Below, one piece after another: positions 1 through 64,000 of a stretch of 64,000 nucleotides of DNA. The notes beneath the pieces were generated by a model. It was not told where the DNA came from, made no database searches, and saw nothing but the letters and a program-made list of their open reading frames with translations. This DNA is from Brachypodium distachyon (lineage: Eukaryota; Streptophyta; Magnoliopsida; Poales; Poaceae), in contig NC_016133.3 in the NCBI RefSeq assembly GCF_000005505.3, positions 25,481,008 through 25,545,007 of the forward strand. The letters run 5' to 3'. Made by a program: the position numbers and the translations under genes. Every line of letters starts with the position of its first letter. The first letter of the stretch is position 1.

Positions 1-508
1 GAAGACTTCATCCGGGCAGGAGCAGAGTCGTGACGAGAGAGGAGTCACGAGAGCTTCCGGCCGAAAGAGAACGGGGGAATTTGTGGTGGAAGGTAATTTT
101 CTGGAGGGGGTATGGTGGCCATTTATAGGTAGGTGAAAAAGAGAGGATCTCACCGGTATATTTTATCCCAAAAATTTCGCTAGGGTTTCCCCTTACAGTT
201 AAGATTTTCCGTTGGGATAAGATTTTACAGTTCGGAATGATTCGTGAAGACTATGGCTAAAACGGAGAGTCCGTTGAAGTAGCATTCTTCAGAACATTGA
301 AGACTTACAGTTTTACCAAAAACAAAACTCATTTTTGAACAATGAGAATTCTTGCATCACCGACAAGGATTACTATGATACATGAATTACGAAGAATGGT
401 CTTTGTGTACAGACAAGAAATAGATAAGATAGATAGGTTCTACGGTGTCCTTCGTTTCATTTTCATCTGACAGTAAGAGGCAAATGCAGTGAAGAACAAT
501 TGCACAGA
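1..508 (-). mobile_element. Max1 left part, probable 3' LTR fragment
   Basis: This is the left remnant of the Copia element whose coding part resumes at 56281. The link is the ACAGA duplication at 504-508 and 56281-56285, the target site of Tek1. On the minus strand it reads as LTR-like DNA: it is rich in GAAGAC/GAAGAA motifs, as in SIRE/Maximus LTRs, and has a TATA-like CCTATAAAT at 121-129. No coding frame is recognised. It does not obviously match the Max2 LTR at 61397-62600, so Max1 and Max2 would be different subfamilies, or this is 3' untranslated sequence. The true left end lies outside the window. Confidence 0.5.
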
Positions 509-2000
509 TATAACATCCCATTTTTCAAAACCCTTCATATGCATTGCATTTCATAAACATCATGTCACCTTTGCATTTAATCACATTTAAAATCCTAAAG
601 TTTAGCTCAGAAAAACCCTTTAACAAAAATGCTTTTATTTGAATCTGGCCCTTTTCTTGCTTTTGGTTAATTGCATTTTAACCCATGAGGGTTTAGGCAT
701 AAAAAAAAGGGGTTTAATGCATTTATAAAGCTACCCCATTTACTAGCTTTCAAATTTGATTTAAAACACTAATTATTTTAATAGCTAAAAAGCCCTAAAG
801 CCTAGTTTATAGGCAAAAGTATTTTTAAATATTTTATTTTGAGGGAATTCTTGTCCCAAAAGTTCAATCATATGAAAATATGATTTTACAAATTTTGTTG
901 CAATTTATTTGGATTGAATTGGAGCTTTGAATCAAAATTTGTATTCAAAAACAGAAAATAGAAAAAGAAAAGGAAAAAAAAAGGAAACAGCGGCCGGGCT
1001 GGCCAACGGGCCGGCCCGGCCCACCTACCTAGCGCGCCGAGCCAGGCCGCGGCTCGGCGCCCGAGCCGCCCGAGCCTCTTCATGTCAGCTTCTTCCTCAA
1101 GCTCCAACCGCCTAGGTGTTTTTCCCGGCCAACGACCTGCACGCAGGCGCCCACGCCTCCACTCCGAGTCCTTCTTGGCCCCGACCCCCATCTCCGCAAC
1201 CGACCGCGTCATCTTAAAACCTCTCACACCCGTAGTCCAGTCCCTCTCCTCTCTCGCTCAATTACGCCGCTGTAACATGCCAAAAATTCAAACTCTTTCA
1301 TATGCATTGCATTCATGAGCATCATGCCACATTTGCATGTTTGAATCAAAATTTGAATTACAAAAGGCTTTGAAAAGGTTTATTTCATTTTAAAACCCTA
1401 GTATTTCACCCATTTGAGCTTTGGATCTCTAGACCATTAGGGTTTATCTATAAGGGGGGTTTATTGCATAAATAAGCTGTCTCATAATTTTTGGATATTT
1501 ATTTGGAGTTGAAAAACTATTTTATTTTAAATAGTTACAAAGCCTTAATGGCATTTATCCGGCAAATGTATTTTTATATATTTTATTTGGAAAGCAAATT
1601 AGTCCCAAAAGTTGAATCATAATATGATTTTACAAATTTTCTGGAATTTATTTGGAGTTCAAAATAAAAAGATATCAAAGAAATCAGAAAAAGGAAAAAG
1701 AAAAGAACAGAAAAAAAGAAAACCGGACCGGACCGACCAACTTGGGCCGAACTGGCCCCGCCCCGACCGCCGACCGACCGGCCCGAACTAGCCCGCTTAC
1801 TGCGCGTGCGCCGCAGCCCCGCAGCGCCCCGCGCCTGCGCCCGGCCGCTAACGAGTGGGACCACCTGTCAGGGAGCTCCTTCCCCGACAGGCAAGGCCCC
1901 GAATTCCGCCGCCCGCGCCGCCACCTGCCATTTACGTCGCCGTGCGCCGTCTCCTCTGCAATCGCCTCCCTCGTCCATTAATTGCAGCCCTGACCGCGTC

Positions 2001-2010
2001 CCTATAAAGG
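2001..2010 (+). promoter_or_regulatory. TATA box of Solo-1 LTR
   Basis: CCTATAAAGG lies in the GC-rich part of the LTR, just before a C-rich stretch, where a U3/R boundary promoter is expected. The call is positional; no transcript evidence. Confidence 0.45.
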
Positions 2011-3189
2011 CCACAGCCCCCTCTCTCCTTTCCCCCTAAACCCCCTCGCCACCACGCCACCAGGCCGCCGAAATTCCTCGCTGGAGCAAGGAGCCCGCCG
2101 CCACTGTTTTTTCTTCGGGTCGACACCGCCAGTGAACCTTGTTGCCCGAACCCACAAATTTCTTGATCCCCTCAATCTTGCGCCCGTTTTGACGCGCGCA
2201 GATTTGTTTTTAGTGCCCCCTAGCAGCCGGACCACGCCGTCCGACCTCGCCGGAGTCCGCACCCACACCACCGGAGCTCTCCGTTGTCCTAGGCGTCGCC
2301 TCGGTCCTCGTCTCTCCGTCCCGTGCGCGTCATGACCTCCGCCTCGTCGCGCCGCCCGCGCCGCCGGTCTTCCCCGAGCCCGAAGACCACCGAAACCCCC
2401 ATCCGCCGCCTGCCCGCACCGTGCCGCTGCCGGACACCGTTCGCCGGAACCCTAGGGTCCCCAGACGTGAGCCCGACCCCTCGTGACCGTTGGATCGTTG
2501 GCCGAGATTAAAACGTTTTAATCTTTTAAAACGAACCGGTACCGTCCAATCAGGGAGCGACACGTGGCATTGATTTATAAAAACGAAAATGTAATTTTTA
2601 ATCCCGAATTGAATTAAATGGCAGTTTTGCCGAAAAGTCCCTAGAACTTCAAGTGCTTATAACTTTTAAACCACTGGGCCAAATTTGACAAATTTTACCT
2701 TTCTGAAAAGATCTTGACCTGTAGAATCTTTTGGCATAGTTTAAATTCAAATTTGAATAACTTAACCACAGAGAATTTACAGAAAGGCATCTAATGCCAT
2801 TTAAATCATATCTTTTAATTTAGAGATCCATTTTATTTGAAACCAGTGCCCAATTTTTTTTTATTGTCCTCTGTCCATTGGGACAGAGAAATTAAATTTT
2901 TGAATTAAATTAATTGGCTGATGCCAATAAAACCTTGTTTAGGGTTTTAATCCCTTGTTTTTGAATTTTGTTCTTAAACCTAATGCTATAATTTTAATTG
3001 CTAATGCTTTGGACCAGTTGATCACCCGAAAAAAATCAACCCAATCATGTCACATGTTTTGCATTGCATCATGGCATATATCTTCTCTTGATTGTATTAG
3101 GTGTTTATGTATGCATTGTTTGTATTTGATTAGTTTTCTCGGAGAGCGAACTGTGTGATTGCGAAGAGTGCTTGAATACCAACTGCTAT

Positions 3190-4160
3190 CAAGGCAAGTT
3201 CACTTTGACCATTATCCCATTATTTTATTATGCACTAGTTTTTATTAGTTGCATTGTTAGGATTATTATTGCATCTATGCTAGCTATGATCTCTCCTAGT
3301 AGTATATGGTAGCCTTGCCATGTCCTTACCACCAATTGCCATCGTAGTAGTAAATGCTATGCTATGATATTATAAGAGGGTGGTATTATTACAATGTGAT
3401 GTTAATGAATTAAAGTATGGTTTTCCTAGTGTATGGCAAAACAAGTAATTCAATGAACCGTCCTGGGTGGGCTGCTTTGAGTATTTGAGATGTATGCGAC
3501 GTCAGGTCACTTTCTATGAGTCGTCTCGCCATTTCTATGGGAGCGCCTGCGTCGCAAATGTGGGATGCCACCCAGGGTAACCAGAGACTGGACTAGTTTC
3601 CTATTTAGTAACTTCCAGTACAACGACATGCTAAATGGGCTCTGGCTTGATGGAGTAAGACATATGATCCTGGATCCGAGGGATTGTGCAGATGTAGCCA
3701 TGTAGGTGGGAACGTAGGTCCCTCAGGTGGTCTGGGTAACTGTGGTCTGAAAATTCTTGTAATCGACGCCGTTGCTACTCTATCCTGAGGACAGCAAGGC
3801 AAGTTCACTTTGATCATATCCCATTATTATTGTTGTTTCAAAATACTTATGCATGAGTGTTATTGGTAGAGATGCATTGATAGGACTATTACTCGTACCT
3901 CTATGCTAGCTATATATCACAGGTAGTATAGTTTACCCTCGCCATTACCTTGCCACGAAATTGCCATCGATTGTAGTTGAATGCTAAGCTATGGTAGTCT
4001 CGTGGGGGAAATAACTATATTATGATATTGTTATGCCGTTGGCTATATGAAATGTTTTTGTTAGATGTAAGGCAAAACAACTAATTCAATGAACCATCCT
4101 GGGTGGGCTGCTGTGAGGATTTTGAGGATTAGCGGCGTCAGGTCCATTTCTATGGGTCCG
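3190..4160 (+). repeat. Diverged duplicate segment within Solo-1
   Basis: The LTR landmark CAAGGCAAGTTCACTTTGA occurs at about 3191 and again at about 3798. Each is followed by the same ordered landmarks (CTATGCTAGCTAT, AATTGCCATCG, CAATGAACC.TCCTGGGTGG, GGCGTCAGGTC-like). The two copies differ at many positions by eye, so this is a join between two LTR subfamilies rather than a recent tandem duplication. The second copy is cut by GU-A+ at 4161. Confidence 0.65.
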
Positions 4161-5173
4161 TGATATGGACATGATCACCATGGATACGACCATTAGAACC
4201 CTAATTGTTGGTGTATCTAATAACTATTATAATCAGGTGAATTTAATTACAAAATGTTTTCAATATGTTACTTGCAAAGAGGCGGAGCTACTACCTTGTG
4301 TAATCTTATTATGTAGTCATCTTATTGAACTTTACAACTCCAAAGTGAAGATAAAGTGTGATAGCCTGCAAAGGGAGATTCAAAGTGAAGCCTATCAAGT
4401 CTACTTTTCAACGAATCAAACGGCACATGATTCGGAGTTTGCTAGAGAAAGATATCATGAATTAAAGTTGAATCCGATTCGGGTCCGAACTGCCAGGAGA
4501 CCCGAATTTGTTTTAATCACCCAGGGCGCATCCGGAGTCCAAATCAAGCAAACAAGTACTTATTGGAAAGGTAATTACAAGACCTTTACAACGGATCTGG
4601 CCCCATCAAGGGATTTGACTCGTGCTGACCGTGGCGGACAAAACAAGCTGACGGATCTGTTTTTCTGTTTCTTAAAGAGTTGTAGTTTGTTAGGAAAGTT
4701 AGAGATAGAGTTGGATTTCGGCCTCCTTACTCAAGGTGGACGAAAATATCTCTCCCTCCTCCTTTATATACCCCATGAGCCCCCCTAAGGAGCCTTGGGT
4801 TTTGATTAGATAAAGTTTAGCCATCTTTGCTACTTTCGTGTAATCGCGTGGGTCGGTTAGACAACCTATTTTACCGTCGTCAAGACTCCAACTTATCGTC
4901 TCGTTGAGACATTGGTTTGATATAGTATATTCGCAATTTGAGATTGCATCCGTTATTTATCTTGTTCTTACTTGTTCTTCGATTGCTTGCAGAAACAAAG
5001 ACCTTCATGGTCAGGTTGATCGTGCCCCCGCGTGATCAATAACCCTCTGGAGTTGGTGTATCGATTGCTAAGGCGCTGCCTCCTAGGCCGTAGTCGGATC
5101 GTCAACGTCACCTCCTACCCAAATCGAGAGTTATCAATCTCATCGAAAGATCGGGCCACCCACACCCACATCA
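4161..5173 (+). repeat. GU-A+ 5' LTR
   Basis: It runs from TGATATGGACATG to CACCCACATCA, 1013 bp, and is directly followed by CG and the PBS. It contains an open frame from 4165 to 4788 (207 codons), the U3-coded segment described at 21950. The TATA box TTTATATA lies just before the end of that frame. Confidence 0.9.
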
Positions 5174-5684
5174 CGTGGTATCAGAGCTTAAGGTTGCTCG
5201 GTGAGATTTTTCCAATTTATCCCTAGTTTAGATCTGTTTTTACCTATCGTCCAGAAAAAAGCCAAACAAAAATTAGAATTAGTTACCTTGTCCCAAAAAC
5301 CAATCTGAGCCTTGCAATTTTCACATTAGTATTTGCATTGTTGAATCTTTGCTGCATTAATCGTGTCGAGTTGCTGGATTAGATTGGATTGTTTTTCAGA
5401 TTTTTTTTCTACTAGATCGAACTTGCTTTTGGTTTTCTTGTTCTTCATGTGACGCAGGTTTTCTTCATCAATCTTCCGCCGCCAAACTCCCTGCCACACC
5501 ACCGCCACGCCATAATCTTCTGCTACCACCATATCTTCCATCGAGTCCCTCGTCGAGTACTACACCGAGTCCCTCTTCGAGTCCTACACCGAGTCCCTCT
5601 TCAAGCCTACACCGAGTCCCTCGTTGAGTCCTACACCGTGTCCCTCTTCGAGTCCTACATCGAGTCGGCAAGTTATAGTTTTCA
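5174..5684 (+). other. GU-A+ leader, first part
   Basis: Untranslated leader between LTR and gag, cut by GU-A- after ...TATAGTTTTCA. It holds about five units of the 24-bp repeat seen in all GU copies (about 5530-5668; unit CACCGAGTCCCTCTTCGAGT plus CCTA). The leader resumes at 10937. Confidence 0.75.
5176..5187 (+). promoter_or_regulatory. GU-A+ primer binding site
   Basis: TGGTATCAGAGC matches the complement of the 3' end of plant initiator tRNA-Met, the usual primer of plant LTR elements. It starts two bases after the LTR end. Confidence 0.85.
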
Positions 5685-6726
5685 TGATACGGGTGCGGGT
5701 GGCCGATCTTTCGATGAGATTGGTAACTCTCGATTTGGGTAGGAGGTGACGTTGGCGATCCGACTACGGCCTAGGAGGCAGCGCCTTAGCAATCGATACA
5801 CCAACTCCAAAGGGTTATTGATCACGCGGGGGCACGATCAACCTGACCACGAAGGTCTTTGTTCCTGCAAGCAATCGAAGAACAAGCAAGAACAAGATAA
5901 ATAGCGGATGCAATCTAAAATTGCGAATATACTATATCAAACCAATGTCTCAACGAGACGATAAGTTGGGGTTCCGAAAGCGGTAAAACAGGTGGTCTAA
6001 CCGACACACGCGATTACACGAAGTAGTAGCGATGGCTAACTTTTCACTAAACAAAACCCAAGGCTCCTTAGGGGGGCTCATGGGGTATATAAAGGAGGAG
6101 GGAGAGATACTTTCGTCCACCTTGAATAAGGAGTCCGAAATCCAACTCTATCTCTAACTTTCCTAACAAACTACAACTCTTTAGAAAACAGAAAAACAGA
6201 TCCGTCAGCTTGTTTTGTCCGCCACGGTCAGCACGAGTCGAATCTCTTGATGGGGCCAGATCCGTTGGAAAGGCCTTGTAATTAACTTTCCAACAAGTAC
6301 TTGTTTGCTTGATTTGGACTCCGGATGCGGCCTGGGTGATTAAAACAAATTCGGGTCTCCTGACAGCTCGGACCCGAATCGGATTCAACTTTAATTCGTG
6401 ATATCTTTCTCTAGCAAGCTCCGAATCATGTGCCGTTTGATTTGTTGCAAAGTACACTTTAAATCTTTTCCCTCTCAGCTGTATGAATGCTTGATTCTTG
6501 TTGGCCCTCCCGTTCGCCTCCATCGTATCTCATCTTCACCTTGGACTTGAAAAGCTCGACAAGATGCATACGTAATAAAACGAAACAAGATAGTAGTAGC
6601 TCCGCCTCTTCATAAATATGACAATGAAAACAATTACTACTTGAATTCACCTGATTATAAATCTTGTCAAATATTATAGAATTGAGGGCACCAAAGGTCG
6701 TATCCATCGTTAGCATGTCCATATCA
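5685..6726 (-). repeat. GU-A- 3' LTR
   Basis: 1042 bp, read on the minus strand from TGATATGG (6726) to GTATCA (5685). The TATA box lies near 6093-6100. The gag frame enters it across the PPT (AGAAAGGGAGGA just to the right of 6726). Confidence 0.9.
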
Positions 6727-8336
6727 TCCTCCCTTTCTTGAAAGGAAAGCCGTCCTCGGCGTCGTTTGTGCTGTAAAGAGACTGACAAAATAGACAAAGT
6801 GTGTGCATGGTATATGTATATGTCATCCATCTTTATACATCTCCTTTCTTGCACAATTAATCTTTTATAACAAAGTCTCATGAGATAATTAGTAAAACAA
6901 TCATGATGAATAACATTCCAGCAAGGAGATTGACAATATTGTTTGCATTTATAAGCGAAACGATTTCTTGTATTTGGTTTGCACCGCTCACCATTACACC
7001 ATCCCAACATTGGAGAATAATAATGAATAGTATCCAAATTAGTTACTACAATATGCTGAAATTTAGAGCAAGTCAAAGCATTAATATTCAAACAAGCATG
7101 TAAATAACTATTTGGCAAATAATCAACACCTATATTGGAGGTCCTATCAAAACGATTAAGCATGTGCAAAAATTTCTTTTCTCCCAAGAGAGGAAAATTA
7201 TCACAAGTAATGCAAATCTCATGCACCAAAATGTTATTGTTCACATCATGTTGTCCAATTAAATGAAATGTGTATCCGTGAACAGCAAAAGATTTCGAAA
7301 TTGTTAACTCACACAGTTTATCCATTGCATGCGACAAATACATGGGACTATCAAGTGCAATATAACACAAAGAATTAATAGGTGGATCGTTCTCAATCAC
7401 TCCATGTGTAATTAAATTGACACAACCTAAACCAAATTTATCTACATCACATGTTTCTCCCAAAACATTAGTTATTTCCTCACATGATTCATTCTCATCA
7501 ATATCAAAATTAATATGTGCACTCAAATCATTAGAAAAATTAATTTCATCAGTAGGTGCACTGAAATCAGCATGTAAATCAACAATTTCACATGGTGCAG
7601 AAAATTCAACGGGTATCTCATTTATTTCATCACGTGTCATATTTTGTTCAGCAACACAATCATCTTTATCATTACCTTGTAGGCTCAACACGTTTCTTGT
7701 ACACCTTCTCTCCAATTTCCTCTCCGCTTCACGAGCAAGATTAAGCAAACACAATAGAGAGTCGTATTTTCCGTATTCAATTATGTAAGAAATATCAAAG
7801 TTAAGCCCACAATAAAACCTATCCATTTTTCTTTGTTCGGTTTCATCTAAACCAGATCACAAGGTTAAAATTTGGAACTCATGGTAGTAATCATCAACAG
7901 TTTTATCATCTTGTGTCAAACGTCGTAATTTGGAACGCAACTCATAAGCATAACTTGGAGGAACATATTTTTCTCTCATGATTTTCTTCATATCAATCCA
8001 AGTGTGAGGTATTTTGTTTTCTCTAACTATCTCACACCACCATGATAATGCATCAAAACGAAATTTACTACTAGCAATTTGGACCTTACGACTATCTAGT
8101 ACATGGAAGCATGTGAATTGTTCAGTTAAAGCTAGCTCCCAATCTATATACGTTTCAGCATCATTTTCCCCCTCAAAGAAAGGTACACACAATTTAATTG
8201 TATTAGAAGGATTGTTTTGTACCGTTGCCGTGGCATTATCAACAAGAGACGTGGAGGATGGCCGTGGTGAAAAGCACTCATCGCGGTCACGGGATAGCAT
8301 CGGTCTAGTTGCCATGCTTCGTGTAAGTCCTGTCAT
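6068..8336 (-). pseudogene. GU-A- gag-U3 ORF (subfamily 1), two lesions
   Basis: ATG at 8336. The first ~150 codons match the plant retrotransposon gag fold (Retrotrans_gag-like, with W...F...W spacing and a Y-PP-Y/LR..L..L.QDDKTV..YYHEF segment). A CGA-to-TGA change creates a stop at 7857-7859; GU-B and GU-C have an Arg codon there. The frame reopens and runs to 6459, crossing into the 3' LTR at 6726. A one-base insertion near 6470 shifts it, and the shifted frame (6523-6068) carries the usual U3-coded end. The middle region (about 7500-6800) is cysteine-rich and has no family I recognise. No protease, RT or integrase motif is present. Confidence 0.75.
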
Positions 8337-9876
8337 GGTTAGTAGAAAACAAGAAACAAATCACAGTAATATGTTCCTATCAACTACTAGGATGTGGCTA
8401 CAAGTCGCTCAACTCTCAAGCTAAAAATCAAGTTCTTACAAGTTTTTATCATGCAAAACAGGAAGGTCATGGCCAGCGGCGTAACCAACACCTCCGGAGA
8501 TTAAATGTATCGATGCCTCGGTAACAAACCAACCTAGGTGTAGAATCTGTGGTGCTTGGAGGCTTTTGTGAGTAGCAAGGAATAGCAAATAATCAAATCA
8601 GCAATGCAAAGTTGAAAATATGCTCAATAATGCTAGTCCTAGCTGCTGGAGTCGATAAGAACGAATTACAGAAATAATCTAAGCCTAGATACTGAAGAAG
8701 ATAGGATAGAAAGATCAAAAGATGGCACAACAAGTAAATCCTTGGGATTTTTTTCTTCTTTTTTTTCTTTTTGTGGCCTTCTGTTTGGCTTCTTATTCTT
8801 TTCTTCTTCTTTTTTTCTTCTTTTTTTTAACCCCAGAAACTCACGCAAAAGAAGGACCGGAAAACTGTACGTCGGTCTGTCGAAGAACAGCAAAGGCTGC
8901 AGTAAGAAAAATTCAGAAAAATATGGAAAAATATGGGTTAGAAGCGTATCGACACAAGCTTTCTAGCAAAGGCAAGATCACTCAAAACGGATGTCGGACG
9001 GTGGAGAAAACTGAGAAACACCGGGCTGCAGCGACGCCGGAAAACGGATGCAGAAACTTGGAAGCTCCGAAAGTCCACCTTACAAACCGAATTTGAGGGT
9101 CAAAGTGTAGGGCAACGCCCTGGATATTTCCTGATGCGCCTCGTCGTGAGCTTTCCAAAAAGTCCAAGAACATCCAAATCCGAGTTGGTACGCAAAAGAT
9201 ACGCCCGTTTTACTGAACACGGGTCAAACCCACCCGAAACTAAAATTCTACTCGGACTCGGGTCCGAAACTGACTCGAACTCTTTCTCTTCTTTTTTTTT
9301 CGTTTTTTTTTCTTTCTTTCCTTTTTTTTTTGTTTCCTTTCTTTTTTTTGACAACTTTCCGAACAACTTGATCTCTAAACAAAATTCGATCTATTATGAA
9401 AACTTTCCAAAAGCACTCTTGATTGGACTCGGACTCGAACTTGCGGCTGAAAACTATAACTTGCCGACTCAATGTAGAACTCGATGTAGGACTCAAAGAG
9501 GGACTCGGTGTAGGACTCGAAGAGAGACTCGGTGGAAGATATGGTGGCGGCGGGAGATTATGGCGGTGGTGTGGCAGGAAGTTTGGCGGCGGAAGATTGA
9601 TGAAGGAAACCTGCGTCACACGAAGAACAAGAAAACCAAAATCAAGTTCGATCTAGTAGAAAAAATCTGAAAAACGATCCAATCTAATCCAGCAACTCGA
9701 CACGATTAATGCAGCAAAGATTCAACAATGCAAATACTGAAGTGAAAATTGCAAGGCTCAGATTGGTTCTAGGACAAGGTAACTAATTCTAATTTTTGTT
9801 TGGCTTTTTCTGGACGATAGGTAAAAACAGATCTAAACTAGGGATAAACTGGAAAAATCTCACCGAGCAACCTTAA
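8337..9876 (-). other. GU-A- leader
   Basis: About 1.54 kb between PBS and gag with no sense-strand gene. On the plus strand it shows two T-rich runs (about 8755-8831 and 9283-9350), which are purine tracts on the element's sense strand. It also has a shortened 24-bp repeat block (about 9468-9540, roughly two units). An open frame on the opposite strand (8722-9096) is discussed under findings. Confidence 0.7.
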
Positions 9877-9888
9877 GCTCTGATACCA
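9877..9888 (-). promoter_or_regulatory. GU-A- primer binding site
   Basis: GCTCTGATACCA here is the minus-strand TGGTATCAGAGC, two bases from the LTR at 9891. Confidence 0.85.
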
Positions 9889-9890
9889 CG

Positions 9891-10931
9891 TGATACGGGT
9901 GCGGGTGGCCCGATCTTTCGATGAGATTGGTAACTCTCGATTTGGGTAGGAGGTGACGTTGGCGATCCGACTACGGCCTAGGAGGCAGCGCCTTAGCAAT
10001 CGATACACCAACTCCAAAGGGTTATTGATCACGCGGGGGCACGATCAACCTGACCACGAAGGTCTTTGTTCCTGCAAGCAATCGAAGAACAAGCAAGAAG
10101 AAGATAAATAGCGGATGCAATCTAAAATTGCGAATATACTATATCAAACAAATGTCTCAACGAGACGATAAGTTGGGGTTCCGAAAGCGGTAAACAGGTG
10201 GTCTAACCGACACACGCGATTACACGAAGTAGTAGCGATGACTAACTTTTAACTAAACAAAACCCAAGGCTCCTTAGGGGGGCTCATGAGGTATATAAAG
10301 GAGGAGGGAGAGATACTTTCGTCCACCTTGAATAAGGAGTCCGAAATCCAACTCTATCTCTAACTTTCCTAACAAACTACAACTCTTTAGAAAACAGAAA
10401 AACAGATCCGTCAGCTTGTTTTGTCCGCCACGGTCAGCACGAGTCGAATCTCTTGATGGGGCCAGATCCGTTGGAAAGGTCTTGTAATTACCTTTCCAAC
10501 AAGTACTTGTTTGCTTGATTTGGACTCCGGATGCGGCCTGGGTGATTAAAACAAATTCGGATCTCCTGGCAGCTCGGACCCGAATCGGATTCAACTTTAA
10601 TTCGTGATATCTTTCTCTAGCAAGCTCCGAATCATGTGCCGTTTGATTTGTTGCAAAGTACACTTTAAATCCTTCCCTCTCAGCTGTATGAATGCTTGAT
10701 TCTTGTTGGCCCTCCCGTTCGCCTCCATCGTATCTCATCTTCACCTTGGACTTGAAAAGCTCGACAAGATGACTACGTAATAAAACGAAACAAGATAGTA
10801 GTAGCTCCGCCTCTTCATAAATATGACAATGAAAACAATTACTACTTGAATTCACCTGATTATAAATCTTGTCAAATATTATAGAATTGAGAGCACCAAA
10901 GGTCGTATCCATGGTTAGCATGTCCATATCA
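9891..10931 (-). repeat. GU-A- 5' LTR
   Basis: 1041 bp, nearly identical to 5685-6726, with the same TG...CA ends. Its U3 frame (10927-10274, 217 codons) is unbroken, so the frameshift in the 3' LTR copy arose after insertion. Confidence 0.9.
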
Positions 10932-10936
10932 TTTCA

Positions 10937-12035
10937 GCCGCAAGTTCGAGTCCAAGTCCAATCAAGAGTGCTTTTGGAAAGTGTTTCATAATAGATCGAA
11001 TTTTGTTTAGAGATCAAGTTGTTCGGAAAGTTGAAAAAAAAAAGAAAGGAAAGAAAAAAAAAGGAAAGAAAGAAAGAAAGAAAAAAGGAAAAAAAAAGAG
11101 AAAGAGTTCGAATCAGTTTCGGACCCGAGTCCGAGTAGAATTTTAGTTTCGGGTGGGTTTGACCCGTGTTCAGTAAAACGGGCGTATCTTTTGCGTACCA
11201 ACTCGGATTTGGACGTTCTTGGACTTTTTGGAAAGCTCACAATGAGGCGCACTAGGAAATATCCAGGACGTTGACCTGCACTTTGACCCTCAAATTCGGT
11301 TTGTAAGGTGGACTTTCGGAGCTTCCAAGTTTCTGCATCCGTTTTTCGGCGTCCCTGTAGCCCGGTGTTTCTCAGTTTTCTCCACGGTCCGACATCCGTT
11401 TTGAGTGATCTTGCCCTTGCTGGAAAGCTTGTGTCGATACGCTTCTAACCCATATTTTTCCATATTTTTCTGAATTTTTCTTATTGCAGCCTTTGCTGTT
11501 CTTCGAAAGACCGACGTAATGTTTTTCGGTCCTTCTTTTGCGTAAGTTTCTGGGGTTAAAAAAAAAAAAAAAGAAGAAGAAAAGAATAAGAAGCCAAACA
11601 GAAGGCCACAAAAAGAAAAAAAATCCCAGGGATTTACTTGTTGTGCCATCTTTTGATCTATCTATTTCTACCTTCTTCAGTATCTAGGCTTAGATTATTT
11701 CTGTAATTCGTTCTTATCGACTCCAGCAGCTAGGACTAGCATTATTGAACATATTTTCAACTTTGCATTGCTGATTTGATTATTTGCTATTCCTTGCTAC
11801 TCACAAAAGCCTCCAAGCTCCACAGATTCTACACCTAGGTTGGTTTGTTACCGAGACATCGATACATTTAATCTTCGGAGGGCTTGGTCACGCCGCTGGC
11901 CATCACCTTCCTGTTTTGCATGGTAAGAACTTGTAAGAACTTGATTTTTAGCTTGAGAGTTGAGCGACTTGTAGCCACATCCTATTAGTTCATAGGAACA
12001 TATTCCTGTGTTTTGTTTCTTGTCTTATACTAACC
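10937..12035 (+). other. GU-A+ leader, second part
   Basis: Continuation of the leader after GU-A-. It contains two A/G-rich runs (about 11032-11105 and 11558-11622) and no sense-strand gene. It ends at the gag ATG (12036). Confidence 0.7.
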
Positions 12036-14135
12036 ATGACAGAACTTACACGAAGGATGGAAAATAGGCCTATGCTATCAAGTGACCGACATGAGCGTTT
12101 TTCACCACGTCCATCCGCCTCATCTCTTGTTGACATTGGCAAGGCAAAAGTATATCGCATTCTTTGTAATGTCAATAATTGTTTTGGACCTTTCTTTGAT
12201 GGAAATAATGATGCTGAAGCTTATATTGATTGGCAAAATAGATCTAATTGCGCAATTCACATGCTTCCATGTACTAGATAGTCGTAAGGTCCAAATTGCT
12301 AGTAGTACATTTCGTTTTGATGCATTATCATGGTGGAGTGAGATAGTTAGAGAAAAAAAGATACCTCACACTTGGATTGATATGAAGAAAATCATGAGAG
12401 AAAAATATGTTCCTCCAAGTTATGCTTATGAGTTGCGTTCCGAATTACGACGTTTGAACCAAGATGATAAAACTGTTGATGCTTACTACCATGAGTTCCA
12501 AATTTTAACATTACGATCTAGTTTTGATGAAACAGAAGAAAGGAAAATGGATAGACTACGGGCTTAACTTTGAAATTTCTTACATGATTGAATATGGATA
12601 ATACGACTCTATATTGTGTTTGCTTAATCTTGCTCGTGAAGTTGAGCTGAAATTACAACGAAGGTCCACTACAAATGAGTCGAGCCCACAAGGTAACGAT
12701 ACAAAAGATTTTGTTGATGAACTAAATATAACGAGTGTTGGAATAAATGAGATATCTGATGAACATGCTGGCCTTGTAAAATTGTTGATTTACTTGCTGA
12801 TTTGAGCACACACATTGATTCAAATGATAATGATTTATGTGTGGATTTACCTACTGATTATGAAGAGACTTGTGATGCGATGATTAAATTTGATTTATGT
12901 TGCGTTGAATTAATTAAACATGAAGAAGTGTTTCCTATGGTTCTGCCTATTAATTCTTTGTGTTCTATATATTTGTCACATGCAATGGACAAAGTTTTCG
13001 AGTTAACAATTTCAAAATCTTCTGCTAGTGCTTATGGATACACTATTCAATTAATTGGAGAGCATGATGTGAACAATAAATTTTTGGTGCATCAGATTTG
13101 CAGTGCTTGTGATAACTTTTTTGATTTGAGAGAGAACAATATTTTGCGTATGCTCAATCATTTTGATATGACCTCTAATATTGGTGATAGTTGTATGACA
13201 AATAACTTGTGACATGATTGCACATTGATGCATATTGTAGCATGCCATTTGGAAATTTTGAATTATTGTTCACCTACATTAGGATGGTTTAATGATGAGA
13301 ATTACAAATTAAAATGTGATACTTGCCGTTGGAATATGACTATTAATCTTTTGCACTATTATGAGTTTTATTTATGTGAAACATCGAATGTGCAGCATGG
13401 GAGTGGAGTTGACATATACATATACCATGCACACACTTTGTCTATTTTGTCAGCCTCTTTTCAGCACAAACGACGCCGAGGACGGCTTTTCTTTCAAGAA
13501 AGGGAGGATGATATGGACATGATCACCATGGATACGACCATTAGAACCCTAATTGTTGATGTATCTAATAACTATTATAATAAGGTGAATTCAATTACAA
13601 AATGTTTTCAATGTGTTACTTGCAAAGAGGCGGAGCTACTATCTTGTGTAATCTTATTATGTAGGCATCTTATTGAACTTTACAAGTCCAAAGTGAAGAT
13701 GAAGTGTGATAGCCTGCAAAGGGAGATTCAAAGTGAAGCCTATCAAGTCTACTTTCCAACAAATCAAACGGCACATGATTCGGAGCTTGCTAGAGAAAGA
13801 TATCACGAATTAAAGTTGAATCTGATTCGGGTCCGAGCTGCCAGGAGACCCGAATTTGTTTTAATCACCCAGGCCGCATCCGAGTCCAAATCAAGAAAAC
13901 AAGTACTTGTTGGAAAGTTAATTACAAGACCTTTACAACGGATCTAGCCCCATCAAGGGATTCGACTCGTGCTGACCGTGGCGGACAAAACAAGCTGACG
14001 GATCTGTTTTTCTGTTTCTTAAAGAGTTGTAGTTTGTTAGGAAAGTTAGAGATAGAGTTGGATTTCGGCCTCCTTACTCAAGGTGGACGAAAATATCTCT
14101 CCCTCCTTCTTTATATACCCCATGAGCCCCCCTAA
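12036..14135 (+). pseudogene. GU-A+ gag-U3 ORF (subfamily 2), decayed
   Basis: ATG at 12036 in the context TACTAACCATGACAG, shared by all GU copies. The frame breaks near 12240 and again downstream. Remnants lie at 12082-12567, 12614-12805, 12802-13212 and 13225-13947. The last one crosses the PPT and the LTR start at 13509 in the coding frame, then is broken near 13885 by loss of a G relative to the CATCCGGAGTCC of GU-B. The family stop codon is at 14133-14135. The N-terminus resembles GU-C rather than GU-A-/GU-B. Homology is clear; coding capacity is lost. Confidence 0.75.
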
Positions 14136-14520
14136 GGAGCCTTGGGTTTTGATTAGATAAAGTTTAGCCATCTTTGCTACTTTCGTGTAATCGCGTGTGT
14201 CGGTTAGACCACCTGTTTTACCGTCGTCAAGACTCCAACTTATCGTCTCGTTGAGACATTGGTTTGATATAGTATATTCGCAATTTGAGATTGCATCCAC
14301 TATTTATCTTGTTCTTGCTCGTTCTTCGATTGCTTGCAGGAACAAAGACCTTCGTTGTCAGGTTGATCGTGCCCCCGCGTGATCAATAACCCTCTGGAGT
14401 TGGTGTATCGATTGTTAAGGCGCTGCCTCCTAGGCCGTAGTCGGATCGTCAACGTCACCTCCTACCCAAATCGAGAGTTATCAATCTCATCGAAAGATCG
14501 GGCCACCCACACCCACATCA
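13509..14520 (+). repeat. GU-A+ 3' LTR
   Basis: 1012 bp from TGATATGG to CACATCA, sharing the unusual ACATCA end with the 5' LTR at 5173. Followed by host Solo-1 sequence. Confidence 0.9.
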
Positions 14521-14640
14521 GTTCCTCTGAGTCGAGTTCCATTGGATTCAGGAATGGATCGTCCATGGACGTCTCTCCCGTGGATTTGGGGAGCGCCTAT
14601 GTTGCAAATGTGGAATGCCACCTGGGGTAACAGAGATCGG

Positions 14641-15675
14641 ACTATTTTCCTGTTTAGTAGCTTGCAGTACAACCACATGGTAATATGGGCTCTGCCAGGA
14701 TGGATGTAAGACATATGATCCTGGATCCGAGGGATTGTGCAGATGTAGCCGTGTAGGTGGGAACGTAGGTCCCTCAGGTGGTCTGGGTGATTATGGTCTG
14801 AAAATTCCTCTAATCGATGCCGTTGCTACTCTACCCCGAGGATAGCAAAGGATTAACACGTCGATTTCTTGTGGGTAAAATGTACAACCTCTCGAGAGTG
14901 TCAAACTAAGTACTTAGCCGTGTCCTCGGTTACGGACAATTTTGAGCAACTAGATTTGGGGGCTGTAAGGAAGGTCTCACTCATTCCAATTTATTAATAA
15001 AATGTATGGTTTGAACAGGGTAGGAACAATTGATGTGTGTACTCAATGTGCTCTAGGTTAATAGGAGCATGGGTGTTTCTACTCCGTGTCCAATAGTGAT
15101 AAAACTATTTGTTTAAAAATTTTAGGATGAAACATTGATGCTTTTATGCAAATAGCCAAACCCCTACCTTGCCAAATAGTGCATATACTTGTTAGGTCTG
15201 CTATAACCCTTTGGTGAACTTGCCAATACATTCAATGTATTGACCCCCTAGTGGCTGCAACGTTTAAATGTTGCAGGTGAACCACGTGAAGAGTGAGGTG
15301 CGAATTGTTAGGGTTGCGAGTTTACATTCCAACATGTTTCAACCGTGGAGTTGTTATGGGACTCCTGTATCTTCTGCCTTCCGCTGCAAGATTTTATTTT
15401 CTCTTTAGCTAACCCATGAGATTATACAATATGTAAGGTACTATTTAATTCTGGATCAATACGACGTAATATACTTTTGACCTTTGTATCTTGATATTAC
15501 ATCTTGAAACTGTGTGTGCTAGCGAGTCGATCCAGGGACTAGCACAGTAAGCACAGAGATCGAACCCTGTATGGGGGCGGTCGCTTCAGCTGCCAGGCTG
15601 CCCAAATTCCTCGCCGGAGAAGCTTCGGACACCGCCGTCTTTTTGGTCGCCGCCGACTAGCCAGTGAACTCTAAC
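14641..15675 (+). repeat. 1035-bp block repeated at 26335-27369 (likely donor)
   Basis: The block starts ACTATTTTCCTG and ends GAACTCTAAC. It covers the tail of Solo-1, its 3' end (15588), the TSD copy GCTGC and 82 bases of Tek1 LTR. In this location it is collinear with both neighbours, so it is the original. The copy at 26335 is the same length with only a few substitutions seen by eye. Confidence 0.85.
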
Positions 15676-17739
15676 CGCCACTTTTTGTTTCTTCCTTCTC
15701 CTCTCTTCATTGCGCACCTCGTGGCGCGCACCTTTTCTTTTGTTGTGCCCTGTAGCGCAAAGACCCGACCCGGCCGAAGCTCACCGTCGGCGCCACCTCT
15801 TCCCGTCATCCTAGGCGTCGTTCCTGTCGCCCTTGAGGAAAACCGCCGCCGCCTTCGAGTTCGTCTCGCGGAACCGCACCTCCGCCGCCGATTCCTGAGC
15901 TCCGAGGATCATCAGAACGCCCACACCTCCGTTTTCCACACCGCCGCCGTCGCCAAAACCCTAGCACAGCCGCCTGAGGTAAGGCAGATGCTCCCCGACC
16001 GTCCGATCTCCTTTCCACGGTTGAGATTAGAACACTTAAGTGAAGGGGTATCGGTAGATCTGGGCCATCCGTTTATGCAGATCCGACGGCTGGCTTACAA
16101 AAATCAAATAAGCTTTTAATTAAGGCTCATCTCTGTTTCATACAAAGTAATTGCCCCTTTATTAATTTATAATCTGTCCAAACTTTTTGTGAAGCTCTTT
16201 AAAACAGAAGATAAACATGTTAAGTTTAAAACCAACCTTAGTGTGTATCTTCATGACTATTGCATCAGGACATGTTTTTGTATTGAATAGCATGTTTATG
16301 TGTGTGTGTATTCTTTTATTTTAGATTGTGTTGATTGTGAACCTTGTTGTTGCGAAGAGTGCGAGAACTACCACAACCTTGGACAAGGCAAGTTCACTTT
16401 GATCATTTTCCAAATATTTTTACTATGCACTAGTTGCTTTATTAGTTGCATTAGGAATATTATTTGTACCTCTATGCTAGCTATAAATCGCAGGTAGTAT
16501 AGTTTTACCCTTGCCATTACCTTGCTACCAATTTGCCATCACCTTGCTGTTGAATGCTAAGCTATGGTAGTATCGTGGGGGAAATTACTACATTATGGTA
16601 TTGTTATGTCTTTGGAGAAATGAGATGTTTAATTAGAGTAAGGCAAAATAATCAATTTAACCATCCTGGGTTGACAGCTTTGAGGATTTTGATGTTTTGC
16701 GGCGTCAGGTCCATTTCTATGAGTCGTCTCTCCATGTCTATGGGAGCGCCTGGGTCGCAAATGTGAAATGCCACCTGGGGTAACCGAGACTGGACTAGTT
16801 TCCTTTTTAGTAGCTTCCAGTACAACCACAATGCTAAATGGGCTCTCGCGAGAATAAAGTATGTTGTATGAACCTACACCCGAGGAATTGTAATGAGGTA
16901 GCCTGTGTAGGGGGAGCGTGATTCTCTCGTGGTTTAGGGAATTACTTCTGAAAATCTCGTAATCGACGCCGTTTCTACTCTATCCTGAGGACAGCAGGGG
17001 ATTAACCCGTCGGTTTCTTGTGGGGAATGTGTACAAACTCTCGAGAGCGTCAAAACGAAGTACTTAGCCGTGTCCCCGGTTATGAACAATTATGAGCAAC
17101 TGGATAGTGGAGCTGTAAGGAAAGTCTCACTCACTCTAATTTCTTAATAAAATGAATGGTTTGAACTTGGGGTTTAGGAGCATTGATGTGTCTACTATAT
17201 GTTCTTAGTTTAATAGGAGCATGGTTGTGTCTACCCCATGTCCTATAGTGATAAAATTATTTGATTAAAATGATAGAATTAAACAATTAAGCTTTTATGC
17301 AAATAGCCTGAACCCCACCTTGCCAGAATATACATATACTTGGTAGGTTCTGATATAACTCCTAGTGATCTTGCCAATACATTCAATGTATTGACCCTAG
17401 TGGCTGCGTCGTTTAATGATGCAGGAAGCTCCGACAAAGAGTAAGGTTACGCTCTGGTGTTTGGGTTACGGGCCTACATTCCAACACGCTCTCATCGTGG
17501 TGTTGATGTAGCCCTTGTAGCTTTAGTTTTCCATTGTTGAACTATTGTTTTAATTCCAGCTAACCCATGGGGTTATGCGAGTTTGTAAGTACTCTTAAAT
17601 TCTGGATGATGCGTTGTAATACTTGAGACCTTTGTTCTATGATATTACATCTTGAAACTGTGTGTGCTAGGTAGTCGATCTAGGGACTAGCACTAAAAGC
17701 ACAGAGATCGAACCCGTGTACGGGGGTGGTCGCTTCAGA

Positions 17740-17751
17740 TGGTATCAAAGC
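17740..17751 (+). promoter_or_regulatory. Tek1 primer binding site
   Basis: TGGTATCAAAGC two bases after the LTR end. It is the initiator tRNA-Met complement with one G-to-A change, consistent with an old element. Confidence 0.8.
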
Positions 17752-18129
17752 ATTGTGTTGCCTGTAGGAACGTGACCCTAGAATGGACTAGACCAAAAGA
17801 GACCATAGGATTATTCTATGCATTGCATGCCTCTTTGAGTTTGCATGTTGGATACATTCATATTCATATACCTTTCAAATCATATCATTGTTTAGTACCT
17901 ACATACTACATGTGTTTTACTTCATTTACACTTGCAATATTATCCCTTCTCATGCATCTTCAGATTTTATATGCATTTATAACAATCTCATACTACACTG
18001 TCATGTTTCCACCATTGCATTTATTCGTCATGTTTGCATAACATACACACCACCTTGTCATCGTTACATTTATGCATTTATCTACTTGAGCATATGACTG
18101 ATTCTCTCCTCCCACCAAAAATCTTGTAG

Positions 18130-18978
18130 ATGAACGGCCCACCAAACTTCGGCGACGAACCTCCCTTCACTCACGTCCACTACCCAACAACCGAGGACGA
18201 CATCCCCTTTGGAAGGCAGCTGGCGACGTTGTGCACGACGCTGCACCTGGCAGCACCTTGTTTCAGAGGACGCGCCGAGCCAGAGGGATCTCAGGGAGGA
18301 GCAAGCCGCTGGGAGATTGACACCGAGATCAAGGGACGGACTGTTATCCCAATGACGCCCGACATCACCTACTCCGTGCGCTACCCCGACTTCATGCTGG
18401 GACTCCAGTTCGCCATGCATCACGCGATAGCGCATGTGTGCGAGGCATACCACGACGACCTGCCACAGGAATCCGTCTTCCGTAGCTTCGGGAGGCGAAT
18501 TGTTGGCAGGAATGCCGTGGGACCGAAAGTCCTAGGCGAAGATCCACACATGGAGGATGTTCAGTTTCAAGCATTGGAGCAGAACACGGTGGATATGGGG
18601 AAGAGCCTTTACAATGAGATGACCCGAGCGGACAATGATGAGGAATAGGTGGGGATACTCAAGGGACAACTGGCGCAGCAGGCAACTGAGCTGACCCGCA
18701 GGGGAACCGCCATCCTGAACATGCACGAGTTCATGGAGCAGATTCTGTATGAGAAGGACCTTCTGCAGCTCAACTTCGACCAGCTCCAAGCTCAAGTCAC
18801 CAACCCTGCACCTAGACCTGCACCTGCACCAGCACAGCCTCCACCACCCCCTCAGGATGAGGAGATGGAGCCACAGGAGGAGGAGCCTCAGGAGGCGCAG
18901 GAGATGAACACCCTTGCCACCAACACCCGTTCTAGGGCGAGGACCTCCAGAGCCACCAACTTCGTCGCCCTTCCTTAG
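18130..18978 (+). pseudogene. Tek1 ORF0-like frame upstream of gag, one stop
   Basis: ATG at 18130. The frame runs 172 codons to TAG at 18646-18648, then stays open in the same frame to 18978, so one nonsense codon splits an original protein of about 282 residues. The N-terminal two thirds are globular and match no domain I recognise. The C-terminal part has a likely coiled-coil stretch, then a Pro/Ala run and a Glu/Gln-rich acidic stretch (about residues 215-262). Extra ORFs before gag are known in some rice Ty3 elements of this general type (RIRE3/RIRE8 'orf0'); equating them is inference. The 339 bases from 18979 to 19317 separate it from gag and hold nothing recognisable. Confidence 0.6.
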
Positions 18979-19352
18979 ACTCAGCTCGGAGCCCGCCAAA
19001 CTATCTATCTATTTATATTTCGTTAATCGTGATAGTCATTGACCATGCTGTCGTTGTGGTGTGACAATGTAGATTCGTGTGTTTGCTTGCAACTTTTACT
19101 TATGATTTAGGCTGGTATGCCTCGTGAACTTTTTTCTTTTGGATGCTAAATTTTAGTGAATGCTTTGCTTGTGTTATAATTGTCATCTTCATGTTTGAAT
19201 TTGCTATACTTGTGATATGCCTGTTGTTTGTATTGTTGTATTTGCCTGTGTTGTGGGGCTTAGTTTTCCCTTAGACCCTATCTGTCTATTGTCCTCATCT
19301 ATGCTGTCCCAAAATAGATGCCGTCGAGACGTGAACCTCGCCGCAGTGCTAC

Positions 19353-20364
19353 TGATATGGACATGATCACCATGGATACGACCATTAGAACCCTAATTGT
19401 TGGTGTATCTAATAACAATTATAATCAGGTGAATTCAATTACAAAATGTTTTCAATATGTTACTTGCAATGAGGCGGAGCTACTATCTTGTGTAATCTTA
19501 TTATGTAGGCATCTTAATGAACTTTACAAATCCAAAGTGAAGATGAAGTGTGATAGCCTGCAAAGGGAGATTCAAAGTGAAGCCTATCAAGTCTACTTTC
19601 CAAGAAATCAAACGGCACATGATTCGGAGCTTGCTAGAGAAAGATATCACGAATTAAAGTGGAATCCGATTCGGGTCCGAGCTGCCAGGAGACCCGAATT
19701 TGTTTTAATCACCCAGGCCGCATCCGGAGTCCAAATCAAGCAAACAAGTACTTGTTGGAAAGGTAATTACAAGACCTTTCCAACGGATCTGGCCCCATCA
19801 AGAGATTCGACTCGTGCTGACCGTGGCGGACAAAACAAGCTGACGGATCTGTTTTTCTGTTTTCTAAAGAGTTGTAATTTGTTAGGAAAGTTAGAGATAG
19901 AGTTGGATTTCGGACTCCTTATTCAAGGTGGACGAAAATATCTCTCTCTCCTCCTTTATATACCCCATGAGCCCCCCTAAGGAGCCTTGGGTTTTGTTTA
20001 GTTAAAAGTTAGCCATCGCTACTACTTCGTGTAATCGCGTGTGTCGGTTAGACCACCTGTGTTACCGCTTTCGGAACCCCAACTTATCGTCTCGTTGAGA
20101 CTTTGGTTTGATATAGTATATTCGCAATTTTAGATTGCATCCGCTATTTATCTTGTTCTTGCTTGTTCTTCGATTGCTTGCAGGAACAAAGACCTTCGTG
20201 GTCAGGTTGATCGTGCCCCCGCGTGATCAATAACCCTTTGGAGTTGGTGTATCGATTGCTAAGGCGCTGCCTCCTAGGCCGTAGTCGGATCGTCAACGTC
20301 ACCTCCTACCCAAATCGAGAGTTACCAATCTCATCGAAAGATCGGGCCACCCGCACCCGTATCA
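19353..20364 (+). repeat. GU-B LTR1
   Basis: TGATATGG...CCCGTATCA, 1012 bp. The U3 frame is open and ends with TAA at 19978-19980. The TATA box TTTATATA is at 19955-19962. Confidence 0.95.
19955..19962 (+). promoter_or_regulatory. GU LTR TATA box (LTR position 603-610)
   Basis: TTTATATA, in the context CTCCTTTATATACCCC, is conserved in every GU LTR. The U3 frame stops 18 bases downstream (628), so nearly all U3 is coding and the RNA start should fall just after the stop codon. Confidence 0.7.
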
Positions 20365-20366
20365 CG

Positions 20367-20378
20367 TGGTATCAGAGC
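20367..20378 (+). promoter_or_regulatory. GU-B primer binding site
   Basis: TGGTATCAGAGC (initiator tRNA-Met complement). The LTR end and PBS together read GTATCACGTGGTATCA, a direct GTATCA repeat around CGTG. Confidence 0.85.
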
Positions 20379-20720
20379 TTAAGGTTGCTCGGTGAGATTT
20401 TTCCAGTTTATCCGTAGTTTAGATCTGTTTTTACCTATCGTCCAGAAAAAGCCAAACAAAAATTAGAATTAGTTACCTTGTCCTAGAACCAATCTGAGCC
20501 TTGCAATTTTCACATTAGTATTTGCATTGTTGAATCTTTGCTGCATTAATCGTGTCGAGTTGCTGGATTAGATTGGATCGTTTTTCAGATTTTTTCTACT
20601 AGATCGAACTTGCTTTTGGTTTTCTTGTTCTTCGTGTGACGCAGGTTTCCTTCATCAATCTTCCGCCGCCAAACTTCCTGCCACACCACCGCCATAATCT
20701 TCCGCCGCCACCATATCTTC

Positions 20721-20828
20721 CACCGAGTCCCTCTTGGAGTCCTACACCGAGTCCCTCTTCGAGTCCTACACCGAGTCCCTCATCGAGTCCTACACCGAGT
20801 CCCTCTTCGAGTCCTACACCGAGTCGGC
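20721..20828 (+). repeat. 24-bp leader minisatellite of GU-B
   Basis: Four units of CACCGAGTCCCTCTTCGAGT+CCTA with single-base variants, then a partial unit. Copy number varies between GU copies: about five in GU-A+ (5530-5668), two in GU-A- (9468-9540) and four in GU-C (41757-41868). Confidence 0.85.
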
Positions 20829-21949
20829 AAGTTATAGTTTTCAGCCGCGAATCCGAGTCCGAGTCCAATAAGGAGTGCTTTTGGAAAGTGTTTCATCATA
20901 GATCGAATTTTGTTTAGAGATCAAGTTGTTTGGAAATTTGAAAAAAAAAAAAGGAAAGAAAAAAAAAGGAAAGAAAGAAAGAAAAAAAAACGAAAAAAAA
21001 AAAGAGTTCGAGTCAGTTTCGGACCCGAGTCCGAGTAGAATTTTAGTTTCGGGTGGGTTTGACCCGTGTTCAGTAAAACGGGCGTATCTTTTGCGTACCA
21101 ACTCGGATTTGGACGTTCTTGGACTTTTTGGAAAGCTCAGGACGAGGCGCATCAGGAAATATCCAGGGCGTTGCCCTGCACTTTGACCCCCAAATTCGGT
21201 TTGTAAGGTGGACTTTCTGAGCTTCCAAGTTTCTGCATCCGTTTTCCGGCGTCGCTGCAGCCCGGTGTTTCTCAGTTTTCTCCATTGTCCGACATCCGTT
21301 TTGAGTGATCTTGCCCTTGCTGGAAAGCTTGTGTCGATACCCTTCTAACCCATATTTTTCCATATTTTTCTGGATTTTTCTTACTGCAGCCTTTGCTGTT
21401 CTTCGACAGACCGACGTACAGTTTTCCGGTCGTTCTTTTGCGTGAGTTTCTGGGGTTAAAAAAAAAAAAGAAAAAAAAAAGAAGAAGAAAAGAATAAGAA
21501 GCCAAACAGAAGGCCACAAAAAAAAAAGAAAAAAAAATCCCAGGGATTTACTTGTTGTGCCATCTTTTGATCTATCTATTCCTACCTTCTTCAGTATCTA
21601 GGCTTAGATTATTTCTGTAATTCGTTCTTATCGACTCCAGCAGCTAGGACTAGCATTATTGAGCATATTTTCAACTTTGCATTGCTGATTTGATTATTTG
21701 CTATTCCTTGCTACTCACAAAAGCCTCCAAGCTCCACAGATTCTACACCTAGGTTGGTTTGTTACCGAGGCATTGATACATTTAATCTTCGGAGGGCTTG
21801 GTCACGCCGCTGGCCATCACCTTCCTGTTTTGCATGGTAAGAACTTGTAAGAACTTGATTTTTAGCTTGAGAGTTGAGCGACTTGTAGCCACATCCTAGT
21901 AGTTGATAGGAACATATTACTGTGATTTGTTTCTTGTTTTCTACTAACC

Positions 21950-24121
21950 ATGACAGGACTTACACGAAGCATGGCAACTAGACCGATGCTATCCCGTGAC
22001 CGCAATGAGTGCTTTTCACCACGGCCATCCTCCACGTCTCTTGTTGATAATGCCACGGCAACGGTACAAAACAATCCTTCTAATACATATAAATTGTGTG
22101 TACCTTTCTTTGAGGGGAAAAATGATGCTGAAACGTATATAGATTGGGAGCTAGCTTTAACTGAACAATTCACATGCTTCCATGTACTAGATAGTCGTAA
22201 GGTCCAAATTGCTAGTAGTAAATTTCGTTTTGATGCATTATCATGGTGGTGTGAGATAGTTAGAGCAAACAAAATACCTCACACTTGGATTGATATGAAG
22301 AAAATCATGAGAGAAAAATATGTTCCTCCAAGTTATGCTTATGAGTTGCGTTCCAAATTACGACGTTTGACACAAGATGATAAAACTGTTGATGATTACT
22401 ACCATGAGTTCCAAATTTTAACCTTGCGATCTTGTTTAGATGAAACCGAACAAAGAAAAATGGATAGGTTTTATTGTGGGCTTAACTTTGATATTTCTTA
22501 CATAATTGAATACGGAAAATACGACTCTCTATTGTGTTTGTTTAATCTTGCTCGTGAAGCGGAGAGGAAATTGGAGAGAAGGTGTACAAGAAACGTGTTG
22601 AGCCTACAAGGTAATGATAAAGATGATTGTGTTGCTGAACAAAATATGACATGTGATCAAATAAATGAGATACTCGTTGAATTTTCTGCACCATGTGAAA
22701 TTGTTGATTTACATGCTGATTCAAGTGCACCTACTGCTGAAATTAATTATTCTAATGATTTGAGTGCACAAATTAATTTTCATATTGATGAGAACGAATC
22801 ATGTGAGGAAATAACTAATGTTTTGGGAGAAACAAGTGAGATAGATAAATTTGATTTAGGTTGTGTCGAGTTGATTAGACATGGAGTGATTGATAAGGAT
22901 CCACCTATTAATTCTTTGTGTTATATTACACTTGATACACCTATATATTTGTCACATGCAATGGATAAAGTTTCTGAGTTAACAATTTCAAAATCTTTTG
23001 CTAATGCCCATGGATACACTATTCAATTAATTGGAGAACATGATGTCAACAATAAAGTTTTGGTGCATCAGATTTGCATTGCTTGTGATAACTTTCTTGA
23101 TTTGAGAGACAAAAATATTTTGTGTATGCTCAATCATTTTGATATGACCTCTAATATTGGTGATAGTTGTACGACAAATAACTTATGGCATGATTGCACA
23201 TTGACGCATATTGTAGCTCGCCATTTGGGAATTCTGAATTATTGTTCGCCTACATTAGGATGGTTTAATGATGAGAATTACAAATTAAAAAGTGATACTC
23301 GCTGTTGGAATATGACTATTAATCTTTTGCACTATTATGAGTTTTATTTACGTGAAACATCGAATGTGCAGCATGGGAGTGGAGTTAAAATTGATGACAT
23401 ATACATATACCATGCACACACTTTGTCTATTTTGTCAGTCTCTTTTCAGCACAAACGACGCCGAGGACGGCTTTTCTTTCAAGAAAGGGAGGATGATATG
23501 GACATGATCACCATGGATACGACCATTAGAACCCTAATTGTTGGTGTATCTAATAACAATTATAATCAGGTGAATTCAATTACAAAATGTTTTCAATATG
23601 TTACTTGCAATGAGGCGGAGCTACTATCTTGTGTAATCTTATTATGTAGGCATCTTAATGAACTTTACAAATCCAAAGTGAAGATGAAGTGTGATAGCCT
23701 GCAAAGGGAGATTCAAAGTGAAGCCTATCAAGTCTACTTTCCAAGAAATCAAACGGCACATGATTCGGAGCTTGCTAGAGAAAGATATCACGAATTAAAG
23801 TGGAATCCGATTCGGGTCCGAGCTGCCAGGAGACCCGAATTTGTTTTAATCACCCAGGCCGCATCCGGAGTCCAAATCAAGCAAACAAGTACTTGTTGGA
23901 AAGGTAATTACAAGACCTTTCCAACGGATCTGGCCCCATCAAGAGATTCGACTCGTGCTGACCGTGGCGGACAAAACAAGCTGACGGATCTGTTTTTCTG
24001 TTTTCTAAAGAGTTGTAATTTGTTAGGAAAGTTAGAGATAGAGTTGGATTTCGGACTCCTTATTCAAGGTGGACGAAAATATCTCTCTCTCCTCCTTTAT
24101 ATACCCCATGAGCCCCCCTAA
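21950..24121 (+). CDS. GU-B gag-U3 fusion protein, intact, 723 aa
   Basis: ATG at 21950, TAA at 24119-24121. Residues ~50-165 resemble the Retrotrans_gag fold: YIDWE at the start, 'LSWWCEI', 'REKYVPPSYAYELRSKLRRL' and 'YYHEFQIL'. Residues ~200-270 are charged and Asn/Glu-rich. Residues ~325-490 are cysteine- and histidine-containing and unassigned. Residues ~500-514 (RRRGRLSFQEREDD) resemble the acidic tail that ends many plant Ty3 polyproteins, suggesting that pol was deleted between gag and this tail. From residue ~515 (23494) the frame is inside the 3' LTR and all of U3 is read, 209 residues with several cysteines. There is no protease, RT, RNase H, integrase or zinc knuckle, so mobility must depend on proteins supplied in trans. 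The gag-only class resembles TR-GAG elements. The role of the U3-coded part is unknown. Confidence 0.8.
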   Translation: MTGLTRSMATRPMLSRDRNECFSPRPSSTSLVDNATATVQNNPSNTYKLCVPFFEGKNDAETYIDWELALTEQFTCFHVLDSRKVQIASSKFRFDALSWWCEIVRANKIPHTWIDMKKIMREKYVPPSYAYELRSKLRRLTQDDKTVDDYYHEFQILTLRSCLDETEQRKMDRFYCGLNFDISYIIEYGKYDSLLCLFNLAREAERKLERRCTRNVLSLQGNDKDDCVAEQNMTCDQINEILVEFSAPCEIVDLHADSSAPTAEINYSNDLSAQINFHIDENESCEEITNVLGETSEIDKFDLGCVELIRHGVIDKDPPINSLCYITLDTPIYLSHAMDKVSELTISKSFANAHGYTIQLIGEHDVNNKVLVHQICIACDNFLDLRDKNILCMLNHFDMTSNIGDSCTTNNLWHDCTLTHIVARHLGILNYCSPTLGWFNDENYKLKSDTRCWNMTINLLHYYEFYLRETSNVQHGSGVKIDDIYIYHAHTLSILSVSFQHKRRRGRLFFQEREDDMDMITMDTTIRTLIVGVSNNNYNQVNSITKCFQYVTCNEAELLSCVILLCRHLNELYKSKVKMKCDSLQREIQSEAYQVYFPRNQTAHDSELARERYHELKWNPIRVRAARRPEFVLITQAASGVQIKQTSTCWKGNYKTFPTDLAPSRDSTRADRGGQNKLTDLFFCFLKSCNLLGKLEIELDFGLLIQGGRKYLSLLLYIPHEPP
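23481..23493 (+). promoter_or_regulatory. GU-B polypurine tract
   Basis: AAGAAAGGGAGGA directly abuts the LTR2 start TGATATGG, as a plus-strand priming site should. It is also coding: the ORF reads through it. Confidence 0.75.
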
Positions 24122-24505
24122 GGAGCCTTGGGTTTTGTTTAGTTAAAAGTTAGCCATCGCTACTACTTCGTGTAATCGCGTGTGTCGGTTAGACCACCTG
24201 TTTTACCGCTTTCGGAACCCCAACTTATCGTCTCGTTGAGACTTTGGTTTGATATAGTATATTCGCAATTTTAGATTGCATCCGCTATTTATCTTGTTCT
24301 TGCTTGTTCTTCGATTGCTTGCAGGAACAAAGACCTTCGTGGTCAGGTTGATCGTGACCCCGCGTGATCAATAACCCTTTGGAGTTGGTGTATCGATTGC
24401 TAAGGCGCTGCCTCCTAGGCCGTAGTCGGATCGTCAACGTCACCTCCTACCCAAATCGAGAGTTACCAATCTCATCGAAAGATCGGGCCACCCGCACCCG
24501 TATCA
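23494..24505 (+). repeat. GU-B LTR2
   Basis: Direct copy of LTR1. Instead of host DNA it is followed by CG, a second PBS (24508-24519) and about 130 bases of leader. LTR2 and LTR3 face each other. Confidence 0.95.
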
Positions 24506-24645
24506 CGTGGTATCAGAGCTTAAGGTTGCTCGGTGAGATTTTTCCAGTTTATCCCTAGTTTAGATCTGTTTTTACCTATCGTACAGAAAAAGCCAAACAA
24601 AAATTAGAATTAGTTACCTTGTCCTAGAACCAATCTGATACCACG
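24506..24645 (+). other. GU-B junction: second leader start joined to inverted PBS
   Basis: 24506-24633 repeats the start of the leader after LTR1. At TCTGA (24634-24638) it switches to the minus-strand PBS TCTGATACCA (24634-24643), CG and LTR3. TCTGA is shared by both sides (leader CCAATCTGAGCC, inverted PBS GCTCTGATACC), a 5-base microhomology. Confidence 0.9.
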
Positions 24646-25657
24646 TGATACGGGTGCGGGTGGCCCGATCTTTCGATGAGATTGGTAACTCTCGATTTGG
24701 GTAGGAGGTGACGTTGACGATCCGACTACGGCCTAGGAGGCAGCGCCTTAGCAATCGATACACCAACTCCAAAGGGTTATTGATCACGCGGGGGCACGAT
24801 CAACCTGACCACGAAGGTCTTTGTTCCTGCAAGCAATCGAAGAACAAGCAAGAACAAGATAAATAGCGGATGCAATCTAAAATTGCGAATATACTATATC
24901 AAACCAAAGTCTCAACGAGACGATAAGTTGGGGTTCCGAAAGCGGTAAAACAGGTGGTCTAACCGACACACGCGATTACACGAAGTAGTAGCGATGGCTA
25001 ACTTTTAACTAAACAAAACCCAAGGCTCCTTAGGGGGGCTCATGGGGTATATAAAGGAGGAGAGAGAGATATTTTCGTCCACCTTGAATAAGGAGTCCGA
25101 AATCCAACTCTATCTCTAACTTTCCTAACAAATTACAACTCTTTAGAAAACAGAAAAACAGATCCGTCAGCTTGTTTTGTCCGCCACGGTCAGCACGAGT
25201 CGAATCTCTTGATGGGGCCAGATCCGTTGGAAAGGTCTTGTAATTACCTTTCCAACAAGTACTTGTTTGCTTGATTTGGACTCCGGATGCGGCCTGGGTG
25301 ATTAAAACAAATTCGGGTCTCCTGGCAGCTCGGACCCGAATCGGATTCCACTTTAATTCGTGATATCTTTCTCTAGCAAGCTCCGAATCATGTGCCGTTT
25401 GATTTCTTGGAAAGTAGACTTGATAGGCTTCACTTTGAATCTCCCTTTGCAGGCTATCACACTTCATCTTCACTTTGGATTTGTAAAGTTCATTAAGATG
25501 CCTACATAATAAGATTACACAAGATAGTAGCTCCGCCTCATTGCAAGTAACATATTGAAAACATTTTGTAATTGAATTCACCTGATTATAATTGTTATTA
25601 GATACACCAACAATTAGGGTTCTAATGGTCGTATCCATGGTGATCATGTCCATATCA
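24646..25657 (-). repeat. GU-B LTR3, inverted
   Basis: 1012 bp, reverse complement of LTR1/LTR2, from GTATCA (24646) to TGATATGG (25657 read backward), then TSD GCTAC. With LTR2 it forms inverted arms of about 1024 bp (including PBS bases) around a loop of about 116 bp. Confidence 0.95.
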
Positions 25658-26001
25658 GCTACTGACAATGAGGAGGGGCAGGACAACAGTGTTGCCACTA
25701 TGCAACAACTGCTGGCAGCCCAGACGCAGATTCTGCAAGCACTGACCCAACAAATGAACAACAATCCCAACAACAACCACAACAACAACCAGCACCACAA
25801 CCCACCACCTCAAGTGGACATGTTAACCCGCTTTCTGAGGTTGCGCCCACCTACCTTCACTAGCTCGTCTGAACCAATAGTGGCTGATGATTGGCTCCAC
25901 TCTGTGAGCAAGTGCCTAGTGACCGTGGGCTGCACTGAGGCAGAAAAGGTGAGGTTTGCTGCTCACCTACTTGAAGGACCTGCCGCAGCATGGTGGGAGA
26001 C

Positions 26002-29000
26002 TGTAACAACTTACATTTAAGCCCTTGTTGGACCTGTTTGTAATTTATTTAAGTGTTGCGTGACCATTACATTTGCATCCATGCCATGCCATGTCTATTT
26101 ATTTTGTCACATGAGTTTTAAATTTGCATCTCAACTTGGGGTTTGAATTCTTGTTGTTTGAATTTGCTAGAAGATTCAAATATGAATCATCCTTCTTTGA
26201 ATTTGAATTCCTTTTCCTATATTTTTCAAATGACATTCAAATGGGTTTTGTTTCGAACCTTTAACCCCATTTGAATATTTCCAAATAGTAGTGCCGTATT
26301 TGAATTCTTCGGTATTTGAAATTTGAATCCAAAAACTATTTTCCTGTTTAGTAGCTTGCAGTACAACCACATGGTAATATGGGCTCTGCCAGGATGGATG
26401 TAAGACATATGATCCTGGATCCGAGGGATTGTGCAGATGTAGCCGTGTAGGTGGGAACGTAGGTCCCTCAGGTGGTCTGGGTGATTATGGTCTGAAAATT
26501 CCTCTAATCGATGCCGTTGCTACTCTACCCCGAGGACAGCAAAGGATTAACACGTCGATTTCTTGTGGGTAAAATGTACAACCTCTCGAGAGTGTCAAAC
26601 TAAGTACTTAGCCGTGTCCTCGGTTACGAACAATTTTGAGCAACTAGATTTGGGGGCTGTAAGGAAGGTCTCACTCATTCCAATTTATTAATAAAATGTA
26701 TGGTTTGAACAGGGTAGGAACAATTGATGTGTGTGCTCAATGTGCTCTAGGTTAATAGGAGCATGGGTGTTTCTACTCCGTGTCCAATAGTGATAAAACT
26801 ATTTGTTTAAAAATTTTAGGATGAAACATTGATGCTTTTATGCAAATAGCCAAACCCCTACCTTGCCAAATAGTGCATATACTTGTTAGGTCTGCTATAA
26901 CCCTTTGGTGAACTTGCCAATACATTCAATGTATTGACCCCCTAGTGGCTGCAACGTTTAAATGTTGCAGGTGAACCACGTGAAGAGTGAGGTGCGAATT
27001 GTTAGGGTTGCGAGTTTACATTCCAACATGTTTCAACCGTGGAGTTGTTATGGGACTCCTGTATCTTCTGCCTTCCGCTGCAAGATTTTATTTTCTCTTT
27101 AGCTAACCCATGAGATTATACAATATGTAAGGTACTATTTAATTCTGGATCAATACGACGTAATATACTTTTGACCTTTGTATCTTGATATTACATCTTG
27201 AAACTGTGTGTGCTAGCGAGTCGATCCAGGGACTAGCACAGTAAGCACAGAGATCGAACCCTGTATGGGGGCGGTCGCTTCAGCTGCCAGGCTGCCCAAA
27301 TTCCTCGCCGGAGAAGCTTCGGACACCGCCGTCTTTTTGGTCGCCGCCGACTAGCCAGTGAACTCTAACAATGCCTTCTTCCACCTCTTCTTTCTTCCTC
27401 CTGGCCGATGGAGCCCGCGCGCCACATCCGCCCTCAACAGCGACAGGGAGTGCTCCGCGCCCCTACTTAAGCTGCGCCGCACCTCCTCCCTTCCCCAGCG
27501 CCAGGCAAACCCAAGCTAGGGTTTCCTCTTCCCCGTTTCTTGCGCCACGCCGCCGCTTCTTTTAGGCTGTGGATGCCACTGCGTCACGCCGCCGCCTCCG
27601 GCCGAACCACGACGCCCCGACCGCGTCACCGAGCGCGCCTCTTCTTCCTCTACGCGTGGGTGCAAGGAATCGGAGCGAGATCGCCTACATCGACGCCTAG
27701 GACGACTTCTTCCTCTTCGGCCGCCGCCCGTCTCCGACGAAATTCCGGCGACGACTAGCCTCTCCATGGACCATCTTCTGCACAGTGAGCTCTGCCTCGT
27801 CGATGCACATCCGTCGCAACCTCTGTCTCTAGTTCTCTCTGTAGAGCGAGCACGACGCGACCACGCCCTGGAATGCCGCCAGCGAGCTTCGGCTTCATGC
27901 CGCGCACGCGTGCCAAGAGGGCTTGTGCGCTAGCCTTCGTGCTAGCTTGCCTCCATGAAGCGCCGGGACGAAAAGGCCAAGCCTTGTAACCCTCCGCCAC
28001 TAGCTTTAGTCGCCGGTGTTCATGCCATGCCGTGGCCGCCGCGCGGGCCCGCAAGCAGCTAGCTTGCTCTGGTTCAAAAGGGCGCACACCCTTGTTCTGG
28101 TAAGATCCGTTTCGTAGCCCGCCTAGTTACCTTGCTCGTCCGTTCGCTCTGTCAGAGCGACCCAGGTTCGATCTCCCGTGGGCGCAGGGTAAAAAGCCCA
28201 CCTTTTTACTCTTTGTCCAAATCTGACAGGTGGCGCCCGCAGGTTAGTGACTGCGGCAGCCAGCTCAGTGCGCCCCGCCTCGTCAGCTCTTCCGGGCCCG
28301 CTGTCAGCCGCACCAGGCTAGCTGTGCCCGCGTAGTTTTAGTTCTCTTTGTGTTTCCATTTGTTTTTAAATTCCAGAAATGTGTCAAATCTTGTTTAAAT
28401 CCTAGAAAATGCATGCTATGTCCAAATTGAGCAAACCATATATGTTTTGGAATCAGAAAAATGCAAGGAGTTTAACTATTACATTTTTAAGTTTCAAATT
28501 TCAAATTTGTCCCAGATTTGAAATTCAGACGTATGAACTTGTTTAGTCTCTAATTTAAAATTGGTGACTCTTCTGTAATTAGTGTAGACATCCAAGTTGA
28601 TCATTGTAACTTGTAGAACACATTAGCATACTTGTTTAGGCCATTTGTGTATTTTAAAGCTGCTGGTTACCATGTTCTAATCACCTAATGGTTAACTTTG
28701 TTGCTAAATGGAATCATTTCACTTGCATATTGTTGCATCGTGTTGTCACATGCCATCTCATGTTGTATTGTGCATTGCACCTGTTAATGGTTACTTTTTT
28801 GCGTACTGTGTGATTTGGTTTTTTACGATAGCGACTCCGACTTACTCCGCCGACGATCCGGGTTTCCACACTTCTTTGGATCCCCTCTCCCGGTGCCCAG
28901 CGACCGAGAATCCAGGCAAGCAGCCATTCCTTGAACATGTTGATTATACCCAATGCCTCTCTCTCATTCTTGCATTAAGTTACGTTCTCGGTTCTTGTCA

Positions 29001-30598
29001 CGATGCCTCTAAGATTGCATAGCTTTAGTCAGCTCTAGTTATTGCCCTATGTCTTGTTCCTTATCCTATTACCATGTCACATGTTTGTTATTGCCCTAGT
29101 TGGTCATTAGAAGTTTGCTTAGTTTGCTCGTCTAGTGTCCTTACTTGGGGTTATACAATTGCTACATCCACATGCTACTTTCTGTATTTAACTACAATTA
29201 TTTAAACTGTGACCTGTTATTACCTGCACAAGGCAACGATGGGAGGCAGTGCTCTAACGCATTGGTGTTTTGTTCCATTGGCGCCGACCTAAGGACTGAG
29301 TTCTCGTTTTTGCCGACTTAAGAAACTTCGCGCTAACCGCTCGTGGGAGAATATATGGGTTCCTCCTCGGCTTAGTACTCGTTTCATAGCTCTTCCAGGG
29401 GCCACATAGTTTGGGTGTTCCATTTGGCATATCGCATATACACTGGTGTTAAGTTTGGAGTTTTGTTGGTACCTTGCATACATATAGGATTGCGGCACTA
29501 GTCTGGATTGGTCATTCTGCGGACACTGAACCACTACCAGCTGTCCAAGCAACTCTTGAGTCCGTACGACGCTTCGGCCGGGCTCTCGTTTCGGATTAGA
29601 CTCAGTTAGGTGGTCCCCTGGATTAGTTGTGGGGCTTGGAAAAGTCGTGTCGCTCAATCCTTCCGGCACATGCTTTTGCGTGTGTTCCATGCTAGTGGCG
29701 TCAAGGGTTGAACGAATGTGTACGGGTAAATTGGCACACTCTGCAGGGATAAATCTTTCGGAAAGCCGTGTCCGTGGTCATGGACGACTTGGTTGGTCAT
29801 TACTTGATCATAGAGAACTCATACCATTTAATTAACTTAGTCTCTTAAACTTGAGTAGTAATTAGTCTTAATCATGGATATGCTTAAAACTGCTTAAGTG
29901 TGAGTGCCTTTGGATCATTTCCTCACAAGGGGTTGAGGGGGTGATAAGAGGTTGTGTTTGTTTGGTGTTAGTTGTTAGATTATCACCTCACTTGGTAGAC
30001 GCTTCTTATCCTCTAATTAGACGATGTCATTAGTGTGTTTCTCCAGATATGTTGATGCTGCATAACCCCACCATCTTATCCCTCCTTTGAGACTTGTTGC
30101 ATATCTAGCTTAGCTCTCCCGTAAGTCTTGCGAGTACTTTGTACTCAGTTGCTTTGCAACGTTGTTTTCTCCAGAGTTTCCAGAGGAACAGGTGAGTGGT
30201 TACTTCGTGGAGTTCGACGACGACAGCTTCGACGCTTAGCCAGAAGATTCCAGAGCAGGGTTCTGTGAACTTGTGGCGGGCTCTCCTTTTCAGTTCCAGC
30301 CTCTTAGGCAATAATTGTAACTTGTCTGTACTCTGGCCTAATTTGCTTCCGTTGGTGTAATGATGATTGTGGACATGTGTTCGTGAGTTGTAATAACTTG
30401 GTATTTTTGCTCCATGTATGAGCTTGACTTAATTCTTGTGTCTTAGAGTGATGTAATGATATCATTATTGTTCCAACCTGCGGTGAACACATTGCGTGTA
30501 TGTTGTGAAGTGTTCATCGTAGGGAGGCACTGGGGCTTGATTTATGCGCGAGTTAGCATTTGGGCTAAATTGCATAAATTTAGTCTCGGGATCTCACA
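26002..30598 (+). mobile_element. Solo-2: solo LTR of another Ty3-like family in Tek1 gag
   Basis: TGTAACAACTTAC (26002) to GGATCTCACA (30598), flanked by GAGAC (25997-26001 and 30599-30603). Removing it and one TSD restores the Tek1 gag frame. It shares only the TGTAACA start with the Tek1 LTR. No PBS, PPT or coding region is present. GC-rich segments (27370-28340) and AT-rich segments alternate, as in long grass LTRs. A 1035-bp foreign block sits at 26335-27369. Open frames within it (for example 27371-27565, 29289-29690) show no domain and are not called genes. Confidence 0.8.
26335..27369 (+). repeat. Copy of 14641-15675 inside Solo-2
   Basis: Exactly 1035 bp, as in the donor, with no gaps and only a few substitutions by eye (for example GACAGC/GATAGC near 26540). 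It carries the Solo-1 end, the TSD copy GCTGC and a piece of Tek1 LTR, a junction that belongs to the first locus. It has no TSD of its own and starts and ends at arbitrary points. Confidence 0.85.
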
Positions 30599-31396
30599 GA
30601 GACCTACCAGATCACCACTCCCATGGAAGAGGTTACATGGGAGATGTTTCAGGATGCTTACCACACCGCCCACATCTCTGCGGCCGTGCTGAGCCTCAAA
30701 AGGAGGGAGTTCCATAAGCTGAGGCAGGGAAACCGTACCGTGTCGGAGTATATTGAGGCATTCAACAAATTGTCTCGCTATGCCCCGGACGATGTCAACA
30801 CTGATGCTAAGCGCCGTGAAAGGTTCTTGGATGGTTTGAACGACAAACTTGCCGTTCAGTAGGCAGTTGATTACATTCCTACCTATCAGTCCCTGATGGA
30901 CAAGGCCATTATCCTGGAAAACAAGCAGAACCAAATGGAGAACCGCCGGAAGAGGCCTCACCATGGCAACAACCACGCTGGTCCACACCAGAAGCCGCGC
31001 ACCTCTTATGAGGGTAGTGGCAGCTCCTCGATGGTTAAACATGGGAACCACCATCAGAACCACCATGGAGGGAGTGGACATCACCATCGCCATGGAGGAC
31101 AAGGACACAACGACCAGGGAGGCAATGGCAACCGGCACCAGCATCAACATCAGCACCATCACCAGCGTCCGAGGAACACCATTGGTAAGGGCAATGGCCA
31201 GAACAATGGAGGCAACCCAGGACAGAACCGCAACACTGGCAGGGACCTGAGCCAAGTGGAATGCTTCAAGTGTCACAAGATGGGACACTACTCCAATGAC
31301 TGCCCCGAAAAGTTCAACGAGGCGGGAAGCAAACCCAACCCGTTCCAGCAGGGCGATGTGAACCACGTCAACGTGGAAGAAATCACGAAGGAGTAA

Positions 31397-34300
31397 GGTA
31401 TCGTAATCGGCACCTTCCGCCTTAATACTTTTGAAGCACTCGTACCGTTTGATACCGGTGCATCGCATTCTTTCATCTCAAGGAGTTTTGTGCATAAGAA
31501 TGGGTTAACCACTAGTACCTTAGTGAACCCTATGAAGGTGAAGTCACCTGGGGGAGAGATGATAACGGCTTATGAATGCCAAATGCTGGCACTAGGAATT
31601 GGAAAACACAACTTCCCCACAGACCTGATAGTGTTAGGATCGAAAGGCTTGGATGTAATCCTAGGAATGGATTGGCTAGCCAAATATGAAGGACTTATAG
31701 ATCGTGTCAAGAGGACAATTACACTCACAACCCCGGAGAAGAAGCGAATCCGCTTCAAGTCAACCTATGAACTTGAGATACCCAAGGTAAATTCTCTTAA
31801 GGAGGTTAGCCTAGAGGATGTGCCGATAGTGAAAGAATATCCGGATGTGTTTTCAGAAGAATTACCAGGCATGCCACCTGACCGTGATGTGGAATTTCTT
31901 ATCGAGTTGTTGCCTGGAAGTGGACGTATAGCCAAGAGACCGTATAAGATGGCTGTAGATGAGTTAAAGCAACTGAAGAAGCAACATGCAGAACAGTTGG
32001 CAAAAGGATTTATTCGCCCTAGCTCATCACCTTGGGGAGCACCTGTTCTATTTGTGGAAAAGAAGGACAAGAGCCAAAGGATGTGCATAGACTATCGTTC
32101 ACTAAATGAGGTGACGATAAAGAACAAGTACCCATTACCCATAATCAATGATCTATTTGATCAATTGAAAGGAGTCTGTGTATTCTCAAAGATTGATCTT
32201 CGGTCGGGATATTTTTAGTTAAAGATCCGAGAAGAGGATATACCCAAGACGACATTTACCACCAGATATGGCTTGTATGAGTATACGGTGATGCCTTTTG
32301 GATTGACCAACGCACCGTCATACTTCATGAATATGATGAACAAGGTATTTATGGAATATTTGGACAAGTTCGTCATCGTGTTCATCGACGACATTTTGAT
32401 CTACTCGAAGAGCAAAGAAGAACATGAAGGACATTTGCGTCTAATTATGGAAAAGCATAGAGATCACAAGCTTTATGCCAAATTCAGCAAGTGTGAATTT
32501 TGGCTGTCCGAAGTAGGTTTCTTGGGACACATAGTGCCAGGAGACGGAGTTGTTGTTGACCCTGCTAAGGTAGCAGCAGTAACTGAATGGGATGCCCCCA
32601 AGAACGTCGGTGATGTTCGCAGCTTCTTAGGACTTGCTGGATACTACAGGAGGTTCATTGAGGATTTCTCCAAGATAGCGAAACCCATGACTGAACTTCT
32701 AAAGCAAGAGAAGAAATTTAAATGGACTGATAAGTGTGAAGAAAGTTTTCAAGATTTGAAGTAGAGATTAGTGTCTGCACCCATCCTTGTTTTACCCAAC
32801 CTGCTAGAAGACTTCCAAGTATACTGTGACGCCTCGCGTCTAGGATTGGGATGTGTTTTGATGCAAGGAGGAAGAGTTGTTGCATACGCCACACGACAAC
32901 TTAAGAGTCACGAAGGAAATTATCCCACTCATGATTTGGAGGCACTACCTCATGGGAAAGCATTGTGAATTGTTCACCGATCACAAGAGCTTGAAGTATA
33001 TATTCACATAGAAGGAGTTGAATTTGAGACAAAGGAGATGGTTAGAGTTAATCAAGGATTATAATTTGAATCTGCAATACCATCCAGGCAAGGCTAACGT
33101 AGTAGCCGACGCTTTAAGCCGCAAGGGCTATGTCAATGGACTTACAGCTGGAGAGTTACCCTCTGAATTCTGTGAGCAATTCAAAGACCTCAGATTAGAG
33201 ATAGTTCCGGAAGGTTACCTAGCTACCTTGGAAGTACAACCCACCTTGCCGGACAGAATTAGAGAAGCCCAGAAAGATGACTCGGAAATTAAAGAAATAA
33301 AGGATAATATGATTGCCGAAAAGGCGAAAGGATTCATTGAGGATAACCAAGGTACCATATGGTTTGAGAAACGTATTTGTGTGCCACAGGACCCCGAGAT
33401 CAGAAAGCTAATACTTCAAGAAGCTCACGATTCACCATACTCGATTCACCCCGGGAACACAAAGATGTACATGGACTTGAAAAAAAAATTTGGTGGACAA
33501 GATTGAAGCGAGATATCGCTGAGTACATTGCTCTGTGTGATGTGTGTAGCAGACTCAAAGCTGAACATCAGAAACCGGCTAGATTACTACGACCGTTGCC
33601 AGTGCCAGACTGGAAATGGGATAAAATAGGCATGGAGTTTATCACCGGCTTGCCGAGGACAAGGTCTGGTTATGATTCAATATGGGTTGTAGTTGACCGC
33701 TTGACCAAGGTTGCCCATTTCATACATATGAAGACCACTTATACAAGTGCTCAGTTGGCCAAACGCTATATGTCTAGGATTGTGTGCCTACACAGAGTTC
33801 CTAAAGGGATCGTCTCAGACAGAGGTACTCAATTTACTTCAAGATTTTGGGGACAATTGCACGAGTCTCTAGGCATGAGATTGGAGTTTAGCACAACGTT
33901 TCATCCACAGATGGATGGACAAACTGAAAGAGTAAACCAAATCCTCGAGGATATGTGAAGAGCTTGCGCTCTGGACTATGGTTCTAGCTGGGATGAGAAT
34001 CTACCATATGCAGAGTTCTCATACAACAACAATTTTCAATGAAGTATTGGGATGGCACCTTTCGAAGCTTTGTAAGGCAAGAAATCCAGAACACCTTTAC
34101 TATGGGATGGAGTAGGAGACCGTAGCTTATTCGGACCCGACATGATAAAGGATTCCGAAGAGAAGGTCAGGCTGATTCGAGACAGACTGAAGATTGCTCA
34201 ATCCAGGCAGAAAAGTTACGCAAATTCCAAGCGTAGGGAAGTCACCTATGAGGTTGGTGACAGAGCGTATCTCAGAGTTTCTTCGATACGCGGAGTTAAG

Positions 34301-34690
34301 AGATTCGGGATTAAAGGAAAATTAGCACCATGCTTCCAAGGTTTTAGCACGCCAAGGAGAGGTAGCTTACAAGTTGGAATTACCTGAAGTGTTGACAAGC
34401 GTCCACGACGTGTTCCACGTGTCGCAGTTGAAGAAATGTCACCCGGAAATGGCCGATACGCCACCGAGGGATACAATTCCACTTGAAGAAGTCGAGATTC
34501 AAAGCGATCTCACTTATGATCTTGGATACAGCTGAGAGGTATACTCGTTCCAAGACCATCAAATTCTGCAAGGTACAGTGGAATCACCACACCGAAGAGG
34601 AAGCTACGTGGGAACGCGAGGATGATCTTCGAGAAGACCACCCACACCTTTTTGCTACCCAACAGGAATCTCGAGGACGAATTCATCTTA
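31397..34690 (+). pseudogene. Tek1 pol: protease, RT, RNase H, integrase, chromodomain
   Basis: The protease active site [10 protein letters not shown] is at 31451-31480. RT spans about 31850-32700 with the catalytic FIDD motif at 32391-32402. RNase H follows from about 32815 (VYCDAS). Integrase has an HHCC region (~33420-33560), then the core with a D in 'WDKIGMEF', D in 'VSDRGTQF' and E in 'TERVNQ'. A chromodomain lies at about 34460-34660 (WEREDDL). Lesions: TAG at 32216-32218 and 32762-32764; a deletion in RNase H near 32945 between short TTTGGAGG-like repeats; TAG near 33009; a frameshift in the A-run 33480-33489; TGA at 33956-33958, two more stops near 34040 and 34070; and a small deletion near 34335. 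Not functional. Confidence 0.88.
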
Positions 34691-34699
34691 AGGGGGTTA
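34688..34699 (+). promoter_or_regulatory. Tek1 polypurine tract
   Basis: TTAAGGGGGTTA a few bases before the 3' LTR start at 34704. The same motif on the minus strand precedes the Tek2 LTR at 45918-45934. Confidence 0.65.
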
Positions 34700-35677
34700 G
34701 GTATGTAACATCCCATTTTTCAAAACCCTTCATATGCATTGCATTTCATAAACATCATGTCACCTTTGCATTTAATCCCATTTAAAACCCTAAAGTTTAG
34801 CTCAGAAAAACCCTTTAACAAAAATGCTTTTCTTTGAATCTGGCCCTTTTCTTGCTTTTGGTTAATTGCATTTTAACCCATGAGGGTTTAGGCATAAAAC
34901 AAAGGGGTTTAATGCATTTATAAAGCTACCCCAATTATTGGCTTTCAAATTTGATTTGAAACACTAATTATTTTAATAGCTAAAAAGCCCTAAAGGCTAG
35001 TTTATAGGCAAAAGTATTTTTAAATATTTTATTTTGAGGGATGTCCCAAAAGTTGAATCATATGAAAATATGATTTTACAAATTTTGTTGCAATTTATTT
35101 GGATTGAATTGGAGCTTTGAATCAAAATTTGTATTCAAAAATAGAAAATAGAAAAAGAGAAGGAAAAGAAAGGAAACAGCGGCTGGCCCGGCCAATTGGG
35201 CCGAACCGGCCCACCTACCTAGCACGCCGAGCCAGGCCGCGGCCCAGCGCCCGAGCCGCTTGAAGCAACCGCCCCCGTACACGGGTTCGCTCTCTGTGCT
35301 TTAGTGCTAGTCCCTGGATGAAGCGACCACCCCCGTATACGGGTTCGATCTCTGTGCTTTAGTGCTAGTCCCTGGATCGACTGACTAGCACACACAGTTT
35401 CAAGATGTAATATCATAGAACAAAGGTCTCGTTATTACAATGTATCATCTAGAATTTAAAAGATACTTACAACTCGCATAACCTCACGGGTTAGCTGGAA
35501 ATAAAACAACTGTTTAGCAACGGAAAACGGAAGATACAAGGGCACATCAACACCACGGTGAGAGCGTGTTGGAATGTAAGCCCGTAACCCAAACATGCAG
35601 AACGTACATCTTACTCGTCGTCGGAGCTTCCTGCATCATTAAACGATGCAGCCAATAGGGTCAATACATTGAATGTA

Positions 35678-36180
35678 TGTAACATCCCAATTTTCAAAAT
35701 TCTTCATATGCATTGCGTATCATAAGCATCATGTCACCCTTGCATTTGATCACTTTCAAAACCCTAAAGTTTGCCCAGAAAACCCTTTTGCAAAAATGCT
35801 TTTATTTGATTTTGGGCTTTGATCTTGCTCTTGAGTATTTGCATTTTTAACCCATGAGGGTATTGTGGTAAAAAGGGATTTAATGCATATATATAGAGCT
35901 ATCCCATTAATTGGCTTTTGAAAGTATTTTGAAAAATAATTTGTTTCGATAGCCTAAGGGACCCAAAAGCCATTTTATAGGCAAATTTATTTTTTTAAAT
36001 ATTTTATTTTGAGGAAATTCTTGTTCCAAAAGTTAGATCATATGAAAATATGATTTTACAAATTTTGTTACATTTTATTTGGAGTGATTTGGAGCTCCGA
36101 ATCAATTTTGAGGTTCAAAAACAGAAAATAGATAAAAGAAAAGGAAAAACCGGCCGAACCGGCCAAACCGGACCGACCGG
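35678..36180 (+). repeat. Left arm of Solo-3 inverted repeat
   Basis: TGTAACATCCCAATTTTC onward. The reverse complement of 37490-37989 matches along its length with scattered substitutions. The GC-rich stretch after it (36180-36850) is ordinary LTR sequence; open frames there (for example 36439-36864) are composition artefacts. Confidence 0.8.
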
Positions 36181-37489
36181 TCAAACCGGACCGAACCGGA
36201 CCGGCTCCGCCCAGCCCGAGCCGCCCGCTCTCCCTGACCGGTGGGACCCACGCGTCATCTTCAACCTCCGTCCGAAAAATCCGGCCACGCACGCCCACGA
36301 ACTGCCCACGACTCCACCTCCGATTTCTCCGCGCTTGGGCCGTTTTCTCCAAATCCTTGCGCGTCACCCCGAAGGCCTCGCTTTTCTCCTCCACTTCCCC
36401 CAAACCCCACGTCCAATTTCAAACCGGTTAGAAAGTAATTGCTCGTCGGAGTTCGTTGCTGCCACCGCCGTTCTTCGCGTTTCTCCGCCGTTCCGGTGAG
36501 GTTCTCCCCGCGCCACTCCCCTAGCCTCTCGCCTCTCCCTGTCCCAAACGCCGTGACGCGCTCGCCTTGGTGTTTGGCCGCCGCCGCCGCCGCGCTCCGT
36601 TCCGTCCGCCGTCTTCTCCGACGCCGGCCGCCGCCCGCGCGTCGCACCGCCTCTGGTCGCCGCTCGCGGTTTGCCCCGCTCCGCCCGCGCACCGCCCGCC
36701 GCGTCCTGCGCCCCGCGCCACCGCCGTCGCACCGCCTCCGGTCGCCGCCCGCGCTGCCCCGCGCCGCACGCGCCTCTCGCCCGCCGGCCGCCGCCACCGG
36801 CCGGAACCCTAGAAACCGGCCAGTCCCGCCATGCCACGTGGCAGGGTTTTTCTTTTTATTTTAATTCGGCCGGATTGGATAATGCAATTTTGCAGAAAAG
36901 CCCCTACAACTTCAAAACCCCATATCTTTTAAACCGTTTGTCCAAAATTTACGATCCACACCTTTCTGGAATCGTCACAACTTGTAGAATATTTTGGCAC
37001 TGTTTAAATTCAGTTTTGAACAACTTAGACAGTAGCTATTTACAGAATGGTTGAATATGGTTTAAATTTCAAATGAATTGTTTCAAAATAGTTTTGAGCA
37101 TGTTATCTTGCTGTAAAATTATTTAAACTTGTTCTCTATCCATTAGGACCAGAAAAGAAATTATATTGTGTATAATCATGGCATACAAGTTAAATATTGC
37201 TCTATGTTACAAAAGCCGCTCAATCTTTTGTTTTAAACCCTATCCATGTTTCATGCATATTTGTTAACTCCTTATTGGTGTATAATCTGTCCAAATCATT
37301 TGAAAAACTTTTCAAAACAGAAACAAAACTTTTTACTTTAGAAGTAACCTTCGTTGTGCATCATCATAGCATATGCATCATGGCATGGTTTTTGTATGGA
37401 ATGTTGTGTTTATTGTGTGTGTTTCTTTTATTTTAGATTGTGTGGAGTGTATTTCTCTAGGTTAATAGGAGCATGGGTGTGTCTACCCC

Positions 37490-37989
37490 GGTTCGGTCCG
37501 GTTCGGCCGGTTTTCCTCGGTTTTTCCTTTTCTTTTATCTATTTTCTGTTTTTGAACCTCAAAATTGATTCGAAGCTCCAAATCACTCCAAATAAAATGC
37601 AACAAAATTTGTAAAATCATATTTTCATATGATCTAACTTTTGGAGCAAGAATTTTCTCAAAATAAAATATTTAAAAATACATTTGCCTATAAAATGGCT
37701 TTTAGGGCCCTTAGGCTATCGAATCAAATTATTTTTTCAAAATATTTTCAAAAGCCAATGTATGGCATAGCTCTATATATGCATTAAATCCCTTTTTACC
37801 ACAATACCCTCATGGGTTAAAAATGCAAATACTCAAGAGCAAGATCAAAGCCCAAAATGAAATAAAAGCATTTTTGCAAAAGGGTTTTCTGGGAAAACTT
37901 TAGGGTTTTGAATGTGATCAAATGCAAGGGTGACATGATGCTTATGATATGCAATGCATATGAAGAATTTTGAAAATTGGGATGTTACA
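37490..37989 (-). repeat. Right arm of Solo-3 inverted repeat
   Basis: The LTR head in minus orientation, ending GATGTTACA at 37989, joined at 37489/37490 to plus-strand sequence (CTACCCCG|GTTCGG). Confidence 0.8.
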
Positions 37990-40399
37990 CTGGATCGACT
38001 CTAGCACACACAGTTTCAAGATGTAATATCATAGAACAGAGGTCTCAATATTACAACGAATCAGCCAGAATTTAAAAGGTACTTACAACTCGCATAACCT
38101 CACGGGTTAGCTGGAAATAAAACACCTGTTTAGCAACGGAAAGTGAAAGATACAAGGGCACCTCAACACCACGGTGAGAGCGTGTTGGAATGTAAGCCCG
38201 TAACCCAAACAAGCAGAACGTACATCTTACTCGTCGTCGGAGCTTCCTGCATCATTAAACGATGCAGCCACTAGGGTCAATACATTGAACAAGATTCACT
38301 AGGAGTTATATCAGAACCTACCAAGTATATGCATAATGTGGCAAAGTGGGGTACAAGGCTATTTGCATAAAAGCTTAGTTATTGAATCCTATCTTTTAAT
38401 CAAATAGAATATTTATCACTATTTGACACGGGGTAGCCACACCCATGCTCCTATTATCCGAGAGCACATTGATGTGGATTCATCAATTGCTCCTACCCTG
38501 TTCAACCATTCATTTTATTTAAGAAGTTAGAATGAGTGAGACTTTCCTTACAGCTCCACATCTAGTCGCTCAAAATGTCCGTTGCCGGGGACACGGCTAA
38601 GCACTTACTTTTGACGCTCTCGAGAGTTTGTACACATTCCCCACAAGAAACCGACGTGTTAATCCCTTGCTGTCCTCAGGGTAGAGTAGCAACGGCATCG
38701 ATTACGAGATTTTCAGAGGTAATTTCCTAAACCACGAGAGAATCACGCTCCCCCTACACGGCTACCTCAGTACAATTCCTCGGGTCTAGGTTCATACAAC
38801 TTACTCTTGTCTCGCCAGAGCCCATATAGCATTGTGGTTGTACTAGAAGCTTCTAAATAGGAAACTAGTCCAGTCTCGGTTACCCCAGGTGGCATTCCAC
38901 ATTTGCAACGTAGGCGCTCCCCGAATCCACGGGAGAGACGTCCATGGACGATCCATTCCTGAATCCACAGGAACTCGACTCAGAGGGACCCATAGAAATG
39001 GACCTGACGCCGCTAATCCTCAAAATCTTCAAAGCAGCCCACCCAGGACGGTTCATTGAATTATTTGTTTTGCCTTACTTCTAACAAAACATTTCTTATC
39101 GCCAAAGGCATAACAATATCATAATATAGTTATTTCCCCCACGATACTACCATAGCCTAGCATTCAACTACAATCGATGGCAATTTTGGTAGCAAGGTAA
39201 TGGCGAGGGTAAACTAAACTACCTGGGATTTACAGCTAGCATAGAAGTACGAGTAATATTCCTAATGCAACTAATAAAACATCTAGTGCATAGTAAAAAT
39301 ATTTAGGAGAATGATCAAAGTGAACTTGCCTTGTCCAAGGTTGTGGTGGTTCTCGCACTCTTCGCAACAACAATGATTACACTCCACAGAATCTAAAATA
39401 AAAGAAACATACACACAATAAACACAACATTCAATACAAAAGCCATGCCATGATGCATATGCTATGATGATGCACGCAAGGGCTACTTCTAACGTACAAA
39501 GTTTCGTTTCTGTTTTGAAAAGTTTTTCAAAAGATTTGGACAGATTATACAACAACAAGTGGTAACTAATATGCATGATACATGAATAGAGTTTAAAACA
39601 AAAGATTGTGCGGCTTTTGCAACATAGAGCAATATTTAACTTGTATGCCATGATTATACACAAAATAATTTCTTTTCTGGTCCTAATGGACAGAGAACAA
39701 GTTTAAATAATTTTATAGCAAGCTAACATGCTCAAAACTATTTTCAAACAATTCATTTGAAAATTAAACCATATTCAACCATTCTGTAAATAGCTTCTGT
39801 CTAAGTTGCTCAAAACTGCAATTAAATAGTGCCAAAATATTCTACACGTTGTGACGATTCCAGAAAGGTGTGGATGACAATTTTTGGACAAACGGTTTGA
39901 AAGATACGAGGCTTTGAAGTTACAGGGGCTTTTCTGCACGTGGCAGAACACAAGGGGCCGCAGCCTAGGGTTCCGGCCGGCGGGGCGAGCTTGCCGGATG
40001 GCGGCGGGGCGAGCAGGCAGAGGCGGCGCGTGCGGCAAGCGGGCGCAGCGCGGGCGGGCGGGCGGCGGGCGGCGCCTGCGCTGGGGAAGAAGGCAGACGG
40101 TGGCGGCCAAACTCAAAAGTGAGCACGTCACGGCGTTCGGAACGAGGAGAGGAGAGAGGCTAGGGGGTTGGCACGGGGAGAACCTCACCGGAACGGCGGA
40201 GAAACGCGAAGAACGGCGGTGGCAGCAACGAACTCCGGCGAGAAATTAATCTCTAACCGGTGCGAAATTGATCGTGGGGTTTGGGGGAAGTGGTAGAGGG
40301 GTTCAGGTGCTTCGATATGACGCGCGGGGTTTCTGATTTGGAGGCTCGTGCGCGAAGAAATCGGAATGGAAGCGTGGGCGACTCGGACGGTGCGTGGCC

Positions 40400-41399
40400 A
40401 TGCTAACCATGGATACGACCATTAGAACCCTAATTGTTGGTATATCTAATAACAATTATAATCAAGTGAATTCAATTACAAAATGTTTTCAATATGTTAC
40501 TTGCAAAGAGGCGGAGCTACTATCTTGTGTAATCTTATTATGTAGGCATCTTATTGAACTTTACAAGTCCAAAGTGAAGATAAAGTGTGATAGCCTGCAA
40601 AGGGAGATTCAAAGTGAAGCCTATCAAGTCTACTTTCCAACAAATCAAACGGCACATGATTCGGAGCTTGCTAGAGAAAGATATCACGAATTAAAGTTGA
40701 ATCCGATCCGGGTCCGAACTGTCAGGAGACCCGAATTTGTTTTAATCACCCAGGCCACATACGGAGTCCAAATCAAGCAAACAAGTACTTGTTGGAAAGG
40801 TAATTACAAGACCTTTCCAACGGATCTAGCCCCATCAAGAGATTCGACTCGTGCTGACCATGGCAGACAAAACAAGCTGACGGATCTGTTTTTCTGTTTC
40901 CTAAAGAGTTGTAGTTTGTTAGGGAAGTTAGAGATAGAGTTGGATTTCGGCCTCCTTACTCAAGGTGGACGAAAATATCTGTCTGTCCTCCTATTTATAC
41001 CCCATGAGCCCCCATATGAAGCCTTGGGTTTTGTTTAGTTAAAAGTTAGCCATTGCTACTACTTCGTGTAATCGCGTGTGTTGGTTAGACCACCTGTTTT
41101 ACCTTTCGGAACCCCAACTTATCGTCTCGTTGAGACATTGGTTTGATATAGTATATTCGCAATTTTAGATTGCATCCGCTGTTTATCTTGTTCTTGCTTG
41201 TTCTTCGATTGCTTGCAGGAACAAAGACCTTCGTGGTCACGTTGATCGTGCCCCCGCGTGATCAATAACCCTCTGGAGTTGGTGTATCGATTGCTAAGGC
41301 GCTGCCTGCTAGGCCGTAGTCGGATCGTCAACGACACCTCCTACCCAAATCGAGAGTTATCAATCTCATCGAAAGATCGGGCCACCCGCACCCGTTTCA
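40400..41399 (+). repeat. GU-C 5' LTR, 5'-truncated
   Basis: 1000 bp ending CCCGTTTCA, followed by CG and the PBS. The U3 frame (40394-41038) is open and extends seven codons past the usual stop because CCTAAGG became ATATGAA-like. Confidence 0.9.
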
Positions 41400-41401
41400 C
41401 G

Positions 41402-41413
41402 TGGTATCAGAGC
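41402..41413 (+). promoter_or_regulatory. GU-C primer binding site
   Basis: TGGTATCAGAGC, initiator tRNA-Met complement, two bases after the LTR. Confidence 0.85.
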
Positions 41414-42994
41414 TTAAGGTTGCTCGGTGAGATTTTTCCAGTTTATCCCTAGTTTAGATCTGTTTTTACCTATCGTCCAGAAAAAGCCAAACAAAAATTA
41501 GAATTAGTTACCTTGTCCTAGAACCAATCTGAGCCTTGCAATTTTCACTTTAGTATTTGCATTGTTGAATCTTTGCTGCATTAATCGTGTCGAGTTGCTG
41601 GATTAGATTGGATCGTTTTTCAGATTTTTTCTACTAGATCGAACTTGCTTTTGGTTTTCTTGTTCTTCGTGTGACGCAGGTTTCCTTCATCAATCTTCCG
41701 CCGCCAAACTTCCTGCCACACCACCGCCATAATCTTCCGCCGCCACCATATCTTCCACCGAGTCCCTCTTCGAGTCCTACACCGAGTCCCTCTTCGAGTC
41801 CTACACCGAGTCCTTCTTCCAGTCCTACACCGAGTCCCTCGTCGAGTCCTACATCGAGTCGGCAAGTTATAGTTTTCAGCCGCGAGTTCGAGTCCGAGTC
41901 CAATCAAGAGTGCTTTTGGAAAGTGTTTCATAATAGATCGAATTTTGTTTAGAGATCAAGTTGTTCGGAAAGTTGTGAAAAAAAAGGAAGGGAAAGAAGA
42001 AAAAAAAGGAAGAAAGAAAGAAAAAAAAAACGAAAAAAAAGAGAGAGAAAGAGTTCGAGTCAGTTTCGGACCCGAGTCCGAGTAGAATTTTAGTTTCGGG
42101 TGGGTTTGACCCGTGTTCAGTAAAGCGGACGTATCTTTTGCATACCAACTCGGATTTGGACGTTCTTGGACTTTTTGGAAAGCTCACGACGAGGCACATC
42201 AGGAAATATCCAGGGCACAGCCCTGCACTTTGACCCTCAAATTCGGCATCTAAGGTGGACTTTTCGAGCTCCAAAGTTTCTGCACCCGTTTTACGGCACC
42301 GGGGCAGCGCAGTATATCTCAGTTTTCTCCACCGTCCGATCTCCGTTTCGAGTGATCTTGCACTTGTTGGAAAGCTTGTTTTGATACGCTTCTAACCCAT
42401 ATTTTCTCATATTTTTCTGAATGTTTCTTACTGCAGCCTTTGCTGTTCTTCGACAGACCGACGTACAGTTTTCCGGTCCTTCTTTCGCGTGAGTTTCTGG
42501 GGTTAAAAAAAAAAGAAAAAAAAGAAGAAGAAAAGAAAAAGAAGCCAAACAGAAGGCCACAAAAAGAAAAAAGAAGAAAAAAAATCTCAGGGATTTACTT
42601 GTTGTGCCATCTTTTGATCTTTCTATCCTATCTTCTTAGTATCTAGGCTTAGATTGTTTCTGTAATTCGTTCTTATCGACTCCAGCAGTTAGGACTAGCA
42701 TTATTGAGCATATTTTCAACTTTGCATTGCTGATTTGATTATTTGCTATTCTTTGCTACTCACAAAAGCCTCCAAGCTCCACAGATTCTACACCTAGGTT
42801 GGTTTGTTACCGAGGCATCGATACATTTAATCTTCGGAGGGCTTGGTCACGCCGCTGGCCATCACCTTCCTGTTTTGCATGGTAAGAACTTGTAAGAACT
42901 TGATTTTTAGCTTGAGAGTTGAGCGACTTGTAGCCACATCCTAGTAGTTGATAGGAACATATTACTGTGATTTGTTTCTTGTTTTCTACTAACC
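41414..42994 (+). other. GU-C leader
   Basis: Same layout as the GU-B leader: four 24-bp repeat units (about 41757-41868) and purine runs (about 41978-42052 and 42506-42585), then TACTAACCATGACAG at the gag start. No sense-strand gene. Confidence 0.75.
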
Positions 42995-45147
42995 ATGACA
43001 GGACTTACACGAAGCATGGCAACTAGACCGATGCTATCCCGTGACCGCGATGAGTGTTTTTCACCACATCCATCCTCCTCGTCTCTTGTTGACATTGGCA
43101 AGGAAAAGGTATATCGCAATCCTTGTAATGTCAATAATTGTTTTGGACCTTTCTTTGATGGAAATAATGATGCTGAAGCTTATATTGATTGGGAAATAGC
43201 TCTAATTGAGCAATTCACATGCTTCCATGTACTAGATAGTCGTAAGGTCCAAATTGCTAGTAGTAGATTTCGTTTTGATTCATTATCATGGTGGAGTGAG
43301 ATAGTTAGAGAAAACAAAATACCTCACACTTGGATTGATATGAAGAAAATCATGAGAGAAAAATATGTTCCTCCAAGTTATGCTTATGAGTTGCGTTCCA
43401 AATTACGACGTTTGACACAAGATGATAAAACTGTTGATGATTACTACCATGAGTTCCAAATTTTAACCTTGCGATCTGGTTTAGATGAAACAGAACAAAG
43501 AAACATGGATAGGTTTTATTATGGGCTTAACTTTGAAATTTCTTACATGATTGAATATGGACAATACGACTCAATATTGTGTTTGCTTAATCTTGCTCGT
43601 GAAGCTGAGAAAAAATTGGAGAGAAGGCGTACTAGAAGTGAGTTGAGCCTACAAGGTAATGATAAAGAGGATCATGTTGATGAACTGAATATGACGTGTG
43701 ATGAAATAAATGAGATACTTGATGAATTTTCTGCCCCATGTAAAATTGTTGATTTACTTGCTGATTTGAGTACACCCATTTATTCAAATGATAATGATTT
43801 ATGTGAGGAGATACCTACTGTTTTGGAAGAGACTTGTGATGCGATGATTAAATTTGATTTATGTTGCGTTGAATTAATTAAACATGAAGAAGTGTTTCCT
43901 ATGGTTAAGCCTAATAATTCTTTGTGTTCTATTAAACTTGATGCACCTATATATTTGTCACATGCAATGGATAAAGTTTCTGAGTTAACAATTTCAGAAT
44001 CTTTTGCTAATGCCCATGGATACACTATTCAATTAATTGGAGAACATGATGTCAACAATAAACTTTTGGTGCATCAGATTTGCATTGCTTGTGATAACTT
44101 TCTTGATTTGAGAGACAACAATATTTTGCGTATGCTCAATCATTTTGATATGACCTCTAATATTGGTGATAGTTGTAGGACAAAAACTTGAGGCATGATT
44201 GCACATTGACGCATGTTGTAGCTCGCCATTTGGGAATTTTGAATTATTGTTCACCTACATTAGGATGGTTTAATGATGAGAATTACAAATTAAAATGTGA
44301 TACTTGCCGTTGGAATATGACTATTAATCTTTTGCACTATTATGAGTTTTATTTATGTGAAACATCGAATGTGCAGCATGGGAGTGGAGTTAAAATTGAT
44401 GACATATACATATACCATGCACACACTTTGTCTATTTTGCAAGTCTCTTTTCAGCACAAACGACGCCGAGGACGGCTTTCCTTTCAAGAAAGGGAGGATG
44501 ATATGGACATGCTAACCATGGATACGACCATTAGAACCCTAATTGTTGGTATATCTAATAACAATTATAATCAGGTGAATTCAATTACAAAATGTTTTCA
44601 ATATGTTACTTGCAAAGAGGCGGAGCTACTATCTTGTGTAATCTTATTATGTAGGCATCTTATTGAACTTTACAAGTCCAAAGTGAAGATAAAGTGTGAT
44701 AGCCTGCAAAGGGAGATTCAAAGTGAAGCCTATCAAGTCTACTTTCCAACAAATCAAATGGCACATGATTCGGAGCTTGCTAGAGAAAGATATCACGAAT
44801 TAAAGTTGAATCCGATCCGGGTCCGAACTGTCAGGAGACCCGAATTTGTTTTAATCACCCAGGCCACATACGGAGTCCAAATCAAGCAAACAAGTACTTG
44901 TTGGAAAGGTAATTACAAGACCTTTCCAACGGATCTAGCCTCATCAAGAGATTCGACTCGTGCTGACCATGGCAGACAAAACAAGCTGACGGATCTGTTT
45001 TTCTGTTTCCTAAAGAGTTGTAGTTTGTTAGGGAAGTTAGAGATAGAGTTGGATTTCGGCCTCCTTACTCAAGGTGGACGAAAATATCTGTCTGTCCTCC
45101 TATTTATACCCCATGAGCCCCCCTATGAAGCCTTGGGTTTTGTTTAG
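42995..45147 (+). pseudogene. GU-C gag-U3 ORF (subfamily 2), one frameshift
   Basis: ATG at 42995. 398 codons are open to 44191, then a single-base loss relative to GU-B near 44180 (AAAAACTTGAGG versus AAATAACTTATGG) shifts the frame. It continues at 44188-45147 through the PPT and into the 3' LTR (44499). The gag N-terminus (residues ~28-50) differs from GU-B/GU-A- and matches GU-A+, while the C-terminal half and U3 match GU-B closely. The stop lies seven codons later than in GU-B. One base separates this copy from a full ORF. Confidence 0.8.
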
Positions 45148-45510
45148 TTAAAAGTTAGCCATTGCTACTACTTCGTGTAATCGCGTGTGTTGGTTAGACC
45201 ACCTGTTTTACCGCTTTCGGAACCCCAACTTATCGTCTCGTTGAGACATTGGTTTGATATAGTATATTCGCAATTTTAGATTGCATCCGCTGTTTATCTT
45301 GTTCTTGCTTGTTCTTCGATTGCTTGCAGGAACAAAGACCTTCGTGGTCACGTTGATCGTGCCCCCGCGTGATCAATAACCCTCTGGAGTTGGTGTATCG
45401 ATTGCTAAGGCGCTGCCTGCTAGGCCGTAGTCGGATCGTCAACGACACCTCCTACCCAAATCGAGAGTTATCAATCTCATCGAAAGATCGGGCCACCCGC
45501 ACCCGTATCA
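44499..45510 (+). repeat. GU-C 3' LTR
   Basis: TGATATGG...CCCGTATCA, 1012 bp, full length, including the ten bases missing from the 5' LTR. Confidence 0.92.
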
Positions 45511-45929
45511 AAATCACTCCAAATAAAATGCAACAAAATTTGTAAAATCATATTTTTCATATGATCTAACTTTTGGAACAGGAATTTCCTCAAAATAAAA
45601 TATTTAAAAATACATTTGCCTATAAAATGGCTTTTAGGGTCACTTAGGGTATCAAAACAAATTATTTTTCAAAATAATTTCAAAAGCCAATGGGATAGCT
45701 CTATATATGCACTAAATCTCTTTTTATCGCAATACCCTCATGGGTTAAAAATGCAAATACTCAAGAGCAAGATCAAAGCCCAAAATCAAATAAAGGCATT
45801 TTTGCAAAAGGGTTTTCTGGGCAAATTTTGAGTTTTGAAAGTGATCAAATGCAAGGGTGACATGATGCTCATGATATGCAATGCATATGAAGAGTTTTGA
45901 AAATTTGGGATGTTACAGAACTAACCCCC

Positions 45930-46991
45930 TTAAGATGAATCTCGTCCTCGAGATACCTGTTGGTTAGCAAAAAGGTGTGGGTGGTCTTCTCGAAGATCAT
46001 CCTCGCGTTCCCACGTAGCTTCTTCTTCGGTGTGTTGCCTCCATTGAATCTTGCAGAACTTGATTGTCTTGGAACGGATATGTCTTTCCGCTGTTTCCAA
46101 GATCCTGGTGGGTTTCTCTTCATATGTGAGATCACTTTGAATCTCAACTTCGTCAAGTGAAACTGTATCCCCTAGTGGCGTATCGGCCATTTCCGGGTGT
46201 CACCTTTAACTGTGACACGTGGAAAATGTCATGAACACTTGTCAACTTTTCAGGTAACTCCAACTTGTACGCAACCTCTCCTTGGCGTGTTAAAACCTTG
46301 TAGGGTCCAATATAGCGTGGTGCTAATTTTCCTTTAATCCCAAATCTTTTAACTCCGCGTATCGGGGAAACTCTGAGAAACGCTCTGTCACCAACCTCAT
46401 AGGTGACCTCCCTTCGTTTGGAATCTACATAACTCTTTTGCCTGGATTGAGCTATCTTAAGCCTGTCTCGAATCAGTCTGACCTTCTCTTCAGCATCCTT
46501 TATCATGTCGGGTCCAAATAGACTACGGTCTCCTACACCATCCCATAGCAATGGTGTCCTGCATCTCTTGCCATACAAAGCTTCGAACGGTGCCATTCCA
46601 ATACTCGCTTGAAAACTGTTGTTGTATGAGAACTCTGCATATAGTAGATTCTCATCCCAGCTAGATCCATAGTCCAGAGCGCAAGCTCTTAACATATCTT
46701 CAAGAATTTGGTTCACTCTTTCTGTTTGTCCATCTGTCTGTGGATGGAACGCTGTGCTAAACTCTAGTCTCGTGCCTAGAGACTCGTGCAATTGTCCCCA
46801 AAATCTTGAGGTAAATTGGGTACCTCTGTCTGAAACGATCTCTTTAGGAACTCCATGTAGGCATACAATCCTAGACATGTATCGTTTGGCCAACTGTGCA
46901 CTTGTATAAGCAGTCTTCATAGGTAGGAAATGAGCAACTTTGGTCAAACGGTCAACTACTACCCATATTGAATCATAACCAGATCTCGTCC
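45930..46991 (-). pseudogene. Tek2 pol remnant: integrase and chromodomain
   Basis: Minus strand. The integrase core to C-terminus is uninterrupted from about 46991 to 46153, with D in 'VSDRGTQF', E in 'TERVNQ', then the tail 'YEVGDRAFL' and 'GPYKVL'. A frameshift near 46190 leads into the chromodomain (46190-45930), which has the expected aromatic/acidic pattern ending WEREDDLREDHP. The first catalytic Asp, the zinc-binding region, RT and protease are lost with the truncation. It is better preserved than the Tek1 equivalent, so Tek2 is younger. Confidence 0.85.
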
Positions 46992-47007
46992 TTCGCAATC
47001 ATGGGCA

Positions 47008-48045
47008 ACTTTTCCAAATATTTTTACTATGCACTAGTTGCTTTAGTAGTTGCATTAGGAATATTATGTGTACCTCTATGCTAGCTATAAATCCCAGGTA
47101 GTATAGTTTTACCCTTGCCATTACCTTGCTACCAATTTGCCATCACCTTCTACCAATTTGCCATCACCTTGCTACCAATTTGCCATCGTTTGTAGTTGAA
47201 TGCTAAGCTATGGTAGTATCGTGGGGGAAATTACTACATTATGATATTGTTATGTCTTTGGAGAAATGAGATGTTTTATTAGAGTAAGGCGAAAAAATCA
47301 ATTTAACCATCCTGGGTGGACGGTTTTGAGGATTTTGATGTTTTGCGGCGTCAGGTCCATTTCTATGGGTCAATTTCTATGAGTCGTCTCTCCATGTCTA
47401 TGGGAGCCCCTGCGTCGCAAATGTGGAATGCCACCTGGGGTAACCGAGACTGGACTAGTTTCCTTTTTAGTAGCTTCCAGTACAACCACAATGCTAAATG
47501 GGCTCTGGCGAGAATAAAGTATGTTGTATGAACCTACACCCGAGGAATTGTACTGAGGTAGCCTGTGTAGGGGGGGCGTGATTCTCTTGTGGTTTAGGGA
47601 ATTACTTTTGAAAATCTCGTAATCGACGCCGTTGCTACTCTACCCTGAGGACAGCAGGAGATTAACCCGTCGGTTTCTTCTGGGGAATGTGTACAAACTC
47701 TCGAGAGCGTCAAAACTAAGTACTTTGCCGTGTCCCCGGTTATGGACAATTACGAGCAACTGGATAGTGGAGCTGTAAGGAAAGTCTCACTCACTCTAAT
47801 TTCTTAATAAAATGAATGGTTTGAACTTGGGTTTAGGAGCATTAATGTGTCTACTCAATGTCCTTAATTTAATAGGAGCATGGGTGTGTCTACCCCATGT
47901 CCAATAGTGATAAAATTATTTGATTAAAATGATAGGATTAAACAATTAAACTTTTACGCAAATAGCCTGAACCCCACCTTGTCAGATTATGCATATACTA
48001 GGTAGATTCTGATATAACTCCTAGTGATCTTGCCAATACATTCAA
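47008..48045 (+). repeat. Tek1 3' LTR, middle to late part
   Basis: Matches 16405 onward of the 5' LTR. It contains three tandem units of about 22 bp (ACCTTGCTACCAATTTGCCA+TC) at 47123-47187, where the 5' LTR has about one and a half, and continues after Ang1 at 55930. Confidence 0.8.
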
Positions 48046-49399
48046 TGTTGGGGAACGCGATAGGCTACGCTAGCACAATATAAAAATTCTACCGATTCCG
48101 CCCGAATCAATGCTATAGATAATGGATCACGAGATTACCACTAGACGCGCATACCCGTTGCGGAAGTAGAGTCGATGATGCATGTCGATGCTGAGTAGTC
48201 GTTCGGCCTGTTCCTCCTCCCCGATCCCACGAGCAGTTCTTCCAAGTGCTGCAGGTGCAGCGCCTCCGAGGTATCCACACGTACAGGGAGGAACTCCGTG
48301 CGGCGGACTGCTAGATCCGATTCCAAGGTTTTGGGCGTGGAGGTGTGACGGCCGAGCATAACTCGCGTCTGGACTGGTGTAACCCTAGCCGGGTTGGTCT
48401 CCTCCACTTATATAGACCTCCCTAGTGGGCTCAACACTTGAGGCCCGTTAGGAGTCTAAGCCCGATACGAGTTGGATCCGATCCAACTCGGTCCCCACCC
48501 CTTAAGCGTGTGACCCTTCAGGTTCGCGGTCAGTCGGACACGACTACGAGCTCGGACTGTGCGCCCGAGTAACACCATACTCGTCCACTGGCACCGACTC
48601 AAGTCGATAGTTGGTAGCGGCGCCTAGCAGCACGTGCCAACTCCCGAGTGACCACAAGGTATATTGACGAACCATACAATGTGTCATATGCAACATTCCT
48701 TTTGCCTCACGATATGTGTGTCGGGCTCAAGGCGAGTGCTTGTCACCCTTGTGGACAGCTCGACTCTCCTCTCGTTCCTGTGATACAGATTCCTGAACGG
48801 GTTAACACTTAACCCAAGTCGCATGGCCATGCTTTCCGAATCTGATCAATCGAGAGGGCTCAGAGATATCTCTCTGAATAGGAGGGGCAAATCCCATCTT
48901 GATCAACCGTGACTCGCAGCATGCTTCTCAGCAAACCCGAAAGCTACCTTTATAACCATCCAGTTACGGAGTAGCGTTTGGCAACCCCTTAGTAGGCTGA
49001 TTCACATTCCAAGCTCATGCGATGACCTCAGGTCTAGGACTGGCATATACATCGTACTTGAGACTAACAAATGACAATCATCTCGCTGTGTCTCAGTGCG
49101 GGTCTGTCCGACTCAACAATCTCATTGTCGAGTCCATGCTATCAATGGGCAACACCTTACCCTATGACTTGTGAAACATAGTCATCATACTGATTCACAT
49201 TGTTAGTCTAGGTTATGTGTCCGTATAACCTCAATGACCAGGGACCATTAGAACAACATCATATAATACATAGTCTCACAAACAAATCACGTATTTATTG
49301 ATACATATCAGTGATGATGTTCAAGGACAATAACAATAACTCATGAATACATAGGAAATAACATCATCACATGATTGCCTCTAGGGCATATCTCCAACA
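48046..49399 (-). repeat. Ang1 3' LTR
   Basis: 1354 bp. TATA box on the minus strand at 48408-48415 (CTATATAA). The adjacent PPT at 49400-49411 reads AAGTGGGAGAC on the minus strand. Confidence 0.92.
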
Positions 49400-49413
49400 G
49401 TCTCCCACTTGCA

Positions 49414-52158
49414 CTAGAGTCTATCATCCAAGTATCGCATACCCATGGCTCGTGTGTGCGCCTGATGCTTTGGCTGCGGGAGAGGCTTTGCCAACGGATC
49501 AGCAACATTGAGATCCGTGTGTACCTTGCATATCTTAACGTCACCTCTCTCCACGAATTCCCGTATGAGATGGTGACGCCCGAGTATGTGTTTGGATTTT
49601 TGGTGATGTCGTGGTTCTTTGGCTTGTGCGATAGCACCACTGTTGTCACAGTAGAGGTCCATGGGATTGGACGCGCCCTAAACCACTCCAAGCTTAGAAA
49701 CAAACTTTCTGATCCAAACGCCTTCTTTCGCGGCTTCCGAAGCCGCGATATACTCAGCTTCTGTTGTAGAGTCAGCCACCGTTTCTTGCTTAGAGCTCTT
49801 CCAGCTCACCGCACCTCCGTTCAAGACGAACACGTATCCAGATTGTGATCGATAATCGTCCTTGTCGGTTTGGAAACTAGCATCGGTGTAACCCTTTACA
49901 ACGAGCTCATCCTCACCACCGTAAACCAAAAACATATCCTTAGTCCTTCTCAAGTACTTAAGGATATTCTTCACCGCTGTCCAGTGACTCTCAACGGGGT
50001 CAGCTTGATACCTGCTCGTAACACTTAGAGCATAGAAAACATCCGGTCGAGTACATAACATGGCATACATGATGGATCCGACCGTCGAAGCATACGGAAT
50101 CGCACTCATCCGACTTCGCTCATCAGAACTCGAAGGACTCTGAGTCTTGCTTAGACTTATACCATGCGACATGGGCAAGAACCCTTTCTTTGCCTCATCC
50201 ATGTTGAATCTTTTCAACACTTTGTCAACATATGTACTCTGGCTTAAACTAATAAGCCTCTTTGATTTATCTCTATAGATCCTGATTCCCAAAATATAAG
50301 CCGCTTCTCCCAAGTCGTTCATTGAAAAACTTTTCTTCAGTGAGTCCTTGGCGGCTTCTAGCATCGGAATGTCATTTCCAATCGATAATATGTCATCCAC
50401 ATATAAGATTAGAAATACGACTGAGTTTGCACTAAACTTCTTGTATACACAAGGTTCTTCTTCATTTTTGATGAAGCCAAACCCTTTGACTACTTCATCA
50501 AAACGAATGTTCCAGCTCCGAGATGCTTGCTCCAATCCATAGATGGATTTCTGAAGTTTGCGTATTTTTCCAGCATTCTTTGGATCGACAAAACCCTCGG
50601 GCTCTATCATATACACGTCCTCGGTTAAATTTCCGTTAAGAAAAGCCATTTTGACATCCATTTGCCATATCTCGTAATCGAAATATGCAGCAATAGCTAG
50701 AATGATCCGAACTGATTTAAGCAGCGCTACCGGCGAGAAAGTCTCGTCGTAGTCAACTCCTTGAACTTGTCGAAAACCCTTTGTGACAAGTCGAGCTTTA
50801 TGGATTTGAACATTTCCATCCATATCAGTTTTCCTTTTAAATATCCATTCGCACTCGATGGTTTTTACACCCTCTGGCGGATCTACCAAGTTCCAAACTC
50901 GGTTTTCATCCATGGACTTTAATTCGGATCTCATGGCCTCAAGCCATAACTCGGACTCTGGACCCACCATCGCTTCTGCATAAGTAGTCGGCTCGTCATT
51001 GTCTAACAACAGCACATTGCGTACATTACGCAGTCTTTCCGACCTTGGTGGATTTGGTGCTGTATTGGCCGTGGGTACGACGACTGGCTCAGTCACTCGG
51101 ACATCACCTGTCGAGTTATCCCCTACTGGCTCATCTCGAACTTCTTCGAGTTGCACTGACCTCCCACTTGCCTCTCGACTGAGAAATTCTTTCTCAAGGA
51201 AGACACCGTTTCGAGCGACAAACACTTTGCCCTCTGCCCGGTTGTAGAAGTAATATCCTAAGGTTTCCCTTGGATATCCCACGAATATGTACTTGTCCGA
51301 TTTGGGAGTGAGCTTGTCTGACTGAAGTCGTTTGACAAATGCATCACAACCCCAAATCTTTAGAAAAGTCAAACTGGGACGCTTTCCAATCCATATCTCA
51401 TATGGTGTCTTATCTACGGACTTTGATGGTACTCTGTTTAGTGTGAACGCTGCGGTTTCTAGAGCATAACCCCAAAATGACAAGGAAAGATCTGACTGAC
51501 TCATCATCGACCGAACCATGTCCAACAAGGTCCGGTTCCGCCGTTCCGATACATCGGTTCGCTGTGGTGTACCTGGCGGTGTGAGCTGTGGAACAATTCC
51601 ACAACTCTTCAGATGTTCGTTGAACTCGTGGCTCAAGTATTCACCTCCACGATCGGATCGTAAAAGTTTTATTTTCTTGCCACGTTGGTTCTCTACTTCA
51701 TTCTGGAACTCCTTGAACCTTTCAAAGGTTTCCGACTTATGTTTCATTAAGTAGGCATATCCATATCTACTGAAGTCATCAATGAATGTTATGAAGTATT
51801 GATAACCTCCTCTAGCTGCCGTGCTCATTGATCCACACACATCAGTATGTATGAGTTCCAACAAGTCGGTCGCCCTCTCGCAACTCTTTGTGAAAGGCGA
51901 CTTGGTTATCTTGCCTAGTAGACAAGACTCGCATGTCTCGAATGATTCATAATCAAAGGAAGTTAAAAGTCCATCTCCATGGAGCTTCTTCATGCGTTTG
52001 TCACTTAAGTGACCCAAACGACAATGCCAAAAATAGGTTTGATTCAGATCGTTAGGCTTGCGTCTCTTGACATTAATGTTATAGACAGATTCTCCTACAA
52101 GATTAAGGATGAATAACCCGTTCGTAACAGGTGCAAAGCCATAAAACATATCCTTCAA
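49414..52158 (-). pseudogene. Ang1 pol: integrase, RT, RNase H
   Basis: GAG-pre-integrase (FWHCRLGHLS...CESCLLGK) lies at about 52050-51870. The integrase core has D in 'HTDVCG', D in 'DRGGEY' and E in 'SERRNRT'; the usual HNG before that E is changed to RTD. RT begins with 'ECEWIFK' (~50850) and has the YVDDIL motif near 50400. RNase H contains the 'TEAEY' segment (~49750). An in-frame TAG at 49678-49680 separates the last ~83 codons, and the frame is shifted from the protease near 52160. Otherwise it is open over 826 codons. Confidence 0.9.
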
Positions 52159-53354
52159 ATAAAAAGAACAACATTGCCCTTAATATTGAATTCATAACCA
52201 TGACTAAACAACTTTGAGACAGATATAATGTTTCGACTTAAAGCAGGAACATAATAACAATTATTTAATTTCATAACAAATCCAGAAGGTAAATGAAGTT
52301 GCATCGTGCCGGCGGCCCACGCTGCAACTCTTGCTTTATTGCCAACCCTCATGTCAACCTCTCCACTTGCGACGCTCCTAGTCCTTACCAGCCCCTGCAT
52401 CGAGTTGCAAATGTGAACAACCGATCCGGTATCCAATACCCAGGAGCTGTTAGGTGCATCAGCAAGATAAATGTCTATAACACATACAACAACCGTACCT
52501 GAAGTAGAAGACACACTTCCACCCTTCTTTGCCACTTGGGCCTGGTACTTGCTGCAGTTCCTCTTCCAATGACCGGTGCCTTTGCAGAAATAGCACACGG
52601 TCTCTGTGTTCGGTCAAGCCTTAGGCGCAGCAGGGGCAGGAGTCGGGATCACATCCTTAGCCTTTCCCGTCTTTGCCTTCTTCTTAGCCCAAGAATTCTT
52701 CTTGAACTTAGGCTTTCCCTGCATCAGCAACACTTGCTTGGTATTCTTTTTTATATCCTCCTCTGCTGTTTCAAGCATCCCATGCAATTCAGTGACTTTC
52801 TTTTCCATACCATGCATATGGTAGTTCGAAACGAACTGCGCATAGCTCGGCGGAAGAGATGCCAGAATTGTATCCGTGGCCAACTCTTGGCTCAGCGGAA
52901 AGCCCAGCTTCTCCAAGCTTTGCATGTAACCAACCATCTTGATTACATGCGGGCTCAATGGGTCGCCCTCCTTCTGCTTTCTTTCCAGGAAGGACCTCCA
53001 GACATTAAATCTTTCAGTCCTAGCCTGAGTTTGAAACATGCCCTTGAGAGTCTTGATCATATCGAAAGCCTCAACATTCTCAAATTGCTGCTGCAATTCG
53101 GGTTCCATATAGGCAAGCATCAGACAGCTGATTTAGGTCGACTCATCACATGAGCGCTAATAGGCATTTCTAACAGTAGCCGTGGCATTATCAGCCGGCG
53201 CATCTGGAAGTGGGTTCTCTATGACATGTTCTCTCTTAGCGTGCCTGAGAACGATTCTCAGGTTCCGATACCAGTTGGTGAAGTTAGTTCCATTTAGTTT
53301 ATCTTTCTAAAGAATAGATCTCAAAGCAAAACTGGACAATTGAGGTGGTGCCAT
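52155..53354 (-). pseudogene. Ang1 gag and protease
   Basis: Gag begins at the ATG at 53354 (MAPPQLS) and is broken by an early stop and further lesions before 53120. It is then open to a TGA at 52614 that replaces a CGA-like codon. The UBN2-type Copia gag core covers about 53110-52700, followed by a Lys-rich stretch. The zinc knuckle CYFCKGTGHWKRNC is at about 52598-52555, and the protease active site DTGSVVHIC at about 52440-52412. The protease frame ends at 52155 and pol continues in another frame. Confidence 0.85.
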
Positions 53355-54557
53355 TGATCTACAACAGAAAATGCAAAAACACTAAGACAAGTATTCATGA
53401 AGAGTAATTCATATTAAACACTTCAATAGAAATATACTCCCACTAAAATGAACATCCCTCCATTGATCATTAGTGATTCAAGATCCAAGATCAACCAATC
53501 GTCTAGTGAGCTTTAGCATCACTGCTAGCCGATTGAATCACTCGGTAGGCAACTCTTGCCAATCGTATCTCTATACGACTCTTGTTAGTCGGTAGGCAAC
53601 ACTTGTCCTGGCTTCGACTCCTTTTATCCCGAGGCCCAAAACCATTTTGATAGCCCCGTCAAGTTAACCAAAGCTTCGCATGTAAGTGTCCGACACGAAC
53701 ATCACCAACGACAAGGAAAAATGGTGATACCCCAATTTCATGAGCCCATCACCAAATGTACTTGTCTTGTGGTGTTGCAGCTATTGGGGAGGTAAATAAA
53801 CTTAACATTCTTTGAGGGATCATTCTACTCTAACACAATAACATGCATAGGAGTAAACAAAGCAATAACCATCACAGATAATCAAATTAACATGTGAAAT
53901 AGTATGGCTCTGTTCTTCATGGTGATCTCCATCTCCATGAACCTGTTCATCAAGCTGCCATGGTGCTCACGTCCTCCAATTCATACTAAACTACAACACC
54001 TAGTATCTAGTAAAGAATTTACATGGAGAATGACATCAAATGTCGACACGCAGGTCGTCATACAATTATAAAGACAGCACCTTGGCTCCAGCCTGGCTTA
54101 CAAACTCATGACACGCAGGTCATGCAAATGTTACACACATGCATCACAACAATCTTGCAAAAACAAGTTAAGCGTAGAAATCCATTCTACCGAATTGATG
54201 TGAACTCGCAACGACAACTAAGGCACTACGAATACATAGCATGGCGGTCCCTCGTGAGTCGTATCCGAATTTACGTTTCACTGTCTACTCAGATGGCGGA
54301 AATCCGACCGCTAGGAGTATGTTGTGTCACGACCTTCAACATCATCGCATCCGGATTTACGTTTCACCGTATACTCTGATGGCGGAAATCCGACCGGTAG
54401 GAGTATGTTGTGTCACGACCATCAGCATCACGATCAATCGATTGAGTACAAAACCGATCTAACACTTAGATCGACCACCAAGATAGCAATAGATCACATC
54501 TACTACTAACCGCATAACACTTATGCACGTAATCCGAATCCAAAACAGACAACATCG
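53355..54557 (-). other. Ang1 leader
   Basis: About 1.2 kb between PBS and gag with no supported gene. 54241-54470 contains two imperfect copies of a segment of about 80 bp (GGAAATCCGACCG.TAGGAGTATG). Confidence 0.7.
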
Positions 54558-54569
54558 GCTCTAATACCA
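54558..54569 (-). promoter_or_regulatory. Ang1 primer binding site
   Basis: GCTCTAATACCA, the minus-strand TGGTATTAGAGC: initiator tRNA-Met complement with one change. Confidence 0.8.
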
Positions 54570-54570
54570 C

Positions 54571-55924
54571 TGTTGGGGAACACGGTAGGCTACGCTAGCA
54601 CAAAATAAAAATTCTACCGATTCCGCCCGGATCAATGCTGTAGATAATGGATCACGAGATTACCACTAGACGCGCAGACCCGTTGCGGAAGTAGAGTCGA
54701 TGATGCGTGTCGATGCCGAGTAGTCGTTCGGCCTGCTCCTCCTTGCCGATCCCACGAGCAGTTCGTCCAAGCGCCGCAGGTGCAGCGCCTCCTAGGTATC
54801 CACACGTACAGGGAGGAACTCCGTGCGGCGGACTGCTAGATCCGATCACAAGGTTTTGGGCGTGGAGGTGTGACGGCCGAGCATAACTCACGTCTGGACT
54901 GGTGTAACCCTAGCCGGGTTGGTCTCCTCCACTTATATAGACCTCCCTAGTGGGCTCAACACTTGAGGCCCGTTAGGAGTCTAAGCCCGATACGAGTTGG
55001 ATCCGATCCAACTCGGTCCCCACCCCTTAAGTGTGTGACCCTTCAGGTTCGCGGTCAGTCGGACATGACTACGAGCTCGAACTGCGCACCCGAGTAACAC
55101 CATACTCGTCCACTGGCACCGACTCAAGTCGATAGTTGGTAGCGGCGCCTAGCAGCACGTGCCAACTCCCGAGTGACCACAAGGTATATTGAAGAACCAT
55201 ACAATGTGTCATATGCAACATTCCTTTTGCCTCACGATATGTGTGTCGAGCTCAAGGCGAGTGCTTGTCACCCTTGTGGACAGCTCGACTCTCCTCTCGT
55301 TCCTGTGATACAGATTCCTGAACGGGTTAACACTTAACCCAAGTCGCATGGCCATGCTTTCCGAATCTGATCAATCGAGAGGGCTCAGAGATATCTCTCT
55401 AAATAGGAGGGGCAAATCCCATCTTGATCAACCATGACTCGCAGCATGCTTCTCAGCAAACCCGGAAGCTACCTTTATAACCACCCAGTTACGGAGTAGC
55501 GTTTGGCAACCCCTAAGTAATCCGATTCACATCCCAAGCTCATGCGATGACCTCAGGTCTAGGACTGGCATATACATCGTACTTGTGACTAACAAATGAC
55601 AATCATCTCGATGTGTCTCGGTGCGGGTCTGTCCGACTCAACAATCTCATTATCGAGTACATGCTAGCAGTCGGCAACACCTTGCCCTATGACTTGTGAA
55701 ACATAGTCATCATACTGATTCACATTGCTAGTCTAGGTTATGTGTCCGCATAACCTCAATGACCAGGGACCATTAGAAAAACATCATAGAATACATAGTC
55801 TCACAAACAAATCACGTATTTATTGATACATATCAGTGATGATGTTCAAGGACAATAACAATAACTCATGAATACATAGGAAATAACATCATCACATGAT
55901 TGCCTCTAGGGCATATCTCCAACA
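54571..55924 (-). repeat. Ang1 5' LTR
   Basis: 1354 bp. TATA box on the minus strand at 54933-54940. Ends at TSD TTCAA. Confidence 0.92.
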
Positions 55925-56440
55925 TTCAATGTATTGACCCTAGTGGCTGCGTCGTTTAATGATGCAGGAAGCTCCGACGAAGAGTAAGGTTACGCTCTAG
56001 TGTTTGGGTTACGGGCCTACATTCCAACACGCTCTCACCGTGGTGTTGATGTAGCCCTTGTAGCTTTCGTTTTCCGCTGTTGAACTATTGTTTTAATTCC
56101 TGCTAACCCATGGGGTTATGCGAGTTTGTAAGTACTCTTAAATTCTGGATGATGCGTTGTAATACTTGAGACCTTTGTTCTATGATATTACATCTTGAAA
56201 CTGTGTGTGCTAGTGAGTCGATCCAGGGACTAGCACTAAAAGCACAGAGATCGAACCCGTGTACGGGGGCGGTCGCTTCAACAGATGAATTTGAAGAAAG
56301 AAACGAACAACAGGCTTCTAAACCTACTGAAGACAAACGAAAACAAGAACAAACAACACTAAAACTGAGGAACAGAAATACTGAAGACAATGCAGAAGAA
56401 GTAAACATGAATGCAAGAGTATTCACAAATATGCAAGTCT

Positions 56441-58799
56441 TCAAGAGATATTCCGGGAATCCAAGATGTTTAATTCACTCCTCAGCTCACAGAATCTGAT
56501 TTTGTCAACAGGTTTGGTGAAGATATCTGCGAGTTGGTTGTCTGTCCTCACATGGTTTAGGCAAATTTCTCCTTTGGACACATGATCTCTGAGTAAATGG
56601 TGTCGAATATCAACGTGCTTCGTGCGAGAGTGTTGGACGGGATTATTAGCAATCTTTATGGCGCTCTCATTCTCACACAGGACAGGAACGGCATCTACTG
56701 AGACACCGAAGTCTTTGAGGGTTTGCCTCATCCAAAGAAGTTGGACGCAACAGCTGCCTGCTGAAACATATTCTGCTTCGGTCGTCGACAAAGCAACAGA
56801 GTTTTGCTTCTTTGAAAACCAACTCACTAAGGATCTTCTGAGGAATTGGCAAGTGCCAGAAGTGGATTTTCTATTAACCTTGCAACCAGCATAATCTGAG
56901 TCAGAATATCCAACAAGATCGAAAGAAGCACCTTTGGGATACCAGAGACCGAAGCATGGGGTGTGAACTAAATATCTGAGGATTCTTTTCACTGCCATGA
57001 GGTGACAGTCTCGGGGATCTCCTTGAAACTTTGCACACATGCAAACACTGTACATGATATCTGGCCTAGATGCACAAAGGTAAAGTAAAGAACCAATCAT
57101 GGAACGAAAAACGTTTTGATCTACCGGTTTACCAGTAGTGTTGAGGTCAAGATGACCATTCGTCGGCATTGGAGTTTCAATTTCCTTGGCAGATTCCATC
57201 CCAAATTTCTTCAGCATATCCCTGATGTACTTTGTTTGAGAGATGAAGATTCCATTCTTCACTTGCTTGATTTGAAGACCGAGGAAAAACTTCAATTCTC
57301 CCGTCATGGACATCTCAAACTTCTCGGTCATCATCTTATCCAAATTATTCGCTAAAAATAGGGTTAGTGGAACCAAACACAATATCGTCCACATATATTT
57401 GACACACAAAGAGATCATCATTCATTTTCTTTGTAAAAAGTGTTGGATCAATTTTACCAATTTTGAAACCCTTCTGGACTAGAAACTTTCTGAGGCATTC
57501 ATACCATGCTCGAGACGCTTGCTTCAAGGCATAGAGTGCCTTATCAAGTTTACAGACATGATTAGGATGTTCTGGATCTTCAAAACCAGGGGGTTGTTCA
57601 ACATAAACAAGTTCTTCAATTGTTTCATTTAAAAATGCACTTTTCACGTCCATTTGATATAAAGTTATGTCATGATGATCAGCATATGCAAGAAGAATTC
57701 TAATAGCTTCAAGACGGGCAATAGGGGTATAGGTTTCACCCAAATCCAAATCTTCAACCTGAGTGAAGCCATGTGCAACAAGACATGCCTTGTTCCTCAT
57801 GACGATTCCGTCTTCATCTTGCTTATTTCTTAAGACCCATTTACTACCGATGACATTTTGCTTTGGCCTTTCAACGAGTGTCCATACTTGATTTCTCTTG
57901 AAGTTATTCAGTTCTTCATGCATAGCCATCACCCAATTCGGATCCGATAATGCTTCATCCGTTGCCTTCGGCTCAACTGAAGACACAAAAGAGAAGTGCT
58001 CATAAAAATTTGAAACACGTGAGCAAGTTTGAGTACCTCTTCTGATATCTCCAAGGATGAGATCGACAGGATGACCTTTCTGGATTCTTTTGCATATCTT
58101 CGGATGATGTACTTCACCACCAGCAGTGCTAGGTTGTGCTTCATTTGAAGCAGCAGTTCGTTCTTCAGCTGGGGTTGATGTTCCGGTTTGGTTAGGTTCT
58201 TCAGCATGTGAAGCAACTTCTTCATTATTGATTCCGAATTCACTTTGCTTGACTTCTTCTGGACGAATATCACCAATGGCCATCTTTTGAATATTACCTG
58301 AAATTTTTTCAATATCTATAGACATTGGCAATTGCTCTTCATGGGAGCCGTTAGCTTCATCGAACTGCACATCCTTAGCAATTTCAGCAACTTTTGTGGT
58401 GTTGTTGAAGACTCGATAAGCATGTGCATTCGAGGAATAACCCAAGAAGAAACCTTCGTCACATTTAGAATCAAACTTAGCTCGTCTATTCTTCTTGTTA
58501 TGGATGTAGTATTTGCTTCCGAAGACCCTGAAGTATGACACATCAGGTTTGCGGTTGGAGATGAGCTCGTATGGAGTTTTATTCAGGAGTCGATGAAGAT
58601 ACAGGCGGTTTGAAGCATGGCATGCGGTGTTGATGACTTCAGCCCGGAAACAGTCAGGAGTCTTGTGCTCATTTAGCATAGTCTGGGCCATTTCAATCAA
58701 TTGTTCGGTTCTTCCTCTCCACCACCCATTTTGTTGAGGAACATGAGGTGCAGAGAACTCATGCTTCACGCCAAACTCATCGAGGAATTCTTCCATCAT
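56441..58799 (-). pseudogene. Max1 pol: integrase end, RT, RNase H
   Basis: 58799-57345 holds the end of the integrase core (HVPQQNG, then WWRGR.EQLIEMAQTML where the catalytic E is at position E of 'TEQ') and the RT N-terminal half with YVDDIVFGSTN near 57370. A frameshift near 57350 separates this from 57421-56441, which carries the RT C-terminal part, the RNase H 'STTEAEY' motif (~56770) and 'HHLLRDHV'. The stop at 56441 is followed by untranslated sequence. The two overlapping frames imply a small indel in an A-rich run. Confidence 0.88.
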
Positions 58800-58845
58800 C
58801 AGGTTCTTGAATTCTCTTCCATTGTCACTTCACATGCCTTGATGG

Positions 58846-59660
58846 TCACTTCAAATTCTTGAAGATCTCAACTGCTGTGCTCTTATCATCCAAAAAGAAC
58901 ACCCAAGTGAAACGTGAATAATCATCAACAATCACAAATCCATATGAGTTACCTCCTATACTCATGTATGTAGTAGGACCAAACAGATCCATGTGAAGCA
59001 ACTCGAGAGGTCTTGAAGTAGACATGACATTCTTCGCGGGATGAGACGCTCCGATTTGGTTCCTAGCTTGGCATGCACTGCATAAACGATTCTTCTCAAA
59101 GGAGATGTTCTTCAGACCTCGGATGTGGCCGTCTTTGACTAGTTTGTTTAGATTCTTCATGCCCACATGACCGAGTCTTCTATGCCAGAGCCACCCTAGT
59201 GCAGATTTTGCAACTAGACACGTAGGGGGTGAGTATGAGGAGTCTTCAAAATTTACAAGATAGAGATTACCCTTTCTTCGTCCTCTGAAGACAAAAGAGT
59301 TATCCTTTTCTGAAGTAACGTACACATATGGTCTTGTGAAGCAAACGATTAGTCCATAATCACATAGTTGAGCTATAGATAGAAGATTATATCCAAGTGA
59401 TTCAACAAGAAGTACTTCATTGATAGACAAGTCATTTTGCTTAGAAATAGCAACTTTTTTCGAGACCAATTATTTTTCCCTTACCCTTTGCCACCAAAAG
59501 TGATGTTCTCGTGATGTTGAGGACAAAGTTCTAAAGAGCTAAACATTTTCTTCTCACCGGTCATGTGATTTGTACATCCGGAGTCCATGACCCATTCCTT
59601 TCCTCCGGATGCATATGCCTACGAAGAAAGTTAGGCTCGTTTAGGCACCCATGTCTTCAT
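58846..59660 (-). pseudogene. Max1 protease and integrase N-terminal part
   Basis: The protease active site DSGCTNHMTG lies at about 59595-59565, followed by a short open stretch and a frameshift near 59480. 59469-58846 continues with the end of protease, GAG-pre-integrase (WLWHRRLGHVGMKNL, CSACQ) and the start of the integrase core (HMDLFGP with the first catalytic Asp; VDDYSRF). It is separated from 58799 by a further frame break near 58830. Confidence 0.85.
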
Positions 59661-59663
59661 GGG

Positions 59664-60702
59664 TTACTGCACGTTAGCAGAACTTGAAAAACACACGGCA
59701 TCACGGATAAATGCAATGACAGATTTTGACACCCAAATTTGAGGTTTTGCATGTTCTCCACGCATTATGATTCCAGTGAAATTAGCCCTCACTTTATTAT
59801 CCTTACCCAGTCTCAGAATGTAAGATTCATTAACACGGAATATCGGATAAGCACGTGAAGTATTGGGACGCTTTGAAGCATCCTTGCGAGGATTCAAGTT
59901 TCCCACAAATTGAGGAACCTCAGCATACTTCCCTCTTCCCTGGACAAATGTTGTAGGGGGATATTGCTCGGGGAGCCAAGCATCACCGTTGACATTGTAC
60001 TTCCTCTCAAAACCGATACCTTCTTTGCGGCGGCCAGGAATTTGAAGACCAAGAATCTGGTTCAAGGTTTCAGTCCCTTGGTGACACTTGAGGATACCAG
60101 CCTCAATCTGCTTCTTCAACTTAGCATTTTCTTCAACCAGTGAGAGATCACTAGATGAAAGATTAGCGACAGCAGTGCAAGATTCACCAATAGAAGTAGC
60201 AATGCTAGAAGTAACATCAGGTGAATCATTTGAAGCAGGGAACTCAGTTTGAGTCACAGCATTTGAAGTAGTGATTTGAGGAATGTTGTGTAATGAAGAA
60301 TTGCATTTAGAACATACTTCAGAGGAATCATGGTTTTTAGGTAAGTTGATTAACTTAAGCATTGAGATCAAGATTCATAGATTTGAGATCCTCATAAGAA
60401 TTCTTCAGATTATCATGCCCAAGTTTCATCGGAACATAGTTAAGACTAGTCTCAGCATGAACTTTCTTCAGATCCTTATGAGACTCTTCCATGGCCCGAA
60501 ACTTATACTTGAGTCTTTTGAGTTCATTATCCATGTTAGTGTTCTTCTTAATCTCAGTGATAAGCAAATCTTCTTGCTTCTCAACAATGAACTGAAGTCT
60601 TTCATATGTCATGGGTTCAGATTCTTCATTATCAGTTTCATCATTATCACTAGAATTTATTTCAACTTCACTATGAGATGATACCTTAGAGGATTTTGCC
60701 AT
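59664..60702 (-). pseudogene. Max1 gag C-terminal region, coiled coil
   Basis: Two overlapping frames, 60702-60355 and 60371-59664, form one original region broken near 60365. The first is acidic then strongly heptad-like (LQFIVEKQEDLL...LKRLKYKFRAM), a likely coiled coil. The second has a CX2C pair (CSKCNSS), a Ser/Thr-rich linker and another coiled-coil stretch (LVEENAKLKKQIEAG). Long coiled-coil gag regions are typical of SIRE/Maximus elements. Confidence 0.75.
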
Positions 60703-61387
60703 GAAGCATGATGTGAGTTGCGATCGTCTCCGGAGGCATCTTCAGATGATGAGTCTGCAGAGTCGAACAGTGAAGTCTTCTCTTTGGCAGATGAAATAGC
60801 TATGGCCAATCCAGCAACACCGTCTTCAGACTCAGAATCAGATGATTCTTTAGATGACGAAGAGTCTGAGTTCCATTCACCAACATGTGCTCTAGTGTAA
60901 TACTTCCCCTTCTTGTGAGAAGAGTCCTTATTCCAATCCTTCTTCTTGTGGCAATCATGGCTCTTCTTGTGAGGATGTTTCTTGAATCCCTTCTTCTCCT
61001 TGTCTTCATTAGCTTTCTCGGGACATTCAGCGATGAAGTGCCATTTCTTGCCACAGTTGAAGCAAGCTCTTTTGGCCATATCAGATTTCTTCCGATGAGC
61101 AGATTTCTGATACTTGGAGGAGCTGGATTCACCTTGATGCTTCAGTTGTTTCCAAACTTTCTTCCAAACTTCTTATTGAACCTCTTCACAAACAGAGCAA
61201 GCTCATCACTGGAGTTGGATTCTTCATCAGATGAAGATGAGTCTTCAGATTTTTCACTGGAGCTGACAATCTTCTTGGATGATTTCTTGGCCTTGAGTGC
61301 AATGTTCTTCTTCAAACTGGATCCAGGATCATGGATCATCTTCTTTTCTTCCTGATCAAGCTCATAGGACACAATTCTTCCAAGCAT
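60657..61387 (-). pseudogene. Max1 gag middle with zinc knuckle
   Basis: 61387-61142 is Ser/Glu/Lys-rich and ends in 'ELALFVKRFNK', the stretch that precedes the zinc knuckle in this clade. A frame break near 61110 follows. 61079-60657 starts with CFNCGKKWHFIAEC (CX2CX4HX4C) and continues Lys-rich then Ser/Asp-rich. The gag N-terminus is missing because Max2 lies at 61397. Confidence 0.85.
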
Positions 61388-61396
61388 CTAGGTAGG

Positions 61397-62600
61397 TGAA
61401 AGATCGAGTACGTCACCCGGGGGGGTGAATGTGACCAGTTTTAATTCTTTCTTCAAAAATGAAGACTGAAGACAGTCACAGTACTTCAACAACAGAAATT
61501 ACACTTAGCAATTTTAGAGTAGCAGCGGAAAGAAGAAAGATGAACAAGTTTATAGTAGCAGCGATGAAGATAGAACACAATGAATCAGTTATACTTCAAC
61601 AGAGAGTAAAAGTTGAGGAATGAAATCACCAGGACTGAAGACACAGTGATTTGTTTTCTGAAGTTCAAATTGTTGGCATAATCCCACGTCTCCGTTGAGG
61701 GGGCTGAGTCACACAAGACTCGCGGACACACAAGTCCACCCAATCCTCCTGAGCTAAGACCTAAGTCTCGCCCAGTTACTCATGGTATATCTTGAGGTGA
61801 TCTCCGGACCTTCACAGACTGGTTGATGGCAAATCACAATCTTCGATTGCTCTTCAACACTGACTTCTAGCCGTCTAGGTGATGCCAATCACCAAAAGTA
61901 ACAAACTTCAAGTGCTCGGCTAGAGAGGGGATCCCATTCTTCATGCTCATTTCAGCTCTAAGGGTTTTATCAGGTGTCCTTCGGGGTGGGTTGTCTTATA
62001 TAGCCTTGGCCACGACTGATCTAGCCGTTGTGACTCGTTGGATAAAGTGATCCCTGAGACTCTAACTCACACCTATCACTTTGTCTCACAACGGTTAGAT
62101 TAGGTGGTCAAGCACGAAAGCGATAGATTTTCAAACACATTTGAAATCAGAGTGAAGACTTCACGCGGAAGTTTCTGTGAAGCCTGAAATGTTTCATTCT
62201 TCACTCCGACGAAAAACACTCACACAGAAAATGGTTTTCACCTAAGCTGAACATGAAGAATAGTTTTCACCTGAACCAGCTCCACACTTCAAACCCCCCT
62301 TAATAGTATGGCGTTCCTATACTCAAGTGAAGGAAAAAACTACGGAAAGACCTATGAAGAATGCTACGCTTCATGTTCTTCACCGTTCTTCACTGAGTTC
62401 TTCATACTTCAACTCAGTACCTGTACTTCAATTTTTAGGGGTCATCGATGCTGGTTAAACCAACTCTTCTAAGAAACTAAAACCTGAAACACTCAGTGTA
62501 ACTCATTAGTTCCTCAACCATGTTGTCATCATTCATCAAAACCCATACAGGGGCAAGGTTTCCTTTTCAATCTCCCCCTTTTTGGTGTTTGATGACAACA
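61397..62600 (-). repeat. Max2 3' LTR
   Basis: 1204 bp if its start is TGTTGTCATC (62600), followed by the CACCAAAAAGGGGGAG motif typical of SIRE LTRs. The exact start is inferred. TATA box on the minus strand near 61998-62005 (CTATATAA). Confidence 0.75.
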
Positions 62601-62704
62601 TTGGTTAAAGCTTCAATGATGGGAAAAATAAGTGTGAAGGTTTTAGCTTCTGAGTTATCTGAAGACTCCCCCTGAAGATATGCACTATATCCAGAGATAG
62701 GACC

Positions 62705-62839
62705 CTAAGGAACAACAAAACCATTTGTGACTGCTTCCCAAGCACGAGGGTTAGTAGATATAATGTGAGTCTTAATTTGATTTTTCCAAAAAGCATAATT
62801 GGTACTGCTAAGAACAGGTAACTTCCCTTCCTTAGACAT
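62705..62839 (-). pseudogene. Max2 gag start, 44 codons
   Basis: ATG at 62839, 41 bases after the PBS. The first 44 residues have the Copia gag start (LSSTNYAFWKNQIKTHI, WEAV). A TAG at 62705-62707 follows. The next bases (AGGGGGAG-containing, about 62660) look like sequence before a 3' LTR, so a deletion joined gag start to the 3' end region. Confidence 0.65.
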
Positions 62840-62879
62840 ACTTCTTCCTCTGGTGGTTAAACCAAAACAAGAAAACCTT

Positions 62880-62891
62880 GCTCTGATACCA
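62880..62891 (-). promoter_or_regulatory. Max2 primer binding site
   Basis: GCTCTGATACCA, the minus-strand TGGTATCAGAGC, two bases from the LTR start at 62894. Confidence 0.85.
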
Positions 62892-62893
62892 AG

Positions 62894-64000
62894 TGAAAGA
62901 TCGAGTACGTCATAGAGGGGGGGGGGTAAATGTGACCAATTTTAAGTTTTCTTCAAAAATGAAGACTGAAGACTGAAGACAGTCACAGTACTTCAACAAC
63001 AGAGATTACACTTAGAAAGTTTTAGTGTAGCAAGGGAATGAAGAAAGATGAACAAATTTAGCAGTAGCAGTGAAGTCAAGAACAGTAAGAACAGTTTTAC
63101 TTCAACAGAAAATACAAGAGTGAGGAACGATATCACCAGAACACGAAGACACAGGGATTTGTTTTCCGAAGTTCAGATTGTTGCCACAATCCTATGTCTC
63201 CGTTGAGGGGGCTGAATCAAACAAGACTCACGGACACACAAGTCCACCCAATCCACCTGAGCTAAGACCAAAGTCTCGCCCAGTTACTCGTGGTTAATCT
63301 TGAGGTGATCTCCGGACCTTACAGACTGGTTGATGGCGAATCACAAGCTTCCATTGCTCTTCAACACTGACTCCTAGCCGTCTAGGTGATGCCATCACCA
63401 AGAGTAACGAGCTTCAAGTGTTCGGCTAGAGAGGGGATCACATTCTTCACGCTCAGTTCAGCTCTAAGGGTTTTCTCAGGTGTACTTCAAAACATCTCCT
63501 TCAGGATCGCCACCGAAACCGATCGGGGTGGGTCGGCTTATATAGTCTTAGCCTTCGTCGATCTAGCCGTTGTGATCTGTTGGATAAAGTGATCCCTTAG
63601 ACTCCAGCTCACACTTTATCACTTTGTCTCACAACTGCTAGATTACGTGGTCCAAACATAAAGCGACAAAGATTTTCAAACACATTTGAAATCAGAGTCA
63701 AGACTTCACGTGGAAGTTTCTATGAAGCCTAAAATGCTTCATTCTTCACTCCGACGAAAAACACTCACACAAAAAATGGTTTTCGCCTAAGCTTAACATG
63801 AAGAATAGGTTTCACCTAAACAAGCTTCACACTTCAAACCCCCCTTAATAGTACAGCGTTCCTATACTCAAGTGAAGAAAAAAGCTACAAAAACGCCAAT
63901 GAAGAAAGCTACGCTTCACATTCTTTTCCGTTCTTCACTAAGTTCTTCATACTTCAAGCCAGTACCTGTACTTCAATTTTTAGGAGTCATCGATGCTGGC
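62894..64000 (-). repeat. Max2 5' LTR, runs off the window
   Basis: Matches 61397 to about 62452 in the same order with scattered differences and small indels (for example an extra stretch near 63488-63520). TATA near 63537-63546. About 150 more bases are expected beyond the window. Confidence 0.85.

Follow-up and report, generated by a model that had tools for sequence, protein, structure and literature searches.

The unit at 19353..25657 raises the question of how one retrotransposon insertion can come to carry three LTRs, the third of them inverted, with a U3 end facing the host DNA on either side. It lies in a stretch of 64,000 nucleotides from Brachypodium distachyon (C4:25481008-25545007), which we call the window and whose coordinates are used wherever no contig is named. 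All genome-wide searches were carried out in the 271-Mb assembly of 11 contigs.

Structure of the unit and its target site

The order of the parts is LTR1(+), internal region, LTR2(+), CG spacer with primer binding site (PBS) and leader, and LTR3(-), with one target-site duplication around all of them (Table 1). The three LTRs have the same length of 1,012 bp, and the 128 bp which separate LTR2 from the LTR3 segment (24506-24633) consist entirely of CG, PBS and leader. LTR2 and LTR3 are inverted arms with 1,024 nt in common (LTR, CG and TGGTATCAGA) and a spacer of 116 nt. The first-pass annotation had given the same order inside one GCTAC duplication, with PBS and leader instead of host DNA behind LTR2. 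Both copies of GCTAC and the coordinates of the parts could be located, its 128 bases of second leader are the CG, PBS and leader together, and the roughly 12 bases of CG and PBS it had seen on LTR3 are made up of two and ten. The three-LTR structure is real in the assembly.

Table 1. Parts of the unit and its target-site duplication, in window coordinates.
Feature	Position	Strand	Remark
Left target-site duplication GCTAC	19348..19352	.	adjoins U3 of LTR1; undisturbed paralogous sites
LTR1	19353..20364	+	outer end U3 (TGATATGG)
CG spacer and 12-nt PBS TGGTATCAGAGC	20365..20378	+	matches the 3' end of tRNA-Met(CAT)
Leader 1	20377..20497	+	first two bases are the PBS end; native TCTGA at 20493-20497, then GCC
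gag reading frame (Retrotrans_gag domain)	21950..23493	+	runs on into LTR2
Polypurine tract AAGAAAGGGAGGA	23481..23493	+	adjoins U3 of LTR2; limits by eye
LTR2	23494..24505	+	
Second CG spacer and PBS	24506..24519	+	
Second leader copy	24520..24633	+	24555 C and 24583 A unlike leader 1
Junction overlap TCTGA	24634..24638	.	common to leader and PBS complement
Complement of TGGTATCAGA (10 nt of PBS) and CG	24634..24645	-	part of the LTR3 segment
LTR3	24646..25657	-	inverted; outer end U3
Right target-site duplication GCTAC	25658..25662	.	adjoins U3 of LTR3

The LTRs, the PBS and (by eye) the polypurine tract of an LTR retrotransposon are all present. The internal region comprises 3,129 bp, and the one long frame scanned in it contains a gag domain (PF03732, E 9.2e-17), while no pol domain matched above the cut-off in this frame. 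The element is apparently a gag-only non-autonomous LTR retrotransposon and was therefore probably moved by the enzymes of another element. Its 12-nt PBS is the complement of the last bases of a tRNA-Met(CAT) gene with CCA added, and by this complementarity tRNA-Met(CAT) is the primer of the element. More copies of the same family, in both orientations, are found at 4161-14523 and 40390-45513 of the window.

The first-pass annotation had staked its reading on the presence of GCTAC at both sides, and it is present at both. Searching the whole genome for the 23-bp site with at most 3 mismatches gave four places. Two of them have exactly one GCTAC, namely C3:14914829 with 0 mismatches and C5:16763919 with 1 mismatch; C3:12442385 (2 mismatches) has GCTAT in place of GCTAC, and at C1:35535521 (3 mismatches) GCTAC is not kept. 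The flanks of the unit, joined as 400+400 bp, align through all four paralogous sites with 88-94% identity over 492-754 bp. Because these paralogous host sites are undisturbed, two out of four with exactly one GCTAC, the comparison indicates that the whole unit was inserted by a single integration through two U3 ends, as the first-pass annotation had proposed.

Recombination and nesting are common in plant repeats, which could speak for a chromosome rearrangement after a normal insertion or for two separate insertions. We regard these as extremely improbable, because behind the U3 end and GCTAC the right side continues in host DNA of the normal host orientation, which at the undisturbed sites follows on directly from the left flank. 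If the left border had folded back or been inverted later, the complement of the left flank would stand there instead. Two insertions, on the other hand, would have had to strike the same five bases, so that the earlier statement that LTR3 is not a separate later insertion stands. The LTR termini form a short terminal inverted repeat (U3 TGATATGG, U5 TGATACGG, alike at seven out of eight positions). Hence the mirror-image LTR ends of the first-pass annotation do exist, but they need not be what permits the integration, since two U3 ends are identical by construction.

Relatedness of the repeated parts

LTR1, LTR2 and LTR3 have G, T and T at LTR position 709, have C, A and C at position 864, and are otherwise identical; LTR1 and LTR3 show one difference per 1,012 sites. 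For comparison we used 27 other LTRs of the family (30 loci from 40 scored candidates, minus the element's own three). The bases 511T and 595T, common to all three LTRs of the unit, occur in none of these 27, and the same holds for 709G of LTR1 and for 864A of LTR2, one of the 27 having G at 864. The nearest of them differs from LTR3 at 8 sites. This distribution of shared bases suggests that LTR1, LTR2 and LTR3 share one birth. With substitution rates of 1.3e-8 and 7e-9 per site per year, the mean pairwise LTR divergence of 0.13% corresponds to about 50,000 to 94,000 years.

Near-identical repeats of a kilobase, placed tail to tail, are hard to assemble, and an assembly error has to be considered for this reason. 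It is nevertheless very unlikely here, as each part has its own variants (709G in LTR1, 864A in LTR2 and two in leader 2), so the three LTRs are not one sequence laid down three times. Furthermore, an exact U3 end together with a matching duplication is not expected from a misjoin.

The two leader copies differ at two out of 116 sites (24555 C versus 20414 G and 24583 A versus 20442 C). Set against two changes in the 3,152 bases of the three LTRs and leader 1, this is an excess (Fisher p 0.007), which is not significant when the private change alone is counted (p 0.10). The other leaders of the family used here number 28, being the best 30 of 40 by likeness to leader 2 minus the element's own two. 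At leader position 38 they have C in 11 out of 28 and G in 17 out of 28, and the C of leader 2 is thus a family allele; A is also present at this position (L048, L055, L074). The A of leader 2 at position 66 is found in none of the 28. A second parent for leader 2 was sought among the 11 copies with C at position 38 that were read, and no clear candidate was seen: all 11 of these leaders adjoin R-U5 regions with at least five differences from that of the element, the start of R being put at LTR position 631 from the TATA motif. The C at position 38 may therefore be a new mutation, and the leader differences appear too slight to prove separate templates for leaders 1 and 2.

The junction and the probable copying step behind it

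When the native leader CCAATCTGAGCC is compared with the native PBS complement GCTCTGATACC at the junction, exactly TCTGA is common to both. An overlap of at least 5 nt arises in 0.44% of random joins of both sequences (200,000 trials). From the 5' end of U3 to 10 nt of PBS, LTR3 has the content of a strong-stop DNA in which 10 nt of the primer tRNA were copied. Both the strong-stop-like content of LTR3 and the join at TCTGA as the complement of TCAGA had been noticed in the first-pass annotation and are borne out, the overlap being 5 nt.

The explanation towards which we lean is a faulty cDNA, in which plus-strand strong-stop DNA would have primed a minus strand on the leader of a genomic RNA, followed by a single integration via two U3 ends. 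The third LTR would be displaced plus-strand strong-stop DNA, 5'-U3-R-U5-CG-TGGTATCAGA-3', whose 3' TCAGA would anneal to UCUGA in the leader of the genomic RNA and replace the tRNA as primer. Reverse transcriptase would extend it and copy leader, PBS, U5 and R; the R copy would transfer to a 3' R, and the minus strand would be extended through U3 and then the internal region until it reached the PBS on a template that had kept its 5' end. Since RNase H would remove the 5' part of the first RNA, leader 1 and its PBS would be expected from another template. The plus strand, starting from the polypurine tract, would comprise LTR2, PBS and leader and then a copy of the strong-stop DNA joined to it, so that LTR3(-) would end precisely at U3. 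LTR1 would be produced by the second-strand transfer, and integrase would join the two U3 ends to host DNA and thereby generate the GCTAC duplication.

A free primer of this kind has a precedent. In the excerpted text of PMC5371799, the model for Ty3 and Ty1 includes repeated priming at the polypurine tract, the first plus-strand strong-stop DNA stopping 12 nt into the tRNA and being displaced, and such dead-end DNA builds up in the particles. Strong-stop DNA as primer is also favoured by the two differences between the leaders, as a two-template origin requires. Against it speaks that the overlap is just 5 nt, that this is a single event, and that LTR3 carries 10 nt of PBS versus 12 nt in the Ty3 model and 18 nt at C3:29119691, so that one has to suppose either trimming or a premature stop.

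The first-pass annotation had placed the mis-priming not on RNA but on a plus DNA strand which ran on past LTR2 in a circle or tandem element. This would also produce every observed junction, and a three-LTR unit with all LTRs in the same direction does occur in the family (C6:7691920-7701592). However, the usual first and second strand transfers would suffice to build the whole unit, and a circle or tandem template is an extra intermediate which the RNA-template version does not need. In addition, a single circle predicts equal leaders at birth, while two sites out of 116 differ, possibly by later mutation. We therefore keep from the earlier mechanism the joining of strong-stop DNA and the single integration, and consider the circle or tandem unlikely.

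Similarly doubtful is an origin by alternative end joining, in which two plus strands, one of them strong-stop DNA and the other terminating within the leader, would anneal by their 3' ends over 5 nt. Prior to integration, the resulting short LTR-leader-LTR(-) molecule would then recombine with a complete cDNA by way of its LTR. According to the part of a 2025 review consulted (PMC12786077), factors of this pathway act in the second strand transfer via PBS microhomology, and trimming of ends would account for 10 nt instead of 12 or 18. Yet a separate recombination step is required for LTR1 and the internal region, and no free-standing short LTR-leader-LTR(-) insertion was present in the fetched loci, which were chosen by similarity.

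If strong-stop DNA was indeed the primer, the unit looks like a germline fossil of an intermediate that is otherwise called a dead-end product, and joins of LTR and PBS to inverted leader should occur in the cDNA of active elements. It is possible, but we say so only tentatively, that displaced strong-stop DNA can replace the tRNA on a second RNA and that integrase in planta fully accepts a cDNA in which both ends are U3. What the unit itself shows is an integration via two U3 ends that left a target duplication of the normal kind. It is a snapshot of a faulty copying step and not a new kind of element.

Known systems, a predicted hairpin and other irregular copies

Sabot and Schulman (2007) attributed three-LTR complexes to reverse transcription in which the template is switched abnormally from one RNA to another in the same particle (PMC1950507). 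Like the present unit, these have three LTRs, highly similar outer LTRs and one target-site duplication of 5 bp. Their internal LTR is common to two complete cores, and in the model their outer ends are ordinary, whereas here two complete cores are absent, the third LTR is inverted, the leader is all that is present of a second core, and U3 forms either outer end. In comparison to template-switch complexes, the inverted third LTR, the lack of a second core and the two U3 ends thus appear to be new. Three LTRs within one target duplication are shared with plant tandem LTR retrotransposon structures, as PMC11899658 describes them. The dead-end strong-stop DNA of Ty1 and Ty3 has nearly the content of LTR3, with a tRNA copy of 12 nt there and 10 here; it is a dead-end product in the excerpt of PMC5371799, while here a similar strand seems to have been incorporated in a copy that integrated. 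Among titles and abstract openings we recognised no inverted third LTR in one target duplication, and such a case may still exist in the literature.

Inverted LTRs are also a feature of autointegration, in which 3' ends of the cDNA are joined to element DNA and inverted LTR arrangements arise in cDNA. In an autointegrant an LTR terminus is joined to internal element DNA. Unlike this, the join in the present unit lies on the PBS side of LTR3, with GCTAC and host DNA directly outside each outer terminus. Retroelement autointegration products are the topic of PMC2644782.

An RNA reading through LTR2 (24133-25018) is predicted to form a near-perfect hairpin of about 385 bp, with -793.8 kcal/mol versus a mean of -238.55 for 20 shuffles, when its start is assumed near LTR position 640 from the TATA motif at 605. 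Going by this predicted hairpin, copies of this kind could be a starting point for the silencing of their family by small RNAs.

The first-pass annotation had also suggested a genome search for other such joins. By exact pattern the junction is unique in the assembly; a mutated junction would escape this search. The sequence TATCACGTGGTATCAGA without the following G has two exact matches in the genome, this junction and C5:18934339, where the element is ordinary and its PBS has mutated. With patterns in which the PBS is left after 12 nt or after 8 nt, 3 and 9 genome sites were obtained, of which 3/3 and 4/9 were read. In four of the seven (L075, the L076 site, L078, L079) a leader of the ordinary kind follows, altered at about one base. 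Of the other three, L059 (departure site C3:28998297) is joined to later internal sequence, L077 has the tRNA copy, and L080 leads into sequence unlike the usual leader. In a scan of the fetched loci for tail-to-tail LTR ends, this element and L076 (C1:44296555-44299574) alone were found. The latter was rejected as a second case, its left LTR comprising only about the last 70 bp without the U3 end. L076 belongs to another subfamily; in it a U5 end is followed by leader and about 1,105 nt of internal sequence, and behind these come a leader of 199 nt and an LTR in inverted orientation.

At C3:29119691-29119710 (L077) lies TGGTATCAGAGCCAGGTT, in which 18 nt match the complement of the 3' end of tRNA-Met without a difference. 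This stretch is inherited tRNA sequence, left naturally by plus-strand DNA into which the tRNA had been copied. An LTR end with the 12-nt PBS but without the following T is limited to 3 genome sites by exact pattern. The unit at C6:7691920-7701592 (L048, L049, L052) has three LTRs in the same direction with CCAAC at both outer ends, the ends alone of its internal regions having been seen; behind its first LTR stand CGTGGTC and another R-U5 piece (LTR positions 699-1012). At C3:28997290 the PBS is cut at TGGTATCA and joined to later internal sequence. L077, the C6 unit and C3:28997290, few as these cases are, suggest that slips at the strong-stop end and the PBS are not very rare in this family.

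At C3:28664352 (L080) an LTR end with PBS (TGGTATCAAAGC) leads into sequence other than the usual leader. Family LTRs in mirrored order are found at C3:28994783-29021402, where the upstream flank GGCGGGGCGACT is common to L053, L057 and L059, as if the segment were an inverted duplication.
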